DNA from: Microvirga sp. Mcv34
GTDB lineage: Bacteria > Pseudomonadota > Alphaproteobacteria > Rhizobiales > Beijerinckiaceae
Direction of reading: 5' to 3'
Assembly (NCBI RefSeq): GCF_024519725.1
Contig: NZ_JALJRK010000001.1
Span: forward strand, 62,001 to 126,000
DNA length: 64,000 bases
Below, piece after piece: positions 1-64,000 of the stretch. The notes beneath the pieces are model-generated. The model saw nothing but the letters and a program-made list of their open reading frames with translations. It was not told where the DNA came from and did not search any database. A program made the translations under genes and the position numbers. The first letter of the stretch is position 1. Every line of letters starts with the position of its first letter.

Positions 1-1052
1 ACGACGAGGCGCCCGCCGGGTTTCAGCGCGTTCCAGGCGGCGTCGAACACGCCCGGCTCCGAGGCGCCGCCTCCGATGAAGACGGCATCCGGCGCCGGCA
101 GGTCCCACAAGGCTTCCGGTGCTCGTCCGACGCGGATGTCCAGTGCCGTCGCGCCGAGGTCTAGCGCATTGCGGCGGGCGCGCTCGGCCCGCTCGGGACG
201 CTCCTCGATCCCGATGCAGCGGTTGCGGGGATGGCGCAGGCACCATTCGATGCCGACTGAGCCGGCCCCCAGGCCGATATCCCACAAAAGCGCACCGGCT
301 CTCGGCGCAAGCGCCGCGAGGGTGAGGGCGCGGATTTCCGCCTTGGTGAGCTGGCCGTCATTCTCGAAGAAGGCATCGGGCAGGCCCGGTGCGAGGGTGA
401 CGATGCGCGCATCCCGGGTCGCCATGACCTCGATGGCGACGGTGTTGAGCGGATCGATCTCTCCAAGGGTAAAGTCGGCGGCCTGCGCGCGGCGGATGCG
501 CTCGCGCCGGCCGCCCATGGCTTCGCACACGGTGATCATCGAGGCGCCGAACCCGCGCGCCGTCAGCAGTTCCGCGAGCTTGCCCGGTGTCGTGCCATCC
601 CAGGATAAGGCGAGGAAGCGGGCGCCCGGCTGCAGATGGGGGACGATCCGCTCCAGCGCCCGTCCGTGCAGGCTCACGCAATCGCATTCCGGCAGCGACC
701 AGCCCAGGCGCGACGCCGCAAGGCTGAAGGCGGAAGGCTGCGGAAAGCAGGCGATTTCCTCCGCCGGGATGAGCCGTGCAAGCTCCGCTCCAACACCGTA
801 ATGAAACGGGTCGCCGGTTGCCAGAACGCAGGTCGGTTCGCCGCGACGGGCGAGGATTAGCGCATAGGCTTCCGCGAAGGGGCTAGGCCAGGGTTGAAAC
901 CGGCAGACGAGGGGCGCGGCCAGCTCCAGATGGCGCGTGCCGCCTATGACGAGCGCAGCTCCATCGAGCGCCGCCAGGGCCGCGGGGGACAGCCCTGCAC
1001 GCCCATCCTCGCCGATGCCAATGATGGTGAGCCAGGGTCTGTTCGGCGCCAT
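1..1052 (-). CDS. cobL: CobL, precorrin-6Y C5,15-methyltransferase (decarboxylating), 3' end outside the window
   Basis: The reverse strand reads from an ATG at 1052 (MAPNRPWLTIIGIGEDG) with no stop before position 1. It encodes a bifunctional enzyme that methylates C5 and C15 and decarboxylates the C12 acetate side chain of precorrin-6B. The N-terminal half is a tetrapyrrole methylase (CbiE type) with the GIGEDG loop and a later ATGDPFHYG segment. The second half is a Rossmann methyltransferase (CbiT type) with the SAM loop LWDIGLGAGSVGIEW and the later FIGGG motif. The last roughly 50 residues expected for CobL (about 400 aa) lie outside. It is divergent from cobK, with only 37 bp between the two start codons, so the pair probably shares a promoter region. 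Confidence 0.95.
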   Translation of the reverse strand, partial: MAPNRPWLTIIGIGEDGRAGLSPAALAALDGAALVIGGTRHLELAAPLVCRFQPWPSPFAEAYALILARRGEPTCVLATGDPFHYGVGAELARLIPAEEIACFPQPSAFSLAASRLGWSLPECDCVSLHGRALERIVPHLQPGARFLALSWDGTTPGKLAELLTARGFGASMITVCEAMGGRRERIRRAQAADFTLGEIDPLNTVAIEVMATRDARIVTLAPGLPDAFFENDGQLTKAEIRALTLAALAPRAGALLWDIGLGAGSVGIEWCLRHPRNRCIGIEERPERAERARRNALDLGATALDIRVGRAPEALWDLPAPDAVFIGGGASEPGVFDAAWNALKPGGRLV

Positions 1053-1089
1053 GCTCGACTCCCGCTCAAAATTCGGAGAAAAGGTGCCC

Positions 1090-1842
1090 ATGCGCATCCT
1101 CATTCTGGGCGGCACCACGGAGGCCTCCGCGCTCGCGGCGCGGCTCGCCGGCCGTTCCGATGTCAGCCCGCTCCTGTCCATGGCCGGCCGCACCAGCGAT
1201 CCGCGCCCCATGCCGATCCCGACCCGCATCGGCGGCTTCGGCGGCGTGGCGGGGCTCGCCGGTTTCCTGCGCGAGGAGCGTGTCGAGGCGGTGATCGACG
1301 CGACGCATCCCTTCGCGGCCGTGATGTCCCGCAACGCCGCCGAGGCCTGTGCGCAAGTCCGGGTACCGCTGCTCGCCCTTCGCCGTCCAGCCTGGACTCT
1401 GCAGGCAGGTGACCACTGGATCGAGGTGCCCTCGATGGCGGCGGCCGTTCGGGCGCTTGGCGAGGCTCCGCGGCGCGTGTTCCTTACGGTAGGGCGGCTC
1501 GAACTCGCCCCCTTTGCGGCGGCGCCGCAGCACACCTATCTCGTGCGGACCATCGAGCCCATCGGTGAGGCCCTGCCGGTGCCGAACGTCGTCGCCGTTC
1601 AGGATCGCGCACCTTTCCATGAGGATGCGGAGCGCATGCTGATGCAGCGCGAACGCGTTGAGGTGGTGGTGACCAAGAATTCCGGCGGATCGGCAACCTA
1701 TCCCAAGATCGCGGCGGCGCGGTCGCTCGGCCTTCCTGTTGTTGTGGTTGCGCGGCCTGAGAAGCCTCACAATGTCGAGGAGGTCGCGAGCGTCGATGCG
1801 GCGCACGACTGGCTGGAGAACCGTCACGGTCGCACTCCGTAG
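1090..1842 (+). CDS. cobK: CobK, precorrin-6A reductase
   Basis: This 250-aa protein reduces precorrin-6A to precorrin-6B with NADPH. The start at 1090 (MRILILGGTTEASALA) puts the family's N-terminal dinucleotide-binding loop GGTTEA at residues 7-12. The reading frame is open further upstream, but that extension overlaps cobL and is not family-like. Other typical segments are DATHPFAA near residue 72 and VVTKNSGGSATYPKI near residue 195. It is the only corrin-ring gene here on the plus strand. Its 3' end overlaps the 3' end of the convergent cobJ by 19 bp, so it cannot be in the riboswitch-led operon. Confidence 0.95.
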   Translation: MRILILGGTTEASALAARLAGRSDVSPLLSMAGRTSDPRPMPIPTRIGGFGGVAGLAGFLREERVEAVIDATHPFAAVMSRNAAEACAQVRVPLLALRRPAWTLQAGDHWIEVPSMAAAVRALGEAPRRVFLTVGRLELAPFAAAPQHTYLVRTIEPIGEALPVPNVVAVQDRAPFHEDAERMLMQRERVEVVVTKNSGGSATYPKIAAARSLGLPVVVVARPEKPHNVEEVASVDAAHDWLENRHGRTP

Positions 1843-2588
1843 AAGCGCGGCGTGTAGACGTAAGGCGTCGCACTGTCGGGCCGTTCGATCAGCCGGGTGG
1901 TGGAGGCTCCGATGATCACGAGAGTCGACATGTCAGCCATGGCGGCCTCTACCTCGGCGAGGCGCACAATTCGGGTCCGCTCGTCGGGCCGCCCGACCGC
2001 GCGGGCCAGGACGATCGGCGTGTCGGGGCCACGCGTCTCGGAGACGATCTCAAAGGCCGCACCGAGCTGCCAGGGGCGGGCGGAGGAGATCGGGTTGTAG
2101 AGCGCCACCACGAAATCGGCCGAAACCGCAGCTCTCAGGCGCGATGCAACGACCTCCCAAGGCTTCAGGTTGTCAGAGAGCGACATGGCGCAGAAATCGC
2201 CGCCGAGCGGTGCGCCGACGCGGGCAGCCGCCGCGAGCATTGCCGTGATGCCGGGCTCGACGCGGATGTCGAGGCCGCGCCAGGACGGATCGCCGTTCTC
2301 CACAGCCTCGAACACGGCGGCCGCCATGGCGAAAACGCCGGGATCGCCGCCGGAGACCACGGCGACGTGGGCTCCTTTCGCCGCGAGATCGAGCGCGAAG
2401 CGGGCGCGGTCCAGCTCGACGCGGTTATCCGAGGCATGCCGCCGCAGGCCCGGCCGCTCGGACACGCGGTCCACATAGGGACCATAGCCGACGATGTCGG
2501 TGGCCGAGGCGAGCGCCTCCGAGGCAGCGGGTGTCAGGTAGCGTGGATCGCCTGGGCCGAGGCCGACGATGGTGAGGACGCCCGTCAT
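1824..2588 (-). CDS. cobJ: CobJ, precorrin-3B C17-methyltransferase
   Basis: CobJ (254 aa) methylates C17 of precorrin-3B and drives ring contraction to precorrin-4. It is a single-domain tetrapyrrole methylase. It has the N-terminal loop GLGPGDPRYLTPAA, the VVSGGDPGVF motif near residue 86 and the ALYNPIS segment near residue 160. The start at 2588 (MTGVLTIVG) gives the family's usual N-terminus and overlaps the end of cobI by 4 bp, which suggests translational coupling. It is the last gene of the minus-strand cobalamin operon and runs tail to tail into cobK. Confidence 0.95.
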   Translation of the reverse strand: MTGVLTIVGLGPGDPRYLTPAASEALASATDIVGYGPYVDRVSERPGLRRHASDNRVELDRARFALDLAAKGAHVAVVSGGDPGVFAMAAAVFEAVENGDPSWRGLDIRVEPGITAMLAAAARVGAPLGGDFCAMSLSDNLKPWEVVASRLRAAVSADFVVALYNPISSARPWQLGAAFEIVSETRGPDTPIVLARAVGRPDERTRIVRLAEVEAAMADMSTLVIIGASTTRLIERPDSATPYVYTPRFYGVRP

Positions 2589-3328
2589 ACGCGCCTCCCT
2601 TGCCCTGGCACGATGATGAGGGAGAAGTACGGCGCGTTCCAATCCTCGGGCAGGTCGGGCAGGGGAACGATCCGTTCCTCCGCCATGGTGGCGCGTTCCA
2701 CGTAGATGGCGCGCGCGAACAGGCCGGTGGATTTCAGCACCGCGCGGACCTTCGGCAGGTGGCTTCCGAGCTTCATCACTACGGCGGCGTCGGTGCCGGA
2801 GAGACGGCGCACCAGCTCTACCTCCGGCAGCGTGCCCGGCACGATCGTGAGCACGTCGTCGCCCCAGGTGATCGGCGCACCGGCACGGGTCCAGGCTCCC
2901 GACATGGCCGTGACAGCTGGTACCACTTCGATTGGTATCCGGTCTTTCAGGCGCCACCAGAGATGCATGAACGACCCGTAGAAGAACGGGTCGCCTTCGC
3001 AGAGGACGCCGATTGTACGGCCCGCCTCGACCTCGGCGAGGAGGCGGGCCGCCGCTTCCTCGTAGAAGGGGTTGAGGGCGGCGGCATAATCCGCATGATC
3101 GGCCGGGATCTCGGTGGTCACCGGATAGGCCAGGGCGATCTCGCGCTCCGGGTTCTGGCCGACGACGGCGTCGGCGATGGTCCGCGCATTGCCGCGCCGT
3201 CCGCGCTTGCAGAAATGGACGAGCCGATCGGCATTCTCCAGCAGCTTGCGGGCGCGCACGGTCATGTAGTCAGGGTTGCCGGGGCCGAGGCCGAGGCCGA
3301 AGAGGCGGATGGGATCATGCATGGTCAT
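2585..3328 (-). CDS. cobI: CobI, precorrin-2 C20-methyltransferase
   Basis: CobI (247 aa) uses SAM to methylate precorrin-2 at C20, giving precorrin-3A. The tetrapyrrole methylase fold shows in GLGLGPGNPDYMTVRA near the N-terminus, VLCEGDPFFYGSFMH near residue 100 and VVPAVTAMSG near residue 125. Two in-frame ATG codons lie six bases apart (3328 and 3322). The first is 4 bp after the cobH stop and is chosen here; the second would give MHDPIRLFG. It sits in the cobG-cobH-cobI-cobJ run, with overlaps or gaps of only a few bases. Confidence 0.95.
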   Translation of the reverse strand: MTMHDPIRLFGLGLGPGNPDYMTVRARKLLENADRLVHFCKRGRRGNARTIADAVVGQNPEREIALAYPVTTEIPADHADYAAALNPFYEEAAARLLAEVEAGRTIGVLCEGDPFFYGSFMHLWWRLKDRIPIEVVPAVTAMSGAWTRAGAPITWGDDVLTIVPGTLPEVELVRRLSGTDAAVVMKLGSHLPKVRAVLKSTGLFARAIYVERATMAEERIVPLPDLPEDWNAPYFSLIIVPGQGRRV

Positions 3329-3332
3329 CGGC

Positions 3333-3962
3333 TCACTCGACCGGGTTCGCGAGCGCATTGACCGCAGCGGCCGCCATGGCGCTGCCGCCGCGACGCCCAT
3401 GGACAACGAGGTACGGCACGCGGCCGTCGCGGGCGAGGGCTTCCTTCGATTCCGCCGCGCCGATGAAACCGACCGGAATGCCGATGACGGCCGCCGGCTT
3501 TGGCGCGCCGGCATCGAGCATCTCGAGCAGGTGGAACAGGGCCGTCGGCGCATTGCCGAACACCACGAGGCCGCCGCCCATGCGCTCGCGCCACAGCTCC
3601 ATGGCGGCGGCCGAGCGGGTGTTGCCGAGGTCGGCAGCCAGCGCTGGGACGCGCGGATCGTCGAGGGTGCAGATCACCTCGTTGTTCGCGGGCAGCCGAG
3701 CCCGGGTGATGCCGTTCGCCACCATCTTGGCGTCGCACAGGATCGGCGCGCCGCGTTTGAGGGCCGCTTCCGCCGCCTCGGCGAAGTCCGGCGAGAGATC
3801 GACATCCTTCTGCAGGTCCGTCATGCCGCAGGCGTGGATCATGCGCACGACCACCCGCTCCGCCGTGCCGGAAAACCGCGTCAGGTCGGCCTCGGATCGG
3901 ATGATCGCGAAGGAGCGGCGATAGATCTCCGCGCCCTCGCGGATATAGGCGCGCTGGTTCAT
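3333..3962 (-). CDS. cobH: CobH, precorrin-8X methylmutase
   Basis: CobH (209 aa) moves the methyl group from C11 to C12 of precorrin-8X to form hydrogenobyrinic acid. The chosen start at 3962 (MNQRAYIREGAEIYRRSF) matches the family's N-terminus and places the HACGM motif with its catalytic histidine at residue 43. Other family segments are ILCDAKMVANGI and IGIPVGFIGAAESKEAL. The frame is open upstream to 4121, but that part is antisense-like sequence from the cobG end. The ATG overlaps the inferred ancestral stop of cobG in an ATGA arrangement; the present cobG stop is 58 bp earlier because of a duplication. Confidence 0.95.
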   Translation of the reverse strand: MNQRAYIREGAEIYRRSFAIIRSEADLTRFSGTAERVVVRMIHACGMTDLQKDVDLSPDFAEAAEAALKRGAPILCDAKMVANGITRARLPANNEVICTLDDPRVPALAADLGNTRSAAAMELWRERMGGGLVVFGNAPTALFHLLEMLDAGAPKPAAVIGIPVGFIGAAESKEALARDGRVPYLVVHGRRGGSAMAAAAVNALANPVE

Positions 3963-4020
3963 CGGGTGCGCTCCGGGAAGGCGGGGTTCGAAACGTCGGA
4001 CGTCTTCGGCAAAAAACGGG

Positions 4021-5274
4021 TCATAATCTTGTCGAGGGAGAGAGCATAATCTTGTCGAGGGAGAGAGCAAGAGAGGTAACATCGCGGGTGGAGCCGTGGG
4101 GCACGACGTCATAGCCGCCATCGGCGCGTCCCACCAGGGTCAGATCGGCCTTTCCCGGATGGGCGCAGCCTTTCGGGCAGCCTGAGACATGAACGAACAT
4201 CCCCTGAGCGAGGCTATCGCCGCAGGTTTCGGCGATCCGCAGGGCGTCCGCAGGGGCAGGCGTCAAGCCGCTCGCGCAATCAGGCTTGCCCGGGCAGGCG
4301 ATCAGCGCCAGGCGGGGATCATCGGCCTCGGTGATGAAGCCGGCACCGGCGGCCTGCTCCATCAGCAGGGGCAATTGTTCTTCCGCAATGCCGGGGAGCA
4401 GAAGGCCACGGGTGAAGGACAGGCGGATCTCGCCGCAGCCGAAGCGTTCGCTCCATGCGGCGGCTTCGACCAGTTGCGCGCTCCGGCAGCGGCCGAAGGG
4501 CAGGGCGAGAAGGATGGCCTCCTTGCCAGCGGTGGCAAACCGGCCCGCGCGAGGCGCGGCGGGGCGGTTTTGGGGCGGCGTGACGGGGGCGAGGGCCGCC
4601 GGGGCGGCGAGTTCGTCGGCAAGGTCAGGCTCGAGATCGCGCAGCCGGCGCGCCCCGGTCCCGCCCGAGAGGCGCAGGGCCGCGAAGCCCGCCAGGATGG
4701 AGAGGGCGGCCTCGGGAGCGCGGGCCGGGTCGGAGGAGCCGATCCATTGCAAGCCCTCGGTGGTGGCGCGCCCGAAGGCGACGGCATCACCTCTCGCCAC
4801 GAGATGAAGATCGGCCCCCATAGCATCGAGCGGCATGGATCCGCCGCCATCGACGGCGACGAAGAATTTCGCCGGCAGCCCATCGAGGTGCCAGGCATTC
4901 TCCTCGATGGCTCGCGCCAGGGCGAGAGGATCGCCCTGGTCCAGGGGATCGAGACCGGCGAGCGGTGATACGGCGGTGAGGCGGTTCGGGCCGCCGCCCT
5001 CGGGTTCGACGAGGCCTTCACGTTCGAGCAGGGCGAGCAGGGCGGGATAGGTCTCTTCGCTCACGCCCCGGATCTGCAGGTTGCCGCGGGCGGTGATGTC
5101 GAGATGGCCGTTGCCATGCTGGCGGGCGGCTTCCGCGATGACGCGGGCCTGATCGGCGCTGAGCCTGCCACTGAGCGGATGCAGACGCACGAGGAGCCCG
5201 TCGCCGGTCGCCATGGGACGGCGCACGCCGGGGCACCATCCGCGGCGGCGTTCGCTGTTCGGCTGCGCGTTCAT
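4021..5274 (-). CDS. cobG: CobG, precorrin-3B synthase (iron-sulfur monooxygenase), 3' end altered
   Basis: CobG (417 aa) is the O2-using enzyme that makes precorrin-3B. It belongs to the sulfite/nitrite reductase-like fold with a 4Fe-4S centre. The start at 5274 (MNAQPNSERRRGWCPG) overlaps the cobN stop as ATGA. The iron-sulfur cysteines are visible as CPGKPDC and, later, HVSGCPKGC near the C-terminus, and both are intact. A 23-bp tandem duplication makes the protein end in MLSPSTRL. If one repeat unit is removed, the frame continues about 20 residues and ends in a TGA overlapping the cobH ATG. The change affects only the tail, so function is probably kept. CobG presence marks the aerobic pathway. 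Confidence 0.93.
   Translation of the reverse strand: MNAQPNSERRRGWCPGVRRPMATGDGLLVRLHPLSGRLSADQARVIAEAARQHGNGHLDITARGNLQIRGVSEETYPALLALLEREGLVEPEGGGPNRLTAVSPLAGLDPLDQGDPLALARAIEENAWHLDGLPAKFFVAVDGGGSMPLDAMGADLHLVARGDAVAFGRATTEGLQWIGSSDPARAPEAALSILAGFAALRLSGGTGARRLRDLEPDLADELAAPAALAPVTPPQNRPAAPRAGRFATAGKEAILLALPFGRCRSAQLVEAAAWSERFGCGEIRLSFTRGLLLPGIAEEQLPLLMEQAAGAGFITEADDPRLALIACPGKPDCASGLTPAPADALRIAETCGDSLAQGMFVHVSGCPKGCAHPGKADLTLVGRADGGYDVVPHGSTRDVTSLALSLDKIMLSPSTRL
4022..4067. repeat. 23-bp perfect tandem duplication at the 3' end of cobG
   Basis: The 23-bp unit at 4022-4044 is repeated exactly at 4045-4067. Because 23 is not a multiple of three, the duplication shifts the reading frame and creates an early stop for cobG. 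Confidence 0.95.
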
Positions 5275-8200
5275 TCGGCCGCCTCCTGGCGCCCATCGTC
5301 GAAGAAGGCTGCAACGGAATTGAGGCGGCTCGCCCACAGGCCGCGATGGCGCGCATCGGCGAGGCGGTCGCGGATGGCCTGCGCGGCGGGCGGATTGGCG
5401 GCTTCGATCCGCGTCCAGGTCGGCTCGTCCGCGAGGAGGGCCGCGAACACGAGATCGAGGGTATCTGAAGTAACGGCATCTGTGGTTGCCGCGAAGGCGA
5501 AGAGCGCATCGATGCCTTGCGCGATTTCGGCCGCGCCCCGCCAGCCGTGGCGCAATTGACCAGATATCCAGCGCGGGTTCGTCAGGCGGCCGCGCACGAG
5601 GCGGTCCATGTCCTCGCGCAGGGTGCGGGCCCTCGGCTGCTGCGGGCGGCTCGTGTCGAGGCTGTAGACGGCAGGCGTAGCACCGAGTGATTGGGCGGCC
5701 GCTGCGAAGCCCCCGATGGCATCGGCGGCGGAGTCGCCGTCCAGGATGTCGCGCTCGGCCACATCGCTCACATGCACGAAGGCCTCGGCCCGCTCGACCC
5801 GTTGAGGGAAGCTCTCGTCGGCCCGTGCCTCGCCTCCGGTCCCGAAGGCATGGGACGTGCCGTTGAGATAGGTGCGCCCAAGGTCGTGCCGCGCCGTCCA
5901 TTCGCCGTCGAGCGCCTGGGTGGATACGCCCGCCCCATAGGTGCCGGGCGCGGAGCCGAAGACGCGGGACATCGCCTCGCCGCGCCGTCTCGCGGCGGCG
6001 AGCTCGTTCCATTCGTCCTCCTCTTCCAGCGCCGCGACTGCGCGGGCGGCTTGGTCGAGAAGCGCGATCTGGTCCGGGAAGGTATCGCGGAAGGCGCCTG
6101 AGACACGCAGGGTCACGTCGGCGCGGGGCCGGTCCATGAGGGGCTGCGGCACGATCTCGAAACCGGTCACGCGGGTCGAGGCATGATCCCAGGTCGGGCG
6201 CACGCCCATGAGGGCCAGGGCATGGGCGATGTCCTCGCCGCCGGAGCGCAGCGTTGGGGAGGCCCACAAGTCCATCACGATCCGCCGCGGCCAGTCGCCT
6301 TCTTCCTGCAGATGGCGGCGCACTACTTCCGCCGCCGCGCGATGCCCGAGTTCCGTTGCGGCACGGGTGGGGATCGCCCGTGGGTCGAGGGTCGCGAGGT
6401 TGCGGCCTGTGGGTAGCACGTTCGTCTGTCCGCGCGAGGGCGAGCCGGATGGGCCGGGCACGATGAAGCGCCCGTCGAGAGCCTTCAGCAAACCGTCGCG
6501 TTCGCCAGTGGAGCAGGGCTCAAATCCGTCGGGAGCATGGCCGAAGACGTGCAGCCCGTCGCGGATCGTCACCTCGCCGAGATCGCAGAGATGAGCATCG
6601 AGGCGCGTCAGCGCCTCGTCCATTGGCATACCGTCTTCGACCCCGCAGGCCACTGCGAGTCCGCTCGTCCGGGCGCGATCGAGAATTTCCTTCGCAACGA
6701 GCTCCGCCCGGCCGGGATGGAGCACCTGGGCCGAGGAGAATTCCTCCACCAGCTCGCGCAGGGCGCCAGCCTCGCCGTGCAGGCCGGCCTCTACCGTCTG
6801 CGGCGTGAGATGCCCGACCGTCACGGCGCCGATCCGGCGCTTGGCGGGCGCGGCCTCGCCGGGATCGTCGACGGTGAATGGGTAGATCACCGGGACATCG
6901 CCGATGGCGAGGCGCGGCCAGCAGGCCGTGGAGAGCGCCACCGCCTTGCCGGGCAGCCATTCGGTGGTGCCGTGGGTGCCGAGATGAACGAGGGCGTGGA
7001 TGCGCTCGAGCGTTCTCAGGCCGCGATAGAAGGCGAGATAGCCGTGGCTCGGCGGGCATTCGGGGTCGTGATAAAACCCCTTTCGGTCGAGGCCGTGGCC
7101 TCGGTCCGGCTGCAGCGCGACGAGAACGCTTCCGGCGCGAACCGCGCGGAAGCGGAAGGCGCCGTCCGCATAGGCGGGATCGGTCTCAGGGCTGCCCCAG
7201 CGCTCGTCGATGGCGGCGCGTTGTTCCGTCGACAACGTGTCGAGCCATGCGCGATAGCAGGAGAGCGGAACTTCGAACGAAGCCTCGCCTTCGGTCAGAC
7301 GCCGCATGAGGTCTTCGGCCGGAAAACTTCGCCCGGCCGCATAGCCCGCCTGTTCGAGATGATCGAGGATCGCGCCGGCGCTGGCCGGGGTATCGAGCCC
7401 GACCGCGAAACCGGCGCGTCCGCCGCGCGCGGGATAATCGGATAAAACGAGCGCAAGCCGCCGCTCGTGACGCGGCGTGCGGGCCAGGCGCACCCAGGCG
7501 GCCGCCATGTCCGCGACGGCATCGATGCTGCCCGCATCCGGCGCCTGGACCCGGCGCGAGAATGCGAGCGACGGATCGGCCGGTTCTTCGGCCTTGAACG
7601 AGATCGGACCGGCGGCGATGCGGCCGTCGAATTCCGGAAGCGCGATCTGCATGGCGAGATCGGCGGCGGAGAGCCCGCGTGGAGAGGCCTCCCAGGCCTC
7701 CCGGGGGCTGCCCACGGGGATCGCCTGCAGAATCGGGCAATCGGCTTCGTCGAGGACGAAACTTTCGTCGTCTCTGGATGAGAAGGCGGTCGTCGTGACG
7801 ATGATGTCGGGACGTCGGGCCTGGATGGCGCGTCGAACCACGGCAACCGCTTCCTGGTCTTTCAGGCTCGATACGGCAAGGATGAGCGAGTCGATGCCGC
7901 GCCGCGCGAGGGCCGCTGCCAATGTTTCGATGGCCTGCGTGTCACCCGCGAGAACGGCGGAGCGATAGACGAGGATATAGGCGAGGGGACGGTTGTCGGA
8001 GAAGCGGGAGATGATGGCTTCCGGCTCGACGATGCTGCCGTCAGACTCTCCTCCCCACAATGGTGAGGGAAAGGCGCCACAACCCTCATCCTGAGGAGAC
8101 TGCGCAGCAGGCGTCTCGAAGGAGGGCTCAGTGTGCGCTGGAAGATCCTTCGAGACGCAGCCTGGCGGCTGCTCCTCAGGATGAGGGCTGTGATTGGAAT

Positions 8201-8765
8201 GTCTGTCTGCAGGAGATCCTTCTGGCGCCCATGTAAAAGCGCGAGGCACCGCGCGTGGCGGTTCCACGACACCCTCGGTCCCGCCGATCTCGACTTCGAT
8301 GCGCGCGAGAAGGCGGCGCATGTTGTCGATGCCGCCGGCCTGGAAATACGCCTCCAGCGCGTCGCAGAGCGCCTGCGGCACGGTGGAATAGGCGGCGAGG
8401 CGTGGATCGGGGCGGTCATCGCCGGGCAGGACCGCGAGCTTCACCCCATGGGACCGGCAGACCCGTGACAGGTGCTCGACGCCGTAGCGCCAGTAATCGA
8501 GGCCGCCGAGGCAGCGCACCAGGACGAAGCGCGCCTTCGATGCGGTCTTCTCGCTGTAGAGATCGACGGAAAGAGGATGGCGCAGGCGGCGCAGCGAGGC
8601 GAGGCGGAGCGATGCTCCGCCCGCCTTCAGACGCTGCGCGGCCGCCAGTGCTCCGAGGTCACTGTCCGCAAAGGAAAGGACGACGATGTCCCCCGGCGGC
8701 TGCTGGAGGTCCGTGGCCTCCGAGCCTTCGTCGAGGGAGATCGCTGTGACCGGGAGGAGGTGCAT
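5271..8765 (-). CDS. cobN: CobN, cobaltochelatase large subunit
   Basis: CobN (1164 aa) is the large subunit of the ATP-dependent cobaltochelatase (with CobS and CobT, not in this window) that inserts Co2+ into hydrogenobyrinic acid a,c-diamide. The start (MHLLPVTAISLDEGSEA) and segments such as VVLSFADSDLGALAAA, HLGTHGTTEWLPGKAVAL and MDLWASPTLRSGGEDIAHAL are typical of CobN. It is related to the magnesium chelatase H subunit. Residues about 190-240 are an extra low-similarity stretch encoded by an inserted palindromic repeat (about 8050-8200) that keeps the frame open. The gene starts 1 bp after the cobW stop and ends in an ATGA overlap with cobG. Confidence 0.95.
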   Translation of the reverse strand: MHLLPVTAISLDEGSEATDLQQPPGDIVVLSFADSDLGALAAAQRLKAGGASLRLASLRRLRHPLSVDLYSEKTASKARFVLVRCLGGLDYWRYGVEHLSRVCRSHGVKLAVLPGDDRPDPRLAAYSTVPQALCDALEAYFQAGGIDNMRRLLARIEVEIGGTEGVVEPPRAVPRAFTWAPEGSPADRHSNHSPHPEEQPPGCVSKDLPAHTEPSFETPAAQSPQDEGCGAFPSPLWGGESDGSIVEPEAIISRFSDNRPLAYILVYRSAVLAGDTQAIETLAAALARRGIDSLILAVSSLKDQEAVAVVRRAIQARRPDIIVTTTAFSSRDDESFVLDEADCPILQAIPVGSPREAWEASPRGLSAADLAMQIALPEFDGRIAAGPISFKAEEPADPSLAFSRRVQAPDAGSIDAVADMAAAWVRLARTPRHERRLALVLSDYPARGGRAGFAVGLDTPASAGAILDHLEQAGYAAGRSFPAEDLMRRLTEGEASFEVPLSCYRAWLDTLSTEQRAAIDERWGSPETDPAYADGAFRFRAVRAGSVLVALQPDRGHGLDRKGFYHDPECPPSHGYLAFYRGLRTLERIHALVHLGTHGTTEWLPGKAVALSTACWPRLAIGDVPVIYPFTVDDPGEAAPAKRRIGAVTVGHLTPQTVEAGLHGEAGALRELVEEFSSAQVLHPGRAELVAKEILDRARTSGLAVACGVEDGMPMDEALTRLDAHLCDLGEVTIRDGLHVFGHAPDGFEPCSTGERDGLLKALDGRFIVPGPSGSPSRGQTNVLPTGRNLATLDPRAIPTRAATELGHRAAAEVVRRHLQEEGDWPRRIVMDLWASPTLRSGGEDIAHALALMGVRPTWDHASTRVTGFEIVPQPLMDRPRADVTLRVSGAFRDTFPDQIALLDQAARAVAALEEEDEWNELAAARRRGEAMSRVFGSAPGTYGAGVSTQALDGEWTARHDLGRTYLNGTSHAFGTGGEARADESFPQRVERAEAFVHVSDVAERDILDGDSAADAIGGFAAAAQSLGATPAVYSLDTSRPQQPRARTLREDMDRLVRGRLTNPRWISGQLRHGWRGAAEIAQGIDALFAFAATTDAVTSDTLDLVFAALLADEPTWTRIEAANPPAAQAIRDRLADARHRGLWASRLNSVAAFFDDGRQEAAE
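8083..8187. repeat. Palindromic repeat element inserted in frame in cobN
   Basis: Outer arms at 8083-8098 (CCCTCATCCTGAGGAG) and 8172-8187 are perfect reverse complements. Inner arms at 8111-8123 and 8146-8158 (GCGTCTCGAAGGA and its complement) are also perfect. Next to it, 8046-8075 resembles a second intergenic repeat type (CTCCCCACAATGGTGAGGG). Such elements are normally intergenic in Rhizobiales, but here both are translated as part of CobN. Confidence 0.85.
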
Positions 8766-8766
8766 G

Positions 8767-9804
8767 TCACCCCTGGCGCAGGGCGGCCTCGACGGCCTTC
8801 AGGTCAAAGCCCTTCAGGCCGATCACGACCATGCGGCCGTCGCGGGCTTCGCCAGCCTTCCACGGCCGGTCGAAATGATGCGCGACACGCTGGCCGACAC
8901 CCTGCACCACGAGGCGCATGGGCTTGCCGTCGACGGGCGCGAAGCCTTTGATCCGAAGCACGCCGGCCGCTTCCGCCGCGCGCTCGACGCGGGCGACGAG
9001 GGCCTCCGGGGTGGCGACGGGCGCGACCGGGATCGCCACGCTGTCGAAATCGTCGTGGTCGTGATCCTCGGCGGTCTCGTGATGCGAGGGACGGGATTCG
9101 AGATCGGCTTCGGCGGCCGCGCCGAGGCCGAGCAGAACCATCGGATCCACCTTGCCGTGCGACGTCTCGACGACCTTCACGGCGCGCGGAAGATGCTCGT
9201 TGATCTCGGCAAGGACCTTGCCCTTGTCGCCCGCTGCCATCTGGTCGGTCTTGTTGAGGATGATGAGGTCGGCGCAGAGGAGCTGGTCCTCGAACACTTC
9301 CTCCAGCGGGTTCTCGTGATCGACTGACGTGTCGGTCGCACGCTGGGCTTCGAGGGCCGCTGGATCGTCCGCGAAGGCGCCCGAGGCGACGGCGGGGCCG
9401 TCGACCACGGCGATCACGCCGTCCACGGTCACGCGCGAGCGGATGTCCGGCCAGTTGAAGGCGCGCACGAGCGGCTTCGGCAGGGCGAGGCCTGAGGTCT
9501 CGATCAGGATATGCTCGGGCGGGTTCGTCCGGTTGAGCAGGGTGTTCAGGGCCGGGACGAAATCGTCCGCCACCGTGCAGCACAGGCAGCCGTTGGGGAG
9601 TTCGACGATGTCTTCCTGCGTGCAGCCTTCGATGCCGCAGCCCTCGATGAAGGAGCCGTCGAAACCGAGATCGCCGAACTCGTTGACAAGGACCGCGAGG
9701 CGGCGTCCGCCTGCGTTCTCGAGGAGGTGACGCACCAGGGTGGTTTTGCCGGCGCCGAGGAATCCGGTGACGATGGTGCAGGGGATCTTTGCGAGATCGC
9801 TCAT
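8767..9804 (-). CDS. cobW: CobW, GTP-dependent cobalt chaperone
   Basis: This 345-aa COG0523 G3E GTPase is thought to deliver Co2+ to the cobaltochelatase. It has the Walker A loop GFLGAGKTT near residue 14, the metal-binding GCLCC motif near residue 75, the NKTD guanine-specificity motif and a histidine/aspartate-rich stretch (HHETAEDHDHDD) that may bind metal. A C-terminal CobW_C domain includes PVDGKPMRLVVQGVG. The start at 9804 (MSDLAKIPCTIVTG) is used; an open frame continues upstream to 9936 but overlaps the DUF1636 gene. Its position immediately before cobN supports the cobalt role. Confidence 0.94.
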   Translation of the reverse strand: MSDLAKIPCTIVTGFLGAGKTTLVRHLLENAGGRRLAVLVNEFGDLGFDGSFIEGCGIEGCTQEDIVELPNGCLCCTVADDFVPALNTLLNRTNPPEHILIETSGLALPKPLVRAFNWPDIRSRVTVDGVIAVVDGPAVASGAFADDPAALEAQRATDTSVDHENPLEEVFEDQLLCADLIILNKTDQMAAGDKGKVLAEINEHLPRAVKVVETSHGKVDPMVLLGLGAAAEADLESRPSHHETAEDHDHDDFDSVAIPVAPVATPEALVARVERAAEAAGVLRIKGFAPVDGKPMRLVVQGVGQRVAHHFDRPWKAGEARDGRMVVIGLKGFDLKAVEAALRQG

Positions 9805-9829
9805 GAGTCGAGCCTTTCGGCGGCTCTCG

Positions 9830-10225
9830 TTAAGCCGCGTTGTTGGTCTTGAACGGGGGAATGCGGGCGACGACGCCCTTGCGGAACGCTTCGGGACGCT
9901 CGCGCCAGGGCACGAGCCCATCGGACGTGGCCGCATAGCGGCGCAATCCGTCGAGGATCGTCTCGACCGATGTCTCGGCGCTCAGGTCGCCGTAGATATA
10001 GGTCCAGCGTCCCGGACCGGAGACCGCGATGGTGCAGGGTCGCTTGCATACGGACAGGCACTCGACCGCCTCGACGCGAACCTTCGGTGCATCGGGATGG
10101 CCGAGGGCGTCCATGAGGGCCCGGTGGAGGATCGCACCGGGCCGGAGCGCCTTGTCGTCCGGGCCACCCGCCTGACGGCAGGTGACGCAGACATGCAGGC
10201 AGATCTCCTCAGGATGTGAGGTCAT
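9830..10225 (-). CDS. DUF1636 metal-binding protein of the cobalamin operon
   Basis: This 131-aa protein belongs to the DUF1636 family, small thioredoxin-like ferredoxin-type proteins that often sit beside cobW and cbtA. Four cysteines are spaced as in 2Fe-2S ferredoxins: C-x5-C near the start (CVTC follows CLHV) and CLSVCKRPC near residue 56. The start at 10225 (MTSHPEEICLHVC) is 3 bp after the cbtA stop. Its exact role is unknown; an electron-transfer or metal-binding role in cobalt handling is inferred from context. Confidence 0.85.
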   Translation of the reverse strand: MTSHPEEICLHVCVTCRQAGGPDDKALRPGAILHRALMDALGHPDAPKVRVEAVECLSVCKRPCTIAVSGPGRWTYIYGDLSAETSVETILDGLRRYAATSDGLVPWRERPEAFRKGVVARIPPFKTNNAA

Positions 10226-10228
10226 GGG

Positions 10229-11005
10229 CTAAACTGCCTTGCGTTCGCCCGTGACCGAAGCCGCCTGAGTGAGAAATCCCGATCTCGTCCGGTCTTCCTG
10301 GCGCGTCCAGTACCAGCCGAGGCCAAGTCCAAGGGTTGCCCAGAAGGCGAACGCCACCGCAAGCGAGCGCGCTGCGAATTGCGCGGCCAGGACGGCCGGA
10401 ACGTCACTCGCGGCGGCCTCCGCGTGAGGCGCACCGATCAGATGCGGAAGCACGATCGCCAGGATGCCGATGCCGATCGCCGCATGGTGACGCACATTCG
10501 TAATCAGATACAGGCCAAGGGCCGTTCCGGCGGCGGTGCAGATCCACCAGATCTGGCGCTCGGCGAGATGCGCGCCTCCCATGCCCGGAAGCTCGGGGGG
10601 CAACCCGACAGCAGGCGCGAGACTGGCGGCGAGGAAGCCGCCGATGGCCCATCGCAAGGTCGTCTGCATGTCGAACCGGCGACCCGCCGCAAGGATCAAG
10701 GCCGCGAGGATCAAGGCATAGCCGACGCCGCTGACCAACGTGGCCAGAGCCGTGAATGCGATTCGGGGAAAGCCTTCGCTTGGCTCCCATGCGCTCTCGT
10801 CCGCAGAGTCGGACGGAGCATGTTGCACATGGGCCAGGTGCAACAGGCCGCCGAGACCGGCAGCATGCGCTTCCGGCGCGGCGGCCTTCTCGTATGTCTC
10901 GGCTTGAAGAATCAGCGGAGATGTCAGGAAAGTTTGGAGGGTCGCAGCCACGCAGGCAGCCAGAAACCCAGCGACTAAGGCCGCTTTCAGAACCCGCAGG
11001 ATCAT
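10229..11005 (-). CDS. cbtA: CbtA, cobalt transporter subunit
   Basis: CbtA (258 aa) is a predicted inner-membrane cobalt transporter subunit that works with the one-helix CbtB. The sequence shows about five hydrophobic segments, beginning with VLKAALVAGFLAACVAATLQ. It also has the family's histidine-containing loop (GLLHLAHVQHAPSD), a typical VGLPPELPG motif and GAPHAEAAASDVP before the last helix. It lies 12 bp after cbtB in the riboswitch-led operon, as expected for B12-repressed cobalt uptake. Confidence 0.93.
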   Translation of the reverse strand: MILRVLKAALVAGFLAACVAATLQTFLTSPLILQAETYEKAAAPEAHAAGLGGLLHLAHVQHAPSDSADESAWEPSEGFPRIAFTALATLVSGVGYALILAALILAAGRRFDMQTTLRWAIGGFLAASLAPAVGLPPELPGMGGAHLAERQIWWICTAAGTALGLYLITNVRHHAAIGIGILAIVLPHLIGAPHAEAAASDVPAVLAAQFAARSLAVAFAFWATLGLGLGWYWTRQEDRTRSGFLTQAASVTGERKAV

Positions 11006-11017
11006 GGGATTCCCCTG

Positions 11018-11194
11018 TTAGTGGCAGGGGAAATTATGCGAGTGACGCCAGTCATGCGCCGCATTGTGGATCGTCTCGGGCGAAGCGAAACCCGAAATGA
11101 ACACAAGGGCGAGGCCGAAGGTTGCTGCGATGAGAATGGCCACGAGGCGTTGAGACGGAGTGGCGGCGTAAGCTTGATTGGTGAGCGTCGACAT
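11018..11194 (-). CDS. cbtB: CbtB, small cobalt transporter subunit
   Basis: CbtB (58 aa) has one transmembrane helix (LVAILIAATFGLALVFISGF) followed by the diagnostic histidine-rich tail HNAAHDWRHSHNFPCH, a likely metal ligand cluster. The start at 11194 (MSTLTNQAYAATPSQ) is preceded by AAGAGG and matches the family length. It is the first gene after the cobalamin riboswitch, so the whole cbtBA-cobWNGHIJ operon should be repressed when B12 is sufficient. Confidence 0.93.
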   Translation of the reverse strand: MSTLTNQAYAATPSQRLVAILIAATFGLALVFISGFASPETIHNAAHDWRHSHNFPCH

Positions 11195-11239
11195 GAATAC
11201 CTCTTGGCCACCCCTCCGGCGGCATTTGGGTTGCACGAT

Positions 11240-11405
11240 GACGGCAGGTCTCCTGGCTCGCGGGTCGATGCTTTGCGCTACCGCCTTCCCGGGCTTTTCG
11301 GCCCAGTGGCATTTGGAGCGAAGGCTCGCCGCTTACAGTTGCGGGGGCAGCCGCGGTGTCTCACCGCATTCCCTTTTCACCCCGTTGCCGGGGCACCGTC
11401 CGTTA
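11240..11405 (-). promoter_or_regulatory. Cobalamin (AdoCbl) riboswitch upstream of cbtB
   Basis: Read on the minus strand, the region carries the ordered conserved blocks of a cobalamin riboswitch. These are GACGGTGCCCC near 11400, GGGAATGCGGTG, then the B12-box-like CCCGCAACTGTAAGCGGCGA, GCCACTGGGCC, GGGAAGGCGG, and finally the 3' block with GAGCCAGGAGACCTGCC near 11245-11262. It ends about 45 nt before the cbtB start, whose ribosome-binding site (AAGAGG) could be controlled. cobO on the opposite side is not served by it. Boundaries are approximate. Confidence 0.93.
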
Positions 11406-11519
11406 CATGCTTACCGGGGCGGCGGACATCTTTCAAGCCTGGGCATTGCCCTTAGATGCCTTGAAATCGGACCTCGGCCTGTTCATGGTGCGGCCCACTC
11501 ATGGGAAGGCAGGCTCGGA

Positions 11520-12125
11520 ATGACCCAGGATGAAGAGGCGCGCCACCGCGCCAAAATGATCAAGCGCAAGGAAGTCCAGGACCGGGAGGTCGCCTCGAAG
11601 ACGGTCGAGAAGGGGCTCCTGATCGTCCACACGGGTCCCGGCAAGGGCAAGTCCACGGCCGCCTTCGGGCTCATGCTGCGGGCGCTGGGACGGGGCTTCC
11701 ACGTGGGCGTGGTGCAGTTCATCAAGGGCGCCTGGGAAACCGGCGAGCGCCTCGCCCTCGACCGGTTCTCCGACCAGGTCGAGTGGTACACCATGGGCGA
11801 GGGCTTCACCTGGGAGACGCAGGACCGCTCCCGCGATGTGGCGGCGGCGGAACGCGCCTGGGCCAAGGCGAAGGAGCTGATGGCGCGCGAGGATATCCGC
11901 CTCCTGGTGCTCGATGAGCTCAACATCGCGCTACGCTACGAATACCTGCCCCTGGGGGAGGTGGTCGAGACCTTGCGGCAGCGCCGCCCCCATCTCCACG
12001 TGGTCGTCACCGGCCGCAACGCCAAGCCAGAACTGATCGAGGCCGCCGATCTCGTAACCGAGATGACCCTGGTGAAGCACCATTTCGCCGCCGGCGTGAA
12101 GGCGCAGGAAGGCGTCGAGTTCTGA
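11520..12125 (+). CDS. cobO: CobO, cob(I)yrinic acid a,c-diamide adenosyltransferase
   Basis: CobO (201 aa) transfers the adenosyl group of ATP to cob(I)yrinic acid a,c-diamide (BtuR/CobA family). The start at 11520 ([19 protein letters not shown]) matches the family. The P-loop GPGKGKST is at residues 39-46. [13 protein letters not shown] and [12 protein letters not shown] follow, as expected. The frame is open further upstream to 11178, but that stretch covers the riboswitch region and is not protein-like. The stop overlaps the cobQ start by one base (TGATG). Confidence 0.95.
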
Positions 12126-13582
12126 TGCGCGCGCTCATGGTGCAGGGCACCGGTTCCAATGTGGGCAAGTCGCTCCTGGTGGCGGGCCTGTGCCGGGTCT
12201 TCGCACGAAGGGAGCTGAGTGTCCGGCCCTTCAAGCCGCAGAACATGTCGAACAACGCGGCGGTCACGGGAGACGGCGGCGAGATCGGCCGCGCCCAGGC
12301 CCTGCAGGCCCGCGCCGCCGGCGTGGCGCCGAGCGTTCACATGAACCCCGTGCTGCTGAAACCTCAGAGCGAGATCGGCTCGCAGGTGGTGGTGCAGGGC
12401 CGCGTGGTCGGCACCGCCAGGGCGCGCGAGTACCAATCCTGGAAGCCGCGCCTCATGGCGGCGGTGCTCGACAGCTTCGGGCGACTCTCCAGCGAGGCGG
12501 ATCTCGTGCTCGTCGAAGGCGCGGGCTCGGCCTCCGAAGTGAATCTGAGGGCGGGCGACATCGCCAATATGGGCTTTGCCCGCGCGGCCGAGGTGCCCGT
12601 GGTGCTCGTGGGCGACATCGACCGGGGCGGCGTGATCGCCAGCCTCGTCGGCACCAAGGCGGTTCTGGACGAGGCTGATGCGGCTATGATCCGCGGCTTC
12701 ATCGTCAACCGCTTTCGGGGTGACCCGGCCCTGTTCGACAGCGGCATGCGTTTCGTGGCCGAGCGCACCGGCTGGCCGGCGCTCGGCCTTGTGCCGCATT
12801 TTTCCGACGCCGCGCGCCTTCCGGCCGAGGACGGCCTGGGATTGCGGCGCGAAGGGCGAAAGGGTTCGGTCGTGATCGCGGTTCCGGTGACGCCCTGGAT
12901 CTCCAATTTCGACGATCTCGATCCCCTGCGCGAGGAGCCGGGCGTCGAGGTGGTGCTGGTGGAGCCCGGCCGTCCGCTGCCGGCGGGGGCTGCGCTCGTC
13001 CTGCTGCCCGGCTCCAAGACCACCATCGACGATCTCCTGTTCATGCGCGCGCAGGGCTGGGACATCGACCTGAAGGCGCATGTTCGCCGGGGAGGGCGGG
13101 TTCTCGGCCTTTGCGGCGGCTACCAGATGCTGGGAACGCGGATCGGCGATCCGCTCGGCATCGAAGGCGAGGCGGGCCGCTTTGTCGAGGGGCTAGGCCT
13201 GCTCGACGTCGCGACCACGCTCACCGCGCACAAGCGGCTCGAAGCCGTCACAGGGACCACGCAGGGGGACGAGACGCCCTTCTCCGGATACGAGATGCAT
13301 ATCGGCGAGACGTCGGGGCCGGATGCGGCCTCGCGGGCTTTCGCCCGTTTGGCGAACGGGCGACGGGACGGTGCCGTCTCGGCGGACGGCCGCGTGACCG
13401 GCACCTATGTCCACGGCCTCTTCGCCGATGACCGGCAGCGGGCGCGGTGGCTCGGCCTGATCGGGGCGCAGACCAGCGATCTCGCTTACGAAGCCCTCGT
13501 CGACGACATTCTCGACCGCTTCGCCGATCACCTGGAGGCGCATCTCGATTGCGACAGGCTGCTCGCCCTCAGCGCGCGATGA
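12125..13582 (+). CDS. cobQ: CobQ, cobyric acid synthase
   Basis: CobQ (485 aa) amidates four side chains of adenosylcobyrinic acid a,c-diamide using glutamine and ATP. The N-terminal P-loop-like domain has [11 protein letters not shown] at residues 7-17 and [12 protein letters not shown]. The C-terminal triad-type glutamine amidotransferase domain has the catalytic cysteine in GLCGGYQM (Cys330) and a histidine in TYVHGLF (His430). It is coupled to cobO and its 3' end overlaps the convergent cobD by 14 bp. Confidence 0.96.
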
Positions 13583-14555
13583 GCCCCACTGCAAGAGCCA
13601 ATCCTACCGCAAGGGCAAACAGCAAAAGGCACGAAGTTCGGTAGAGGGCGAGCGCTCGGTCGATGTCGTCCGCATTCGCTTCTGCGCGTCCGTTCCCCAT
13701 CCAGCGATCATCGACGCGCACGTCGCCATAGACGCGGGGACCGGCCAGCCTTAAGCCCAAGGCGCCGGCCATCGCGGCTTCCGGCCAGCCAGCATTGGGC
13801 GAACGGTGATGCGGGGCGTCGCGCAGGACCGCCCGCCATGCGCCTTGCGCGGAGGCTCCCCGGCGAAGGGCGGCGGCCGCGACGATGAGGAGCGCGGTGA
13901 GCCGCGAGGCGGGCAGGTTCACGAGATCGTCGAACCGCGCCGCCGCCCAGCCGAAGGCATCGTACCGGGGCGTGCGGTGGCCGATCATGCTGTCGGCGGT
14001 GTTCGTGGCCTTGTAGAGGGCGGCGGCGGTGAGGCCGCCGAGCCCGAGCCAGAAGGCAGGCGCCACGATCCCGTCCGAGAAGTTCTCGGCGAGGCTCTCG
14101 ATGGCCGCGCGGGACACGCCCGCCTCGTCCAGGCTCTGCGGATTGCGCCCGACGATCATCGCGACGGCCGCACGCCCTCCCTCGAGTCCGCCCTCGCGCA
14201 GGCCTTTCGACACCGCGGCGACATGCTCGTGCAGGCTGCGCTGGGCGATGAAGGTGCCGGAGAGAAGGGCGAGCAGGGCGAGGCCCACGAGTCCGAGCGG
14301 CAGAAGCAGGTGCTCCAGCGCTCCCGTCGCAAGGCCCGTCACGGCCAGGAGGACGAGTAGGGCCAGGATTCCGGCGGCGCGGCGCCGGGCGAAGGACCAG
14401 GTCTCCCGGTTCAAGCGCCGGTCGAGGCCCTTGATCAGCCCGCCGATCCAGGTGACGGGGTGGCCGATCCACGTGTAAAGGCGATGCGGATAGCCGAAGG
14501 CAGCCTCGGCCGCGAGGGCGAGGCTTAAGGTGAGCAGGCTATCGGAGAGGGCCAT
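13569..14555 (-). CDS. cobD: CobD (CbiB), adenosylcobinamide-phosphate synthase
   Basis: This 328-aa membrane enzyme attaches the aminopropanol arm to adenosylcobyric acid. Family segments are [17 protein letters not shown] near the N-terminus, [20 protein letters not shown] and [16 protein letters not shown] mid-protein, and [14 protein letters not shown]. At least four hydrophobic helices are visible, including one at the C-terminus. ATG 14555 ([10 protein letters not shown]) is chosen; a GTG at 14579 would add eight residues and overlap the cobC start. The gene diverges from cobC with about 11 bp between starts. Confidence 0.94.
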
Positions 14556-14566
14556 GGGGACATCGG

Positions 14567-15571
14567 ATGAGTGAGGCACGGATCTGGCACGGCGGCGACC
14601 TGGACGAGGCCCGACGGCTCTTTCCGGACGCGCCGGAGCCGTGGATCGACCTGTCGACGGGGATCAACCCCATAGCCTATCCCATGCCTCCCTTGCCAGC
14701 CTCCCTCTTCGAGCGGTTGCCTTCGCCGGCCGCCCACAGGGACTTGGAGGCTGCGGCCGCCGAGGCCTATGGGGCCGCGGATTCCGCCATGGTCTTGGGG
14801 GCGCCGGGAACGCAGGTTCTCATCAGCCTGCTGCCGGCCCTGTGGCCCCGCTCGCGCGTCGCCATCCTCGGGCCGACCTATGCCGAACATGCCCATGCCT
14901 GGCGCGGGGCTGGGCACGCAGTCGCGGAGGTGGGCACGGTCGATGAGGCCGACGAGGCGGATATCCTCGTCGTGGTGAACCCCAACAATCCCGATGGCCG
15001 CACGCTGCGGCGCGAGGCGCTGCTCGAACAGGCGGAGCGCCTTCGCCGCCGTGGCGGCCGACTCGTGGTCGACGAGGCCTTCGCGGATTTCGACGACAAA
15101 GAGACGCTTGTTCCAGTCCTGCCGGACAACGCCATCGTCCTGCGCTCCTTCGGCAAGACCTACGGGCTCGCGGGCGTCCGGCTCGGTTTCGCCGTTACTG
15201 CGACCGGCTTCGCCGGGACGTTGAGGAAGGCCCTTGGCCCCTGGTCCGTCTCAGGCCCGGCCCTTGAGGTCGGGCGACGCGCGTTGCGCGACCGCACCTG
15301 GCGAGAGTCCGCCTGGGAGGCGAGGGCGGAGGATGCCCGCCGCCTGGATGTGCTCCTGGCTCCGCTGTCGGACCGGGCGACCGGCGGCACGATCCTCTAC
15401 CGTCTCATGGAGAGCGGCCGCACGCCGGAGCTGTTCTCCCATCTGGGACGCCACGGCATCTGGGTCCGCCGCTTCCAGTCCGATCCCCGCCTCCTGCGGT
15501 TCGGGCTGCCGGGCTCGGCGGAGGCCTGGCGGCGCCTTGAGACGGCTCTTGCGGACTTTCTCAAAGCCTGA
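14567..15571 (+). CDS. cobC: CobC, threonine-phosphate decarboxylase-like aminotransferase
   Basis: CobC (334 aa) is a fold-type I PLP enzyme of the histidinol-phosphate aminotransferase family and provides the aminopropanol precursor with CobD. It has the N-terminal WHGGDLDEARRLFP and WIDLSTGINP, then VVNPNNPDGR, VDEAFADF and the PLP-lysine motif RSFGKTYGLAGVRLGF near residue 197. The start at 14567 follows a GGAC stretch and is one of a closely packed divergent pair with cobD. The C-terminus falls just before a minus-strand terminator. Confidence 0.94.
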   Translation: MSEARIWHGGDLDEARRLFPDAPEPWIDLSTGINPIAYPMPPLPASLFERLPSPAAHRDLEAAAAEAYGAADSAMVLGAPGTQVLISLLPALWPRSRVAILGPTYAEHAHAWRGAGHAVAEVGTVDEADEADILVVVNPNNPDGRTLRREALLEQAERLRRRGGRLVVDEAFADFDDKETLVPVLPDNAIVLRSFGKTYGLAGVRLGFAVTATGFAGTLRKALGPWSVSGPALEVGRRALRDRTWRESAWEARAEDARRLDVLLAPLSDRATGGTILYRLMESGRTPELFSHLGRHGIWVRRFQSDPRLLRFGLPGSAEAWRRLETALADFLKA

Positions 15572-15582
15572 GTTGCGCTTCA

Positions 15583-15625
15583 GAAAAGAAAAAGCCGCGT
15601 CCGATCTTGCGATCGAACCGCGGCT
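15583..15625 (-). terminator. Rho-independent terminator for the minus-strand gene at 15797-16051
   Basis: Read on the minus strand, AGCCGCG pairs with CGCGGCT across an inner near-perfect stem (GATCG around a GCAA-type loop), followed by TTTTTCTTTTCT. It is oriented to stop transcription entering from the right. Confidence 0.75.
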
Positions 15626-15796
15626 CGAACCCGTGCACTGGCCCCCTCAGGCACGGAAGATGTGAAATATATCTTTGGTGAATGTTGTGTTGAAATGATC
15701 CGCATCAATGGGAGCGTTCTATAGATGAGCGCTCCCGGGTCGGAAATAGTGGGAAATACGTACCTTTTACAGTCAAGCTTGGGGCGGGAGAGAGGC

Positions 15797-16051
15797 TTAT
15801 CGCTTCAGACGCTTCACATTGGCGCGCACTTTCCGGCGATATCCTCTAACGACCTTGTGGGCCGATCCGCCCGTCGCGAGGGTCGCGGCCGCTTCCGCGA
15901 AGGCCGTAACCTTCTCCGTCACCATCAGCAGGTTCTCCGCGGCGGAGCCCCGGCCCATGGCCGCTTGGGACAGGCGAGTCCAGATCACGAGCTGGGACTC
16001 GACGGCCAACATTGTGGTGTCGGTTGTCAGTTTCATCCAGGGTAAAAGCAT
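15797..16051 (-). CDS. Small conserved hypothetical protein
   Basis: An 84-aa protein starting MLLPWMKLTTDTTMLAVE with an alanine-rich central helix (VTAFAEAAATLATGG) and a very basic tail (VVRGYRRKVRANVKRLKR). It resembles small phasin-like or helical proteins of Rhizobiales, but I cannot name a function. Support comes from the compact start, composition and the terminator 170 bp downstream in the same direction. Confidence 0.7.
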   Translation of the reverse strand: MLLPWMKLTTDTTMLAVESQLVIWTRLSQAAMGRGSAAENLLMVTEKVTAFAEAAATLATGGSAHKVVRGYRRKVRANVKRLKR

Positions 16052-16224
16052 CGAGGCTCCTGAAAGGTGCGGTGGAAGAGCAGGTCTATATAATCAGAGT
16101 GGCGACATAAAGTTTCGCAGCCTGGGACCTGTCCGGAATAGTGAGCGGGGATTCAGAGGCATTTTCGGGATCCGGCCTTATCAATTAACGTAGATCAATG
16201 CCAGGGTTGCCGAGGGTATGCGTC

Positions 16225-16455
16225 GTGCCCCGCTATTACATTGATGTCAAAAGCCATTTCTGCACGGACGAGGATCCGAGCGGAATCGAGTTGCCGGACC
16301 TGCAGGCTGCCAGGATCGAGGCCGCGAAGGTCGCTGAAAGGCTCCTGAAAAGCTGGGCAGGCATGTTGCCGCAGTACAGCAGCGAGATCATGATCGAGAT
16401 CGTCGGCGAGGATCTTCGCCCGGTCCTGATCATTCCGTGCTCCGAGATCGGCTGA
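16225..16455 (+). CDS. DUF6894 family small protein
   Basis: A 76-aa protein with the family pattern: an initial PRYYIDVKS strand, then GIELPDLQAARIEAAKVA, then a terminal IEIVGEDLRPVLIIP strand. The GTG at 16225 is the likely start because DUF6894 proteins begin with (M)PRYY/FF, and GAGGG lies 8 nt upstream. An ATG at 16198 in the same frame would add a non-family extension. Function is unknown; related copies occur in the integrated island further right. Confidence 0.75.
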   Translation: MPRYYIDVKSHFCTDEDPSGIELPDLQAARIEAAKVAERLLKSWAGMLPQYSSEIMIEIVGEDLRPVLIIPCSEIG

Positions 16456-16488
16456 CGCTCCCGATGCTCTCAGCGGCCCTCGGGGGCA

Positions 16489-16596
16489 TCATGGAAGCTG
16501 ATAGCACAGCAACAAAGCCGCCAGGGCGGCGGTGAGCGCCGTGGCGATCAATCCCTTGTCGATGACATGGTCGGGCAGGACAGTGCGATTTGGCAT
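16489..16596 (-). CDS. Tiny predicted membrane protein (35 aa)
   Basis: A short frame, MPNRTVLPDHVIDKGLIATA onward, carries one hydrophobic helix rich in Ala and Leu followed by CYQLP. It lies between the DUF6894 gene and a Crp/Fnr gene. The coding nature is only suggested by the sharp polar-to-hydrophobic layout. Confidence 0.35.
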   Translation of the reverse strand: MPNRTVLPDHVIDKGLIATALTAALAALLLCYQLP

Positions 16597-16686
16597 GCGC
16601 TTGATCAAATCACCGCTCACTCAGGCGATCCAGGTGACTTACCTGTGGTGGCCGATCGGCAGATCAACCCCATTTGTCCCATAAAG

Positions 16687-17412
16687 CTAAGATATCGATG
16701 GCGGCAGAAGCTCTGAGAATTTTCGCCGGATGGTCTCGTAGCATTCGCAGGCGGCGGCCTCGAGGCCGCTTCGATCGGCGATGGTGATGAGCCCCCGGCT
16801 CCGGTTGATGAGCCCGCCCTCGTGGAGGGCGCGTGTGACGGCGCTGACGGTGGAGCGTTGGACGCCGAGCATTTCCGCGAGGAATTCATGCGTGAGAGGC
16901 AGCTCGTCGGAAGCCCAGCGGTCGCGCGTGTTGAGGATCCAGCGGCAGCAGCGCGCCTCGACACTGTGCGTGGCGTTGCAGGCGACGCTCTGCAGGGTTT
17001 GCGCCAGAAGCGCCTCGGTGAAACGCAGGATGAGCTGCTGGATCTTGGGCCTCGTCCTGAAGGCGTCGTGCATCCGGTCGAGATCGACGCGGGAGGCGGT
17101 TCCGGCGATCTGCACGATATAGCGCCCGAAGGAGTTGCGAGAGACGAAGGCGCTGACGAACCCGACGAGAGATTCGCACCCGAACGTCGCCATCTCGGCC
17201 GACTTCCCGTCGAGCATCACGGTCACGAGAGAGATCACGGCGCTATGGGGAAAGTAGGTATATTCGAGCGTCTCCCCGGCCTCGTAGACCACTGCGCCCC
17301 GCTGGAAATCGACCGTTGTCAGATGCGGCTCCAGAAAGGCGAAGTCCTCGTCATCCAGAGCAGCCAGAAGCCGATTGCCACGATGCGGGTTGTTCAACTG
17401 AACCTGTGCCAT
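16687..17412 (-). CDS. Crp/Fnr-like transcriptional regulator
   Basis: A 241-aa protein with an N-terminal cyclic-nucleotide-binding-like beta-barrel (about residues 15-125, including YEAGETLEYTYFPHSAVISL) and a C-terminal winged helix (LPLTHEFLAEMLGVQRSTVS, about 170-190). The canonical cAMP-binding GEL...R.A cassette is absent, so it probably senses something else or acts without a ligand. No Fnr-type N-terminal cysteines are seen. The CCRWIL motif groups it with the island regulator at 37423-38136. It stands alone on the minus strand. Confidence 0.88.
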   Translation of the reverse strand: MAQVQLNNPHRGNRLLAALDDEDFAFLEPHLTTVDFQRGAVVYEAGETLEYTYFPHSAVISLVTVMLDGKSAEMATFGCESLVGFVSAFVSRNSFGRYIVQIAGTASRVDLDRMHDAFRTRPKIQQLILRFTEALLAQTLQSVACNATHSVEARCCRWILNTRDRWASDELPLTHEFLAEMLGVQRSTVSAVTRALHEGGLINRSRGLITIADRSGLEAAACECYETIRRKFSELLPPSIS

Positions 17413-17514
17413 TGCGAAGGTCCTGTCTCGAACGAAGACACTCTACCACAACACGCATCTCGAGACCCGTCCCTTACGATCCTGAGCTGGGCGATTGCTG
17501 CGTAAAGCCTCTCG

Positions 17515-18510
17515 TCAGCGCTTCTCGGGCGGGAACACGGTCTTCCAGTCGCTCTTCATATCGACTACGACCCACCGGTCCTGGGCCGCGGCTTCGAGCG
17601 CCTTGTCGAGTCCGCCGAAGATCGGGCCGCGCTCATAGGCATATTCGCGCTCCCCATCCGTGTGATGCACGATGACGCCGAGCCGCCGTTTCCCCGTCTC
17701 TGTCGTCCATTGCAGCATCTCGAGATCGCCGTCGGAATTGCCGAAAGCGGCGACGGGGCGGCGGCCGATCTGCTGGTCGATGCCGACGGGTTTTCCCGGA
17801 CCATCGTCGACGAAGTCGATCTGGGGCAGACGGAACAGTGTCGGCTGTCCGTCACGGCGCTCGAACTTCGTGACGATGCGCGAGCCCACGATCTGCTCTG
17901 GCGGAATGCCGTAGCGCTCCTCGGCGAAAGCGCGCATGAATTCGGCTCCGCCGCCGGAGACGATGAAGGTTTTGAACCCGTTGGCGCGCATGTAAGCCAA
18001 TACCTCCAGCATGGGCTGGTACACGAGTTCCTCGTAAGGACGATCGAACCGCGGGTGTCGGGCGGTCGCGAGCCATTCCTTGACGATCTGGCGGAATTCC
18101 CCCGTTGTCATGCCCGCATGGGTCGCGGCGAGAATCTCGACGGCCCCGTGCTCACCGGAGCCTGCGAGCGCCGTCATGTCTCCTTCGAGCACGGCCTTGA
18201 AGGGTTGCCAGTCCTTCCAATCCGGATGCTGCGGCGCCAGTGCCTTGATGCGATCGAGGGCGAAGGCGAGCTGGACATAGACGGGCTGCTCGATCCAGAG
18301 CGTGCCGTCATTGTCGAAGGTGGCGATCCGCTCCGGCTCCGGAATGAAGTCCGATGATCCCGCTCGGGTCGTGTCCGTGACGAAGGCGATGATCGCCTGT
18401 TTCGCGGCGGCGTCGTTCCAGGACGGGAGGGGATCGGTCTGCGCGACGGCGGCGGTTATCCAGGCCGCAAACAATGTGATAAACCCGAGCCGGAACAGTC
18501 GAAGCGACAT
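17515..18510 (-). CDS. Exported HAD-superfamily phosphatase
   Basis: A 331-aa protein with an N-terminal signal peptide (LFRLGFITLFAAWITAAVAQ, likely cut near residue 23). HAD motif I is FDNDGTLW, with the nucleophile and general acid at Asp66 and Asp68. Motif II is IVSGGG near residue 194, and a motif IV-like FGNSDGDLEML follows. It probably hydrolyses a phosphomonoester in the periplasm; the substrate is not apparent. The start at 18510 (MSLRLFRLG) follows GGAGGCAAC; an upstream frame extension to 18540 would precede the signal peptide. Confidence 0.85.
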   Translation of the reverse strand: MSLRLFRLGFITLFAAWITAAVAQTDPLPSWNDAAAKQAIIAFVTDTTRAGSSDFIPEPERIATFDNDGTLWIEQPVYVQLAFALDRIKALAPQHPDWKDWQPFKAVLEGDMTALAGSGEHGAVEILAATHAGMTTGEFRQIVKEWLATARHPRFDRPYEELVYQPMLEVLAYMRANGFKTFIVSGGGAEFMRAFAEERYGIPPEQIVGSRIVTKFERRDGQPTLFRLPQIDFVDDGPGKPVGIDQQIGRRPVAAFGNSDGDLEMLQWTTETGKRRLGVIVHHTDGEREYAYERGPIFGGLDKALEAAAQDRWVVVDMKSDWKTVFPPEKR

Positions 18511-18597
18511 AGTTGCCTCCTTCTCCCATGGCCTGAGCACAACGGAATGGCCCCAAGGGACTGTCGCTCATCCAGGATCACCGGCGCCCGCATGCCG

Positions 18598-18861
18598 TCA
18601 GCGGCAATCGGTGCAGATGCCCTTCTTGAGCAGCTTGTCGATCCGCTGGTTCTGGCGATTCATCTGCCGGGTTGCCGTCGTGTCGTTCGTCGAAAAGTCG
18701 TTGCGCGGCTGCGTCGTTGCATCCCGCTCGAGGGCCTTGTCCGATGGGATCACCACTTCGCCGTTGCGCACCGGCGGCTGGCGGGGCTTTTGCCCCTGAG
18801 CCGAAACCGGCGACGCTGCGGCGAGGCCGGCGAGTGCAAGGGGTAAAATGAGACGCCGCAT
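18598..18861 (-). CDS. Small exported hypothetical protein
   Basis: An 87-aa protein with a clear signal peptide (MRRLILPLALAGLAAASPVSA) and a polar mature part ending in KKGICTDCR, whose two cysteines could form a disulfide. The ATG at 18861 is immediately preceded by a perfect 13-bp inverted repeat that contains the ribosome-binding site. No known domain is recognised. Confidence 0.7.
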   Translation of the reverse strand: MRRLILPLALAGLAAASPVSAQGQKPRQPPVRNGEVVIPSDKALERDATTQPRNDFSTNDTTATRQMNRQNQRIDKLLKKGICTDCR

Positions 18862-18899
18862 CAATCTCTCCTGGTCTCAGATGATTCCAGGAGAGATTG
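18862..18899 (-). promoter_or_regulatory. RBS-containing stem-loop just before the 18598-18861 gene
   Basis: Perfect 13-bp inverted repeat (18862-18874 and 18887-18899, CAATCTCTCCTGG and its complement) with a 12-bp loop. On the minus strand the 3' arm carries AGGAGAG and ends directly at the ATG, so folding would hide the ribosome-binding site. Confidence 0.7.
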
Positions 18900-18950
18900 C
18901 CACCGCTCGAACGGCGTTGCTTGACAGAAGGGGACAGGATACGACGGCGG

Positions 18951-19847
18951 TCAGAACCGCGCGCTGATGCCGAGCACCGGCCCGTGCTGGAGCATGTCGA
19001 ACTGGTACCGCTGCCGGCCCTCGCCCTGGACATAATCCACGTAGAGCGCGCGGTATCCGATAACGCCCGAGAACGTGACGCCCTGGTAAGTGCCGAGCTC
19101 GAACCCGTAGGCGCCGATGGCCTGCCAGGAGAAGTCGCTTCCAAGGCCGAAACCGCCGATGTCGCCGCGTAGCAGGAGCTCATGCCCCGGCGCCACGGTG
19201 TAGCGGATGCGACCGCCGATCATCGGATCGACCCAGTCGACCGAACCCGAATGGGCGATCGCGCGGGCTCCCACCACGTCGAGATCGGCCGTCGAGACCG
19301 CGCCTGCGACGGCCAGCGAGAGATCCGCCGACTGGTGCCAGTATCGCGCCCCGGCGAGCACATCGAACGCCAGCGGTCCCGTGCGGTACACCTCGTAGGC
19401 AGCGCCGACCTCGACGATGGCCATCTCGATATCGAGGCTCAGGGACGTGGCGAGTGTTCCCGTGACGCCCGGAGCCAGGGTGCGGCTCCGGATGTTGCCG
19501 CCATCGAAGCCGATCTTGCTCCAGACCACGTCCGTGAAAAGACTGAGCGGGCCATTGCGGGCCTCGAAGTCGCCCATCAGGGCCACGAGCGTGTCCGACT
19601 TCTCCACGATGTCGGCGAAGCTTGCATCGACCTTCACGGATCGTCCGCGGATGGTCTGGGTGCCGTTCAACGCGGTCAGCCAGCCATATGGCGTGAAGCG
19701 ATAGGTCCAGCTGGGAAGGGCGGGGGCTTCGATCACGGGAGCGGGCGGTGGGGCGAGGTCCGCGGCAAGGGTGCTGCCCGCACCGCCGAAGAGAAGCCCG
19801 GCCGGAACCGTGAGGACACACGACAACCATTGCGGAAGGTAACGCAT
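18951..19847 (-). CDS. Outer-membrane beta-barrel protein
   Basis: A 298-aa protein with a signal peptide (MRYLPQWLSCVLTVPAGLLF to STLAADLA), a proline-rich linker (PPPAPVIEAPALP) and many alternating amphipathic strands that end in GPVLGISARF with the C-terminal aromatic residue typical of outer-membrane proteins. The start at 19847 is preceded by AAGGGGGAACG. The layout resembles the Omp25/porin-like proteins of Rhizobiales. The role is not evident from neighbours. Confidence 0.8.
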   Translation of the reverse strand: MRYLPQWLSCVLTVPAGLLFGGAGSTLAADLAPPPAPVIEAPALPSWTYRFTPYGWLTALNGTQTIRGRSVKVDASFADIVEKSDTLVALMGDFEARNGPLSLFTDVVWSKIGFDGGNIRSRTLAPGVTGTLATSLSLDIEMAIVEVGAAYEVYRTGPLAFDVLAGARYWHQSADLSLAVAGAVSTADLDVVGARAIAHSGSVDWVDPMIGGRIRYTVAPGHELLLRGDIGGFGLGSDFSWQAIGAYGFELGTYQGVTFSGVIGYRALYVDYVQGEGRQRYQFDMLQHGPVLGISARF

Positions 19848-20385
19848 CGTTCCCCCTTGGATTGCTGACTTCTTGTCTCCCAGCCTCGTCATAGCAACCG
19901 AGGCCATGCGCGGCGTCAAGGCGGGAATCGCCGGTGCGAGGGCCGATGCGGACGGGTCATCCTTTGTGGGTATTCCCGCGCGGGAGTGCATCTGATGGCA
20001 GGGCTGAAGCGGCCCTGTCCCGATCTGATAAGTGAATGGCTCAACCGATCAAGCAGAGCGGATCGACCCGCTTAAGATCGATCCCGCGTATTCGCTGGGC
20101 GCTCGATCTTCGCATGCGCCGATCAACTCTCGTCTCCTGTCGTTGACGATTGGGCCGGCATGGCCGGGCGTCGGGAAGCGGTGCGTTGCCGGGCGGCCTT
20201 ATCGACGGGTTCAGCCGAGTCTCGCGATGCCGTGCATGACGGCAGGCTTGGTGGGCTTCGCCGCGCGCGAGCCGTGGAGCCTGCCCTCGGGCTCGGCGGA
20301 CGACATTCGTCGACATCGTGCAACGGGGCGTCCGCAGCGTCCGTCGCATGCTGCATCTTCCGTCGTCTGCGGAAAGGAGGCCTCC
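19848..20385. other. Intergenic region without a recognisable gene
   Basis: 538 bp between the divergent outer-membrane protein gene and the repeat-protein gene. Frames are open on both strands but have no family features, and the real start on the plus strand is at 20386 behind AAGGAGG. It presumably carries both promoters; I could not assign them. Confidence 0.5.
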
Positions 20386-20820
20386 ATGAGAACGCTGACG
20401 ATCCTGTCCGTCGCAGGGATTGTGTCCATTGCCGTGATTGCGGCCGCGCAGGCGCAATCGCAGCCCAATGCCATCCAGGGCACACCCGGTTCCCTATTCC
20501 CCTATGCGGCTCCGAATGAGGTCCAAATCATCAACGGCGTGCCCTGCCGCACCGTGCTGATCGGCGGCTCCAACGTCCGCGTTCCTGTGGAATGCGCCGG
20601 TCAGGCCCCGACCGGGACCTTTGAGCCGGGAACAACCGGGAGCATCCGCGTCGAGGATGGAGGTGCGCGTATGGTCAGCGGGCGGCCGCTGACGGGCAGC
20701 CCCAACGCGCTGTTCCCCTATGCGATGCCGAATGAGGTCCAGATCATCAACGGCGTGCCCTGCCGCACCGTGCTGATCGGCGGCTCCAATGTCCGCGTTC
20801 CTGTGGAATGCATTCGCTGA
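20386..20820 (+). CDS. Exported protein built from a duplicated 33-residue unit
   Basis: A 144-aa protein starting at ATG 20386 behind a strong AAGGAGG site. The signal peptide (MRTLTILSVAGIVSIAVIAA to AQAQ) is followed by two nearly identical units (FPYA.PNEVQIINGVPCRT to VRVPVEC), joined by a glycine/threonine-rich linker with an RVEDGGARM segment. Each unit has two cysteines. The DNA of the units is also nearly identical. Function unknown. Confidence 0.8.
   Translation: MRTLTILSVAGIVSIAVIAAAQAQSQPNAIQGTPGSLFPYAAPNEVQIINGVPCRTVLIGGSNVRVPVECAGQAPTGTFEPGTTGSIRVEDGGARMVSGRPLTGSPNALFPYAMPNEVQIINGVPCRTVLIGGSNVRVPVECIR
20497..20811 (+). repeat. Two 99-bp near-identical repeats within the exported protein gene
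   Basis: Copies at 20497-20595 and 20713-20811 differ at 5 of 99 positions by hand count. Three differences are in one codon (GCT/ATG) and two are silent third-position changes. This points to a recent duplication or ongoing gene conversion. Confidence 0.9.
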
Positions 20821-20994
20821 CCGTCACGAGAGACCATTACTGTGGCTTAACGGATACAGAAAAAAGAAAAGGCAGCGACGCTGCCCTTTGATGCTTGCCG
20901 CCTTTTACGGCACACAGTACTTTATTGCAATGCAGTGCGGTGATTGGCGTCACTGTCCTGCTCGCCCTTCTTGGGCGTTTCCTCCCTAAACTTC

Positions 20995-21019
20995 GGGCCG
21001 CTTTGTCGCGGCCCTTTTT
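20995..21019 (+). terminator. Rho-independent terminator after the 20386-20820 gene
   Basis: GGGCCGC-TTTGTC-GCGGCCC followed by TTTTT (21015-21019). A second hairpin (CGCCC-TTCTT-GGGCG, then TTT) lies just upstream at 20963-20980. Confidence 0.8.
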
Positions 21020-21215
21020 CTTGTGAGGGGAGAGTATTCAGGCTTCGATAGCCCAGCAACAGAAAAGCTGCATCTCGACCTTGCACAAAAGTAGTAGTGG
21101 ATGAGCGCCCGCCCTGGGGCATCACGCTGCAACGGAACGGCCGCTCCGGTGCAAAAATGGATTTCCCTTTCAGGATCGATGTTCTAGGAATTTCCCACTT
21201 GTATGGGGGTGTTCA

Positions 21216-21539
21216 ATGGGTGGGGGTGATCAACTCGGCGCTGCCGTGACGCTGGGTCTCGTCTTGGCGGTCGGACTGCTCCTGTTCGTCCTGGTGGCTT
21301 GGCTCTTTCGCGCCGCCTGGCGCTGGATTGCCGGTAGCAGTTCGAAGCCGAAGAACCAGCAGGACCAGCCAGCACTCGATCTGAAACCGGCGATCGGCGC
21401 GTCCGGAGTATCCGCCTCGGACCTGTTCGTGATCAGAACGAATCTCAATGCGGTGGCCAGGCAGGTCGAGGATCTGGAGCGGAGGCTTCGCCTGGGATCC
21501 AGCGATCAGGCCAAGACCGTCGAAACCTCCCGGCACTAG
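21216..21539 (+). CDS. Small single-pass membrane protein
   Basis: A 107-aa protein with one long N-terminal hydrophobic helix (AVTLGLVLAVGLLLFVLVAW), a basic stretch, then a polar tail predicted to form a coiled coil (LNAVARQVEDLERRLRLG). It could be a membrane-anchored helical protein of unknown role. Its stop is directly followed by an intergenic palindromic repeat, which supports the 3' boundary. Confidence 0.55.
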   Translation: MGGGDQLGAAVTLGLVLAVGLLLFVLVAWLFRAAWRWIAGSSSKPKNQQDQPALDLKPAIGASGVSASDLFVIRTNLNAVARQVEDLERRLRLGSSDQAKTVETSRH

Positions 21540-21669
21540 CGCATCGGACGGAAAAGTGGACCCGGTTTTCGCTGACGCGGCCCTCTGGGTCCTCCTCATC
21601 CGATGCGCCAGCCAAGAGAAGGAGCATCGGATGAATCCCAAAAGTGGTGTCCACTTTTGGGTCCGAGGC
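21539..21669. repeat. Rhizobiales-type intergenic palindromic repeats
   Basis: Unit one has perfect 10-bp ends GCGCATCGGA (21539-21548) and TCCGATGCGC (21599-21608). Unit two starts with GCATCGGATGAATCC and contains the perfect stem CCCAAAAGTGG (21637-21647) and CCACTTTTGGG (21651-21661) with a 3-bp loop. The GCATCGGA and AAAAGTGGA words recur in both units. Confidence 0.8.
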
Positions 21670-21711
21670 TCTAGCCTGCCGTTAGCGCGTCGATTTTCGA
21701 CTCCCCCGGGA

Positions 21712-22290
21712 TCAGGGCTGCAAGGCCGTTTGGCTGCTCTGAAGGGCGCGTAGGGTTACGGCATCGAGCTTTCCCGTAACGGCGACCCCCCGGGACTGCT
21801 GAAACGCCTCGAGTGAGCGGCGTGTGCCCGGGCCAGAGACTCCATCCGCTTTCAAGGGGCCGAATCCCAGCGCCGTCAGTGCCTGCTGCGCATAGGCGAT
21901 CTCGTCCTTCGAGGGACCGGCGCTTGCCGCCTCCGCGACGGCGGGAGCCTCGATCGAGGGCGATGCCTGAGCGGGCGCCTTCGCGGGTTGGGGTCGCATC
22001 ACGTCGATCTCGCCGCTGATTCGGCCACGGAGATATTCCAGGTGCTTCAACTCCTGCGTGGCGGCGGCGATTCGCTTCTGCACATGCTGCAGGTCCTGGT
22101 TTTGACCCTTGAACTGCTCCAGCTCGGCGGCGAGCGCCTCACGATCGGCGTTCGCGCCCTCGGCCGCCTTCAGCAGTCGAGCGATCTCGGCCTGGGCATC
22201 GGCGCCGGACGAGCGGGGCAGCAGGACCGACACGCCGAACAGGGCCCACCCGGCCACGGCTATGGCGATCGTCAGACGGTTCATCATCAT
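21712..22290 (-). CDS. Membrane-anchored peptidoglycan-binding domain protein
   Basis: A 192-aa protein. Residues 1-25 form a membrane anchor (NRLTIAIAVAGWALFGVSVLL). Residues about 35-95 are a coiled coil (ADREALAAELEQFKGQNQDL). A proline/alanine linker follows, and residues about 135-188 are a PG_binding_1 domain (QQALTALGFGPLKADGVSGP, then TRRSLEAFQQSRGV). It should face the periplasm and bind the cell wall. ATG 22290 is taken as the start; two more ATG codons follow directly. Confidence 0.8.
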   Translation of the reverse strand: MMMNRLTIAIAVAGWALFGVSVLLPRSSGADAQAEIARLLKAAEGANADREALAAELEQFKGQNQDLQHVQKRIAAATQELKHLEYLRGRISGEIDVMRPQPAKAPAQASPSIEAPAVAEAASAGPSKDEIAYAQQALTALGFGPLKADGVSGPGTRRSLEAFQQSRGVAVTGKLDAVTLRALQSSQTALQP

Positions 22291-22350
22291 GCGCCGGGTC
22301 CTGTCCTTCTTCCAGCCTGCCGCCTCTGGGGCGGCACCATGGCATGACAT

Positions 22351-22596
22351 GAAGGGATGAAGAGGGTCTTATACCCTCCAGGAGCGACAGGACACCATGG
22401 AGGAACATCCCGCGCAAATAATGGCGCGAAGGGCTGCGGTCCGCGATCGGGCGCATCGTGCAGACCGGGAGGTCGTGTCAGAGACCCTTCGGCACCATTG
22501 GTGAAACGTGGACCCGGCTTTGCGCATGCCGGGGAGGAGATCGGGCGGGTCTGAACGATGAGGAGGGCGCGTCGACGGATCGTCCGGTCTGGCTCG
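22351..22596. other. Intergenic stretch, nothing recognised
   Basis: About 245 bp between two minus-strand genes. No conserved frame, repeat or RNA feature was recognised. Confidence 0.4.
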
Positions 22597-22830
22597 TCAA
22601 CGGCTTTCGGTGACCCGCAGCTTCCTGGTTCGATCGATCCCGACGGTAGGCTGATGGCCTGCGCCCCTCTCGCCCTGGTCGCGCCGGTAGATCAGCACCG
22701 CAGCGGCAAGAGCCAACAGGCTCCCGGCAAACGGCATGCTGAGCAGGGCGACCGTTGCCCCGTAAGGCCACAGCAGGACGCAACTGGCGAAACCGCCGAC
22801 CAATGCCATCACGGGATAGATGATCGCCAT
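22597..22830 (-). CDS. Small two-helix membrane protein
   Basis: A 77-aa protein starting at 22830 (MAIIYPVMALVGGFASCVLL) behind AGGAAGG. Two hydrophobic segments (residues 3-20 and about 28-46) are followed by a charged tail (YRRDQGERGAGHQPTVGIDR). No family is recognised. Confidence 0.6.
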   Translation of the reverse strand: MAIIYPVMALVGGFASCVLLWPYGATVALLSMPFAGSLLALAAAVLIYRRDQGERGAGHQPTVGIDRTRKLRVTESR

Positions 22831-23201
22831 GGCGCATACCTTCCTAGGGATTACCTCGGCCGCACTATAGCGCATCTCCACGGCTTAGCACTAGGCCTAG
22901 TGTCGAGGTTTCGCGCGACTGGGACAGGGCGTTCTTATAAAGCTCGAGAGTAAAGAGAGCCTTTCCGGTGCCAGGATGTCTGCCCAACGAAGACCTGGAC
23001 CTTCCGTCCGGCCTGTCGTGGAGGACATGCACCGCCGCCAGGTTGTTCCTGGAGCGGATGCCCGGATAGGGCTTGTTCGCTGCCCTTGAAGTCGCGAGAG
23101 GGCACGGGGCTCGAGGTCATCATCGAAGTTCGACAGCTTGGAGTATCAAACCCAGGGGTCCGATGTCGCAGGACCTGTCGCTAAGTGCTTGAGAGGAGGG
23201 C

Positions 23202-23245
23202 TGGCTGGGGGACCTGGATTCGAACCAAGACTAACGGAGTCAGAG
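23202..23245 (-). mobile_element. Left attachment site: 3' part of tRNA-Gln(CTG)
   Basis: The 44-bp sequence starting TGGCTGGGGGACC is, on the minus strand, the 3' part of a tRNA. It has the anticodon loop CTCTGAC (anticodon CTG), the T-arm with GGTTCGAATCC and the 3' end CCCCCAGCCA. The 5' half of a tRNA is absent, so this is a fragment left by integration. The identical 44 bp recurs at 54316-54359. Confidence 0.85.
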
Positions 23246-23430
23246 TCCGTAAATTGGGTATCCTTGAGTGTCTCGCGGCATCGTTCAAAGGCACAAGATA
23301 TTGATAAATAAGTATTGCATGGTCCTTCTACATCACTTCAACTCCCTTGATGTCATGTCTGTTTGGTGACATGTTGGTGACACGGCACAGTTTCTGTGCC
23401 TCCCGGAATCTTCGTGTCACCAGGGTAGCC

Positions 23431-24576
23431 ATGAAGCTCAACCAGCGCACCGTCGCCTCAATCAAGCCTGGTCCGCGGCTGATCGTATGGGATGACAGTT
23501 TGCCGGGCTTTGGGGTAAGGGTGACGGAAGGGTCCGTCTCTTACATTGTAGATTTCAGGATCTCGGGCCGGCGGCGCAGGGTAGCGCTCGGATCGACTAC
23601 ACTCCTCAAATTTGATGCGGCTCGAGATCGGGCTGGGGAGATAATTGTTGCAGGCAGGAAGGGCGTCGACCTGACCCTCGATGAGCGACGCGGCATGCCA
23701 ACGTTCAAGGAGGTTTGGGAGGAGATGATTGCCCTCGACCGGCTTCAACGGGCGCCTGCCACGATCGAGGATTATGAGGACCGAGCAAACCGTCTCATTC
23801 TCCCTGACCTTGGCAAGAAGCTGATTTGCGATGTGACGCCTGCCCATGTTGAAAAGGTTGTTGCATCAGCGACCGGGGAGCGGAACAAGGCGTATATTGT
23901 TGCGCTGATCAAAAAGACCTTCAACTTCGCACGGGACAAAAAACACTATCTTCCTGAAACCCACCGCAATCCTACCGGCGGGATGAAGGTCAGAGCCAAG
24001 GCCGCAACTACCGCCCGGGCGCTAGAGGCCGATGACATCGCAAAGTTCGGCATAGCCCTCGCTGAGATGGAGGGTTCAGGTGAGGTGTCGCCATGGCTAG
24101 CAAACCTGTTCCGCCTATCCCTGATCTGCGGACTGCGTCCCGGAGAGGTCCGGACGCTGACATGGGCCAAGGTAAACCTGCCTAAGCGAAAGCTGACCGT
24201 CGTCGGCAAGACAGGAGAGCGGGAAATCCACCTGACCGACGCCGCCGTCCAAGTTCTTGAGGCCACGCCACGGGTTCAGGGCTGCGAATACGTATTTGCT
24301 GGCCGTCGATACGGCCAGCCAATAGCCGCAGTCCATAAGGTCCTCCGAAAAGTGCAAGAGAAAGCAGAAGTGGAGCGTTTCCGGCCCTACGATCTACGGC
24401 ATAGTGCAGCTACCGGTGCCCTGGCCTCGGGGGCCGATTTAGCAGCAGTCCGAGCACTCCTGGGGCATTCGGACTTGCGTACAACGCAGGGCTATCTGCA
24501 CGCGAGCGAGAAGCGACAGAGGATAGCAGCAGAGCGTGCTGCCGCATTTGGGAGAAGGGTGTTGGGAGATGGCTAA
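23431..24576 (+). CDS. Tyrosine recombinase (phage-type integrase) of the island
   Basis: A 381-aa site-specific recombinase, start at 23431 (MKLNQRTVASIKPGPRL). Residues about 1-90 are an arm-binding DUF4102-like domain, about 95-185 a SAM-like core-binding domain, and the rest the catalytic domain. The catalytic arginine is in CGLRPGEVR and the second box is RPYDLRHSAAT. LLGHSDLRTTQGYLHAS carries the His and the Tyr nucleophile. It lies 186 bp inside the left tRNA-Gln repeat, as expected for the element's own integrase. The start is upstream-ambiguous because the frame is open to 23347. Confidence 0.93.
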   Translation: MKLNQRTVASIKPGPRLIVWDDSLPGFGVRVTEGSVSYIVDFRISGRRRRVALGSTTLLKFDAARDRAGEIIVAGRKGVDLTLDERRGMPTFKEVWEEMIALDRLQRAPATIEDYEDRANRLILPDLGKKLICDVTPAHVEKVVASATGERNKAYIVALIKKTFNFARDKKHYLPETHRNPTGGMKVRAKAATTARALEADDIAKFGIALAEMEGSGEVSPWLANLFRLSLICGLRPGEVRTLTWAKVNLPKRKLTVVGKTGEREIHLTDAAVQVLEATPRVQGCEYVFAGRRYGQPIAAVHKVLRKVQEKAEVERFRPYDLRHSAATGALASGADLAAVRALLGHSDLRTTQGYLHASEKRQRIAAERAAAFGRRVLGDG

Positions 24577-25315
24577 TGCCCCTGCGGATATTCCTAACGC
24601 CATACTTGATGAGTTGCTCGGGTTACGGACCACCACATCTGAGGCCGAAGCGAGGTTCGCGAGGATTATCTTAGAGGCCACAGGTATCGATCTAAGCAAA
24701 CAAGATATCTCCGAAATTTCGATGACAGTCATCTTAGGGATTGTCAAAGAACCCCCAACGACCGACAGCCGAGAGGCTTTGGAGGATTTCGATAAGGCCG
24801 CCTCTAAACTTATTGCTGCCCTGAACAGAGTCCAATTCGAAGCTGCCAAGGGAACACCAATTGGGCGGTTAGATCTCACAGTTCCGAAGGATATGCCAAT
24901 CGGGCGGAGTAATCTTGCCGAAAAATTCCTAGACGATGCACTTGCGGAGGATAAGGAAGAGGGCGAGCGGATCGGCTACATCTGGGATCCGAGAGAATAC
25001 GTCACACGTGTGGTCTCGGATGTTGCCTTATTGCAAACTAGGGTCAGAAAGATCCTTCACCATGCTACAAGGATTGAGCATGGCACGGGGCGTAGGATCG
25101 CGGGCTATGACGAGTTTATCTTTGCCTGCCATCGGGTGTGGAAGCGGCACCGCAAAGACAAAGGATACTCAACAAAGCAGGGACGGGGTGTCGGCCCTTT
25201 CGTACGGTTCGTCTATTCTGCACAGGCTCTCCTCCCTTTAGCAAAGCGCAAGGACACAGAGGCTGCCGTTGGGGATGCGGTCGTGAAGGCGTTGAAGAGT
25301 TCAACACGAAATTAG
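24569..25315 (+). CDS. Hypothetical protein downstream of the integrase
   Basis: A 248-aa acidic, mostly helical protein beginning MANAPADIPNAILDELLGL. Its start overlaps the integrase stop by 8 bp and follows GGGAG, so the two are probably co-transcribed. No domain is recognised. A basic patch (HRVWKRHRKDKGYSTKQGRG) lies near residue 195. Codon use is less GC-biased than the chromosome to the left, in line with the foreign origin. Confidence 0.75.
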   Translation: MANAPADIPNAILDELLGLRTTTSEAEARFARIILEATGIDLSKQDISEISMTVILGIVKEPPTTDSREALEDFDKAASKLIAALNRVQFEAAKGTPIGRLDLTVPKDMPIGRSNLAEKFLDDALAEDKEEGERIGYIWDPREYVTRVVSDVALLQTRVRKILHHATRIEHGTGRRIAGYDEFIFACHRVWKRHRKDKGYSTKQGRGVGPFVRFVYSAQALLPLAKRKDTEAAVGDAVVKALKSSTRN

Positions 25316-25389
25316 CTTCTTGTGACCTCGACGACAGGGCGAGATTTTTCGTGAATGTAAAGGGCACCCACAGCCAATGAGGTGCTCCG

Positions 25390-25611
25390 GTGCAAAACAG
25401 TATTCCCCACCTGTACACAGAGCAGGATGCAGCAAATATCCTCGGCCTTGCGCCTGCTACCTTACGAAACATGCGTGCCAACGGTCGCGGCCCCTCTTTC
25501 GTCAAGATTGGAGGCCTAGTCCGCTACCGGGATGCCGATCTCGTTGAGTGGATTGAGAGCCGGGTTCGTCACACCACCGATGGCAACCGCCGTCATGCTC
25601 AGACCATGTAA
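25390..25611 (+). CDS. AlpA/excisionase-like helix-turn-helix protein
   Basis: A 73-aa MerR-superfamily HTH protein. YTEQDAANILGLAPATLRNM forms the helix-turn-helix and GPSFVKIGGLVRYRDADLVEWIES the wing. Such proteins serve as excisionase or activator of excision in integrated elements. The GTG at 25390 is taken as start. Confidence 0.82.
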   Translation: MQNSIPHLYTEQDAANILGLAPATLRNMRANGRGPSFVKIGGLVRYRDADLVEWIESRVRHTTDGNRRHAQTM

Positions 25612-25835
25612 GGTCCGATCATGCGACCCCGCGCTTCCATGGTCACCGAAGGCAGAGACACGGAACAACTGTTCGCCCTGGTTCCGGTCCAAACTGTCAT
25701 CATTCATTCGGCCTCTTCAGTTGGCATCAAAGTGTTGAGAGTCCTCGCGGATTTGTCCACTTTGCTGGTCCTTTCCTCATGGAGCCCTCTCTTTAGAGGG
25801 TTAAGGGACAAACCTCGTCATAGGGAGCAGGTCCG

Positions 25836-26414
25836 ATGAACCAGCGCAAGCTCTCCCACGCGCTTGGTCCTGCGGATGTTCGGATGCTCAGCGAGACCGC
25901 GCACGCTGCGGAGCGTCTGGGTCTGCCGTTCACGGCGCTTGTCACGATCCACTTCGGGCTCGTCATGCCGCCCCCGGCCGATCCGGGCCGGTATCTCCGG
26001 CGTGAGGTCATCAACCGGTTTGGCATCTGGTTTCGCCGCCGCGATATCATCTGGACCGCTCTCTGGGTCCGGGAGAACTTCATCGGGCAATACCGTGAGC
26101 ACGTGCACCTGCTCGTACATATCCCACGCAAGGTCTGGGGCGCATTCGCCGCCGCCGCACAGCGATGGTGGCCCCAGCCAGGGGCCGTCGACGTGCGCCG
26201 AGCTTACAACGTTGAGCGCACCCTTCGATATCTGTCGAAGCAGCTCTCGCCGCAGGCCCGATTCGCCTTCCGCGGTCTCATCTGGCGCGAGAGTCGCTGC
26301 CGCTACACGGGCGCCCGCCTCGCGCCGGTACTGGGTCGCCGCTTCGGCATGACCACAAACCTCAAGAGGCATCTCCTGGCCGCGAGGCCGCAACGTTCGA
26401 GGAGCGAAGCATGA
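25836..26414 (+). CDS. HUH-endonuclease-like replication or mobilisation protein
   Basis: A 192-aa protein. A His-hydrophobic-His motif sits in EHVHLLVHIPRKVW (about residue 89), and a possible catalytic Tyr followed by Lys is in TLRYLSKQLSP (about residue 130). This is the layout of small HUH proteins (Rep, relaxase or IS200-like Y1 nucleases). An IS200-type transposase is less likely because the next gene is coupled to it (ATGA overlap) and encodes a RepA-like ATPase. The start at 25836 follows GGAGCAGGTCCG. The assignment rests on motif order only. Confidence 0.6.
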   Translation: MNQRKLSHALGPADVRMLSETAHAAERLGLPFTALVTIHFGLVMPPPADPGRYLRREVINRFGIWFRRRDIIWTALWVRENFIGQYREHVHLLVHIPRKVWGAFAAAAQRWWPQPGAVDVRRAYNVERTLRYLSKQLSPQARFAFRGLIWRESRCRYTGARLAPVLGRRFGMTTNLKRHLLAARPQRSRSEA

Positions 26415-28294
26415 CAGCCGTGTCTGCAGCAGGCGAACCGGTGAAGGCTTTAACCGAGGCGATCGCGCTCGGCGCGCGGCTCGATGACCTCCGCGTAATC
26501 GTTCCAGCTCCCGAGAGGCCTGACACGACCCACCGCCGACAGAACCCCGCGTACATCTGGCCCATGATCGAGGCGACAGATCAACGGATCGGCTTTCTGT
26601 GCGTCTATGGCTCTGGAGAAGCCGAGGAGATCGGTGTCTGGATCTACGGCGAGAACCGCGCCCGGGCGCAGAGATGGTCATTCAGGCGCGTTCCGGAGTT
26701 CAGGGGCGCGATCGCTGCGAACAGCCTGAAGGGCCGTCCGGATGCAGTCATCGTTGCCCTGGCTCCGCAGCAGATTGCGGGTGAGACCCTCCCGAGCCTT
26801 ACTTGCGACAGGGACCTCGTGCCGGTGGTCGTTACCTTTGACCAGCCCATCCCAAGACCGAGGAAGCCCCTAATCCGATCGCTGGAAAACCGCAGGTCCG
26901 CGTCCCTTGAGGAGAAGCCCGCCGGCGATCCTGCTCCTGGCCCATTGCCGGTTGCTGAGGAAGAGGCGCGTACAAACGGCCAGACCCAGCGCGCTGCGGA
27001 GCGACAGGGTGTTCGTGCCCCTCCTTCGGGAGAGGCTCTGCGAGGCAGCATGCTGGCCGACGGGGCTGAGGTGCCAATGCCGCCGCCGCTTGAGACTGCT
27101 CGCAGCAGCGGCAGCCGGTCTGCCGCATCTGAACTGCTCCAGCAGCCGCGAGCGCCACAGATATCGACCATTCGCGCTGCCGACGTGAATCAGCAACGGG
27201 TCTCCTGGCTCTGGCCGGATCGGATCCCGCTTGGGAAGCTGACGATCATTGTCGGTGATCCGGGACTGGGCAAGTCGCTGTTGGGAGCTTACCTGGCCGC
27301 GACGGTGTCCCAGGGGGCGCTCTGGCCGATCACAGCGGACCCAGCGCCGAAAGGATCAGTCCTGCTCGTATCGACAGAGGATGATATCTCCGACACGATC
27401 GTGCCGCGCCTGCACGCTGCTGGCGCCGAAACGCAAGCAGTACACCTGTGCCAGGGGACGGAACACGGCAGCGGCCCCTGCAGCCTGGACCTGACGCGCG
27501 ACATCGAGGCGCTCGAGCAGGCGGCGACCGATCTTGGCGATCTCAAGCTCATTGTCATTGATCCGATCACTGCCTGCCTCGGCAGGGCGAACCAGAACAC
27601 GGCCAGCGCTGTCCGAGCCGTGATGACCCGTCTTGCGGAGTTCGCGGCTCGGACCGGAGTCGCGGTCGTAGTCATCTCGCACCTGAACAAGAGCGCGTCA
27701 CGATCGGCCATGACGCGGGCGACTGGCTCGCTCGCATTCGTGGCAGTCGCCCGCGCCGCGTTCCTCGTCACCAAGGATCCCGTCGACTCAGACCGGCGCC
27801 TGCTTCTGCCGATCAAGAGCAACCTCAGCGCGGATCGCCAGGGCCTGTCCTTTTGTGTCGAGAGAGTCAGTTTCGGCACGGGGACGGCGCCCCGCCTTGT
27901 CTTCGATGATGAGCCTGTCGCCATTACGGCTGACGAGGCCCTGAACGAAACCCGCAGCAAAGAGGCTCGCCCCGCCTTGGACGAGGCCAAGGACTTTCTC
28001 CTGGACTACCTCGCCGATAGAGCAATGCCTGCATTGGACGTGCAAGCCGCGGCGCAAGCGAAAGGCATCTCCTCCGCTTCGCTTCGCCGCGCCAGGACGG
28101 TCTTGGGTATCATACCGAGAAAATCCGGAATGGCTGGCGAGTGGCGCTGGATGCTGCCGGAGCACCCGAAGGTGCTCACGTCGACCGAAGATGCGCATTC
28201 CGATGCGATGAGCACCTTCGAGGCAGATGAGCATCTTCGATTGGGACATGATGCACGCGCATCGCAGAGGAGTGCGGATCAGTATGAGCCATGA
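26411..28294 (+). CDS. RepA-like AAA ATPase/helicase with an extra N-terminal domain
   Basis: A 627-aa protein. Residues about 260-480 form a RecA-fold ATPase of the RepA/AAA_25 type. Walker A is IIVGDPGLGKSLL, followed by VLLVSTEDDISDTI and Walker B LIVIDPITACLG. VVVISHLNKSA and a TGSLAFVAVARAAF region come next. The C-terminal 130 residues include a possible wHTH (DVQAAAQAKGISSASLRRAR). The first 250 residues are unassigned and include a proline/glutamate-rich linker. It is translationally coupled to the HUH-like gene and probably acts in replication of the excised element. Confidence 0.85.
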   Translation: MTAVSAAGEPVKALTEAIALGARLDDLRVIVPAPERPDTTHRRQNPAYIWPMIEATDQRIGFLCVYGSGEAEEIGVWIYGENRARAQRWSFRRVPEFRGAIAANSLKGRPDAVIVALAPQQIAGETLPSLTCDRDLVPVVVTFDQPIPRPRKPLIRSLENRRSASLEEKPAGDPAPGPLPVAEEEARTNGQTQRAAERQGVRAPPSGEALRGSMLADGAEVPMPPPLETARSSGSRSAASELLQQPRAPQISTIRAADVNQQRVSWLWPDRIPLGKLTIIVGDPGLGKSLLGAYLAATVSQGALWPITADPAPKGSVLLVSTEDDISDTIVPRLHAAGAETQAVHLCQGTEHGSGPCSLDLTRDIEALEQAATDLGDLKLIVIDPITACLGRANQNTASAVRAVMTRLAEFAARTGVAVVVISHLNKSASRSAMTRATGSLAFVAVARAAFLVTKDPVDSDRRLLLPIKSNLSADRQGLSFCVERVSFGTGTAPRLVFDDEPVAITADEALNETRSKEARPALDEAKDFLLDYLADRAMPALDVQAAAQAKGISSASLRRARTVLGIIPRKSGMAGEWRWMLPEHPKVLTSTEDAHSDAMSTFEADEHLRLGHDARASQRSADQYEP

Positions 28295-28526
28295 GGAAAC
28301 CCTCGGGAGTGCCGACCAGACTGTCTCGATGGAGTACCAGGACGAGCGGTTAACGCGCTTACCTCCGCAAGCGATGCCGGCGCGTGCGCCGGTTCCGCCG
28401 ACAGCGTCTGAGCAAGGGCAGCTCCGAGCGGCGACCAAAACGGTTATCACAAAGCCGTTTCCGGTGGGCACTGCCAGCACAGGTTCTTCACCGCCGAGAC
28501 CCTTGAGGCGCGTTCCGTCGTCCTGA
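28284..28526 (+). CDS. Possible small hypothetical protein
   Basis: An 80-aa frame starting MSHEETLGSADQTVSMEYQD, overlapping the RepA-like gene end by 11 bp. It is rich in Pro, Ala, Thr and Ser with no domain. It may be a real coupled gene or only an open frame before the initiator gene. Confidence 0.35.
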   Translation: MSHEETLGSADQTVSMEYQDERLTRLPPQAMPARAPVPPTASEQGQLRAATKTVITKPFPVGTASTGSSPPRPLRRVPSS

Positions 28527-28636
28527 GCCTGCTCAGACAAAGCATTTCTGTCGGAGTCGGTGCTTCGATCAATCCTTGATCTATTCCGAACCCAAAAGAC
28601 CGTCCTTGAGCCCCTAAAAGGGGGATAGGAGATCTC

Positions 28637-29134
28637 ATGCCTAGACGTCACAACGCGCGGGGACGCAGCACGACGGAACGCTTCGTCTCGCTGCCGCATC
28701 ACATGCTCCGCTCACGGGCTTGGCGCTCGCTCTCTCCGGTTGCTCGCTCCGTCTTCATTGAACTTGCGGCCATTTACAACGGCAGTAACAATGGCCGCAT
28801 TGCGCTCTCAGCACGCGACGCCGCAGAGGCTGTCGGTTGCTCGAAAGATACGGCTGCTCGCGCATTTGTTGAGCTCGTTGCAAAAGGCTTCATTGAGTGT
28901 TGCTCGCGCGGCCACTTTGACCGCAAGAGCCCGCATGCCAGCGAGTACCGCCTGACGCTGTATCTGTGCGACCGGACGGGCAAGACGGCCACGAAAGCCT
29001 TCATGCATTGGCATGCCGACGAGTCCGAAATCTGTAACCGGTCTGATAGGAGGGACAGCCGGTCAGATCTCCGGGACAGTTCAGGGCTCCGCGACAGAGA
29101 ATTACCATTCACGGTCCGAGGACAGGGACTGTGA
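28637..29134 (+). CDS. Winged-helix replication initiator-like protein; 3' end holds iterons
   Basis: A 165-aa protein. RSLSPVARSVFIELAAIYNG and ALSARDAAEAVGCSKDTAAR (about residues 33-75) make a winged helix seen in small Rep-like proteins of alphaproteobacterial integrative elements. It begins MPRRHNARGRSTTERFVSLP behind GGGGATAGGAG. The C-terminal coding sequence contains repeated GGTCnGA-N5-GGGAC iterons, giving the repetitive tail RSDRRDSRSDLRDS. Binding of the protein to these repeats is an inference. Confidence 0.78.
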   Translation: MPRRHNARGRSTTERFVSLPHHMLRSRAWRSLSPVARSVFIELAAIYNGSNNGRIALSARDAAEAVGCSKDTAARAFVELVAKGFIECCSRGHFDRKSPHASEYRLTLYLCDRTGKTATKAFMHWHADESEICNRSDRRDSRSDLRDSSGLRDRELPFTVRGQGL

Positions 29135-29174
29135 CGCCCTATTCAAGTCCTCGAGCGGTCTGATCATAGGGACA
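29040..29174 (+). repeat. Iteron array 1 (four 18-bp repeats), possible replication origin
   Basis: 18-bp repeats with consensus GGTCnGA-N5-GGGACa start at 29040, 29061, 29113 and 29157. The first three lie in the 3' end of the HTH initiator gene. The spacing pattern (0, +21, +73, +117) recurs exactly in a second array. Confidence 0.8.
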
Positions 29175-29318
29175 CACATAATCTGCCAGATGGGGGCTGG
29201 GGTGGAAGGAACGGAAAAGGACAAATGCTTTGGCGAGAGGTGCAAGTGTCGACTGCACCGCAGGATGAAGAGCATTTTTAGAGCAGAGCAACCGCCGGAT
29301 AAGCATAAGGAGTGAATA

Positions 29319-29759
29319 ATGATGGACATTAATGAGTTCTCCGCGCGCTATCAGATCAGCCCATCGTGGGCGCGCCGGCTGGTTCGTGCGGGAGAGATCA
29401 AAGCTGAAAAGACCAATGGCCGTTACCTCATCGCATCAGAAGAGGCAGAACGCTGGATGACAGAGAATCCGTACCGCATCTGGGTAAGAAACATCAGTCG
29501 TCCCGAGCTTCCGGCCGTTGCAGCAAATACGTGTGATATGCTCACTCTAATTTTCTGCTCAAAGAGTTACAATATCCAACACGTTGAAGCACATGGAAAT
29601 ATGCGGTGGCGTGTACAACGGCTTCTCAAGCACGGCATCACGATCGAGCGCGGCTGGCGTCGTGGCACATATCCCTATTACCGTCTCAAGGACGTTGTGG
29701 AGATTGAACTTCCAGAAGAGTCCTGGCGCCTAGAGCCTCACCCAGACTACCAAGATTGA
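29319..29759 (+). CDS. HTH-domain hypothetical protein
   Basis: A 146-aa protein beginning MMDINEFSARYQISPSWARR, a MerR/excisionase-type HTH in the first 50 residues (LVRAGEIKAEKTNGRYLIAS). The C-terminal region has a similar DNA-binding look (MRWRVQRLLKHGITIERGWR). A good ribosome-binding site (AAGGAG) precedes the ATG. It could be a copy-control or excision factor placed between the two iteron arrays. Confidence 0.65.
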   Translation: MMDINEFSARYQISPSWARRLVRAGEIKAEKTNGRYLIASEEAERWMTENPYRIWVRNISRPELPAVAANTCDMLTLIFCSKSYNIQHVEAHGNMRWRVQRLLKHGITIERGWRRGTYPYYRLKDVVEIELPEESWRLEPHPDYQD

Positions 29760-30198
29760 CGGCAGGGTTCACGGCCTCTCTGACTGGACCTGACGGTGCG
29801 AGGTTAACCCAATCGAGCTACGGCGCCGCGACCTGACCAAGAAGAATTTGCGCGATAAGCCCTGTCGATCGCATAGCCTCGAACACAAGCCGGACGCTCG
29901 ACAGGACCCAAGCCAGATCACCGATGGTTTGCACTAAGGCAGGACGGTAGCACGTGAGATCCCGGTGCGGTGCGACTATTCGTGACGCAATATCCCTTCG
30001 AATTCAGGAGCCGGCCAGAGGCCCCGATTTCGAAATGGCTTGGCCAGTCGGCCCTAAAGCATGACTCGGCCCTGCGCTACCGGCAGACGGATCTACAATC
30101 TTTCTGGTGCGAGATGCAGATTGATGACGAGGATCCTCCCGAGGGGAGAGCCTGACAGCAATCGGCCGGTATCGCTTGTCGTAGCCAAATTTGTAGCT

Positions 30199-30333
30199 GG
30201 TCCGATAGAGGGGACAGCCGGTCCGACCAGAGGGACAGCTAAGGACTCCACGAAAGAAAATTACCGCCTTCGGTCCGATGACCGGGACCGGGCAGTGTGA
30301 TTTCAGCCCTCCAGCGGTCCGACGACAGGGACA
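30199..30333 (+). repeat. Iteron array 2, duplicated origin-like region
   Basis: Repeats matching GGTCnGA-N5-GGGAC start at 30199, 30220, 30272 and 30316. Offsets are identical to array 1. The DNA between repeats is also similar (for example GAAAATTACCGCC against GAGAATTACCATT), so it is a diverged copy of the initiator-gene 3' end. No intact initiator frame is attached. The surrounding 29760-30642 has no other gene that I can support. Confidence 0.75.
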
Positions 30334-30642
30334 CATATAGTCTACCATGTGAGGGACGAGTGAGACGGCCCCTTGAGAGAATCTAAGCGCCGAGATTTGC
30401 AGCTTGTCCTGGTTCCTCGGAAGCCGAGGGTACGATTCATGGAGGGACCCGCCGGGTCCTCGCCTGGTGGAGCTCCCGCTCACAAGAATGTCCGCTTCGA
30501 CCTGCTAAGCGGTCCCAAACGTAACTTCCGCCTTGTGCCATTACGAGAAGTTCCGGCGTATCAATTTTGCGGAGTCCGTTTGTGGAACAAGGGGGGAGCA
30601 CCACGGCGTTGACTGCCATTGTTCTCAAGCGCCGGAGCGCCC

Positions 30643-30900
30643 ATGCCCCGCTTTTTCTTCGACATCCATGACAGCGGGGTCTTCGCGCCGGACCGTCAAT
30701 GACCGGAACTGAAGGACGTTGAGGCTGCCAAGGCTAGGGTCAAGAAAGCCCTGCCCGATCTTTTGAAAGATGAAATGTCAGATGGGGAGCGGCGCGATTT
30801 TACCATCGATGTCAAAAACGCGGTGGGACAGATCGTCTGGCGGATCACGCTTTCGCTATCCGTGGAAAGCCTATCGCAAGGCTCCATAGCAATCACTTGA
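30643..30900 (+). pseudogene. DUF6894 family gene with an in-frame TGA
   Basis: From ATG 30643 the frame reads MPRFFFDIHDSGVFAPDRQ, then TGA at 30700-30702, then PELKDVEAAKARVKKALPDL and a terminal FTIDVKNAVGQIVWRITLSL. This is a full-length DUF6894 sequence apart from one nonsense codon at position 20. A C-to-T or similar point mutation is the simplest cause. Confidence 0.75.
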
Positions 30901-30965
30901 CCAGAGCCAAGACTCGCACGTAACCAGCTTTATAGAGTTGAAGCTGAAGTCCGAGATCAAAAAGA

Positions 30966-30993
30966 AAAGCGCCTTGTCCGGAGACGGCGCTTT
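30966..30993 (+). terminator. Hairpin, possible terminator after the DUF6894 pseudogene
   Basis: AAAGCGCC pairs with GGCGCTTT around GTC-CGGA-GAC. The downstream T content is weak (TTTGAGTTTA), so efficiency is uncertain. The following 31006-31371 has no gene I can support. Confidence 0.45.
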
Positions 30994-31371
30994 GAGTTTA
31001 CGGATCCGTAGGGGCAAATAAAACAGATCCGATGGATGCACCTGCTCACATAAAGCTCTTCCTGTCTTGGTTATCAGCTCTTTGCAGAGTGCGGCATTTT
31101 CGCAGCAATGGCCGACAATAGGGATTTGTACTTATTGCAGACCTCGCACACGATCGATATGCAGGCGTCACCGTAGGGGCAAATACGGGCTCAAGGGTCG
31201 CGAACACGGTTACAAGATCGGGCGCGGCCCTTTTTCATGGACGCTCTGGCTCAATCTCATTGGTGCGCGAATACCGCGCGGCTCATCGCCTTTATGGAAT
31301 AGCGCTGGCGGTGGGTTCGGGTCGGGTGTAGACAAAGGGATCGCCGGTATAAACGCCCCAGGCGCCGACGA

Positions 31372-31402
31372 CTGAGAGATGCGCGCGCTCCCGCCTGTAA
31401 GG
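31372..31402 (+). promoter_or_regulatory. Conserved leader motif, copy A
   Basis: CTGAGAGATGCGCGCGCTCC, continuing CGCCTGTAAGG, lies 14 bp before the alpha-CTD-like gene at 31417. Close copies precede the genes at 37056 and 38670 at nearly the same distance. It could be a core promoter or a 5' leader. Confidence 0.6.
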
Positions 31403-31416
31403 CCTTGGAACCGCAC

Positions 31417-31665
31417 ATGCCTCGTCATTCTCAAACCTGCACCGGCCCCATTGCGGATCTTTATTTACCTCAGCTTGCCTGGGACGTGTTCCATCGAGAG
31501 AACATCCAGACGATCGCTCAGCTCAGGGCAGTTGCTGGCCAGCTCGAGCGGCTCGAAGGTTTCGGACCCACAACGGTGCGCGTCATCAGACAAGAACTCG
31601 ACCGCGTAGCGGCACCTGGAGAGCAATTGTTTCATGACGGACAGCTTTCTGCGTGGGGCGCGTAA
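31417..31665 (+). CDS. Small protein resembling the RNA polymerase alpha C-terminal domain, copy 1
   Basis: An 82-aa protein, start ATG 31417 (MPRHSQTCTGPIADLYLPQL). The segment LYLPQLAWDVFHRENIQTIA, then QLRAVAGQLERLEGFGPTTV, matches the layout of the alpha-CTD helix-hairpin-helix (L.L..RA.NCL..E.I..I.DL, then N.GKKSL). In this hand alignment the DNA-contact residues R265 and N268 of E. coli alpha are Leu and Asp, so UP-element binding may be lost. It has a close paralogue at 38670-38918, and both follow the same leader motif. Confidence 0.7.
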   Translation: MPRHSQTCTGPIADLYLPQLAWDVFHRENIQTIAQLRAVAGQLERLEGFGPTTVRVIRQELDRVAAPGEQLFHDGQLSAWGA

Positions 31666-31786
31666 CTCATTTAGGTAGCGACATGGAATGCCACTAGAAA
31701 GGCCAATATAAATAATTCTGCCCTCGAAATAATCGTATACTCACGTCCTCCGCAGGTATATACTTGGATAAAGTTGGGAGTAGGTC

Positions 31787-31891
31787 ATGTTTCAGAAAAT
31801 AATGTCCCAATTTTCTTTCGAAAACCAAGCGCTCTTTGCAGCAGCCCTGGCTTTTCTGTTCTGTGGGGCCGTGATCTTGGGGGTGATGTAA
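31787..31891 (+). CDS. Tiny membrane peptide 1 (34 aa)
   Basis: MFQKIMSQFSFENQALFAAA followed by a hydrophobic helix and a short end (GVM). GGGAGTAGG lies just upstream of the ATG. Its stop overlaps the start of the next tiny gene (TAATG). The two short coupled membrane peptides look like a real bicistron. Confidence 0.55.
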   Translation: MFQKIMSQFSFENQALFAAALAFLFCGAVILGVM

Positions 31892-31974
31892 TGCTCTCCC
31901 AGGCGCTGATTGCATTCCTCCTGATGGCCGGCATTGTCGCCATCTACACACTGACGATCCGCTACCACGTGTGA
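31891..31974 (+). CDS. Tiny membrane peptide 2 (27 aa)
   Basis: MLSQALIAFLLMAGIVAIYT plus LTIRYHV: one transmembrane helix with a short basic tail. It starts in the TAATG overlap with the preceding tiny gene. It resembles small subunits such as KdpF or CydX only in size and shape, so no function is assigned. Confidence 0.55.
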   Translation: MLSQALIAFLLMAGIVAIYTLTIRYHV

Positions 31975-32114
31975 GAGAACACCAATCTGGGCAACGGGCC
32001 GGCGCAGCCTGTCCGCTGGGCGTCAAACCCACCACTGCCGGCGATGCTAACAACCCAAAGGGTTTATGGGCACCGCGTGCGTCTGGGCAGCCTCATGAAG
32101 GGCGGTGTTCGAAG

Positions 32115-33116
32115 ATGAACAAACGCGCCTCAGTCATGCAACGCCGCCTCGCAGCCATCTTCTACGCTGACGTGGCCGGCTATGTGCGCCTCATGAATGC
32201 CGATGAGGCTGGAACGTTGTGTCTGCTCGACTCCCATCGGGCCATCATGGATCGCCAGATCATCCAGTACAGAGGCCGCACGGCCAACACCGCAGGCGAC
32301 AGCATCCTGGCTGAGTTTCCAAGCGTCATAGAGGCGGTTCAATGCGCGCTCGGCGTTCAGGAGAGGATTGCCGCGGCGAGTGAGGAAACGCCCGAGGAGC
32401 GGCGGGTCACCTTCCGGATCGGGGTGCATGTCGGAGAGGTCATGGTTCGAGACGGCGACATGTTCGGGGATGGAGTGAACATTGCAGCCCGCATGGAGAA
32501 ACTGGCGCTGCCAGGATTCGTCTGCCTGTCGGAAGCCGCTCACGCCTACGTGGCCAGGGTGTTGCCGCTGACCTTCGACGACCTGGGGGCACAGCCCGTG
32601 AAAAGTCTCGACACCCCCGTACGGGCCTATATCGTCCACGGCTCCGATCATCCACCATTCCAATTCCTGCCTCCGGTTCATCGCCGCAGCGAGTTCAACC
32701 TGGGGCGACGCTTTCACGCGATCCTGAACCGTGCGCTGCTGGAGGTTACGCGGCCGGAGGGCCTGACGCTGGTCGAGCCTGCGGTTTTGGCCTCCCTTCA
32801 CGATGCCCCTGACATCGACGAGCGGCGGCTGGCCGAGCGGATCGGCGCTGACCTTGCAAGCACCCAGCGGATGGTCCGGCACCTTGAGCGCCGCGGCTTC
32901 GTCAGCAGGACACGGGGGAAACGCGGCAGCGAGACGCGGTTACTGAGCCTCACCCCGGCGGGGCTCGATCTTTTCGAACGACTCCACCCAGCCATCCTTG
33001 CGGTGCGGGATCAGGTCATGGCGTCGCTTTCGGAGCGCGAGCGGGAGACCCTGCAAGATCTCCTGGCCCGCGTGATCAACGCCAACGAACTCAAGGCGAG
33101 CCGTCGCTTCAACTGA
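32115..33116 (+). CDS. Class III nucleotide cyclase fused to a MarR-like winged helix
   Basis: A 333-aa protein. Residues about 8-180 form a class III adenylate/guanylate cyclase domain. The metal-binding aspartates are in FYADVAGYVRL and AGDSILAEF, and the transition-state Asn/Arg pair is in GDGVNIAARME. Residues about 200-330 form a MarR-type winged helix (HAILNRALLEV, then ERIGADLASTQRMVRHLERR and GFVSRTRGKRGSETRLLSLT). The direct fusion of a cyclase to a MarR domain is unusual. ATG 32115 is chosen; an open frame extends upstream to 31971 through the tiny-peptide region. The island's Crp-like regulators suggest a nucleotide-signalling theme. Confidence 0.85.
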   Translation: MNKRASVMQRRLAAIFYADVAGYVRLMNADEAGTLCLLDSHRAIMDRQIIQYRGRTANTAGDSILAEFPSVIEAVQCALGVQERIAAASEETPEERRVTFRIGVHVGEVMVRDGDMFGDGVNIAARMEKLALPGFVCLSEAAHAYVARVLPLTFDDLGAQPVKSLDTPVRAYIVHGSDHPPFQFLPPVHRRSEFNLGRRFHAILNRALLEVTRPEGLTLVEPAVLASLHDAPDIDERRLAERIGADLASTQRMVRHLERRGFVSRTRGKRGSETRLLSLTPAGLDLFERLHPAILAVRDQVMASLSERERETLQDLLARVINANELKASRRFN

Positions 33117-33213
33117 CCCAGGCTCAGGCAAGCGGATGGAGGGTATCAATCCGATTGCTATGAACGCTCGCTCTTGTGTGTTGTGATGGCACGAGCCCTC
33201 GGGGAGATATCCC

Positions 33214-33531
33214 ATGGCCTACATCATGCTTCAGTATGACCGTCCAACCGACTCGCATCACTGGAACGACTACAACCAGCATGTCCGGGATTGGATCACG
33301 CAGCTTCTGCAAATCCCGGGTGCGGTATCGTTTGTGGCCTATCGCACGTCCGATGGGGCCAGCCCGGACACGATCACCATGCTGGAGTTCCGAACCGTGG
33401 AGGACGCGCGCAGGGCGCAAGCATCCGAGCAGTTGCGGAAGGTTTTGGATGGCTTGCGATCCCTCGGCGTGACTGCCAAAGTTCTCCTGGTAGAGCGCTC
33501 GCCATTTACCCCTGAGCCAATACCAGCGTGA
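33214..33531 (+). CDS. Small hypothetical protein, possible dimeric alpha-beta barrel
   Basis: A 105-aa protein starting MAYIMLQYDRPTDSHHWNDY behind GGGGAG. The alternation of strands and helices (AVSFVAYRTS, ITMLEFRTVEDARRAQ, then VTAKVLLVERSPF) is like the ABM/dimeric ferredoxin-like folds, but no family is named. It stands in the island just downstream of the cyclase gene. Confidence 0.65.
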   Translation: MAYIMLQYDRPTDSHHWNDYNQHVRDWITQLLQIPGAVSFVAYRTSDGASPDTITMLEFRTVEDARRAQASEQLRKVLDGLRSLGVTAKVLLVERSPFTPEPIPA

Positions 33532-33803
33532 ACGCGAGACCTCGGCATATCGCGTCTCGTTTCGGCGCGGGCTTTGGATCATTCGCGGCCAGGAGTTTGA
33601 TGCGGCGTGGGAATGTCGCCGTCCCCATAACCCCGTCGGCCGTCGAGTTTGACCTTCGGGGGCGGTTCAGGGCGATCGTCCAGCATCCTCACGGCTTTCC
33701 AAACCAAGTTCACCATTTTCTGCGTGGCGGTGAGAGGGCTCTTGCTCATGGTTGGCTCCCTTGCCGACCCCGAGGCCGCGCTGCGGCAATCGCTTTGTCG
33801 CCG

Positions 33804-34436
33804 CTAGCCGGCGGCTGTAGCGTCGAGGACTTCCGCGAACGCGACCGTCAGTACCGGTTGATTGGCTCGGTTGGTAATTTCGACGTGCCAGCCTCGTCGA
33901 TCCTCGCCATTCTGATCGCCTTCCGCAATCATGTCACGCGCCATGACACTAGCAAAATCCCGCGCAGCCTGAAGGTCAGGGTACCTGTTTCCTTCGGGGT
34001 CTTCCATAAGGCTGCTCTCAGTCCGGATGTTGAGATAGTAGAGAGTTGTTTCTGCCTTGAGCCGCGCTGGAAGTGGCTCACTGAAGCGGTGGCCTGATCG
34101 GGGCGCACCACCCTCATCATCCCACCTTGTGAGATCCTCGCGCTGGCTTGGCTTTTTCGGATGGCGAGCACGCCGGGGTGGTGATGCCAAGATCGTCGTC
34201 GCTTGCATACCAAGCTCGCTCAAGCGCATCGTCCGCCTGCCGAACTCCTCCCGCAACTGGGACTCCCAGACAACTTGGTCATAGGTCTGATCGTCGCTTC
34301 GGATCTGATACTGGGGCTCCCGGTTGCCGGCGGGGAGCAAGACAACAATCTCGTACCCGCTGAGCCAAATCCTGGTGCGCGAAGCGTCTTCGGCATAGCT
34401 GACATGCTGACCGACGGCGTAGCGATGCGTTCTCAT
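33804..34436 (-). CDS. Two-domain protein with C-terminal DUF6894
   Basis: A 210-aa protein from ATG 34436 (MRTHRYAVGQHVSYAEDASR). The N-terminal 95 residues look like a small beta domain of unknown type (IWLSGYEIVVLLPAGNREPQ). A basic linker (RRARHPKKPSQRED) follows. The last 75 residues are a DUF6894 domain (LYYLNIRTESSLMEDPEGNR, PDLQAARDFASVMAR). An in-frame upstream start to 34490 is possible. It is the only multi-domain DUF6894 protein seen here. Confidence 0.7.
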   Translation of the reverse strand: MRTHRYAVGQHVSYAEDASRTRIWLSGYEIVVLLPAGNREPQYQIRSDDQTYDQVVWESQLREEFGRRTMRLSELGMQATTILASPPRRARHPKKPSQREDLTRWDDEGGAPRSGHRFSEPLPARLKAETTLYYLNIRTESSLMEDPEGNRYPDLQAARDFASVMARDMIAEGDQNGEDRRGWHVEITNRANQPVLTVAFAEVLDATAAG

Positions 34437-34490
34437 GACAGGATCCTTTCCTGTACTCGGGCGAAGCCGGTGGTCCTGTTGATCTGTCAC

Positions 34491-34797
34491 CGGGACCAGT
34501 CGCGCACGTCGGCGAGCAGAACCGAGATGACGGCTTGACTGCGCATCTTTCTGTTCCTCACCTAAAAATCTATCGCTCCTGATAAGTTAATAGTCTTGCC
34601 TATTGTAGAACCTGATGAAATACACGGTAATCGCTTGTGTAAAATTTAGATACTTAAATCGTAATTATTTGAATTTTATTTGTTACACCCGATGTAAACA
34701 AGCCCATTTGCCCCATATAGAATTGAGATAGACTTATGGCTTTGCGATCTTCGCAATCGGCCAAGGTTGATATCCGAGAGCGATTGCGGAGGTTCCC
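34491..34797. other. AT-rich intergenic region
   Basis: About 300 bp of unusually AT-rich DNA between divergent genes, probably with promoters. It carries an 18-bp word (CCCATTTGCCCCATATAG, 34703-34720) that nearly repeats one at 16670-16687. No gene. Confidence 0.45.
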
Positions 34798-35037
34798 ATG
34801 TGTTTGAACAGCCGCTTCATGTTTGATCTCCAGCAATATCAAGCCCGCGACGGTCCGGGACTGACGCTCCACGCGCTGCCGATGATGCAGGCTAGGTGGG
34901 ATCGGCTCACGATGGTCGAGGTGATCGGGGTCCGAACCACGTCGGAGCTCATCGAAAAGGTTGAAGAGAGCTACGGCCTCTCCCACGAGCAGGCAGCCGG
35001 AGATGTCGAGTTCTGGGCCCTGGATAAGCAGCTTTGA
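34798..35037 (+). CDS. Small hypothetical protein
   Basis: A 79-aa protein (MCLNSRFMFDLQQYQARDGP, later TSELIEKVEESYGLSHEQAA and GDVEFWALDKQL). A GGAGG site lies 6 nt before the ATG. No family recognised; the C-terminal helical part may be an interaction motif. Confidence 0.55.
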   Translation: MCLNSRFMFDLQQYQARDGPGLTLHALPMMQARWDRLTMVEVIGVRTTSELIEKVEESYGLSHEQAAGDVEFWALDKQL

Positions 35038-35136
35038 GAAGGCTGAAGGGCAGGCAAGCCGTTCTACCCCCTTGTTGGATCAGGATTCGATGTCAGTGCC
35101 TTCGAGTCGGGACTGACAATCAGTGGAGAGACGTTG

Positions 35137-35358
35137 ATGGCAAACGAGTTTTACGTCGTCCGACATCAGGGTTCCTGGCGCATCCGGGTCAATGGCAAAC
35201 ACCATGGAGACTATGAATCCCGCCTTTTGGCCATCAACGCCGCAGTGACCGAAGCCCAGGCTGCCGGGCCAGGGGCCAAGGTCTTCAGCACAGGGATTGT
35301 CAGTCAGTTTAGCCAGGAGTGGCAGTCGAAAGCTGGTCCCAATTCGCCCTCGCCATGA
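35137..35358 (+). CDS. DUF2188 domain protein, copy 1
   Basis: A 73-aa protein with the DUF2188 pattern: YVVRHQGSWRIRVNGKHHGD, then A-rich helix AINAAVTEAQAAG. DUF2188 proteins are small, widely distributed and of unknown function. The start at 35137 follows GGAGAG. Part of a run of closely spaced small plus-strand genes (34798-36495). Confidence 0.7.
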   Translation: MANEFYVVRHQGSWRIRVNGKHHGDYESRLLAINAAVTEAQAAGPGAKVFSTGIVSQFSQEWQSKAGPNSPSP

Positions 35359-35389
35359 TCATCACGGCACGATCCTACAGGAGACGCGT

Positions 35390-35827
35390 ATGAGTGAGCG
35401 GATGGGCCGTCTATGTGACGAGCTCCGGATCAAACTTCACGGGATAGACCGCCGCCTTGGGGCGCTGAAATCGAACGGCGCAGCGACCTTCGACCAATCT
35501 CAGGAAGTCCTTGAAAGCCAACTCGACCGCGTCGAGCAGCGCATCTACGACAACCGCGTGACCGTTGAAGCGGCCAATATCCGGGTCAAGACCTGGCTCG
35601 CAGAGACAAAGGCTGGCTCTGGTTCAGGCGTGGATCTTTGGACAGAACGCCATAAGCCACATCTGCTGGAAGTCCGCGCCCATGATGCGGAGGAGTATGC
35701 TATTGCGGTGTTTGAGCTTGCGGCAGCAGCCGCGGATGAGGCCACTCTGGCGGTCTTGCAGGCGCTCCTCGCGCGCAACGATGCCGATGCGGCGGCTCTG
35801 CCGGATGCGGAGGCACGCAGTCCATGA
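35390..35827 (+). CDS. Coiled-coil hypothetical protein
   Basis: A 145-aa helical protein beginning MSERMGRLCDELRIKLHGID after an AGGAGACG site. Heptad-like segments are VLESQLDRVEQRIYDNRV and YAIAVFELAAAAADEATLAV. No family is recognised. Confidence 0.65.
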   Translation: MSERMGRLCDELRIKLHGIDRRLGALKSNGAATFDQSQEVLESQLDRVEQRIYDNRVTVEAANIRVKTWLAETKAGSGSGVDLWTERHKPHLLEVRAHDAEEYAIAVFELAAAAADEATLAVLQALLARNDADAAALPDAEARSP

Positions 35828-35975
35828 GTTCCCAGTTCTAAGAATACTCCGGCAATCTGTTGGCATCCTACGTGGCTGCGCCGCTGGGCTAATCGAGGTG
35901 GAATATCACATCGTCGCTGAGGAACAGGCGGCATGGACGGCTTATCGACTCTTCTAGCAAGGTGGTGCATCTGAA

Positions 35976-36194
35976 ATGTTTATCATCGAATTCTTTCGGG
36001 TCCGGAACGCGGACCAGGCCCATGCCGTTCTCGGCCGGGTTGAACATGACACCACCGAGCTGGAGGACGCGAAAGTGAGAGCCCGTTCGCTCTTCGAGAC
36101 CTTGGACATGCCGCAAAAGCCGGATGCGCTCCGAGTGGTCGATGAGCGTGGTGAAGAGGTGTTTGTCTGGAGCCCAGAGGACCGCAGGACCTGA
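35976..36194 (+). CDS. Small conserved hypothetical protein
   Basis: A 72-aa protein (MFIIEFFRVRNADQAHAVLG, ending VVDERGEEVFVWSPEDRRT). It has the strand-helix-strand look of small stress-related proteins in Rhizobiales; the function is unknown. Same strand and style as its neighbours. Confidence 0.6.
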   Translation: MFIIEFFRVRNADQAHAVLGRVEHDTTELEDAKVRARSLFETLDMPQKPDALRVVDERGEEVFVWSPEDRRT

Positions 36195-36255
36195 GCATGC
36201 AACTGCCTCTCCTCGCCTATCGTCCGTTTCAACGCGGCTCAACGGGAGAATAGCT

Positions 36256-36495
36256 ATGGCCAATGTTCACTACAGGATTGTCGAGCACGAGGGTGGGTGG
36301 GCCTACAAACTCGAAGATGTATTCTCGGAGCGCTACGCCACCCATGACGAAGCCCGCGAGGCTGCGGAGCGGGCGGCCGCTGAACAGAGGCTGCCGGGCG
36401 TGACTGAAGACATCGAGTACCAGGACGAAGCCGGAGACTGGCACGAAGAGATGTCTCTGGGAAAGGATCGGCCCGAGACAGACGTGACTGGGTGA
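36256..36495 (+). CDS. DUF2188-like small protein, copy 2
   Basis: A 79-aa acidic protein starting MANVHYRIVEHEGGWAYKLE with the DUF2188 pattern (YRIVEHEGGWAYKLEDVFSE, then HDEAREAAERAAAE). An open frame continues upstream to 36124, but the family start is at 36256. Confidence 0.65.
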   Translation: MANVHYRIVEHEGGWAYKLEDVFSERYATHDEAREAAERAAAEQRLPGVTEDIEYQDEAGDWHEEMSLGKDRPETDVTG

Positions 36496-36935
36496 GCGGT
36501 TGGCCGTCGGTCTTGTCATGGCTGCTTGAGACAAGATGTACTTTGCTTTCTACAGGTCAACAAGGCTGCGTCGGAAGGCCCCGAGCAGAACTCATTTCTC
36601 ACCGGTAATTAATGAGTCCTCTCCCTAACCAAGCTCCATGAGCACTGAATGGGGAATGCGGGAATCGCGTTGCCGGTTCTCAGAGCCGCAGATGCCTCCC
36701 GCCGCCGCGATTGCTCTGCACATCGGCCATTCAACTCGGATCGGCCAAGGTCTGCTCAGGGTCAAACTGAGCCGCCGGGTGCTCATGAGCAATCGACCGA
36801 AATTGGCGCCCGACATCACCTGCATAGACCCGTATTGGGGTCAGACCAACCTCGGTTCCTGTGGGGAGGCCCCGTCGAAAGGCTCCCTCGCTGATAAGCG
36901 GTCTATGAAACGACGGTACCCAGGCCAACAAAGAT

Positions 36936-36953
36936 TTGTACGATTTCGAACAA
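36936..36953. promoter_or_regulatory. Palindromic operator TTGTACG-N4-CGAACAA (site 1)
   Basis: One arm mismatch from the perfect TTGTACG-N4-CGTACAA palindrome found elsewhere in the island. It lies 103 bp before the DUF6894 gene at 37056. Confidence 0.6.
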
Positions 36954-37010
36954 TTCTCCTCCTGAGCCGTTGAGTTCTACCATCGACATGGATGACCTGG
37001 GCGTCGGTGA

Positions 37011-37040
37011 CTGAGAGATCCGTGTGCTCCCGCCTACAGG
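37011..37040 (+). promoter_or_regulatory. Conserved leader motif, copy C
   Basis: CTGAGAGATCCGTGTGCTCC, continuing CGCCTACAGG, 15 bp before the GTG at 37056. It is the least similar of the three copies (31372, 38626). Confidence 0.55.
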
Positions 37041-37055
37041 GACAAGGAGCGCCTA

Positions 37056-37313
37056 GTGCCCCGCTATTTTTTCCACGTCATCGACGGGCGTAACATCATC
37101 GACAATGACGGGACGGTGCTTCCCGGCCTGACAGAAGCCCGCGCCGAGGCAATCCGGACGGCCGGTTCCATCCTGCGCGATGAGGGCGACCAGTTCTGGA
37201 ACGGCACCGAGTGGCAGATGAACGTCACCGATGCATCAGGACAGTCTGTGCTCAAGCTCCGCTTCTCGGCCGACGATCAAGGCATTGCGCCTGACGAAAA
37301 TTGGAAGTTCTGA
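37056..37313 (+). CDS. DUF6894 family small protein
   Basis: An 85-aa protein with GTG start (MPRYFFHVIDGRNIIDNDGT). The AAGGAG site 8 nt upstream sets the start. It carries the LPGLTEARAEAIRTAGSILR helix and a terminal VTDASGQSVLKLRFS strand. It is preceded by the leader motif shared with the alpha-CTD-like genes, suggesting common control. Confidence 0.8.
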   Translation: MPRYFFHVIDGRNIIDNDGTVLPGLTEARAEAIRTAGSILRDEGDQFWNGTEWQMNVTDASGQSVLKLRFSADDQGIAPDENWKF

Positions 37314-37422
37314 ACTGACGTTTAGCTCGTTCTCGGCAGACCGACAGAGCTCTTTCGGGCCCTAACCACTCTGAGATCGTCTTCCTCGAGCCGCGTTATC
37401 TGGATGAAGTGGTAGCGTCGCT

Positions 37423-38136
37423 ATGGCCAAGCCTCCCAACGCCAGTCATCGTACGAACTGGCTTCTCGCCGCTCTGGAGCCCGAGGATGTTGCGCTCCTT
37501 GAGCCCCACCTTGAAACGGTCCATCTGACACAGGGCCAAGTGCTCTATGACACAGGCGGCACTATCAGCCACGCCTACTTCCCCGACGACGCCATCGTGT
37601 CGCTCGTGAATGTCATGGAGGATGGCGGCACGGTTGAGGTGGGAGTGTTTGGGTGCGAGGGCCTGCTGAGCGCACTGGTCACTCGCGAGGCCTTCGGACG
37701 CTATGTCGTGCAGTTGGCGGGTGCGGCCTCGCGGATCTCATGCGAGCGTCTGGACGAGATGAGGAACGCTCGCCCCAACCTGCGACACCTGCTCATGCGT
37801 TACGGCGAGGTTCTGCTCGCCCAGGCCCTTCAGAACGTCTCCTGCAACGCGGTTCATCCGGTTGAATCCCGTTGCTGCCGTTGGATCCTCAGCATGCGCG
37901 ACCGGGCGGATCAGGATACCTTGCCGCTCACGCATGAGTTTCTGGCTGAAATGCTGGCGGTGCAGCGCTCCAGCGTGAGCATGGTGACCCGCACGCTTCA
38001 GACGGCGGGGCTGATCCGGCAGTCCAGAGGCAGCATCACGGTGCTCAACCGGGCTGGCCTCGAAAAGACAGCCTGCGAATGCTACGGCAAGGTCCGACTG
38101 ATCTATCAGCGCCTGCTCCCAGACGGGGCGCGATAG
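37423..38136 (+). CDS. Crp/Fnr-like regulator, island copy 1
   Basis: A 237-aa protein: cNMP-like barrel (DTGGTISHAYFPDDAIVSLV, residues about 40-60) and winged helix (LPLTHEFLAEMLAVQRSSVS). The CCRWILSMRDRA motif is shared with the chromosomal regulator at 16687-17412. The cAMP cassette residues are not conserved and no Fnr cysteine cluster is visible, so the signal is unknown. The nearest regulatory site is the operator and leader region upstream of 37056. Confidence 0.88.
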   Translation: MAKPPNASHRTNWLLAALEPEDVALLEPHLETVHLTQGQVLYDTGGTISHAYFPDDAIVSLVNVMEDGGTVEVGVFGCEGLLSALVTREAFGRYVVQLAGAASRISCERLDEMRNARPNLRHLLMRYGEVLLAQALQNVSCNAVHPVESRCCRWILSMRDRADQDTLPLTHEFLAEMLAVQRSSVSMVTRTLQTAGLIRQSRGSITVLNRAGLEKTACECYGKVRLIYQRLLPDGAR

Positions 38137-38266
38137 CAAAGTAACTGTGGCTGTCCCGAGTTTCTTGCAAGAGAGCCTCTGGCACGGGACATTGACTGTC
38201 TGATTTCGTATAGCAACAATGAAATCGGTTCGGAGTTGATGGATCGTCCAAAGGAGGCATTTGGCG

Positions 38267-38539
38267 ATGCCCCGGTACTTTCTGCACCTGAAGCACGCTG
38301 ATCAGTCTGTGATTGAAGACTGGGAGGGTTCGGAATTGGCCAGCCTCGAGGCGGCCCAGGAGGAGGCCATGCGGGGCATTCGGTGTCTGGTGGCCAACGC
38401 GATCAAGTTCGGTCGTGACATCGCCGTAGAGGCCATCGTGGTCACGGATCACCAGGGCCGCCACCTGCATTCAGTGTCTGTGAAAGAGGCGCTCCCAGAG
38501 CGCGTCTTATATCCGCTAAGCGACGCGGATTTCGCCTAA
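38267..38539 (+). CDS. DUF6894 family small protein
   Basis: A 90-aa protein (MPRYFLHLKHADQSVIEDWE, then ELASLEAAQEEAMRGIRCLV) with a VVTDHQGRHLHSVSVKEAL end. The start at 38267 follows AAGGAGG. A degenerate copy of the palindromic operator (CTGTCTG-ATTT-CGTATAG, 38196-38213) lies upstream. Confidence 0.78.
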   Translation: MPRYFLHLKHADQSVIEDWEGSELASLEAAQEEAMRGIRCLVANAIKFGRDIAVEAIVVTDHQGRHLHSVSVKEALPERVLYPLSDADFA

Positions 38540-38625
38540 GGTCCCTTGATGGGATAGTGCTGGCCGTGGGTTTAGGGTGGGCGTACAATCAGCCATCGCC
38601 GGCATGAGAGACCAGGCACCGACGG

Positions 38626-38656
38626 CTGAGAGATGCGTGCGCTCCCGCCTGTAAGG
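38626..38656 (+). promoter_or_regulatory. Conserved leader motif, copy B
   Basis: CTGAGAGATGCGTGCGCTCC, continuing CGCCTGTAAGG, 13 bp before the ATG at 38670. It differs from copy A at one base in the core. Confidence 0.6.
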
Positions 38657-38669
38657 CTAGGATCAGCAC

Positions 38670-38918
38670 ATGCCCCGTCATTTCGAACCCTACGCAGGAC
38701 CCATCGAGGGTCTTTATTTGCCCCAGCTTGCCTGGGACGTGTTCCTTCGAGAGAACATCCAGACAATCACTCAGCTCAGGGCTGTCGCCAGTCAGCTTGA
38801 GCAGTTCGAAGGCTTCGGCCCTATAACAGTGCGCGTCATCCGACAAGAGCTCGACCGTGTAGCGGCATCGGGAGAGCAAACATTGGACGACGGACAGCTT
38901 TCTGGGTGGGGTGCGTAA
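38670..38918 (+). CDS. Small protein resembling the RNA polymerase alpha C-terminal domain, copy 2
   Basis: An 82-aa paralogue of the 31417-31665 protein (LYLPQLAWDVFLRENIQTIT, then FEGFGPITVRVIRQELDRVA). Most differences are conservative and the C-terminal DGQLSGWGA is kept. Conservation of both the protein and the leader suggests the pair is functional and co-regulated. Confidence 0.72.
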   Translation: MPRHFEPYAGPIEGLYLPQLAWDVFLRENIQTITQLRAVASQLEQFEGFGPITVRVIRQELDRVAASGEQTLDDGQLSGWGA

Positions 38919-39056
38919 GGCTGAGACGACTGTTGCGGAAATCCGGACCGAGCAGAGGGGGCGAAGCTGCCTGACGCCTCTGGCCAGGCGCTAACGCCCT
39001 TTCGGGCCTTCCAGTCGAGCTTACCGATTATCAGGCAATGGAGGGGCTTCGAGCGG

Positions 39057-39299
39057 CTACTTGACCGCCTCTGAGAATGGCAGCGTCAGCACAACCGCGC
39101 CAACCTCGTCCGTCACCTCAAACGAGCATCGGAGCCAGTCGGGAATCGCTTTCAGGCGCGCACTCCTCATCAGGTCACGGGCGGTGTCCACGACGTGCTG
39201 CCGCAGGTCGTCGGGATCGGTGAGTTCATCGCCCTCATCGTCCCGAGCAAAGCCATCCTCGGATGCCGGATACCGGAGGTGGAGGAAGTAACGCGGCAT
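39057..39299 (-). CDS. DUF6894 family small protein
   Basis: An 80-aa protein (MPRYFLHLRYPASEDGFARD, then LRQHVVDTARDLMRSARLKA and VTDEVGAVVLTLPFSEAVK). It starts 1 bp after the stop of the minus-strand Crp/Fnr gene 39301-40011, so the two form an operon. Confidence 0.75.
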   Translation of the reverse strand: MPRYFLHLRYPASEDGFARDDEGDELTDPDDLRQHVVDTARDLMRSARLKAIPDWLRCSFEVTDEVGAVVLTLPFSEAVK

Positions 39300-39300
39300 C

Positions 39301-40011
39301 TCACGCCTCCGTCTTCATCAGGCGCGAGTACTCCGTTTCCGAGAGACCATAGGCTTCATCGGCCAGTTCCTCCAGCTTCTCCCGGTCAAGCACGGTGATC
39401 AATCCCCGTTTCGCCCTGATAACCCGCATGCCTTCGAGCACATGGAGCGCCACCGTCACGCCGGGTCGGCGCACGCCGAGCATCATGGCAATGAACTCAT
39501 GGGTGAGCGGGATGTCATCGCCGTCGACCCGGTCGTGGCACATCAGAAGCCAACGGGCCAGCCGGGCTTCGATGTCACTGTTGGCGTTGGCAAAGGCCGT
39601 CTCGGAGGCCTGAACATGGGACGCCTGCACATAGCGCAGAAGATGGCGGTGCAGAGACCGGCTCTGAGCCATAGCCTGCTCCAAATCATGCGCTGCGATG
39701 CGCCAGCCGTGCCCCGGGATCTGCATGAAGTGCTCGTAAGGCGTCTGGTCGATCCCGAGCACAATCGGCAAGCCGATCATGCCCTCCTGCCCGATCACCC
39801 CGACCTCGATCTTGCCGCCGGAGCTGTTGTTGGTCACCGACGACATGCCCTGCTCGGGGAAGTAGGCGTGTTCGATGGGCATATTGGGCTCGATCAGAAC
39901 CTGTCGCAGGGCGAGTGACACTGGCTCCAGATGAGGCTGGAGGCGCGCGAGGTCGTCTGCGGAAAGGGAGGCGAGAAGCCGGTTGCCGATGGGAACCTGC
40001 TGAAGCTGCAT
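39301..40011 (-). CDS. Crp/Fnr-like regulator, island copy 2
   Basis: A 236-aa protein of the ARWLLMCHDR type: barrel segment IEHAYFPEQGMSSVTNNSSG, HTH segment IPLTHEFIAMMLGVRRPGVT. It lacks the canonical cAMP-binding cassette. It is one of three close paralogues (with 41844-42560 and 43810-44580). A perfect operator palindrome lies at 40160-40177, 149 bp upstream of its start. Confidence 0.88.
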   Translation of the reverse strand: MQLQQVPIGNRLLASLSADDLARLQPHLEPVSLALRQVLIEPNMPIEHAYFPEQGMSSVTNNSSGGKIEVGVIGQEGMIGLPIVLGIDQTPYEHFMQIPGHGWRIAAHDLEQAMAQSRSLHRHLLRYVQASHVQASETAFANANSDIEARLARWLLMCHDRVDGDDIPLTHEFIAMMLGVRRPGVTVALHVLEGMRVIRAKRGLITVLDREKLEELADEAYGLSETEYSRLMKTEA

Positions 40012-40159
40012 GGTGTCCTCCCATGTTGGGGCGGGAGAACACGTTCCTCTCAGTCGCTTGCGCCCTGGTTAAACCATGCAAGCGATGGAAGCACTCTACT
40101 CCTTCGGGACGGTGAAGGACAGGCCTTTCGCGTTGAGAACGCCGCGTCCCGGAGCTGCA

Positions 40160-40177
40160 TTGTACGATTTCGTACAA
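40160..40177. promoter_or_regulatory. Perfect palindromic operator TTGTACG-ATTT-CGTACAA (site 2)
   Basis: Both 7-bp arms are perfect. It sits between the minus-strand Crp/Fnr gene (start 40011) and the possible plus-strand gene at 40249, so it could control either. Confidence 0.7.
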
Positions 40178-40248
40178 TTACCCATTCTGCGGCTGCTGGT
40201 GGGGAGACGCCGCTCGACGTGCGCTGCCATGCACGGGGAGACATCGTC

Positions 40249-40560
40249 ATGACGACCATGTTCAGCTATCAACCTGTCCCGTTTGCTAAGGGAACGCCCG
40301 ACCGGGAGAGGCTTCTGCTGTTTTGGGGTGCCGATCTCCTGGCTGGGCTCGTTCGCCCTTCGCCCGAAACGCATGACGACCAGGGAGGCGTCTGGTTCTC
40401 AAAGCCGAGTTCGCCGCCTGTGCGGACAGGAGGCCCCCTGTTGCCGCGGAGCCCCGGTTCGCTGAGAAAATATCCAAAGCGCTTGGCCGGACCCGCGCAG
40501 ACCGAGGATCTGAGGCCGCTGGAATATACGCGGACACTCCCCCATAAGACGTTTGACTGA
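40249..40560 (+). CDS. Possible hypothetical protein
   Basis: A 103-aa frame (MTTMFSYQPVPFAKGTPDRE), basic and proline-rich with no domain. GGGGAG lies upstream of the ATG. It may be real, since a perfect operator precedes it, but the composition is not convincing. Confidence 0.35.
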   Translation: MTTMFSYQPVPFAKGTPDRERLLLFWGADLLAGLVRPSPETHDDQGGVWFSKPSSPPVRTGGPLLPRSPGSLRKYPKRLAGPAQTEDLRPLEYTRTLPHKTFD

Positions 40561-40617
40561 GACCGTCTTGGGACTTGGCAGGTGATGGATCGGCCCATCA
40601 ACGCTCGCGGAACCGGA

Positions 40618-41004
40618 TTATGGCGCGGAGGCGACCATCTCCCTCAGGTGGCCCAGAACCAAGCTCTCCTCATAAGGCTTCGCGACGAAGCGGCCGCCCT
40701 CCGGGAGTTCCGCCGCGCTCGGCCGGATCCCGCCTGAGACAACCAGGACAAGGACCTCAGGCCAACGCTGGTGGGCGCAACTGATCAGATCAAGCCCGTT
40801 CAGGGACCCTGGCATCTGGATGTCGGTGAAGATCACCCGCACGTCGTCTCGCACTTCGAGCCAGGTCAAGGCCTCTTCGGCATTGCCGGTTTCAATCACC
40901 TCAAAGCCGGCTTCCTCCAGCACGTCGGACACGAAGAAGCGCAGTAGCGGCTCATCCTCCACCAGGAGAATGACAGGACGGCCATTGGGGCGCTGATTGC
41001 TCAT
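40618..41004 (-). CDS. Single-domain response regulator (receiver only)
   Basis: A 128-aa CheY-like receiver. The acidic pair is in ILLVEDEPLLR, the phosphorylated Asp is in VIFTDIQMPGSLNG (about residue 60), and the conserved Lys is in VAKPYEES. No output domain. ATG 41004 (MSNQRPNGRPVILLVEDE) fits receiver proteins, although the palindromic operator directly abuts this start. The frame is also open for 34 codons upstream. No histidine kinase is adjacent. Confidence 0.85.
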   Translation of the reverse strand: MSNQRPNGRPVILLVEDEPLLRFFVSDVLEEAGFEVIETGNAEEALTWLEVRDDVRVIFTDIQMPGSLNGLDLISCAHQRWPEVLVLVVSGGIRPSAAELPEGGRFVAKPYEESLVLGHLREMVASAP

Positions 41005-41021
41005 TGTACGGGAACGTACAA
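41004..41021. promoter_or_regulatory. Perfect palindromic operator TTGTACG-GGAA-CGTACAA (site 3), abutting the response regulator start
   Basis: The palindrome begins at the first base of the response regulator start codon and covers the 17 bp upstream, where a ribosome-binding site would be expected. A protein bound here, or a hairpin in the RNA, could block expression. AGGAG occurs only about 22 nt upstream. Confidence 0.7.
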
Positions 41022-41067
41022 TTTCGCTCCTGGTTGCAGCGCCTCCTCTAAAGAGTAAACAGACATT

Positions 41068-41085
41068 TTGTACGGAACCGTACAA
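41068..41085. promoter_or_regulatory. Perfect palindromic operator TTGTACG-GAAC-CGTACAA (site 4)
   Basis: Second perfect site 64 bp from site 3 (start to start). The pair brackets the likely promoter of the response regulator gene. Confidence 0.7.
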
Positions 41086-41309
41086 ATCACCAGCCGTTGA
41101 CGACAAAAGCCGGCGCCACCCGATGCCCCGGAACAGCCAGGGGCACGCTGATGACCGAGCAGGACATCCTCAGCAGGCCGGAGATGGTGTGAAGCCCAAT
41201 GGCTCCCTTACCAGAGCCTAACGCCAGTCCGGCTCAACAGAGCACCAATCCCGTGCAGCGCCGGTTGCAGCCAGACGCGGAGCTGTAGGCGTCGCCTGTT
41301 TCCAAGCCC

Positions 41310-41690
41310 ATGCGGTCGCTGGTCGACGACTGGCCCATGGCCGTTCAGCCGACACCCCCGCAATCTGTGAGCTACCGAAGACGGCTGGAACGAGATCTGA
41401 AGGCAGGGAGCGACCCGATGCGACGAAGCTTGGCGAGTGTCATTGCGACAGATAAAGAAGATGACCATCTTCTGGGTGAGTTGCAGCATACCTTGGCCGA
41501 ACTGGCCGACGTGGAGCTGCGTCATAAGGTCGAACGCGAGAAGATCCAGGCTTGGCCTGGGTCCTTGGCGGATCAGGAGCGCCGGTTCGCCGAGTGCGAC
41601 CGGCGGTGCCGGTTGGCCCGTGAGCCCTTCCACCACCACTTGGCCAAGCTTCAGCGGCAGATCCTGTTACAGGCATCGCTAGGGCGTTGA
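41310..41690 (+). CDS. Hypothetical helical protein
   Basis: A 126-aa protein rich in charged helices (ELQHTLAELADVELRHKVER, later LAKLQRQILLQASLGR). The start is uncertain: ATG 41310, 41337 or 41418 are all possible, and no strong ribosome-binding site decides it. No domain. Confidence 0.45.
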   Translation: MRSLVDDWPMAVQPTPPQSVSYRRRLERDLKAGSDPMRRSLASVIATDKEDDHLLGELQHTLAELADVELRHKVEREKIQAWPGSLADQERRFAECDRRCRLAREPFHHHLAKLQRQILLQASLGR

Positions 41691-41843
41691 TCCCGGGCGG
41701 ATTCTGCCTCTTGCCGCTGGCCCCTCATGAACATCTTTTCCATCTGACTTGAAGGACGCTGTTCCCTGCGCCACCTTCGCTGTGGTCAGGGTTCAACACT
41801 GGCGTAGCCGGCTCGGCTGCGCTTTCCGATTTACTGCGGTTCT

Positions 41844-42560
41844 ATGTCTAAGTTCTCCCAATGCTCTGTTCGCAATCGGCTCCTGGCAGCTCTTCCGGCT
41901 GACGATTTCGCCCGGATCCGGAACCATCTTGATCCCGTCACCCTGAACCGGAGCGACGTGATCGTTGAGGCCAATGCACCCATTGAGCATGTCTACTTCC
42001 TCGAGGCCGGTGTGACCTCCATTGTCACCCGCACGGTTCGCGGGCGTCGGATTGAGATCGGACTGGTCGGACGGGACGGCTTCGCCGGGGTGCCGGTCCT
42101 CCTGGGCGCCGACCGGACGCCGCATGAGACCTTCATGCAGGTGGGCGGCTCGGCCCTGCGCATGCGGGCTGAGGCCTTCCATCAGGCCTTGGAGCAGAGC
42201 CCTGCTCTACAGAAGCTTCTGTTGCGCTTCGTCCAGGTATTCCACCTTCAGACGGCTCAGACCGCCGCCTGCAACGGGTCTCAGAAGGTAAGCCGGCGAT
42301 TGGCCCGTTGGCTGCTGATGTGCCACGACCGGCTGGACGGGGATGAACTGCCCCTGACGCATGAGTTCATTGCCGTCATGCTCGCCGTGCGCCGGCCCGG
42401 GGTGACAGAGGCCCTTCAGGAGCTCGAGACAGCGGACATCATCCGGACCGAGCGCCGCAACATTGTCGTGCTCGATCGGCGCAAGCTCGAAGAGACCGCC
42501 GGAGATGCGTATGGCGTTCCGGAAGCCGAGTACGAACGTCTGATCGGCCCATTCCGCTAG
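41844..42560 (+). CDS. Crp/Fnr-like regulator, island copy 3
   Basis: A 238-aa protein (MSKFSQCSVRNRLLAALPAD). The barrel contains IEHVYFLEAGVTSIVTRTVR, and the winged helix has LPLTHEFIAVMLAVRRPGVT. It is a close paralogue of the copies at 39301 and 43810, including ARWLLMCHDR and the end VPEAEYERLIGPF. Its 3' end overlaps the end of a minus-strand pseudogene by a few bases. Confidence 0.88.
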   Translation: MSKFSQCSVRNRLLAALPADDFARIRNHLDPVTLNRSDVIVEANAPIEHVYFLEAGVTSIVTRTVRGRRIEIGLVGRDGFAGVPVLLGADRTPHETFMQVGGSALRMRAEAFHQALEQSPALQKLLLRFVQVFHLQTAQTAACNGSQKVSRRLARWLLMCHDRLDGDELPLTHEFIAVMLAVRRPGVTEALQELETADIIRTERRNIVVLDRRKLEETAGDAYGVPEAEYERLIGPFR

Positions 42561-42840
42561 CGCTCACGAGGGTGCGTAAGGCCGATGTCGGATTTGCCGT
42601 GGGTCTGCTGTCTCACCCAAGCAGCGACCTCCTCATGGCTCAGGAACAGCAGCCCTGTGTCCTGGCGGTAGCCGAACCCTGCTTCAGGTGCCAGCGGCCT
42701 CTCTGCCCTTGATCATGGATTGCACCGTCAACCCGGGACAACACGGCCACGAGCTGCCTATCGAACAGGACCAGCAGTTCCTGCGTGCCATGGCCGTCGA
42801 TCAGGATCGGAAGAATTTGAAAAGAAATGCTTTGGGTCAC
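42557..42840 (-). pseudogene. Frameshifted small gene (hypothetical protein)
   Basis: From GTG 42840 the minus strand reads VTQSISFQILPILIDGHGTQ, then LLVLFDRQLVAVLSRVDGAI, up to RWHL. A one-base shift near 42685-42686 continues as GFGYRQDTGLLFLSHEEVAA up to a TAG at 42557. Together they form one coherent protein of about 93 aa, so a single-base deletion probably broke it. The function of the intact form is unknown. Confidence 0.6.
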
Positions 42841-43035
42841 AACGCCCTCGTTGGTTGGGGCGTGAGCGCATGGTCCAGCGGCGGACACCCTAAGAGGAGC
42901 TGCCTTTGTACGGTATCGGACGGTTCTCACTTTGGCAGCGTAGCGGCCTCAACGTTTAGCCGGATCAGGATTACAGATAGAGGTGAGTCCGGATCGAATG
43001 TACAGTTCCGACCTGATGCTCTTGGACTGTGCCCC
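42841..43035. other. Regulatory intergenic region
   Basis: About 195 bp before the next Crp/Fnr gene. It holds a degenerate operator at 42906-42923 (TTGTACG-GTAT-CGGACGG) and a weaker match near 43000. Confidence 0.45.
42906..42923. promoter_or_regulatory. Degenerate operator TTGTACG-GTAT-CGGACGG (site 5)
   Basis: The left arm is perfect and the right arm has three mismatches. It lies 112 bp upstream of the Crp/Fnr gene at 43036. Confidence 0.45.
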
Positions 43036-43776
43036 ATGAACCTTGCTTACGAACCGCACCCTCTGATCCGCAGGCTGGAGAGCATCACCGATCTATCCCA
43101 GTCGGAAAAGGACGCTCTTCTCCATCTGCCCTTGATGCTCCGCGAGTTTGCTGCCGATCAGGTGATTGTGCGCGAGGGTGATCACCCGTCCGAGTCCTGC
43201 CTCGTCATCAGCGGCATGGCATTTCGCTTCAAGATGACCGAAGACGGCAAGCGACAGATCATGTCCTTCCATATCGCCGGCGAGATCCCGGACCTCCAGA
43301 GCCTTCATCTGCGAACGATGGACCATGGACTGAGTACGCTTACTCCCTGCAAGCTTGCCTTCATTTCCCATCGGAGCCTACGTAGTCTGTTCCAGCAGCA
43401 CCCGCGCCTCTCCGAGGTGTTCTGGCGCGAAACGCTGATCGACGCGGCGATCTTCCGCGAATGGGTGGTCAATGTCGGGCGACGTCCGGCGCCGGCCCGA
43501 ATGGCGCATCTACTATGCGAGCTCTTCCTGCGCCACAAAGCTGTTGGGCTGGTGACGGACCACGCATTCGAGTTTCCAATCACCCAGAGCGAAATGGCCG
43601 ACGCCCTGGGGCTCTCGAACGTCCATGTGAACCGCACGCTGCAAGAGCTGCGGGCACGAGGGCTGATTGGCGAGCAGGGGCACCTCTTGAAAATCCTGGA
43701 CTGGGAGGGGCTCAAGCAAGCGGGCGAGTTCGATCCTACCTACCTGCACCAGGAACCCGGCGATGAAGCCGCCTAA
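43036..43776 (+). CDS. Crp/Fnr-family regulator, island copy 4 (divergent subtype)
   Basis: A 246-aa protein from ATG 43036 (MNLAYEPHPLIRRLESITDL). The barrel holds VREGDHPSESCLVISGMAFR, and the winged helix is FPITQSEMADALGLSNVHVN, closer to FixK/Crp-type helices than the other copies. The frame is open upstream to 42688, but the family start is 43036. No ligand residues can be assigned with confidence. Confidence 0.88.
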   Translation: MNLAYEPHPLIRRLESITDLSQSEKDALLHLPLMLREFAADQVIVREGDHPSESCLVISGMAFRFKMTEDGKRQIMSFHIAGEIPDLQSLHLRTMDHGLSTLTPCKLAFISHRSLRSLFQQHPRLSEVFWRETLIDAAIFREWVVNVGRRPAPARMAHLLCELFLRHKAVGLVTDHAFEFPITQSEMADALGLSNVHVNRTLQELRARGLIGEQGHLLKILDWEGLKQAGEFDPTYLHQEPGDEAA

Positions 43777-43809
43777 GGCTCGCCTGCCCTTACTTGGTCA
43801 TGGAGGCGG

Positions 43810-44580
43810 TCACTCAATCTCGCGTGGATCTCGCCTGGAATGGCTGCCACCTGACACTTCAGGATTCGGGATGAGACGCTCATACTCTGCTTCCGGCACG
43901 CCGTAGCTGTCGCCAGCCGTCTCCTCCAACCGCTCGCGGTCAAGGATGGTGATGTGAGAGCGCCGCGCCCTGATCATGCCGGTCCCTTCCAGCAGATGGA
44001 TCGCTTCGGTGACGCCAGGGCGGCGGACCGCCAGCATGAGGGACAGAAACTCATGCGTGAGCGCCAACTCGTTGCCGTCGACACGGTCGTGGCACATGAG
44101 AAGCCAGCGGGCGAGCCGCTCGCTCAAGACGCTGTCGCCGTTCGACATTGCGGTGGCGGCGGTCTGCACCGTCACCACATAGATGTAGCGCAAGAGTAGA
44201 TCATGCAGGGTCCGGCTCGCCTCCAGAGCCCGGATCAAGTGCGGGGTGGCAATGCGGTAGCCTCCTCCCTCCATCTGGAAGAAGCTCTGGTGAGGCGTGC
44301 GGTCAACGCCCAGGACAATGGACGGGCCAACGAGCCCTTCCCAGCCGACAATGGCGATCTCAACCGGACGGTGGTCTGAGTTGAGAGCCACCACCGAGGC
44401 TACCCCGCTCTCGGCAAAGTAGACGTACTCGATGGGCTGGTTGGGCTCGATCAGGACCTTGCCCTTGGGCAGCGCAACTGGTTCCAGGTACGGCCCGACC
44501 AGCGCAAAGTCCTCTGGGGCCAAGGCCCGGAGCAGTTGATTGCGCAGGGAGGACTGATCGGGTTGAACCACGGCTGCCAC
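43810..44580 (-). CDS. Crp/Fnr-like regulator, island copy 5
   Basis: About 256 aa, using GTG 44580; GTG 44571 or TTG 44640 are alternatives. The family-like part begins SSLRNQLLRALAPEDFAL. The barrel has IEYVYFAESGVASVVALNSD and the HTH LALTHEFLSLMLAVRRPGVT. It is the third member of the ARWLLMCHDR paralogue group and has a short charged extension at the C-terminus. A degenerate operator lies upstream (44708-44725). Confidence 0.86.
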   Translation of the reverse strand: MAAVVQPDQSSLRNQLLRALAPEDFALVGPYLEPVALPKGKVLIEPNQPIEYVYFAESGVASVVALNSDHRPVEIAIVGWEGLVGPSIVLGVDRTPHQSFFQMEGGGYRIATPHLIRALEASRTLHDLLLRYIYVVTVQTAATAMSNGDSVLSERLARWLLMCHDRVDGNELALTHEFLSLMLAVRRPGVTEAIHLLEGTGMIRARRSHITILDRERLEETAGDSYGVPEAEYERLIPNPEVSGGSHSRRDPREIE

Positions 44581-44707
44581 ACAGGAACGGGGCGGAAGGT
44601 CATTGGTCCCTCGGCTGCTATTGCCCCACTGATCGGTCAAGCAGTTGAGAATGCCCTAAGCGGGGATAGGGAGTGCAGTCACGCGAATAAGCGCCTCTGG
44701 CGCCGCT

Positions 44708-44725
44708 CTGTACGGTTTCATACGA
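44708..44725. promoter_or_regulatory. Degenerate operator CTGTACG-GTTT-CATACGA (site 6)
   Basis: Three mismatches to TTGTACG-N4-CGTACAA in total. It lies 128 bp upstream of the GTG 44580 start of the minus-strand Crp/Fnr gene. Confidence 0.4.
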
Positions 44726-45262
44726 TGGCCGCTGAAGGTCCGGAACGGGTCAGGAGCCGAGATTCCCTGCGCTTCTGGAACGTCCGCTTTTCAGATCCTA
44801 AGCCGACCTTCGATGCGCTTATGCCTCGTGCCGGCCACGCGACTTCCGTTGGTAGATTGGCCGAGGCAAGTTTCACCGCAGTCCAATGATGAGGCTTGCC
44901 AATGCCATAACTCTCAGCCTCAGAATTGGCCGGGCCTACTGGATCTCATCTGCTATCCTGCCACGATTATGGGCACGAAGTGCGTTTAGCCTCCACCGTT
45001 CAAGAGCGGGAGGAGTGCGGAGGAGTGCGATTTCTGCGGGCATCTTCGCGATCTGATCAGGCGTCGGATCCTCGAAGTAGAGGGCATACTTGATATCGCC
45101 GAGATCGCCCAGCTTGCCAGACCATCATACGTCATCGCTCATGCTCGCCTTACCATGGCAGAACGATTCAGCAGGTCGCGCTGGCCTTGCCTTCAGCAAT
45201 GTCCTGCTTGGTCACGCCGCAGGCCTCGCAGGTGTTCGTGTGCCAATTCCAGCGATGGCCGG
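44726..45262. other. Region without a supported gene; possible zinc-ribbon fragment
   Basis: No intact gene. On the minus strand 45178-45262 encodes HRWNWHTNTCEACGVTKQDI and a terminal Cys with no start codon. This resembles the end of a small zinc-ribbon protein and may be a broken gene downstream of the terminase-like gene. Confidence 0.35.
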
Positions 45263-45985
45263 CTATGCCACCTCTCCGTCAATCGTTGGCGGCTGCGAGG
45301 GCGGCTGCGGCGATGGCGTCGAGACACCGGCCATGCCCCCAAGGCCTGCGCTGTTGGCGAGCTGGGCGATCTTTGAGCCCATCTGAGCCAGGGAATCGGT
45401 CAGCTCACGACGGCGGCGCAGTTCGGCCTCGTCGACCCTGTTGCCTTCGGCTTGCGTCCTGTAGTCGAAGCCATGGGCGCGGCGCTCACCTTCCTGGGCC
45501 GTCATCATCGAGCGGGCATCGGCCTCGAAGATCGCCATCAGCTTGTGCGCCAGCGTGATGCGCTTGGTCAGGGACAGCGCCTCGGCCTTCTCGATCATGT
45601 CGCCGTTCTCGTCCAGGACGTCCCGATTGGAGACGAACCGCATCGGCTCGCCGCGCAGCATGCGGAAGGCGTCCTGGCGCAGCTCGTAGATGTCGCTCCA
45701 CTGCCCCTGATGCTGCAGGATCAGGGTTGCCCGGTCGCATGCGACATGCACGACTCTCGCGTTTTCGGTTGCAGTGCGAGGATCGCCCTCGGCCTTCCCG
45801 CGCCTGACGACAGTCAGCGCCTCGCGGATGATCGGATTTTTGACCCATCCATAACGCCTGGCGGCATTGTCGATAGCCTTGCGGGAAACATTGTATTTCA
45901 GGGACAGTGAAGAGACGGAAGAGCCCGCAGACCATTCCTCGCCGAGCTTCTGCCATTGCTCCGCTGTGAATTTCGCCTTTGCCAT
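45263..45985 (-). CDS. Terminase-small-subunit-like DNA-binding protein
   Basis: A 240-aa protein. The N-terminal HTH (MAKAKFTAEQWQKLGEEWSA, SSVSSLSLKYNVSRKAIDNA) resembles those of phage terminase small subunits. The centre is helical (ELRQDAFRMLRGEPMRFVSN) and the tail is Pro/Ser-rich. No large terminase or other phage structural gene is nearby, so it is an isolated remnant or has another DNA-binding role. Confidence 0.6.
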   Translation of the reverse strand: MAKAKFTAEQWQKLGEEWSAGSSVSSLSLKYNVSRKAIDNAARRYGWVKNPIIREALTVVRRGKAEGDPRTATENARVVHVACDRATLILQHQGQWSDIYELRQDAFRMLRGEPMRFVSNRDVLDENGDMIEKAEALSLTKRITLAHKLMAIFEADARSMMTAQEGERRAHGFDYRTQAEGNRVDEAELRRRRELTDSLAQMGSKIAQLANSAGLGGMAGVSTPSPQPPSQPPTIDGEVA

Positions 45986-46124
45986 TGCGTATACCGCTCA
46001 GTCTTTGCGATCGACATTCCCAGGTCGCAGGTGCGCATATCTACTGCGACGTGCGACTGGAGCGGAAGAGACAAATTCTGCCATGGGGCGCATTATTAAC
46101 TTGAGGATCAAATGGCAGCGAGGG

Positions 46125-46149
46125 ATTCGAACTCCCGATACGGTTGCTC
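46125..46149. repeat. Left tRNA-like direct repeat flanking the restriction-modification operon
   Basis: ATTCGAACTCCCGATACGG, then TTGCTC, matches 54052-54076 at 23 of 25 positions. On the minus strand it contains a tRNA T-arm-like GTTCGAAT. It lies 37 bp before the hsdR 3' end. Confidence 0.65.
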
Positions 46150-46185
46150 ATTCTCCGAGCGAGACGGTATCCGCAAACGCTATTG

Positions 46186-49149
46186 TCAATAATACTCACG
46201 AATGTAACCGTACGCTTTTTCGAACAGGTCCGCATCCTGATGCATCTTATAGCGGAAAAGCGTATGGCGCAGCGCCTTCTTGACCTCGCGCTCGCCGGCA
46301 TGCGTGGTCTGCCAGCCATCAAACCTCACCGCGCGCACGATCTCGTCGATGTCGTCCACCACCCGCTTCACCATCACAGGCGTATCGCCGTTCCGAGCCT
46401 CCTCGAAAAGTGCAGTCAACGCCGCTTTGCCGCGGTCGATGTCTTCTTCCTCTGGTGTTTCGCGTTCGGTCTTCACCACGTCCTTTGCCAGTGCCAGAAG
46501 CTCTTTCAGGAAGTCGATTGATAGCAGCAAGCCCTGCTGATGCCGGTTCTTCAGGTCCTCTAAGCGCTCGCCTAATGCTTTGAACTTCGGATTTCCCGCG
46601 TGTTTCCGCAGGCGGCCCGCCAGCTTGACGGAGATTTCCTTGGCCTTCTTTTCCGGGTCTGGGTTGACGAGGACTGCTTCGAGCAGATCGGCATCAAGCA
46701 CCAACGTGTCGAGGTCGTCACGGACTGCGTCGACATGGACGTTCTCGTGGATCAGTTCGATGGTCTTGGCGCCCAGCCGGTGCCAAAGCAGCCGACCTGT
46801 GCCGCTGGAGGGTTTCAAGGACTCATAGACCTGCGCCAGCCAGCGATAATCGGTCTCGTACTGCGTCAACACCGGATCAGGCGACAGCGCCTCCCAGATC
46901 CGGGCCAGCACGCTGAAATCGGCCGCGAAGGCGTCGCGTAGGTCGTTGTTCGGAATGCACTCCTGCGCGGCGATCAGCCCTTCGTACCCGGTCAAGCTGC
47001 GGTCCACGCCCGCGAAATAGGCGAGGCACTTCTGCAAAGCGGTCGGGAGGGCGTTGATCAGCTCGGCAATGTTCGACACCGCCTTCTGCACGCCCTCCTC
47101 ATCGAACTTCAGCGCCTGCGCGACATCGTCGAAGATGCCGAGGTAGTCAACGATCAAACCATGCGTCTTCTGTTCGCCATAGGGGCGGTTCGTCCGGCAG
47201 ATGGCCTGCAGCAGCGTGTGGTCGCGCAGCGGCTTGTCGAGGTACATTGTCTGCAGGATCGGCGCGTCGAAGCCAGTCAACAGCTTGGACGTGACGATGA
47301 TGATCTTCAACGGGTCCTTGGGATCGCGGAAGCGGTCGAGGAGCTTTTCCTCAGCATCCCGGTCGCGCTTGTAGGGCGCGTACTCCGGCTCGCCGCTGTT
47401 TACCGAGATCACAATATCCGATACTTCGGGAGGCAGGTGCCGATCGAACTCTTGCTTATAAAGCAGGCAGCTCTCGCGGTCGAAGGTCACCACCTGCGCG
47501 CCGAAGCCGTTCGGGGCAACCTTCTCTTGGAAATGCTTGGCGATGTCGCTGCAGATGGCGCGGACGCGCGCGGGTGCCTTAACAAGGATCGACATCTTGG
47601 CCGCGGCTTTGCCCAGCCGATCCTTGTCCTCGTCGGTCAGGCCCTGCGTCAGTTCGGCATACGCTTCCGCGATGGCCTTCTGGTCAATGTGCAGGTCCAC
47701 CAGACGCGGCTCGAAATGCAGTTCTTTTGTAGCGCCGTCGCGGATCGAGTCGTTCAGGCCGTAGCGGCTCATGTAGCCGCCCTCGTCCGTGTCGGCGCCG
47801 AAGGCGTAGAAGGTGTTCTTGTCGGCACGGTTGATCGGTGTGCCGGTCAGGCCGAACAGGAACGCGTTCGGCAGCGCCTCCCGCATCTTGCGGCCCAGAT
47901 CGCCTTCCTGCGTGCGGTGCGCTTCGTCCACCAGCACGATGATGTTGTCGCGGTCGTTCAGCACCCCGTCGGCCTCGGCGAACTTGTGAATCGTGGTGAT
48001 CACCACCTTGCGCGCGTCCTTGCCCAGGAGGTCAGCCAGTTCCTTGCGGCTTTCCGTGCGCACCATGTTGGGCATGTCGGCGGCGTAGAAGGTGCCGGAG
48101 ATCTGGCTGTCGAGGTCGATCCGGTCGACCACGATCAGCACCGTGGGGTTCTTCAGCGCCGGGTGCAGCCGCAGCTTGCGCGCGGCGAACAGCATCAGAA
48201 GGGACTTGCCCGACCCCTGGAAATGCCAGATCAGCCCCTTGCGCGGCTGGCCCGCCACCACGCGCGCCACGATCTTATTGACGCCGTCCACCTGCTGATA
48301 GCGGGCAATGATTTTGATGCGATGCTTGCCTTTCTGCGTCGCGAAGGCCGTGAAGCTGCCGAGCAGGTCGACCACCATCGCCGGTCGCAGCATCGAGGCG
48401 GCCGCCTTTTCCACCGCACCGAGCCCCTGCGGCCCGTCGCCATCGCGCCAGGGGCCCCACATGTCGACTGGCATCCGGACCGAGCCGTAGCGAAACTCTT
48501 TGCCCTCGGTGGCCACTGAAAAGACGTTGGGAACGAACAGCTCTGGCACATTCCTCTCATAGTCGTCGTGCACCTGCAGCGCGGCGTCAAGCCAACTCTG
48601 ACTGGACCGTACCGGCGTCTTAGCCTCGATCAGGACCAGCGGAATGCCGTTGACCAGCAGAACCAGATCGGCCCGCTTCTCGGTTTTCCCGGCTCGAATT
48701 GTGAACTGCTGGGTGACGGCGAAGCTGTTCTTCTCGATACCCTCGAAGTCGATTAGGCGGATGGTGACGTGTTCACCGTTCGCCCCGAAGGGCATGGAGC
48801 GTTCGCCCAGCAGCCACGCCGCAAATTCCTCGTTCGCCTTCACAAGCCCGTCCGACCGCGCACCCATGACGATGGCGCGCAGGCGGTAGAGGACGTCATC
48901 GGCCCAGCCGGGGCTCGCGGCGATCTCGGGGTTCAGGCGGATCAGGGCGTCGCGCAGATAGGGTTCGACCAGCACCTCCTGCGGCTGGCGGGGAAGGTCG
49001 GCAGGGGCGACAAAGTGCCAGCCGAGGCCAGCGATCTTGCCTCCCATGCGGGCGAAACCTGGCGAGAGGTGCGACGGGCGGGTCGAGGCGGGGCCAGCGA
49101 GAAGGTCGCGCAGATGGGCTTCGACAGTATTGGACTCGTTGAATTTCAT
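46186..49149 (-). CDS. hsdR: HsdR, type I restriction endonuclease subunit R
   Basis: A 987-aa motor and nuclease subunit. The N-terminal PD-(D/E)XK nuclease has RADLVLLVNGIPLVLIEAKT. The SF2 helicase core has Walker A WHFQGSGKSLLMLF, DEAH box VLVDEAHRTQEGD, FLFGLTGTPI and VTSKLLTGFDAPILQ. A helical C-terminal domain binds the methylase core. ATG 49149 overlaps the hsdS stop as ATGA; a GTG at 49158 is an alternative. All motifs look intact, so the enzyme is probably active. Confidence 0.95.
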   Translation of the reverse strand: MKFNESNTVEAHLRDLLAGPASTRPSHLSPGFARMGGKIAGLGWHFVAPADLPRQPQEVLVEPYLRDALIRLNPEIAASPGWADDVLYRLRAIVMGARSDGLVKANEEFAAWLLGERSMPFGANGEHVTIRLIDFEGIEKNSFAVTQQFTIRAGKTEKRADLVLLVNGIPLVLIEAKTPVRSSQSWLDAALQVHDDYERNVPELFVPNVFSVATEGKEFRYGSVRMPVDMWGPWRDGDGPQGLGAVEKAAASMLRPAMVVDLLGSFTAFATQKGKHRIKIIARYQQVDGVNKIVARVVAGQPRKGLIWHFQGSGKSLLMLFAARKLRLHPALKNPTVLIVVDRIDLDSQISGTFYAADMPNMVRTESRKELADLLGKDARKVVITTIHKFAEADGVLNDRDNIIVLVDEAHRTQEGDLGRKMREALPNAFLFGLTGTPINRADKNTFYAFGADTDEGGYMSRYGLNDSIRDGATKELHFEPRLVDLHIDQKAIAEAYAELTQGLTDEDKDRLGKAAAKMSILVKAPARVRAICSDIAKHFQEKVAPNGFGAQVVTFDRESCLLYKQEFDRHLPPEVSDIVISVNSGEPEYAPYKRDRDAEEKLLDRFRDPKDPLKIIIVTSKLLTGFDAPILQTMYLDKPLRDHTLLQAICRTNRPYGEQKTHGLIVDYLGIFDDVAQALKFDEEGVQKAVSNIAELINALPTALQKCLAYFAGVDRSLTGYEGLIAAQECIPNNDLRDAFAADFSVLARIWEALSPDPVLTQYETDYRWLAQVYESLKPSSGTGRLLWHRLGAKTIELIHENVHVDAVRDDLDTLVLDADLLEAVLVNPDPEKKAKEISVKLAGRLRKHAGNPKFKALGERLEDLKNRHQQGLLLSIDFLKELLALAKDVVKTERETPEEEDIDRGKAALTALFEEARNGDTPVMVKRVVDDIDEIVRAVRFDGWQTTHAGEREVKKALRHTLFRYKMHQDADLFEKAYGYIREYY

Positions 49150-50312
49150 TTCCAGCACGCCCCCAACACCTTGTCAGAAATCTTCCGATAGACGTCTTGG
49201 AAGCTATCGCGCCGTCTTTCTGCTAAGATGCGCTGGCTTTCGAGCGCGGCTATCTCGGCAACAATTTCCTTTTGTTCGTCGATGCACGGAACCCAGATCG
49301 GGAAATCAGATACCAGCTTCGTGTTCAATGCCTGTTGGTTTGTGCCGTGGCTCCAGTGGCGAAGCGGCTCGTAGCAGGACTCGAGCTGATAAAAGAGGAA
49401 CTCCGGAACAACGGATTCACCCGGTGAGACCGCGGCAAAATTCTGGTTGATCGTCGCGTCAATCCTCAGCAGTGCTACCTTTCCTCGCGTCGTTCCTTCG
49501 CCGATCATCGCCACAAGGATCGAGCCAGCCGGGATCATTCGTAGAGAGGATTTTCGCAAGGCGAGGTCAGTTATGCACTCATCGGCGGATTCAATGTAAC
49601 GTTCATTAACCTTTCCCGTCGGCAGCCACGGGACATTGCCTTTCCAGAAGTCCGGGTTCTTACGACTGGGCGTCGTTCCATTTCGGACTGTTGCAACCTC
49701 GCCAATGCGCGTTCTTGCGCTCTCTTCCCGCTGTTCAATGAACAGACTCTTGCAAAGCGAACGCATTGCCATCGCCGCAGAATCAGCGACACTCCTGAGG
49801 CCATCCTGAACCTCATTCGCCGCCACAAGCGCCTCCAACAGGCGCGCCTGCTCCTGAATGGGCGGTAGGAGGAACTTGAAGCTGGCAAGGCTGGTCCAGT
49901 TGGTGCGCGGCGACAGCGACCCTGCCGAGGTGCCGACAGCATGATCAAAGAAGGCGTCTGTCTGGCATAGGAACGGCAGTAACTCAGGGATTAGCCGGTC
50001 ATTCGCGGGCTCCAGCACATAAATGTCCCCTGAACAGACCCCTTCGAAATCCGCCACCGCCACCTTGCGCTGATAGGCGCGGCGCTTGCCGAACAAAACC
50101 TGCCCCTGCTTGAACAGAGTCGTGAAAGTCGTGCCATCGGCCACATCACCCCAGCGGCGGATGCGCAGATCGCCCGGCTCGATATGCTCCAGCCCGACAA
50201 CACGTTCGATGCCGGCTGCCTCCGGGTCGGCCACGCGCGCTTTCGACAGGCGCACCACGTCGCCAAACGCCACACGCGACCACCCCGCCCTGGATATCGG
50301 TCGTTCAAGCAT
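49146..50312 (-). CDS. hsdS: HsdS, type I specificity subunit
   Basis: A 388-aa protein with two target-recognition domains, each followed by a conserved helix (LPPIQEQARLLEALVAANEV and PCIDEQKEIVAEIAALESQR). It determines the bipartite recognition sequence and scaffolds the M and R subunits. It overlaps hsdM by 8 bp. The recognition sequence cannot be read from the protein. Confidence 0.93.
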   Translation of the reverse strand: MLERPISRAGWSRVAFGDVVRLSKARVADPEAAGIERVVGLEHIEPGDLRIRRWGDVADGTTFTTLFKQGQVLFGKRRAYQRKVAVADFEGVCSGDIYVLEPANDRLIPELLPFLCQTDAFFDHAVGTSAGSLSPRTNWTSLASFKFLLPPIQEQARLLEALVAANEVQDGLRSVADSAAMAMRSLCKSLFIEQREESARTRIGEVATVRNGTTPSRKNPDFWKGNVPWLPTGKVNERYIESADECITDLALRKSSLRMIPAGSILVAMIGEGTTRGKVALLRIDATINQNFAAVSPGESVVPEFLFYQLESCYEPLRHWSHGTNQQALNTKLVSDFPIWVPCIDEQKEIVAEIAALESQRILAERRRDSFQDVYRKISDKVLGACWK

Positions 50313-51807
50313 CGGCGTCCTCCACGGGCATCAGGCCATCGAGCATGTCCACCAGAGCATCCATGCCCGACCAGAAGTCGCGTCCTTCCTCGTCAAACTT
50401 CGTCCAGGTTGCCGCCAGCGTCGCGTCCCCGCCCGCCAGTGCCACCTTAGGTCGCTTCACATAGCGCGCAATCGACAGGTTGCCGTCAGCCGCCAGCACA
50501 TCGGCCACCCGCGCCACCGCGGCAAATCCCGGCTCATCCGTAAAGGCGCGATAGGCCGACAGGATCCGCGCCTGATGCTCAGGGCGCAGGAAGCTCTGCG
50601 CCCGTTCGCGGGCGATCTCGGCCAGCGCATCGATGAATAGGATGCGCTCGGCCCGCGCCGCGGGTTTCCGCGACCGGCAGATCACTACGCAAGCTTCCAT
50701 CGGGGAGTTGTAGAATAGCCCTGGACCGAGCCCCAGCACGCATTCCAGCAGATCGGCCTCAACCAGCTTGCGCCGCATCTCGGCCTCTTCGTTGCGGAAC
50801 AGCACGCCATGTGGGAACAGGATCGCGCAACGCCCGGTCTTCGGGTCCATCGACGACAGGATATGCTGGAAGAAAGCGTAATCCGCCCGACCCTGCGGCG
50901 GGGTACCCAGGAAGTTGCGGCCCCACGGATCCTTCTCCCATGCGCCGCGGTTCCATTTCTTGATGGAATAGGGAGGATTGGCGAGGATCACGTCGAAGGT
51001 GCGCAGCCGGTCACCCTTCACGAAGGCGGGCGTGGCCAAGGTGTTGCCACTGGCAATGTGGAAATCGTCCACGCCATGGATGACCAGGTTCATCCGCGCG
51101 ATGGCTGCGGTGATGGTGATCAACTCCTGTCCATAAAGGCCGGTGGTGCGCGTGTCGCCGCCGCGCCGCTTCACCTCGGCCAAGCAGGAAACCAGCATGC
51201 CGCCGGTGCCGCAGGTCGGATCATAGATACTCTCGCCCGGTTGGGGTTCCAGCATCTGCGTCATTAGGTGGACGAGTGTGCGGTTGGTGTAGAACTCTTG
51301 CGCAGTGTGGCCGCTGTCGTCGGCGAACTTCTTAATGAGGTATTCGTAGCCGTTCCCAAGCTCGTCCTCAGGCACGGCGGCAAGGGTGAGGTCGTGCTTG
51401 GAGAAATGCTCGATCAGATTCTTCAGCGTGCTGTCGGGCATCTGGGCCTTGTCGGTCCAGTTCGCATTGCCGAATACGCCCTGAAGGCGTTTTGGGTTCG
51501 CCGCCTCAATGGCAAGGAATGCCGAAAGCAGCGCCCGACCGACATCGCGCGGCGCGGCGCGCACGTCGTTCCAGTGCGCGCCTTCGGGGATTACGAAGCG
51601 GTCATTTGCCGTAGCGGTGGCATAGCCTTCGTCGCCCGTTTCATCGAGCGCCTGTTGGTAGTCTTCGTCCCACACATTGGACAGGCGCTTGAAGAACATC
51701 AGCGGGAAGATGTACTGCTTGTAGTCGCTGGCATCAATGAGTCCGCGCAGCAGGGTGGCCGCGCCCCAGAGATAGTTTTCAAGTTCGCGTTGTGTCAGCC
51801 TGCTCAT
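50305..51807 (-). CDS. hsdM: HsdM, type I DNA adenine methyltransferase subunit
   Basis: A 500-aa N6-adenine methylase. HsdM_N domain (LENYLWGAATLLRGLIDASD), SAM motif DPTCGTGGM and catalytic NPPY (VILANPPYSI), all intact. ATG 51807 overlaps the upstream methylase stop (ATGA). It differs from the neighbouring second HsdM in sequence and lacks the latter's N-terminal extension. Confidence 0.95.
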   Translation of the reverse strand: MSRLTQRELENYLWGAATLLRGLIDASDYKQYIFPLMFFKRLSNVWDEDYQQALDETGDEGYATATANDRFVIPEGAHWNDVRAAPRDVGRALLSAFLAIEAANPKRLQGVFGNANWTDKAQMPDSTLKNLIEHFSKHDLTLAAVPEDELGNGYEYLIKKFADDSGHTAQEFYTNRTLVHLMTQMLEPQPGESIYDPTCGTGGMLVSCLAEVKRRGGDTRTTGLYGQELITITAAIARMNLVIHGVDDFHIASGNTLATPAFVKGDRLRTFDVILANPPYSIKKWNRGAWEKDPWGRNFLGTPPQGRADYAFFQHILSSMDPKTGRCAILFPHGVLFRNEEAEMRRKLVEADLLECVLGLGPGLFYNSPMEACVVICRSRKPAARAERILFIDALAEIARERAQSFLRPEHQARILSAYRAFTDEPGFAAVARVADVLAADGNLSIARYVKRPKVALAGGDATLAATWTKFDEEGRDFWSGMDALVDMLDGLMPVEDADA

Positions 51808-53663
51808 TGCAGCCACCCCCCTTCGACCAGCACCTTGCGCAGGTGATCCTCGGCCGCTCGGGCATCTGCCAGCGCGGTCTTGAACGCTTCCACGGCCTCG
51901 GGCAGCGGCGGGATGTCCTGCCCGATGGGCGGCAGGACGTAGCGCGAGATGTTCAGCGTCCAGCCTTCCTTCTTAATCTCGTCCAGCGTGGCGACCTTGG
52001 CGCGATCCTCGACATCCTCGAAGGCGCGATACCACGCGACGATCTGGTCACTGTGCTCCTGTTCGAGGAAGTTCTGCGCCCGACCTTTGCGGAACAGGCT
52101 GGAGGCGTCGATGATCAGGACCTTGTCCTTGCGGGCTTCGGGCTTCTTGCGGCGCAGCACCATCACGCAGCCTGCCAGCTGCGTGCCGTAGAACAGGTTC
52201 GGTGCGAGGCCGATAACTGCCTCGACCATATCCTTTTCTAGCAGGGCCTGCCGGATCGCCCCCTCGGCCGACTTCCGGAACAGCGCACCCTGCGGCAGGA
52301 CAACCGCCATGCGGCTGTTTCCGGTAGACCCCATTGAGGCGATCATGTGCTGGACGAAGGCGTAGTCGCCGTAGTTCTCGGGCGGGAGGCCGTATTGAGC
52401 GCGGCCCCATGGATCTGCCTCCCAGAGATCGCGTCCCCATTCCTTGAGCGAGAAAGGCGGATTCGCGATCACGCAATCAAAGGTGGCGAGGCCGCCTGTG
52501 CTGGAATCCGTAAAGGCCGGGTTGCGCAGGGTGTCCTCACGGGCAACCTGGAAATCCTCAATCCCGTGTAGGACGAGGTTCATCCGCGCGATTGCGGCCG
52601 TCGTTAGGTTTTTCTCTTGACCATAGATCTTGCCGTAGAAGGTTCGCGGATCGCCGCCCCTGCGGACAACGTGCTCGATCGCTCCAAGCAGCATGCCACC
52701 TGTGCCGCAGGCTGGATCGTAAATACTCTCGCTTTCCTGGGGGTCGAGGATCTCGACCATCATCCGCACTACACTGCGCGGGGTATAAAACTCACCTGCC
52801 TTATTTCGGCGTGTCACGTCGGCGAACTTGCCGACCAGATACTCATAGGCGTCGCCGAGTACGTCGGTGCTAACTGCCTGGTTGCCGAGCTGGACCTCTG
52901 AGAACCCCTCGATCAGATCTTTCAGCAACTCGTCGGAGAACTTTTCCTTGTTGCCCCAATCAGCAGACCCGAAGACGCGGAACAGCGTGTCGGGATTGGC
53001 CCGCTCGATCTCCTGCATAGCCTTTTGCAGTGCGGCACCAACGTTGGCCGGGACTTCCCTAACGTCGCTCCAGTGACAGCCGTCAGGAAGCACGAAGCGG
53101 TGCACCTCCGGAAAGAGGGCCGGGTCAGCTTCACCGAAAATCTCGCGAGCCTCGGCCGTCTCCTCGTCCCAAACATCCGAGATTCGTTTGAAGAAGAGCA
53201 ATGGAAGGATATAGCCCTTCCAATCCGTTCGATCGACAGCAGACCCGCGCAGCGTGTTCGCAGCGTCCCAAAGGGCAGATCTCAACTCTCGTCCATCTTC
53301 GAGCGTGACTACCTGGTTCGACACCCCGTTCTGAGGCTGCTCCACTTCGATAGCGAGTTCGTCTCGTTTAGCGCTTACTCGGCGATCTGCACTGGCGGCC
53401 GCTGCGCCTTGTCGCTTAACCCCGGTGTCGGTATTCGCCTCCTCCTCGCTCCACATGGATGGCGCCTCGGTCATGGCCAGCACCACAGAGCCACCACGCC
53501 CGCGCCCGTTTCGGACGACACCGCTGTCCACGAGCGCCTGCTTCACAGCGCTATAGGCGCTCTCGTCCCAGCCGAGTACCTCGCGGAGCTTGCCGCTACT
53601 GGACGACCCGCCCATTCCGAATAGCGCATTTACAAACGCTCGGCGCTGAGCTTCGCTATCCAT
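51804..53663 (-). CDS. Second HsdM-type methyltransferase with an N-terminal winged-helix extension
   Basis: A 619-aa protein. Residues about 1-70 are a winged-helix-like extension (MDSEAQRRAFVNALFGMGGS, SAYSAVKQALVDSGVVRNGR), followed by a charged linker. Residues about 125-600 are a complete HsdM with motif I DPACGTGGM and NPPF (VIANPPFSLKEWG). It is the first gene of the operon M2-M1-S-R, each coupled by overlap. Both methylases appear active, so the complex may use a heteromeric pair of M subunits or have a regulatory M. Confidence 0.93.
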   Translation of the reverse strand: MDSEAQRRAFVNALFGMGGSSSSGKLREVLGWDESAYSAVKQALVDSGVVRNGRGRGGSVVLAMTEAPSMWSEEEANTDTGVKRQGAAAASADRRVSAKRDELAIEVEQPQNGVSNQVVTLEDGRELRSALWDAANTLRGSAVDRTDWKGYILPLLFFKRISDVWDEETAEAREIFGEADPALFPEVHRFVLPDGCHWSDVREVPANVGAALQKAMQEIERANPDTLFRVFGSADWGNKEKFSDELLKDLIEGFSEVQLGNQAVSTDVLGDAYEYLVGKFADVTRRNKAGEFYTPRSVVRMMVEILDPQESESIYDPACGTGGMLLGAIEHVVRRGGDPRTFYGKIYGQEKNLTTAAIARMNLVLHGIEDFQVAREDTLRNPAFTDSSTGGLATFDCVIANPPFSLKEWGRDLWEADPWGRAQYGLPPENYGDYAFVQHMIASMGSTGNSRMAVVLPQGALFRKSAEGAIRQALLEKDMVEAVIGLAPNLFYGTQLAGCVMVLRRKKPEARKDKVLIIDASSLFRKGRAQNFLEQEHSDQIVAWYRAFEDVEDRAKVATLDEIKKEGWTLNISRYVLPPIGQDIPPLPEAVEAFKTALADARAAEDHLRKVLVEGGWLQ

Positions 53664-54315
53664 GCCTGAAAGCCCCTATATAACATTCATAATACGGCGA
53701 TTTGTTGGCCGCCAAGGTTTATAGCTGAAGCGTAACAGCATTCCCAGACCAAGCCTGTTCGGACTAACAGCACCGAAACGATGAGGCGCTTCTAACAACT
53801 CGGCTTGATCTAAGGTCTGGCCGGACAGAATTTTCCACGCTTGGCAGGAGCGTTCGAGGCTTAGCCGAATCACAGTGGAAGGGCTCGCTCGGTCTACCCC
53901 AGCAGCATTTTAGGTATTGTGTATGAACGCGGGCCTCTTCGGGGGCAGGGGTAGAGGTATGTCACACAAGGTGTGGGACTGAATGAGTGCCTGCACTTCC
54001 GGTGCGCCAAAAAGGTCTTAATTTTCAGTCTGAAACGGCGGAGAGGCGGAGATTCGAGCTCCCGATACGGTTGCCCGTATGTCGCTTTTCGATTCTCGTG
54101 TTCGGAGTGCTTAGGTATTGCATTTTGGTGGCGAGTCGACCTGGTACCAGACTCCTCGCGCGCCTCTAAGGGCAGTCCATCGAACCTGCAAGTGGTAAGG
54201 ATCCGACGTTTCCAGCGCAGGATCGAGGCTGTGCGGAGCGGTGACACCAGCGTGACACAACCGCAAGTGCGTGTGACACAGCAAAAATAAATCTTTGTTT
54301 TTCAAGTCTTTAGTT
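53664..54315. other. AT-richer region downstream of the start of the RM operon, no gene
   Basis: About 650 bp with weak open frames only. It carries the right copy of the tRNA-like repeat (54052-54076) and presumably the promoter of the minus-strand RM operon near 53664-53800. Confidence 0.5.
54052..54076. repeat. Right tRNA-like direct repeat flanking the restriction-modification operon
   Basis: ATTCGAGCTCCCGATACGG, then TTGCCC. It matches 46125-46149 with two mismatches. On the minus strand the neighbouring sequence reads as a tRNA-Ser-like 3' end (CTCTCCGCC). Confidence 0.65.
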
Positions 54316-54359
54316 TGGCTGGGGGACCTGGATTCGAACCAAGACTAACGGAGTCAGAG
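54316..54359 (-). mobile_element. Middle attachment site: second copy of the tRNA-Gln(CTG) 3' end
   Basis: Identical over 44 bp to 23202-23245, again without the tRNA 5' half. It forms the right boundary of the first element and the left boundary of the prophage. Confidence 0.85.
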
Positions 54360-54428
54360 GCAGATGTTTTTACAGTAGTTGTAAGCATTTAACCTCTCTC
54401 TTTCATGTCTAACATGCTACAGAACTAT

Positions 54429-55514
54429 TCAGGAATTTTCAATCTTTTCTAACGATTTAGCCTCCTTTTCCTGCGTTTCCTGATCCAGCTTTTCGACGAC
54501 ACCTTGCAGCTTCGGAACGAGGTCGGCCTGGCGCGAGTAATGACTTGCCATCCCCTCTGTCTCCTGCCCCAGCATGTCGGCAATCGTGCGGGTGTCGAAC
54601 CCGAGCTGGCGCATCTTGGTCGCTGCCGTGTGGCGCAGCCCGTGGAAGGTCAGTCCGGCGTCCACCTTGCCCGCCGCCTCCAGCTTGCGGATGACCTTGA
54701 AGAACACCGACCGGAAGCCGTCCTCGGTCCACGGCTTGCCCCGCGAGTTGACGAAAAGCGTTTTCTCCTCGTGCGATGGCAGGGCGCCCAGGGCCGCCGC
54801 AATCGCCTTCGGTGCCTTCACCTTGACCTCCTTGCCGCTCTTGGCCGAGATGCGGGTCAGCATTCCGGTCTTCGGGTTGTAGGAGGTGCGAGGGGCGGAC
54901 AGGATCTCGCCTTGCCGGTAGCCCAGAATGCCGCCGAGCAGGATCGGGGCCTTCAGATGATCCGGCGCCGCCTCAAGCACAGCGTCCCATTCCTCCGGCG
55001 CCCAAGGCCGGTTCGCCCTCGGCTCGGTCTTGGGCTTGCGGATCTTCTTCATCTTGGCGGCTGGGTTGATGTCGATCCCTTCGAATTCCCGCTCCATGCC
55101 GACCTCGAAGACCACGGATACGACGCTGAGCACATAGTTGGCGAAGCGCCGGCCTTTCTTCAGTTTGGCCTTGTCCCGAAGCCCGGCCACAAAACCGCGC
55201 GTCCACTTCTCCAGCGGCATGTCGTGGAGCGGCTTCGTCCAGTCCAGGACCTTCAGGTAATCGGCCTTGGTGCGCGGAGCCAAGTCGCTGAAGCGGGCGC
55301 TCTCCCGGTAGAGGACCACAAGGCCGCCCCATGTACCGGGCTTCTCCTTAATGGGCTTCACCTTGGCACGGGCGGCATTGAGTGCCGCAAACCATTCCTC
55401 GGAGTACATGGCGTGGGGAGGGGTCAGGCGTGTGCCCGTGATCCGGTCATAGGCGTAGGCGGTCCCCTTCGACACATACGCCTTGATCCCCGGGACCTTA
55501 ATCTTCCTTGTCAT
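54429..55514 (-). CDS. Tyrosine recombinase (prophage integrase)
   Basis: A 361-aa recombinase (MTRKIKVPGIKAYVSKGTAY). The catalytic arginine is in LGYRQGEILS. The second box is LTFHGLRHTAATKMRQLGFD, with LGQETEGMASHYSRQADL carrying the Tyr. The core-binding domain is about residues 70-165. It reads toward the att site 70 bp beyond its stop. It is not closely similar to the first element's integrase although both target the same tRNA. Confidence 0.93.
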   Translation of the reverse strand: MTRKIKVPGIKAYVSKGTAYAYDRITGTRLTPPHAMYSEEWFAALNAARAKVKPIKEKPGTWGGLVVLYRESARFSDLAPRTKADYLKVLDWTKPLHDMPLEKWTRGFVAGLRDKAKLKKGRRFANYVLSVVSVVFEVGMEREFEGIDINPAAKMKKIRKPKTEPRANRPWAPEEWDAVLEAAPDHLKAPILLGGILGYRQGEILSAPRTSYNPKTGMLTRISAKSGKEVKVKAPKAIAAALGALPSHEEKTLFVNSRGKPWTEDGFRSVFFKVIRKLEAAGKVDAGLTFHGLRHTAATKMRQLGFDTRTIADMLGQETEGMASHYSRQADLVPKLQGVVEKLDQETQEKEAKSLEKIENS

Positions 55515-55734
55515 CGAGCCTGTTCAGCCAATCGTTAGCGTCCGCTTCATCGGTGCGGTCTAGGTTGTCGATCCAGGCGTCCAGATCCCGCACGTCGTAG
55601 CGGAGCCCCTGCTTGCCGGGACGAATGCGCTTTGGCCGCACCGGAGGCAGGGAGGAACCAAGGCCGCAATAGGCGGCGGCCTCTGCCCGGGTGAGCAGTC
55701 GTTTTGCGGGTGGCTTTACCTGTGCCTGTCCCAT
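55498..55734 (-). CDS. Excisionase-like HTH protein
   Basis: A 78-aa protein (MGQAQVKPPAKRLLTRAEAA) with a MerR-type HTH (LTRAEAAAYCGLGSSLPPV) and a wing ending in VRDLDAWIDNLDR. It overlaps the integrase start by 17 bp. ATG 55734 is chosen because the GAGG site is then 6 nt upstream; ATG 55737 is possible. Confidence 0.78.
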   Translation of the reverse strand: MGQAQVKPPAKRLLTRAEAAAYCGLGSSLPPVRPKRIRPGKQGLRYDVRDLDAWIDNLDRTDEADANDWLNRLDDKED

Positions 55735-55815
55735 CATCTTCCTCAATCATCCATGACCGTAGGTAAGGCGCAGATCTCTTCAGGCTCTGCGCTAGAAGGG
55801 TTGTGGGTTAGGGGG

Positions 55816-56031
55816 TTAGGACTTTGGGCTTGGCGACAGATCGAGGTGAGCAACCTGAACCTCGAACTCCTGGCTGACTCCGTCGAAGCCGCCAAACTCG
55901 CCCGTGATCCGCCCACGAATGACGATATCGACCGGCCCATTCTTCTTGATCCTGCGGAGTAGGGCTTCCGAAGCCTTCTTTCCCAAAACGTCCAATAGGG
56001 CGAAATCTGATTTGATCGCTGGAGCGCTCAT
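55816..56031 (-). CDS. Small phage hypothetical protein
   Basis: A 71-aa protein (MSAPAIKSDFALLDVLGKKA, IKKNGPVDIVIRGRITGEFG). It starts immediately after the next upstream stop (TAG ATG without gap). It resembles small regulatory phage proteins but has no named family. Confidence 0.65.
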   Translation of the reverse strand: MSAPAIKSDFALLDVLGKKASEALLRRIKKNGPVDIVIRGRITGEFGGFDGVSQEFEVQVAHLDLSPSPKS

Positions 56032-56553
56032 CTATTCACCTTTGGGGAGGGGATTGGAAAGGGTGGAAAGGGCGTCCTGCTTCGCAGCCGCGCTGTCGTC
56101 TTCGATCAAGCCCGTTCCGGTCTTGACCCCTTCGGGGCTTCCATCGCTGACGCTGGCGCCTGTGCCGTTGCAGCGAGTGCAGGTCCGGTATTTGCTGCCG
56201 TCCTTGAGGGACCAGCCGACGCTTTGCTGTCCATTGCCGTGACAGACGTGGCACTCGCCCGAGCGGCACTCCCACGACAGGAGCCAAGCCTTATGCTCGT
56301 CCCTGCGGATCGGTACGGGAATGTCCGTTTCCTTGTCCCGCTTTGCCCAGTTGATCTGTCCCTTATGCTTACCGGCCTTGTAGACCTCATGGCAGACCGC
56401 GCCGGTCACAACGGTGATGTTCTCGCCCTTGGCTTCGAGCCGATACCAGCGCCAGTCGTCCGGCAGCCCGAGCTTCTCGCGAGCATGTATGCTCCAGAAG
56501 TCGTAGTGCTTTCGCTCTGGAGGCAGAGCCGATGATGCGAAAAGGTCGTCCAT
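56032..56553 (-). CDS. Phage protein with DnaJ-type zinc motifs
   Basis: A 173-aa protein. Two CxxCxGxG-type motifs (CHVCHGNGQQ and CTRCNGTGAS) could bind zinc. The N-terminal part (HYDFWSIHAREKLGLPDDWR) is unassigned and the tail is low-complexity. Probably a nucleic-acid or protein-binding early phage protein. Confidence 0.7.
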   Translation of the reverse strand: MDDLFASSALPPERKHYDFWSIHAREKLGLPDDWRWYRLEAKGENITVVTGAVCHEVYKAGKHKGQINWAKRDKETDIPVPIRRDEHKAWLLSWECRSGECHVCHGNGQQSVGWSLKDGSKYRTCTRCNGTGASVSDGSPEGVKTGTGLIEDDSAAAKQDALSTLSNPLPKGE

Positions 56554-56807
56554 TACTTGTCTCCCTTAGGCGGCGCGACATAGCGACTGGCTGCGCCTGC
56601 CATCGAGCTTTCCCTAGGAGCCTCATCAGAGGCGACGGAGGGCACATCAAATTCCCGCTCTCCGCTTAATTGGGAGAGGGTGGCTTCGACCTTCCGAAGT
56701 GTTTCAACGCTAATGGCGTATTCCTTTATGGCCTTGCCTTGGAGGATCACAACAGCGTCGTTGACGACAGCCTCCAGTGCCTCCCTGATCGCGGTCTCAG
56801 TCTGCAT
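56553..56807 (-). CDS. Small phage hypothetical protein
   Basis: An 84-aa helical protein (MQTETAIREALEAVVNDAVV, YAISVETLRKVEATLSQLSG) ending at the next gene's start. No domain is recognised. Confidence 0.65.
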   Translation of the reverse strand: MQTETAIREALEAVVNDAVVILQGKAIKEYAISVETLRKVEATLSQLSGEREFDVPSVASDEAPRESSMAGAASRYVAPPKGDK

Positions 56808-57030
56808 TGTCTTTTCCCTTCAGCGGTTGCGGGGCCATGTACCAATCTACGATGGCGTTGAATTGATCGCGGGGTATCTCGATCCACCCACCATCAGGCC
56901 CGTGCAGGCTGACATGATCGCCGTTGTGTAGGATGGACCAGTGCCCGAATTCCTGCGGGTGGTTATCGCTCTCCATCTGGAGAAACCGTGCCGTATCGGT
57001 AACGTCGTAGGGTCTGAGCGTCTTAGTCAT
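56797..57030 (-). CDS. Small phage hypothetical protein
   Basis: A 77-aa protein (MTKTLRPYDVTDTARFLQME, SILHNGDHVSLHGPDGGWIE) with a mostly beta look. Overlaps its downstream neighbour by 11 bp. Confidence 0.65.
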   Translation of the reverse strand: MTKTLRPYDVTDTARFLQMESDNHPQEFGHWSILHNGDHVSLHGPDGGWIEIPRDQFNAIVDWYMAPQPLKGKDNAD

Positions 57031-57310
57031 TGTCTTTTCCCTTGGTGTGGGTGAGGGTGGACGACAGTCCCATAACGACGAAGCCCGGTTCGATGCCGTA
57101 TTGACCGCCCGTCAGGACGTAGGACACCTGACGCTCGATCATGCGTCCGGTCTTCCACGCAATGTTGTTGTGCTCGTCCATCCGGTAGAGCTTGAGGACA
57201 TCCCCCTTCTGGAACCCGCGATCATCGCGGCGAACCTCAAAGGTCTTTTCGCCCCGCTCTACCGCGTCCCAATAGGGCGCAAGTGTCTTGAGTTCGTGGA
57301 CGCAGCTCAT
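57023..57310 (-). CDS. DUF3850 (ASCH/PUA-like) protein
   Basis: A 95-aa protein (MSCVHELKTLAPYWDAVERG, KTFEVRRDDRGFQKGDVLKL, VLTGGQYGIEPGFVVMGL) matching the DUF3850 pattern, a fold related to ASCH/PUA RNA-binding domains. Its start follows a repeated 30-bp module carrying AAGGAGGAG (57314-57343). Confidence 0.8.
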   Translation of the reverse strand: MSCVHELKTLAPYWDAVERGEKTFEVRRDDRGFQKGDVLKLYRMDEHNNIAWKTGRMIERQVSYVLTGGQYGIEPGFVVMGLSSTLTHTKGKDND

Positions 57311-57765
57311 CGGCTCTCCTCCTTGTTGGGCTGATGGAGAGCGCGAGGGCATGGCGGGCGCTCTGCTGTGCGGTAGTCGTATTCCTGGCCGCAGATGCGG
57401 CAGTAGTTCGTGTCATTGCCACCCGCCCAGGCGCAGGGTGCGTTGTCCTCCTTGTTGGGCTGATGGAGAGCGGAGCGGACAGGCAACACTTCTATCTTCC
57501 CGGCCACGACGGCCAATGCGTCGGCTGCCGCTAGGCGATACTCAGCCTTGTTAGGCTCATCCTCCCAGCCGATGTGTTGAGCGGGTGCAAAGCGATGCCA
57601 GAGCAGCTTCGCGATGGCCTCGACGTACTGTTGGCCGCCCCATTCGTGCCGCGCGTCTTCATAAGCTCGGATTATCTTATGGGACTCCTCCAGGGATTTG
57701 CGCAGCTGCTTGTTGTCACGTTCCAGATCCCGGATCTGGGTTGAGTGGGCGTCCAGCATGCTCAT
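57307..57765 (-). CDS. Phage hypothetical protein with coiled coil and zinc-like motif
   Basis: A 152-aa protein. The N-terminal coiled coil is RDLERDNKQLRKSLEESHKI; the middle is helical. The C-terminal Cys motif (CAWAGGNDTNYCRICGQE) is framed by two ALHQPNKEE peptides that come from copies of the repeated junction module. This suggests the gene arose by fusion of two neighbouring phage genes. Confidence 0.7.
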   Translation of the reverse strand: MSMLDAHSTQIRDLERDNKQLRKSLEESHKIIRAYEDARHEWGGQQYVEAIAKLLWHRFAPAQHIGWEDEPNKAEYRLAAADALAVVAGKIEVLPVRSALHQPNKEDNAPCAWAGGNDTNYCRICGQEYDYRTAERPPCPRALHQPNKEESR

Positions 57766-57974
57766 GTCTTCTCTCCCTTGAGGGCGTCGTAAATCTGAGG
57801 GCGCGGCTCGGTTATGGTGGTGATACCGTGCAAGGAGAGCGCCCTGTCAGCCGCCTCCAACGCCTTTCGCAGCCGTTCATTCTCGGCCTCAAGCGCCAAC
57901 TCACGGGCCGTTTTCGTTTCGGGGCTGACGACGTTGGCCAATTCCAGATACAGACGATCCATAACGTTGTTCAT
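57762..57974 (-). CDS. Small phage coiled-coil protein
   Basis: A 70-aa protein (MNNVMDRLYLELANVVSPET, LALEAENERLRKALEAADRA) starting in an ATGA overlap. The leucine-rich heptads suggest oligomerisation. Confidence 0.65.
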   Translation of the reverse strand: MNNVMDRLYLELANVVSPETKTARELALEAENERLRKALEAADRALSLHGITTITEPRPQIYDALKGEKT

Positions 57975-58450
57975 TTCGTCTCCCCCAAGCACCCGCACAC
58001 GTCCGCGATCATGAGCGCGAAGTTCGCCACGTCGGCGGCTTCCTTACCGATCTGCTCAGGCCCATGATCAAGGATGGCCACGATGAGTTCTTCTGTCTCC
58101 TCGCGGAGCCTGTCGACCAGCGGCTTAGGCCGGTCGTTCTTCCACCCCGGCTTGTGGTCGTTGGCGCGAAGCTGCTGCTCCATGAGGTGGGCGAAGGCCA
58201 GAACCTCGGGGCGGAGATACTGAGCCGCCCCGCTATTGGGAACAATCGTGACAGGCACAACCGGCTTGCCTGTCGCCGCGTCGAAGGCGAATGTCGTTGA
58301 AGGGTTTGTCGATGAGTCCGACAATGGCTCATCGTTCATGCGCTTGAAGAGGTAGCAATCCTTTGCCTCCTCATGGCTCTTGCACATGCGCATGGTCGTG
58401 CTCCTCATGTCCTCGCCGCAGTAGTCACAATCAATGCAATGGTTAGCCAT
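57971..58450 (-). CDS. Phage protein with N-terminal zinc motif and MazG-like C-terminus
   Basis: A 159-aa protein. N-terminal CIDCDYCGEDM and MCKSHEEAKDC may bind zinc. The C-terminal LVDRLREETEELIVAILDHG and EAADVANFALMIADVCGC carry the glutamate/aspartate layout of MazG-like nucleotide pyrophosphohydrolases. The start at 58450 follows the repeated module with AAGGAGGAGAGCC. Confidence 0.7.
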   Translation of the reverse strand: MANHCIDCDYCGEDMRSTTMRMCKSHEEAKDCYLFKRMNDEPLSDSSTNPSTTFAFDAATGKPVVPVTIVPNSGAAQYLRPEVLAFAHLMEQQLRANDHKPGWKNDRPKPLVDRLREETEELIVAILDHGPEQIGKEAADVANFALMIADVCGCLGETK

Positions 58451-58991
58451 GGCTCTCCTCCTTGTTGGGCTGATGGAGAGCGGAGCGGGCGCGGGCAATT
58501 GCCCCTTCTGCATCGTGCAGACGCCACGCCTCCGGGGACATCAAGGCGTCGGGTAGGTTGCCGAAGGTGTCTAGGATGTTGGTCACCTCCTCAAGGGTGG
58601 TGGTGAGGGAGGCGATGCGGCGGTTCGCAATCTCGCTGTCCGTGCGCCATGCGTTGCCCCGCTGGATTTGAGCGGCAACAGCCCGTTCGAGCTTCTCGTT
58701 CTCTCCCTCTAGTGTAGTGATACGGGAGGAGAGGACGCGGGCCAGATCAAGAGACATCGCGCGGATCGCGTAGATGCCGCCGTTCGCGCCTTTCCACTGC
58801 TCGGCAATGCCTTGGATCTCTTGTGCCAGCCTCTCCACCAGATCCTTTCCTTCTCCTGTGGGAGGGGGATTTTGGGGAGTGTGATTGGGCGTCTCGGCAT
58901 GAATGCCGACCGCGCTCGCGTCCTTCGGATCAAGCCCTTCGGTCTTGACTGCTTCGCAGCGCTGATCGCTGACGCATGGGTTATGGTTCAT
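58443..58991 (-). CDS. Phage coiled-coil hypothetical protein
   Basis: A 182-aa protein with a central coiled coil (LSSRITTLEGENEKLERAVA, IASLTTTLEEVTNILDTFGN) and an end RSALHQPNKEESHG encoded by the repeated module. The stop is in the next gene's start region. Confidence 0.7.
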   Translation of the reverse strand: MNHNPCVSDQRCEAVKTEGLDPKDASAVGIHAETPNHTPQNPPPTGEGKDLVERLAQEIQGIAEQWKGANGGIYAIRAMSLDLARVLSSRITTLEGENEKLERAVAAQIQRGNAWRTDSEIANRRIASLTTTLEEVTNILDTFGNLPDALMSPEAWRLHDAEGAIARARSALHQPNKEESHG

Positions 58992-59497
58992 TCTGCTGCC
59001 TCAAGAACTGGGGATGACGGGAGCGGCATTCCGAGGATGCCAAGACCTTTCCGAGCTGCACGCGAAAGTGCTGCCGCCGCGCGGTCTCCAGCAGCAAAGA
59101 GAGATGTTCCATTGGATGGCGATTTGCCCGCTGTTCCATCAGGCCGGATGAACCGGACCTTCGGCATGAAGAGCACTGCGTCCGAGCGGACCCAGGCGGA
59201 TCGAAACCATGGTGCGGAGGTGCGATCCGGCGTAAGGGCGATGCCATTGCCATGAGCGAAGAACTTGTCTAGCCACGGCTCCAGAGCGTTGCGGCCACCG
59301 AAGGGCGGGTTCATCCAAACAAATCCGCTCCACTCTTGCGATAGGCTGTCCTCGCAAAGGAACCGGTCGGCAGGGACAAACGTCTGAGCATCTTTCGGAT
59401 GTGCGACATCCAAATCGAAGCGGCATCCGAGTGCTTCGAAGATGTAAGCCGGGGTGTACCATTCATCGGATTTGCCGGGGGTATCCCAATAGCTCAC
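58988..59497 (-). CDS. Phage Dam-type N6-adenine methyltransferase
   Basis: A 169-aa protein similar to the DNA N-6-adenine-methyltransferase (Dam) family of phages. SYWDTPGKSDEWYTPAYIFE at the start, FDLDVAHPKDAQT and the catalytic FVWMNPPFGG near residue 62 are typical. GTG 59497 is chosen (GGAGG 6 nt upstream). It may protect phage DNA from restriction. Confidence 0.85.
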   Translation of the reverse strand: MSYWDTPGKSDEWYTPAYIFEALGCRFDLDVAHPKDAQTFVPADRFLCEDSLSQEWSGFVWMNPPFGGRNALEPWLDKFFAHGNGIALTPDRTSAPWFRSAWVRSDAVLFMPKVRFIRPDGTAGKSPSNGTSLFAAGDRAAAALSRAARKGLGILGMPLPSSPVLEAAE

Positions 59498-59676
59498 GGC
59501 AGCACCTCCGTGGTAGCCGGGTGAGACGCTTCCCCGCGCAAGGGATCGCAGCCCGTAAGGGGCAAGACGCCGGAGGCGTCTTGATCGGCACGACAAGAGC
59601 CCGTTCCCGTCAGGGATGCGCCCTGATCCATTCCATGAGTATCATTCATGGGGGAGGCCAATGTATCGGATGGCAT
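59494..59676 (-). CDS. Small phage hypothetical protein
   Basis: A 60-aa protein (MPSDTLASPMNDTHGMDQGA) between the HNH and methylase genes, coupled at both ends (TAATG and GTGA). No domain is recognised. Confidence 0.6.
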   Translation of the reverse strand: MPSDTLASPMNDTHGMDQGASLTGTGSCRADQDASGVLPLTGCDPLRGEASHPATTEVLP

Positions 59677-60068
59677 TAGGATGCGTCCTTGTAGAGGGAT
59701 CGACGGGCCGGCATTTCCCGGCTGGGTTTCTTGGGAGCGCGGGGAGGTTGGGGAATGCGCTTCCGGCTTGGATCTTTGATGCCGAGCTGGTGCTGCTTCC
59801 GCCGTTTGGCCTGGGCTGCGGCCCTGTGATCGGCTGCGTCCTTGTCCTTCTTGCAGCTCAGATGAGCGGGGCCACAATTCGGGTCTTCGTCCTTGCCGCC
59901 GAGTTCCAAGGCGATAATGTGCTCAACGAACCAATCCTCGCGGGTGGCGTCGATGGCCTGCTTGCAGGTGACGCAGATGCCCTTGTGAGCCTCCCAGATC
60001 TTGAGGGCGCGGCTCTTGGTCATCTTCTTGCGCTTGGTCGTGCCGACATCCTCGTGAATGAAGGCCAT
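59676..60068 (-). CDS. Phage HNH endonuclease
   Basis: A 130-aa protein. The HNH core is visible: CVTCKQAI, WFVEHIIALELGGKDEDPNC, GPAHLSCKKDK. The C-terminal half is basic. HNH proteins of this size often act with terminase in phage packaging or in homing. Confidence 0.88.
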   Translation of the reverse strand: MAFIHEDVGTTKRKKMTKSRALKIWEAHKGICVTCKQAIDATREDWFVEHIIALELGGKDEDPNCGPAHLSCKKDKDAADHRAAAQAKRRKQHQLGIKDPSRKRIPQPPRAPKKPSREMPARRSLYKDAS

Positions 60069-60583
60069 TAGGCAGCCCTCCCGACATTCCGCGTCAGCGT
60101 CTCAGGCTGAATGCCGATCATCTCGGCCAGCACGTCGAGAACCTTGTTCTTGCTTTCCTGAAAGACCTGCTTGCCCATCGCTGCTTTCGATTGGCTCTTT
60201 GCCGTCCAGACGGTGACCACGGCCTCCGCTGTAGTGACGATGGCGAAGTCATCCATGGGCCTGATAAAGGCCGCCAGACGCTGCGCCTCTGCCTTTGATG
60301 CGCACGGGAAGGTGCGCTCATCGCGGTAGCCAGCCTTGATAAGGGCGTACTTGCGGAGGTGCTCAGATGTGGGGAACCGCTCAGCCAGGACTTCCGGCAG
60401 GTTCATCCATGCTTCGTTGATGGCCGCGAAGTAGTGGTTATGGTTCGCCTGGGAACGATGTTCCTGCACGGCAAGCCGGTAGCTCTCCCCGACTACGAAC
60501 GAGGCATCACACTCCCGCTGGAAGCGATGATGCGGGACCATCGCGTCTCCTGACCACTGGAAGACGATCGGGGCCGTGCTCAT
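60068..60583 (-). CDS. Conserved phage protein
   Basis: A 171-aa protein (MSTAPIVFQWSGDAMVPHHR, NHNHYFAAINEAWMNLPEVL, CASKAEAQRLAAFIRPMDDF). The sequence looks like a conserved early phage protein found between exonuclease and HNH genes, but I cannot name its function. Confidence 0.72.
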   Translation of the reverse strand: MSTAPIVFQWSGDAMVPHHRFQRECDASFVVGESYRLAVQEHRSQANHNHYFAAINEAWMNLPEVLAERFPTSEHLRKYALIKAGYRDERTFPCASKAEAQRLAAFIRPMDDFAIVTTAEAVVTVWTAKSQSKAAMGKQVFQESKNKVLDVLAEMIGIQPETLTRNVGRAA

Positions 60584-61212
60584 GCCGCTTCCTGCTCATA
60601 GAGACTCATGAGCTGGCTGACCTTGTGCTCAACCTCGGCGAGGAACTCGGACACGTCCTTCTCAAGTTCCTTGATGCGAGGCTCGTCCCGCTCCAGCCTC
60701 TTCGTGAAGAGACGCATGGACGGCGGAAGGCGCGGATCGTACGAGATGAAGTCGCACCACTGACGGCCGGTGCAAGCCATCTGCCAGAGCATCTGCGTGA
60801 CATACTTGCCGGGGATTGTCTGACTGATGAGCGTGTCGATGTGGGTAGCGGTGTTCGGGCACTTGATCTCGACAAGCCCATCCTCTCCGATCAGCCCGTC
60901 AGGGCTTGCCCCGCTCATCAGGATACTAGGATGGGGTACGAAGCCGACCTGAACCACGTCGACGCCGACGCGAAACTCATAGGCGGCACGTGCTTCCGGC
61001 TCTTGCTCCGTACCCCATTGCATGGCCGCATTGCTGAACTTGTCGGCGCTGGCGCCGGTCAGCCGCTCCGCGACCAGTTCGGCCATGTAGTTTGCTCGAG
61101 ATGCGCCCCACCCGGTCTTGGTCTTGGCGATCACATCCGCCACGCGCGAGGCCGTGACCTTGCCGAGGCGAGCGGCGAACCATTCGGGTGTGCCTTGGAG
61201 TATCTCATCCAT
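60580..61212 (-). CDS. YqaJ/lambda-exonuclease-type recombinase nuclease
   Basis: A 210-aa protein. N-terminal LQGTPEWFAARLGKVTASRV and the catalytic ASPDGLIG with VEIKCPNTATH (D...ExK) define the YqaJ viral exonuclease fold. It makes 3' overhangs for annealing by the ERF protein encoded next to it. Together they are a two-component phage recombination system. Confidence 0.88.
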   Translation of the reverse strand: MDEILQGTPEWFAARLGKVTASRVADVIAKTKTGWGASRANYMAELVAERLTGASADKFSNAAMQWGTEQEPEARAAYEFRVGVDVVQVGFVPHPSILMSGASPDGLIGEDGLVEIKCPNTATHIDTLISQTIPGKYVTQMLWQMACTGRQWCDFISYDPRLPPSMRLFTKRLERDEPRIKELEKDVSEFLAEVEHKVSQLMSLYEQEAA

Positions 61213-61214
61213 GG

Positions 61215-61970
61215 TCAGACCCTCTTGCCGTTGTTGCGGCCGAAGGCCTGAAGCTCTTTGACGGCGGTGTCGAACTTCTTCGCCGGCAGGGCTGCGAGGC
61301 TATCGACCTTGAGGAACTTGCAGAACTTGGCCTCATCGGCTTCCACCGACTCGATCAGTTCGCGCAGCTGCAGAACCTGCTCCTCGCTGATGGCCGCAGG
61401 AGCGCCGGCCCCGTTGCCGTCGTCATCCTCGCCCCGGCTGGTCAGGTTCAGGAGGGCGGCGGCCGTGTATCGCTTGCCGTAGGAGATAGACGAGCCGTGA
61501 GCCTGCACGAGGTTCCGGCCGGGCCCTTTGTCGACAGGGAGACTGAAGGTCGTTTCCTCGGAATGGCCGCCCCGATGGGTCAGGACGCCCGTCACGGCCA
61601 CGAAGTCACCCTCCGTCTTTGTCCGGAATGAGATGGAGAAGCCGTGCTTGCCGAGGATGGGTCTGATCTGCTCGTTCACGTCTTCCCAGAGGGCATACCG
61701 GCTGCCGGTATTCGCGTTCTTCCCGCGCTCCTTGATGACCGGGAGTTCAGCCTGCATGTCAGCCAGTGCCGCGGCAAAGTCGGCTTGGGCATTGCGGCTG
61801 ACAATGCGCTGCTGCATCTCGAGCAGACGCTCCATCTTGTCGATATCGACATTCGGGTTCAGGGCGGCGCGCTCGATTACCTGAAGGATGGTCGCGCTTT
61901 CGGAAATCGGCTGCGGCAGCCGGTCCATGACTTCCGCCTCGGAGACGGTGGATACTTGGGTCTGGGGCAT
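61215..61970 (-). CDS. ERF-family single-strand annealing protein
   Basis: A 251-aa protein. LADMQAELPVIKERGKNANT, YALWEDVNEQIRPILGKHGF and SYGKRYTAAALLNLTSRGED mark the ERF superfamily (P22 Erf). The C-terminal part is variable (EEQVLQLRELIESVEADEAK). It anneals single strands during phage recombination. Confidence 0.9.
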   Translation of the reverse strand: MPQTQVSTVSEAEVMDRLPQPISESATILQVIERAALNPNVDIDKMERLLEMQQRIVSRNAQADFAAALADMQAELPVIKERGKNANTGSRYALWEDVNEQIRPILGKHGFSISFRTKTEGDFVAVTGVLTHRGGHSEETTFSLPVDKGPGRNLVQAHGSSISYGKRYTAAALLNLTSRGEDDDGNGAGAPAAISEEQVLQLRELIESVEADEAKFCKFLKVDSLAALPAKKFDTAVKELQAFGRNNGKRV

Positions 61971-61971
61971 T

Positions 61972-62235
61972 TCAGGCTCCGACAGTGAGAACGGGGAGTG
62001 ATTGAGCGGTTTCGGCTTGCTGCCGCATGGCGTGGACGCCTGTGCAGAGTTGCCGAAGGTTCCTGGCGGAGGTCTCCAGGTTGGCGGCTGCTAGGAGGAG
62101 CTTGCCCTCCTCGGCGCCGGGGGAGTTCATGGTTCCGGCCGCATAGGCGCATGCAATCTCAGTGCACCGAAGGAACTGCTCCGTCTTGTGCAGGATCTCC
62201 CGCGCCTGCTGCTCAAAGGCGGTGATGATTGTCAT
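61972..62235 (-). CDS. Small phage hypothetical protein
   Basis: An 87-aa mostly helical protein (MTIITAFEQQAREILHKTEQ). The start at 62235 overlaps the previous stop (ATGA). Confidence 0.65.
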   Translation of the reverse strand: MTIITAFEQQAREILHKTEQFLRCTEIACAYAAGTMNSPGAEEGKLLLAAANLETSARNLRQLCTGVHAMRQQAETAQSLPVLTVGA

Positions 62236-62381
62236 CGCTGGTTCTCCTTGCCCGCCACTTTGACGAGCGGCTTTTGCCAGCCGCATTCGCGAGAGAGTTG
62301 AGCGGTCTTGTCCGCCTTGATGCGCGAAGCGCGCTTGGTTTCGGGGCCACGCCACTTGAGGGTGATCGGGACGCGCTTCAT
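62232..62381 (-). CDS. Tiny phage protein (49 aa)
   Basis: A basic protein (MKRVPITLKWRGPETKRASR) between ATGA-coupled neighbours. No family. Confidence 0.6.
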   Translation of the reverse strand: MKRVPITLKWRGPETKRASRIKADKTAQLSRECGWQKPLVKVAGKENQR

Positions 62382-62506
62382 AGGACCTCCACGAGCTTGA
62401 AGATGGAGAAGCACCAGAGGCCGAAGATCACGAGAGCCATGAGAACCCAAAGGGCTTGCTCGACACGTTGGCAGTAGGCCTTGCAGCGAGAGTTGGAGAG
62501 GCTCAT
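62378..62506 (-). CDS. Tiny phage membrane protein (42 aa)
   Basis: MSLSNSRCKAYCQRVEQALW followed by a hydrophobic helix (VLMALVIFGLWCFSIF) and a short end. The start overlaps the previous stop as ATGA. Its membrane nature is visible; the role is unknown. Confidence 0.6.
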   Translation of the reverse strand: MSLSNSRCKAYCQRVEQALWVLMALVIFGLWCFSIFKLVEVL

Positions 62507-62673
62507 TGCTTCCTCCCTTCGGCGTCTTTCTTGGCGTGGTGGCGGTCGGAGGCCTCAAGGCGCTTGAGGATCCTCTTGAACAGGCCGCGAACCTTTGGGT
62601 CGGGCGAGTGCTCAGCGAATGCATGCACAGCTGGGATGAGCACCTGGCGCTCTTCCTTGGAGAAGTGCGGCAT
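62503..62673 (-). CDS. Tiny phage protein (56 aa)
   Basis: MPHFSKEERQVLIPAVHAFA, then a basic helix (RGLFKRILKRLEASDRHH). ATGA-coupled to both neighbours. Confidence 0.6.
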   Translation of the reverse strand: MPHFSKEERQVLIPAVHAFAEHSPDPKVRGLFKRILKRLEASDRHHAKKDAEGRKQ

Positions 62674-62930
62674 CACGCAGCCCCTCCGAAATCAGGAGAG
62701 AGCCGGTCTTCATCCGTGCCGCCACAAGGACAGGGGGCAGAGTCGAGAAGGCCCGTATTCCGATCTTTGTAGACGAAGTGACCGCGGCCCTCGCAGGTCG
62801 GGCAGGAGATGGTTGCCCCGCGCTGAAGTACGCTGTTTAGGAAGGCGACATCCTGCGCCACCTGCTGGATTACCTCTGAGCAGACGAGACGTGGGCGGCT
62901 CTTCGCGGGGAAGGAGATCACATCAGCCAT
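62673..62930 (-). CDS. Phage protein with zinc-ribbon motif
   Basis: An 85-aa protein. CPTCEGRGHFVYK and CPCGGTDED look like a DnaJ-type zinc ribbon. The N-terminus (MADVISFPAKSRPRLVCSEV) is unassigned. Confidence 0.68.
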   Translation of the reverse strand: MADVISFPAKSRPRLVCSEVIQQVAQDVAFLNSVLQRGATISCPTCEGRGHFVYKDRNTGLLDSAPCPCGGTDEDRLSPDFGGAA

Positions 62931-63120
62931 TGGTGTGCCCCTTCGCCTTGCCGATGACCTTGCGGATCATGCGAAGCGTCGGGCTGCCGTCGTGCCACTG
63001 CACGTCGGTCTCAACGACCTTCAGGACCTCCAGCATTTCGCGGATGAGCATCTGCTCGGGGCTGCGGTAGGTGCGCATATCGCGCATCGCGGCAGCGAAA
63101 TTGATGGAGCGCTGGCGCAT
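62923..63120 (-). CDS. Small phage hypothetical protein
   Basis: A 65-aa helical protein (MRQRSINFAAAMRDMRTYRS, VLKVVETDVQWHDGSPTLRM). It overlaps the next gene by 8 bp. Confidence 0.62.
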   Translation of the reverse strand: MRQRSINFAAAMRDMRTYRSPEQMLIREMLEVLKVVETDVQWHDGSPTLRMIRKVIGKAKGHTNG

Positions 63121-63121
63121 C

Positions 63122-63217
63122 TCAGGCCACCATCGACCAGAGGGCCACGGCCCCGGCGAACATACCGAGGCAGGCTAACTCACCAACAGTAGCGGCAATG
63201 GATTTGAGGAGGGGCAT
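63122..63217 (-). CDS. Tiny phage membrane protein (31 aa), first gene of the early operon
   Basis: MPLLKSIAATVGELACLGMF plus a short hydrophobic end (AGAVALWSMVA). It lies just downstream of the operator-promoter region. The ribosome-binding site is weak. Confidence 0.45.
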   Translation of the reverse strand: MPLLKSIAATVGELACLGMFAGAVALWSMVA

Positions 63218-63248
63218 GAAGGGTCATCCGATTGGCGTTGGATGATTA

Positions 63249-63300
63249 TTCATACAAACTGTATTAGTGACACGTCAAGCGTTATTTTTACAAAAAGTAT
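63249..63300 (-). promoter_or_regulatory. Early prophage promoter with two repressor-operator-like sites
   Basis: On the minus strand a TTGACG -35 (63273-63278) is 18 bp from a TATGAA -10 (63249-63254). Two similar dyads, ATACAAACTGTAT (63252-63264) and TTACAAAAAGTAT (63288-63300), each followed by TAG, lie 36 bp apart. They overlap the -10 or flank the -35 and fit CI-type operators. Confidence 0.6.
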
Positions 63301-63420
63301 TAGCGCGAGAGATCAGTGACTTAGGATTAAAAGACGTGACAGTCCCCGATATCCACAGGGGCATGTTCTTGCTTTGTTCCAGAATGCGCGACAGCTTACC
63401 GGGGCGAACAGGAGACCCGG

Positions 63421-63678
63421 ATGTCGAGCCAGATGATTCCAGAGTATGGGGATGATTGCCGAAGCGAAGTGCCTCGCTTCCAGCTATTCCTCACGTGCTA
63501 CAATTGCCAGCGTCCCTCCGCTCGATACCTTCAGGCCGTGCCATCTCACATCACGACAGAGGATGATCTGATTGAGAGCGGCCTGCTGGCGAAGCAGGCT
63601 TTTCTTTGCGGGAAATGTGAGTGCCCGATTGGGACGATTACGGGAGTGAAGGTCGAATGGATCGACGTTCCCTATTAG
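63421..63678 (+). CDS. Small zinc-finger-like protein
   Basis: An 85-aa plus-strand protein (MSSQMIPEYGDDCRSEVPRF). Two CxxC pairs (TCYNCQRP and CGKCECP) suggest a zinc ribbon. AGGAG precedes the ATG. It runs toward the repressor gene, whose 3' end it overlaps by 4 bp. Confidence 0.6.
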   Translation: MSSQMIPEYGDDCRSEVPRFQLFLTCYNCQRPSARYLQAVPSHITTEDDLIESGLLAKQAFLCGKCECPIGTITGVKVEWIDVPY

Positions 63679-64000
63679 TCGGCAGGGTAGTGAACGCTTC
63701 GGACCAAGCCGAGGATTTTCACCTCAGTTCCGTCATCCGGTTGAAAGTCTCTCGGCACGACGATAGCTCGATGCTTGGGGTTGTCGGAGCGGGGATGAAA
63801 CTCAACCCGGTCCTCGTAGAGCTCAACTTCTTTGACCGACCATTCGCGGAGCTGCCCGCCGTCTTTTGTACGCTCAATGACGACTTTCATTCCGTCCCGC
63901 AAAGGGACGCGGTTCTCCAGATCCTCATAATCGACGCAGAGGACATAGCCTCCCTCGAACATGGGGGGCTTGGCCTTGTTCATGCTGTCGCCTTCGATGA
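63675..64000 (-). CDS. CI-like repressor (peptidase S24 domain), start beyond the window
   Basis: The visible C-terminal part reads IEGDSMNKAKPPMFEGGYVL with the self-cleavage Ser in GDSM, a candidate catalytic Lys in RDGMKVVIERT, and a HPRSDNPKHRAIVVPRDF end. This is the LexA/CI S24 fold. The DNA-binding domain lies outside. It probably binds the operators at 63249-63300 and responds to RecA-type induction. Confidence 0.85.
   Translation of the reverse strand, partial: IEGDSMNKAKPPMFEGGYVLCVDYEDLENRVPLRDGMKVVIERTKDGGQLREWSVKEVELYEDRVEFHPRSDNPKHRAIVVPRDFQPDDGTEVKILGLVRSVHYPAD

Follow-up and report, generated by a model that had tools for sequence, protein, structure and literature searches.

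What could bring five regulators of one superfamily together within about 7 kb of a single mobile element? The question was raised by a preliminary description of the window analyzed here, a 64,000-nucleotide stretch of the genome of the soil bacterium Microvirga sp. Mcv34, which listed five Crp/Fnr-like genes and suggested that they belong to a transferable regulatory circuit. The five genes, referred to in the following as A (37423–38136, plus strand), B (39301–40011, minus), C (41844–42560, plus), D (FixK/FNR-like; 43036–43776, plus, in a frame open back to 42688) and E (43810–44580 or 44640, minus), proved to be real, as each matched PF13545, the Crp-type HTH or C-terminal winged helix, above cut-off. 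Their assignment also drew on a residue alignment and a tree and, for B, on an AF2 model. The start codon of E is uncertain: its frame stays open to a TTG at 44640. A sixth copy, absent from the earlier list, was found at 16687–17412 (minus) and likewise scored above cut-off.

The 6.18 Mb genome contains 25 PF13545 matches above cut-off and 24 at E ≤ 1e-8, the latter corresponding to ≈0.03 expected by chance per 7.2 kb. Five copies in ≈7.2–7.3 kb represent the highest density among the 82 sequences examined. Each of 12 Microvirga genomes counted has 4–30 PF13545 genes, and 55 of 80 related loci carry two or more Crp/Fnr genes. Widespread similar clusters with known roles had been named as the finding that would speak against a new circuit; multi-gene loci are indeed common, but the cluster described here is the densest, and no role for this Crp/Fnr group was found in the literature searched with a query spelling that missed "Crp/Fnr". 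A search for the fnr family with Microvirga gave, to judge by title and abstract, only an unrelated metagenome study.

The cluster lies inside a 31.1 kb element bounded by 44 bp direct repeats of the 3' end of tRNA-Gln(CTG), at 23202–23245 on the left and 54316–54359 on the right. The repeats are identical to each other (44/44) and to part of an intact tRNA-Gln(CTG) gene (C111:159610–159683), and a tyrosine integrase gene (23347–24576, plus) is found just within the left boundary. With tRNA 3'-end direct repeats and an integrase at one end, it has the features of a tRNA-targeted integrative element, which supports the earlier placement of the cluster on a mobile element. The block is already in the public record on the Microvirga terrae plasmid pR24_1 (NZ_CP102846.1, about 19.4–26.3 kb), where B, C, E and probably D are present. 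There, DUF6894, B, a response regulator, C and E are syntenic, with 72–86% protein identity, and the palindromes and leaders described below are also found. Unlike the element in the window, pR24_1 is a repAB plasmid, lacks A and has D (62–64%) at the opposite end of the block. There the genes are annotated as Crp/Fnr family members, a response regulator and hypothetical proteins, and nothing more. No orthologue of A was found in the 45 kb stretch of M. terrae read; its nearest relatives are in M. makkahensis and one further genome (G017).

A tree built on 118 of the 213 collected sequences, with a long-branch warning that did not affect the rows from the window, separated three subgroups: B, C and E; A and the sixth copy; and D. 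The earlier count of at least three subgroups thus held, as did the observation that ARWLLMCHDR and VRRPGVT are common to three copies, namely B, C and E, referred to here as members of the ARWLL clade. The proposal that these are recent paralogues did not hold: they are only 51–55% identical among themselves, compared to 84–86% for their M. terrae orthologues, and the tree places them as old. Recent tandem duplication was ruled out on these grounds. Values of dN/dS of 0.12–0.27 for B, C, D and E indicate purifying selection, which makes it unlikely, as far as substitution patterns can tell, that the genes are silent. A clustering of the loci by their neighbors was swamped by antisense shadows and was left out of the conclusions.

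The palindrome TGTACG-N4-CGTACA is, to our reading, a new candidate operator of the cluster. Exact copies are located at 40161–40176, 150–165 bp upstream of B; at 41005–41020, abutting on its upstream side the presumed ATG (41004) of the response regulator; and at 41069–41084, 64 bp from the preceding copy, a spacing also seen in M. terrae. A copy with one mismatch (36937–36952) lies upstream of the DUF6894 gene at 37056, and weaker forms with two mismatches precede D (42907–42922) and E (44709–44724), the last being the same in M. terrae and M. soli. Close upstream of A and C in the window, none was found with up to three mismatches. A three-mismatch copy occurs at 38197, before the DUF6894 gene at 38261–38539. 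As the response-regulator site touches the start codon, repression would fit better than activation. Some of the promoter copies derive from duplication. The arms of the palindrome are conserved across species, while the spacers vary. It contains GTA-N8-TAC, the core of the NtcA operator, as a match of sequence alone. A literature search for TGTACG with fnr returned matches that were, by their titles, all unrelated.

The site is nearly private to the cluster. Every one of the three exact copies in the genome falls within the 8 kb cluster, and when one mismatch is allowed four of five sites do. Across 48 Microvirga genomes there are seven exact copies, six of them in the cluster or upstream of B: three in the window, two at corresponding positions on the plasmid of M. 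terrae and one upstream of the B orthologue in M. pakistanensis, ≈390 bp away through a ≈240 bp insertion. The seventh, in genome G020, falls within an ORF that by eye reads as an acyl-CoA dehydrogenase. There was no genome-wide enrichment (five copies with at most one mismatch versus 16 for the reversed control; three exact versus two), which suggests that any wide regulon would not act via this site. Among 122 regions preceding ARWLL-clade genes, 19 contain TGTAC-N6-GTACA with no more than one mismatch (shuffled mean 0.86, maximum 4), a count that is partly circular, as the palindrome was derived from upstream regions including those of these genes; the genome-wide counts are free of this circularity. 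The same search upstream of A-clade genes gave 0 of 28. A separate dyad, GTCTA-N4-TAGAC, was observed in 4 of 28 A-clade regions (shuffled maximum 2).

Which protein might bind the palindrome? Orthologues of B at 85% identity or more occur in exactly three of the 48 Microvirga genomes, those of the present strain, M. terrae and M. pakistanensis, the next best match being 57%. All three have an exact site, compared to one of the 45 genomes without such an orthologue (probability 2e-4 by our own arithmetic), and B is the strongest candidate. Alternatively, the palindrome might be the target of C, E or D, of heterodimers, or of more than one of these proteins in competition, and would then serve cross-regulation among paralogues instead of feedback by B. 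This would explain sites with at most one mismatch upstream of C orthologues in M. makkahensis, M. arabica and BSC39, none of which has a close B, and before genes of the ARWLL clade in Methylobacterium, Beijerinckia and Rhizobiaceae; it also agrees with the similar recognition helices of B, C and E and with the identity of the E site across three species. We nevertheless consider it unlikely, if a serious contender, as an exact site accompanies the B orthologue in 3/3 genomes, in one of which the 20 kb locus read contained no other Crp gene.

A second shared element, the leader GACTGAGAG...CTCCCGCC, runs up to the start codon of genes for Crp, DUF6894 and alpha-CTD-like proteins. It is found at 37009–37034 (plus) before the DUF6894 gene at 37056, at 40030–40055 (minus) before B, at 31370–31395 (plus) before the alpha-CTD-like gene at 31417–31665 and, with one mismatch, at 38624–38649 (plus) before a second such gene at 38670–38918. 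The genome has six matches versus two for the reversed pattern, and five of the six precede a gene of these three kinds. With a leader model, 27 of 34 matches in 73 fetched loci ended at a start codon of the same three kinds, training and search both being on loci fetched for Crp genes. The leader could pair over the ribosome-binding site, and we asked whether this pairing is maintained. No covariation was found: the leaders' own pairings (−12.3) were hardly better than permuted ones (−12.0; 1358 of 5000 as good) and beat only shuffled arms (−9.1). RNAalifold gave no stable consensus for the leader, and Rfam 15 returned nothing at gathering for 22000–56000 and nothing at E ≤ 1 for 36800–40300. 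A structured RNA with covariation was unsupported by the permutation and RNAalifold results, and the leader was retained as a sequence element.

The neighbors of the regulators recur with them. Genes for DUF6894 proteins lie directly downstream of B, with a 1-base gap (39057–39299, minus), upstream of A (37056–37313, plus), where the gene carries both palindrome and leader, and downstream of A (38261–38539, plus). The B–DUF6894 pair is also present in M. terrae, and in M. pakistanensis the two genes overlap. In 12 Microvirga genomes, 44 of 258 DUF6894 genes have a Crp HTH no more than 2 kb away, compared to 3.4 expected if uniform, and pairs occur at a density of 28 per kb at distances of 0–1 kb, 19 per kb at 1–2 kb and 4–9 per kb at 2–16 kb. 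The DUF6894 fold had no PDB match at E ≤ 0.001, and the family is named nowhere in the literature searched. PHROGs gave no match for B, C, DUF6894 or the alpha-CTD-like protein. The two alpha-CTD-like ORFs (31417–31665 and 38670–38918, both plus; 82% identical in DNA) are present as described earlier, but they match PF03118 below threshold only (E = 0.043 and 0.17, respectively). The response regulator (40618–41106, minus) consists of a receiver only and likely starts at ATG 41004 or further downstream.

These associations could also arise if there were no circuit, and the accessory region had collected regulators acquired on separate occasions, each together with a DUF6894 neighbor and promoter piece of its own, and kept or lost independently. 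The five copies come from several clades scattered on the tree, a Microvirga genome may hold up to 30 PF13545 genes (12 counted), the M. terrae block has D at another position and no A, and the B–DUF6894 pair occurs by itself in M. pakistanensis, all as such a collection would predict. On the other hand, the palindromes and leaders are nearly private, common to different genes and kept in position across species, the order DUF6894-B-response regulator-C-E is conserved in M. terrae, and the genes measured (B, C, D and E) are under purifying selection. We regard this explanation as improbable.

Another close system, that of M. makkahensis (NZ_WURB01000008.1, locus L046), resembles the cluster in having seven Crp/Fnr ORFs in 11.5 kb, one with DUF6894, and a C orthologue (67%) with a one-mismatch palindrome. 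It differs in its clade members and has no close B (best 57%, assuming, as its coordinates suggest, that the locus belongs to genome G048). The AF2 model of B (pLDDT 93.4) has the CRP/FNR fold, with CRP, GlxR, FNR and NtcA as top structural matches, and like E. coli CRP (Foldseek E about 5e-13) the proteins would face an operator of two half-sites. PF00027 passed its cut-off in C, D and the sixth copy, B and E scored below it, and A had no match; together with the B model, this indicates a cNMP-binding-type beta roll with a CRP fold. Unlike in E. coli CRP, the recognition-helix residue E181 is replaced. It had been noted that four of the five copies lack the cAMP-binding cassette; the loss was confirmed and the count revised, since an alignment with E. 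coli CRP showed E72, R82 and S83 to be missing in all five, as well as in the sixth copy. T127 is retained in C, E and the sixth copy, and S128 in B alone. On these residues cAMP control was ruled out, and the signal of the regulators is, by the same alignment, something other than cAMP.

The best NCBIfam and PDB sequence match of C is cyanobacterial NtcA, of the same superfamily, but against a cut-off of 245 (TIGR03697, 244.95 bits) C scores only 33 bits and B 20.3. The positions of the NtcA 2-oxoglutarate contacts R129 and E134 are not conserved in the alignment, and that of R88 alone is kept as arginine, in C and E. D scores 68.7 and 65.4 bits against the FixK and FnrL equivalogs (cut-off 300). 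FNR, an Fe–S sensor, has an N-terminal cysteine cluster; the first cysteine of D is residue 55, and it has no such cluster.

That the class III cyclase-MarR protein, present as reported at 31971–33116 within the same element and with its metal- and base-contact motifs seemingly in place as judged by eye, supplies a cyclic nucleotide as ligand of the Crp-like proteins is very improbable, as none of the six copies in the window retains E72, R82 or S83, and the cyclase gene is separated from A by 4.3 kb and has no copy in the stretch of M. terrae retrieved or in 80 related loci.

What, then, of the transferable circuit originally suggested? The tRNA-Gln element, the synteny with the M. terrae plasmid, the nearly private palindrome and the common leader all support it, whereas recent duplication and the cyclase-MarR link through cAMP do not stand, the latter because no copy retains the cAMP residues. 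The palindrome upstream of B, one DUF6894 gene and, twice, the response regulator, and the leader bordering the start codon in B, in one DUF6894 gene and in both alpha-CTD-like genes, suggest how such a circuit might work. An ARWLL-clade regulator, B being the likeliest, would bind the palindrome as a dimer and control the cluster itself, giving feedback; the common leader, able to cover the ribosome-binding site, may co-ordinate translation of the genes that bear it; and DUF6894 might be a partner of the regulator encoded beside it. A, C and perhaps D and E would act on other operators, through which the incoming element could plug into the host network. To judge from the sequences, the chances that this is a mobile, autoregulated and self-contained regulatory cassette are about even. 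We lean against the more specific proposal, while taking it to be a genuine possibility, of a transferable Methylobacteriaceae multi-regulator cassette with a private operator and a leader-joined translational regulon of Crp-like, DUF6894 and alpha-CTD-like genes, in which DUF6894 would be a new partner family of cAMP-blind Crp/Fnr proteins and the wiring would pass as one piece between plasmids and tRNA sites.

Microvirga is rich in Crp/Fnr genes, and here is a set of them with a directly testable candidate operator, a conserved leader and a linked DUF6894. If the proposal is true, whole regulatory circuits, beyond single regulators, would travel with an element, and DUF6894 would gain a testable function.

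All five Crp/Fnr-type genes claimed in the preliminary description were present at their positions: A (37423–38136, +), B (39301–40011, −), C (41844–42560, +), D (43036–43776, +) and E (43810–44580, −). A sixth Crp/Fnr-like gene (16687–17412), outside the mobile element described below, has a DUF6894 gene beside it (the pair spans 16198–17412). With PF13545, the Crp-type HTH profile, 25 matches exceeded the cut-off in the genome (6.18 Mb, 333 contigs), 24 of them at E ≤ 1e-8. Among the 12 Microvirga genomes counted, a hand-chosen, non-random set of this genome and 11 relatives, only this one had more than three Crp HTH domains per 8 kb. Set against 80 related loci and the M. terrae stretch, the window was the densest case, with five genes inside 7.3 kb; five others had four, and an 11.5 kb stretch of M. 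makkahensis contained seven Crp ORFs, the first one short.

Two 44-bp repeats (23202–23245 and 54316–54359) were identical, and the sequence recurs a third time within an intact tRNA-Gln(CTG) gene on the same contig (C111:159610–159683). The stretch between the first two encodes an integrase (23347–24576), a primase-like ATPase, a type I restriction system and, as a possible excisionase, an HTH_17 protein. Because of these repeats, the intact tRNA-Gln copy and the intervening genes, the arrangement suggests a tandem pair of elements at one tRNA gene, with the Crp cluster in the first. The putative second element would cover about 43 kb, from 54316 to C111:159610, past the window's right end, and has an integrase gene at 54429–55514 (−). 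The restriction system (46186–53663; HsdR, HsdS and two consecutive HsdM-type genes) is bracketed by a tRNA T-arm-like 24-bp direct repeat (46124–46147 and 54051–54074, one mismatch) and is perhaps a nested cassette. The protein encoded at 45263–45985 weakly matched a phage terminase small subunit (PHROG 1206, E 1.2e-5). In M. terrae, the block that matches the Crp cluster lies a few kb from plasmid repA and repB; in the present genome, two contigs carried RepC, neither of them C111.

The palindrome TGTACG-N4-CGTACA, a candidate operator, occurred exactly three times in the whole genome, at 40161, 41005 and 41069 in the window (reversed control, 2), and five times at up to one mismatch, the cluster holding four and contig C260 the fifth (reversed control, 16). 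Seven exact copies were found in four of 48 Microvirga genomes: three here, two at corresponding places in M. terrae, a single copy 5′ of the M. pakistanensis B gene, and another within a coding frame of a further genome, G020. B orthologues at ≥85% were limited, among the 48, to the same genomes minus G020. In alignments, the arms were conserved and the spacers altered 5′ of B, the receiver-only response regulator (40618–41106, −) and DUF6894, and the palindrome 5′ of E was identical in three species; none was found near A or C in the window. Perfect dyads preceded genes of the ARWLL clade, the tree group holding B, C and E, in 9 of 122 (GTACG-N4-CGTAC) and 8 of 122 cases (TGTAC-N6-GTACA), against a shuffled maximum of 3. 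The fetched loci (1.51 Mb) yielded 35 palindromes at up to one mismatch (reversed control, 7), of which 19 preceded an ARWLL-clade gene (control, 0) and one a D-clade gene. Cross-regulation by other cluster members is the best placed of the alternatives, and still rather improbable. Another dyad, GTCTA-N4-TAGAC, was found 5′ of 4 of 28 A-clade genes in the fetched loci (shuffled maximum, 2) and is possibly a separate A-clade operator.

The 26-base leader GACTGAGAGNNNCGYGYNCTCCCGCC occurred four times in the window vs 0.03 expected, and six times in the genome (reversed pattern, 2), preceding two alpha-CTD-like genes (31417–31665 and 38670–38918, both +), one DUF6894 gene, B, a D-clade Crp gene on contig C310 and a 73-aa ORF on contig C301. 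A sequence-only leader model gave 34 matches in 73 fetched loci, but the genome-wide count alone is unbiased, because these loci had been fetched for Crp genes. A start codon stood at the leader end in 27 of the 34 (18 Crp, 7 DUF6894, 2 alpha-CTD-like); the remaining seven were followed by another ORF or by none of these kinds. The CTCCC stretch of the leader is able to base-pair with the ribosome-binding site; covariation of this pairing was not significant, and RNAalifold gave only −0.6 kcal/mol for the leader. The sequences thus show the anatomy and conservation of the cluster, and that palindrome and leader are nearly confined in their distribution. An extra promoter copy with both, homologous to the window DUF6894 promoter (36932–37050), is found in the M. 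terrae locus (L045, 25670–25790), with no recognised gene after it.

DUF6894 genes lay at most 2 kb from a Crp HTH in 44 of 258 cases in the 12 Microvirga genomes, where a uniform distribution predicts 3.4. Since pair density drops with distance (28 per kb at 0–1 kb, 19 at 1–2 kb, 4–9 at 2–16 kb), the linkage exceeds regional crowding. Of the 80 related loci, 43 had a DUF6894 ORF at most 1 kb away from a Crp ORF, and in 14 it lay directly downstream on the same strand, not counting M. pakistanensis, where B and DUF6894 overlap. The predicted DUF6894 structure (pLDDT 81) had no match in a PDB search at E ≤ 0.001.

B, C and E had been taken for recent paralogues, a view contradicted by a tree of 118 sequences, which assigned each to its own orthologue group and set A and D in other clades, and by their orthologues on M. 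terrae plasmid pR24_1 (B 86%, C 84%, E 84%). The tree thus indicates that old lineages were assembled into the cluster. Plasmid pR24_1 also has DUF6894 (81 and 82%), the response regulator (72%) and a remoter D (62–64%). M. soli has E with a shortened D ORF (84.7% DNA identity over 1410 bp), and M. pakistanensis has B with DUF6894 as sole companion. Mere accumulation of genes, forming no circuit, appears slightly less probable again than cross-regulation; dN/dS against orthologues was 0.16 for B, 0.12 for C, 0.12 for E (0.15 vs M. soli), 0.27 for D, 0.13 and 0.23 for DUF6894, and 0.24 for the response regulator.

A cyclic-nucleotide circuit is very improbable: in an alignment with E. coli CRP, none of the six window copies kept E72, R82 or S83, so that the absence of the cAMP cassette, previously claimed for four of the five, holds for all five and the sixth. 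A gene at 31971–33116 encodes a MarR-type HTH fused to a class III nucleotide cyclase domain. The predicted structure of B is a confident CRP/FNR fold (pLDDT 93.4). The sixth copy and A, B, C and E retain recognition-helix residue R180, with P or S in place of E181; an operator unlike that of CRP is therefore expected.

We put at about an even chance that the cluster is an autoregulated mobile cassette. B or a close relative would bind the palindrome, placing the cluster under feedback control, the leader would exert control, and DUF6894 would act as a partner.
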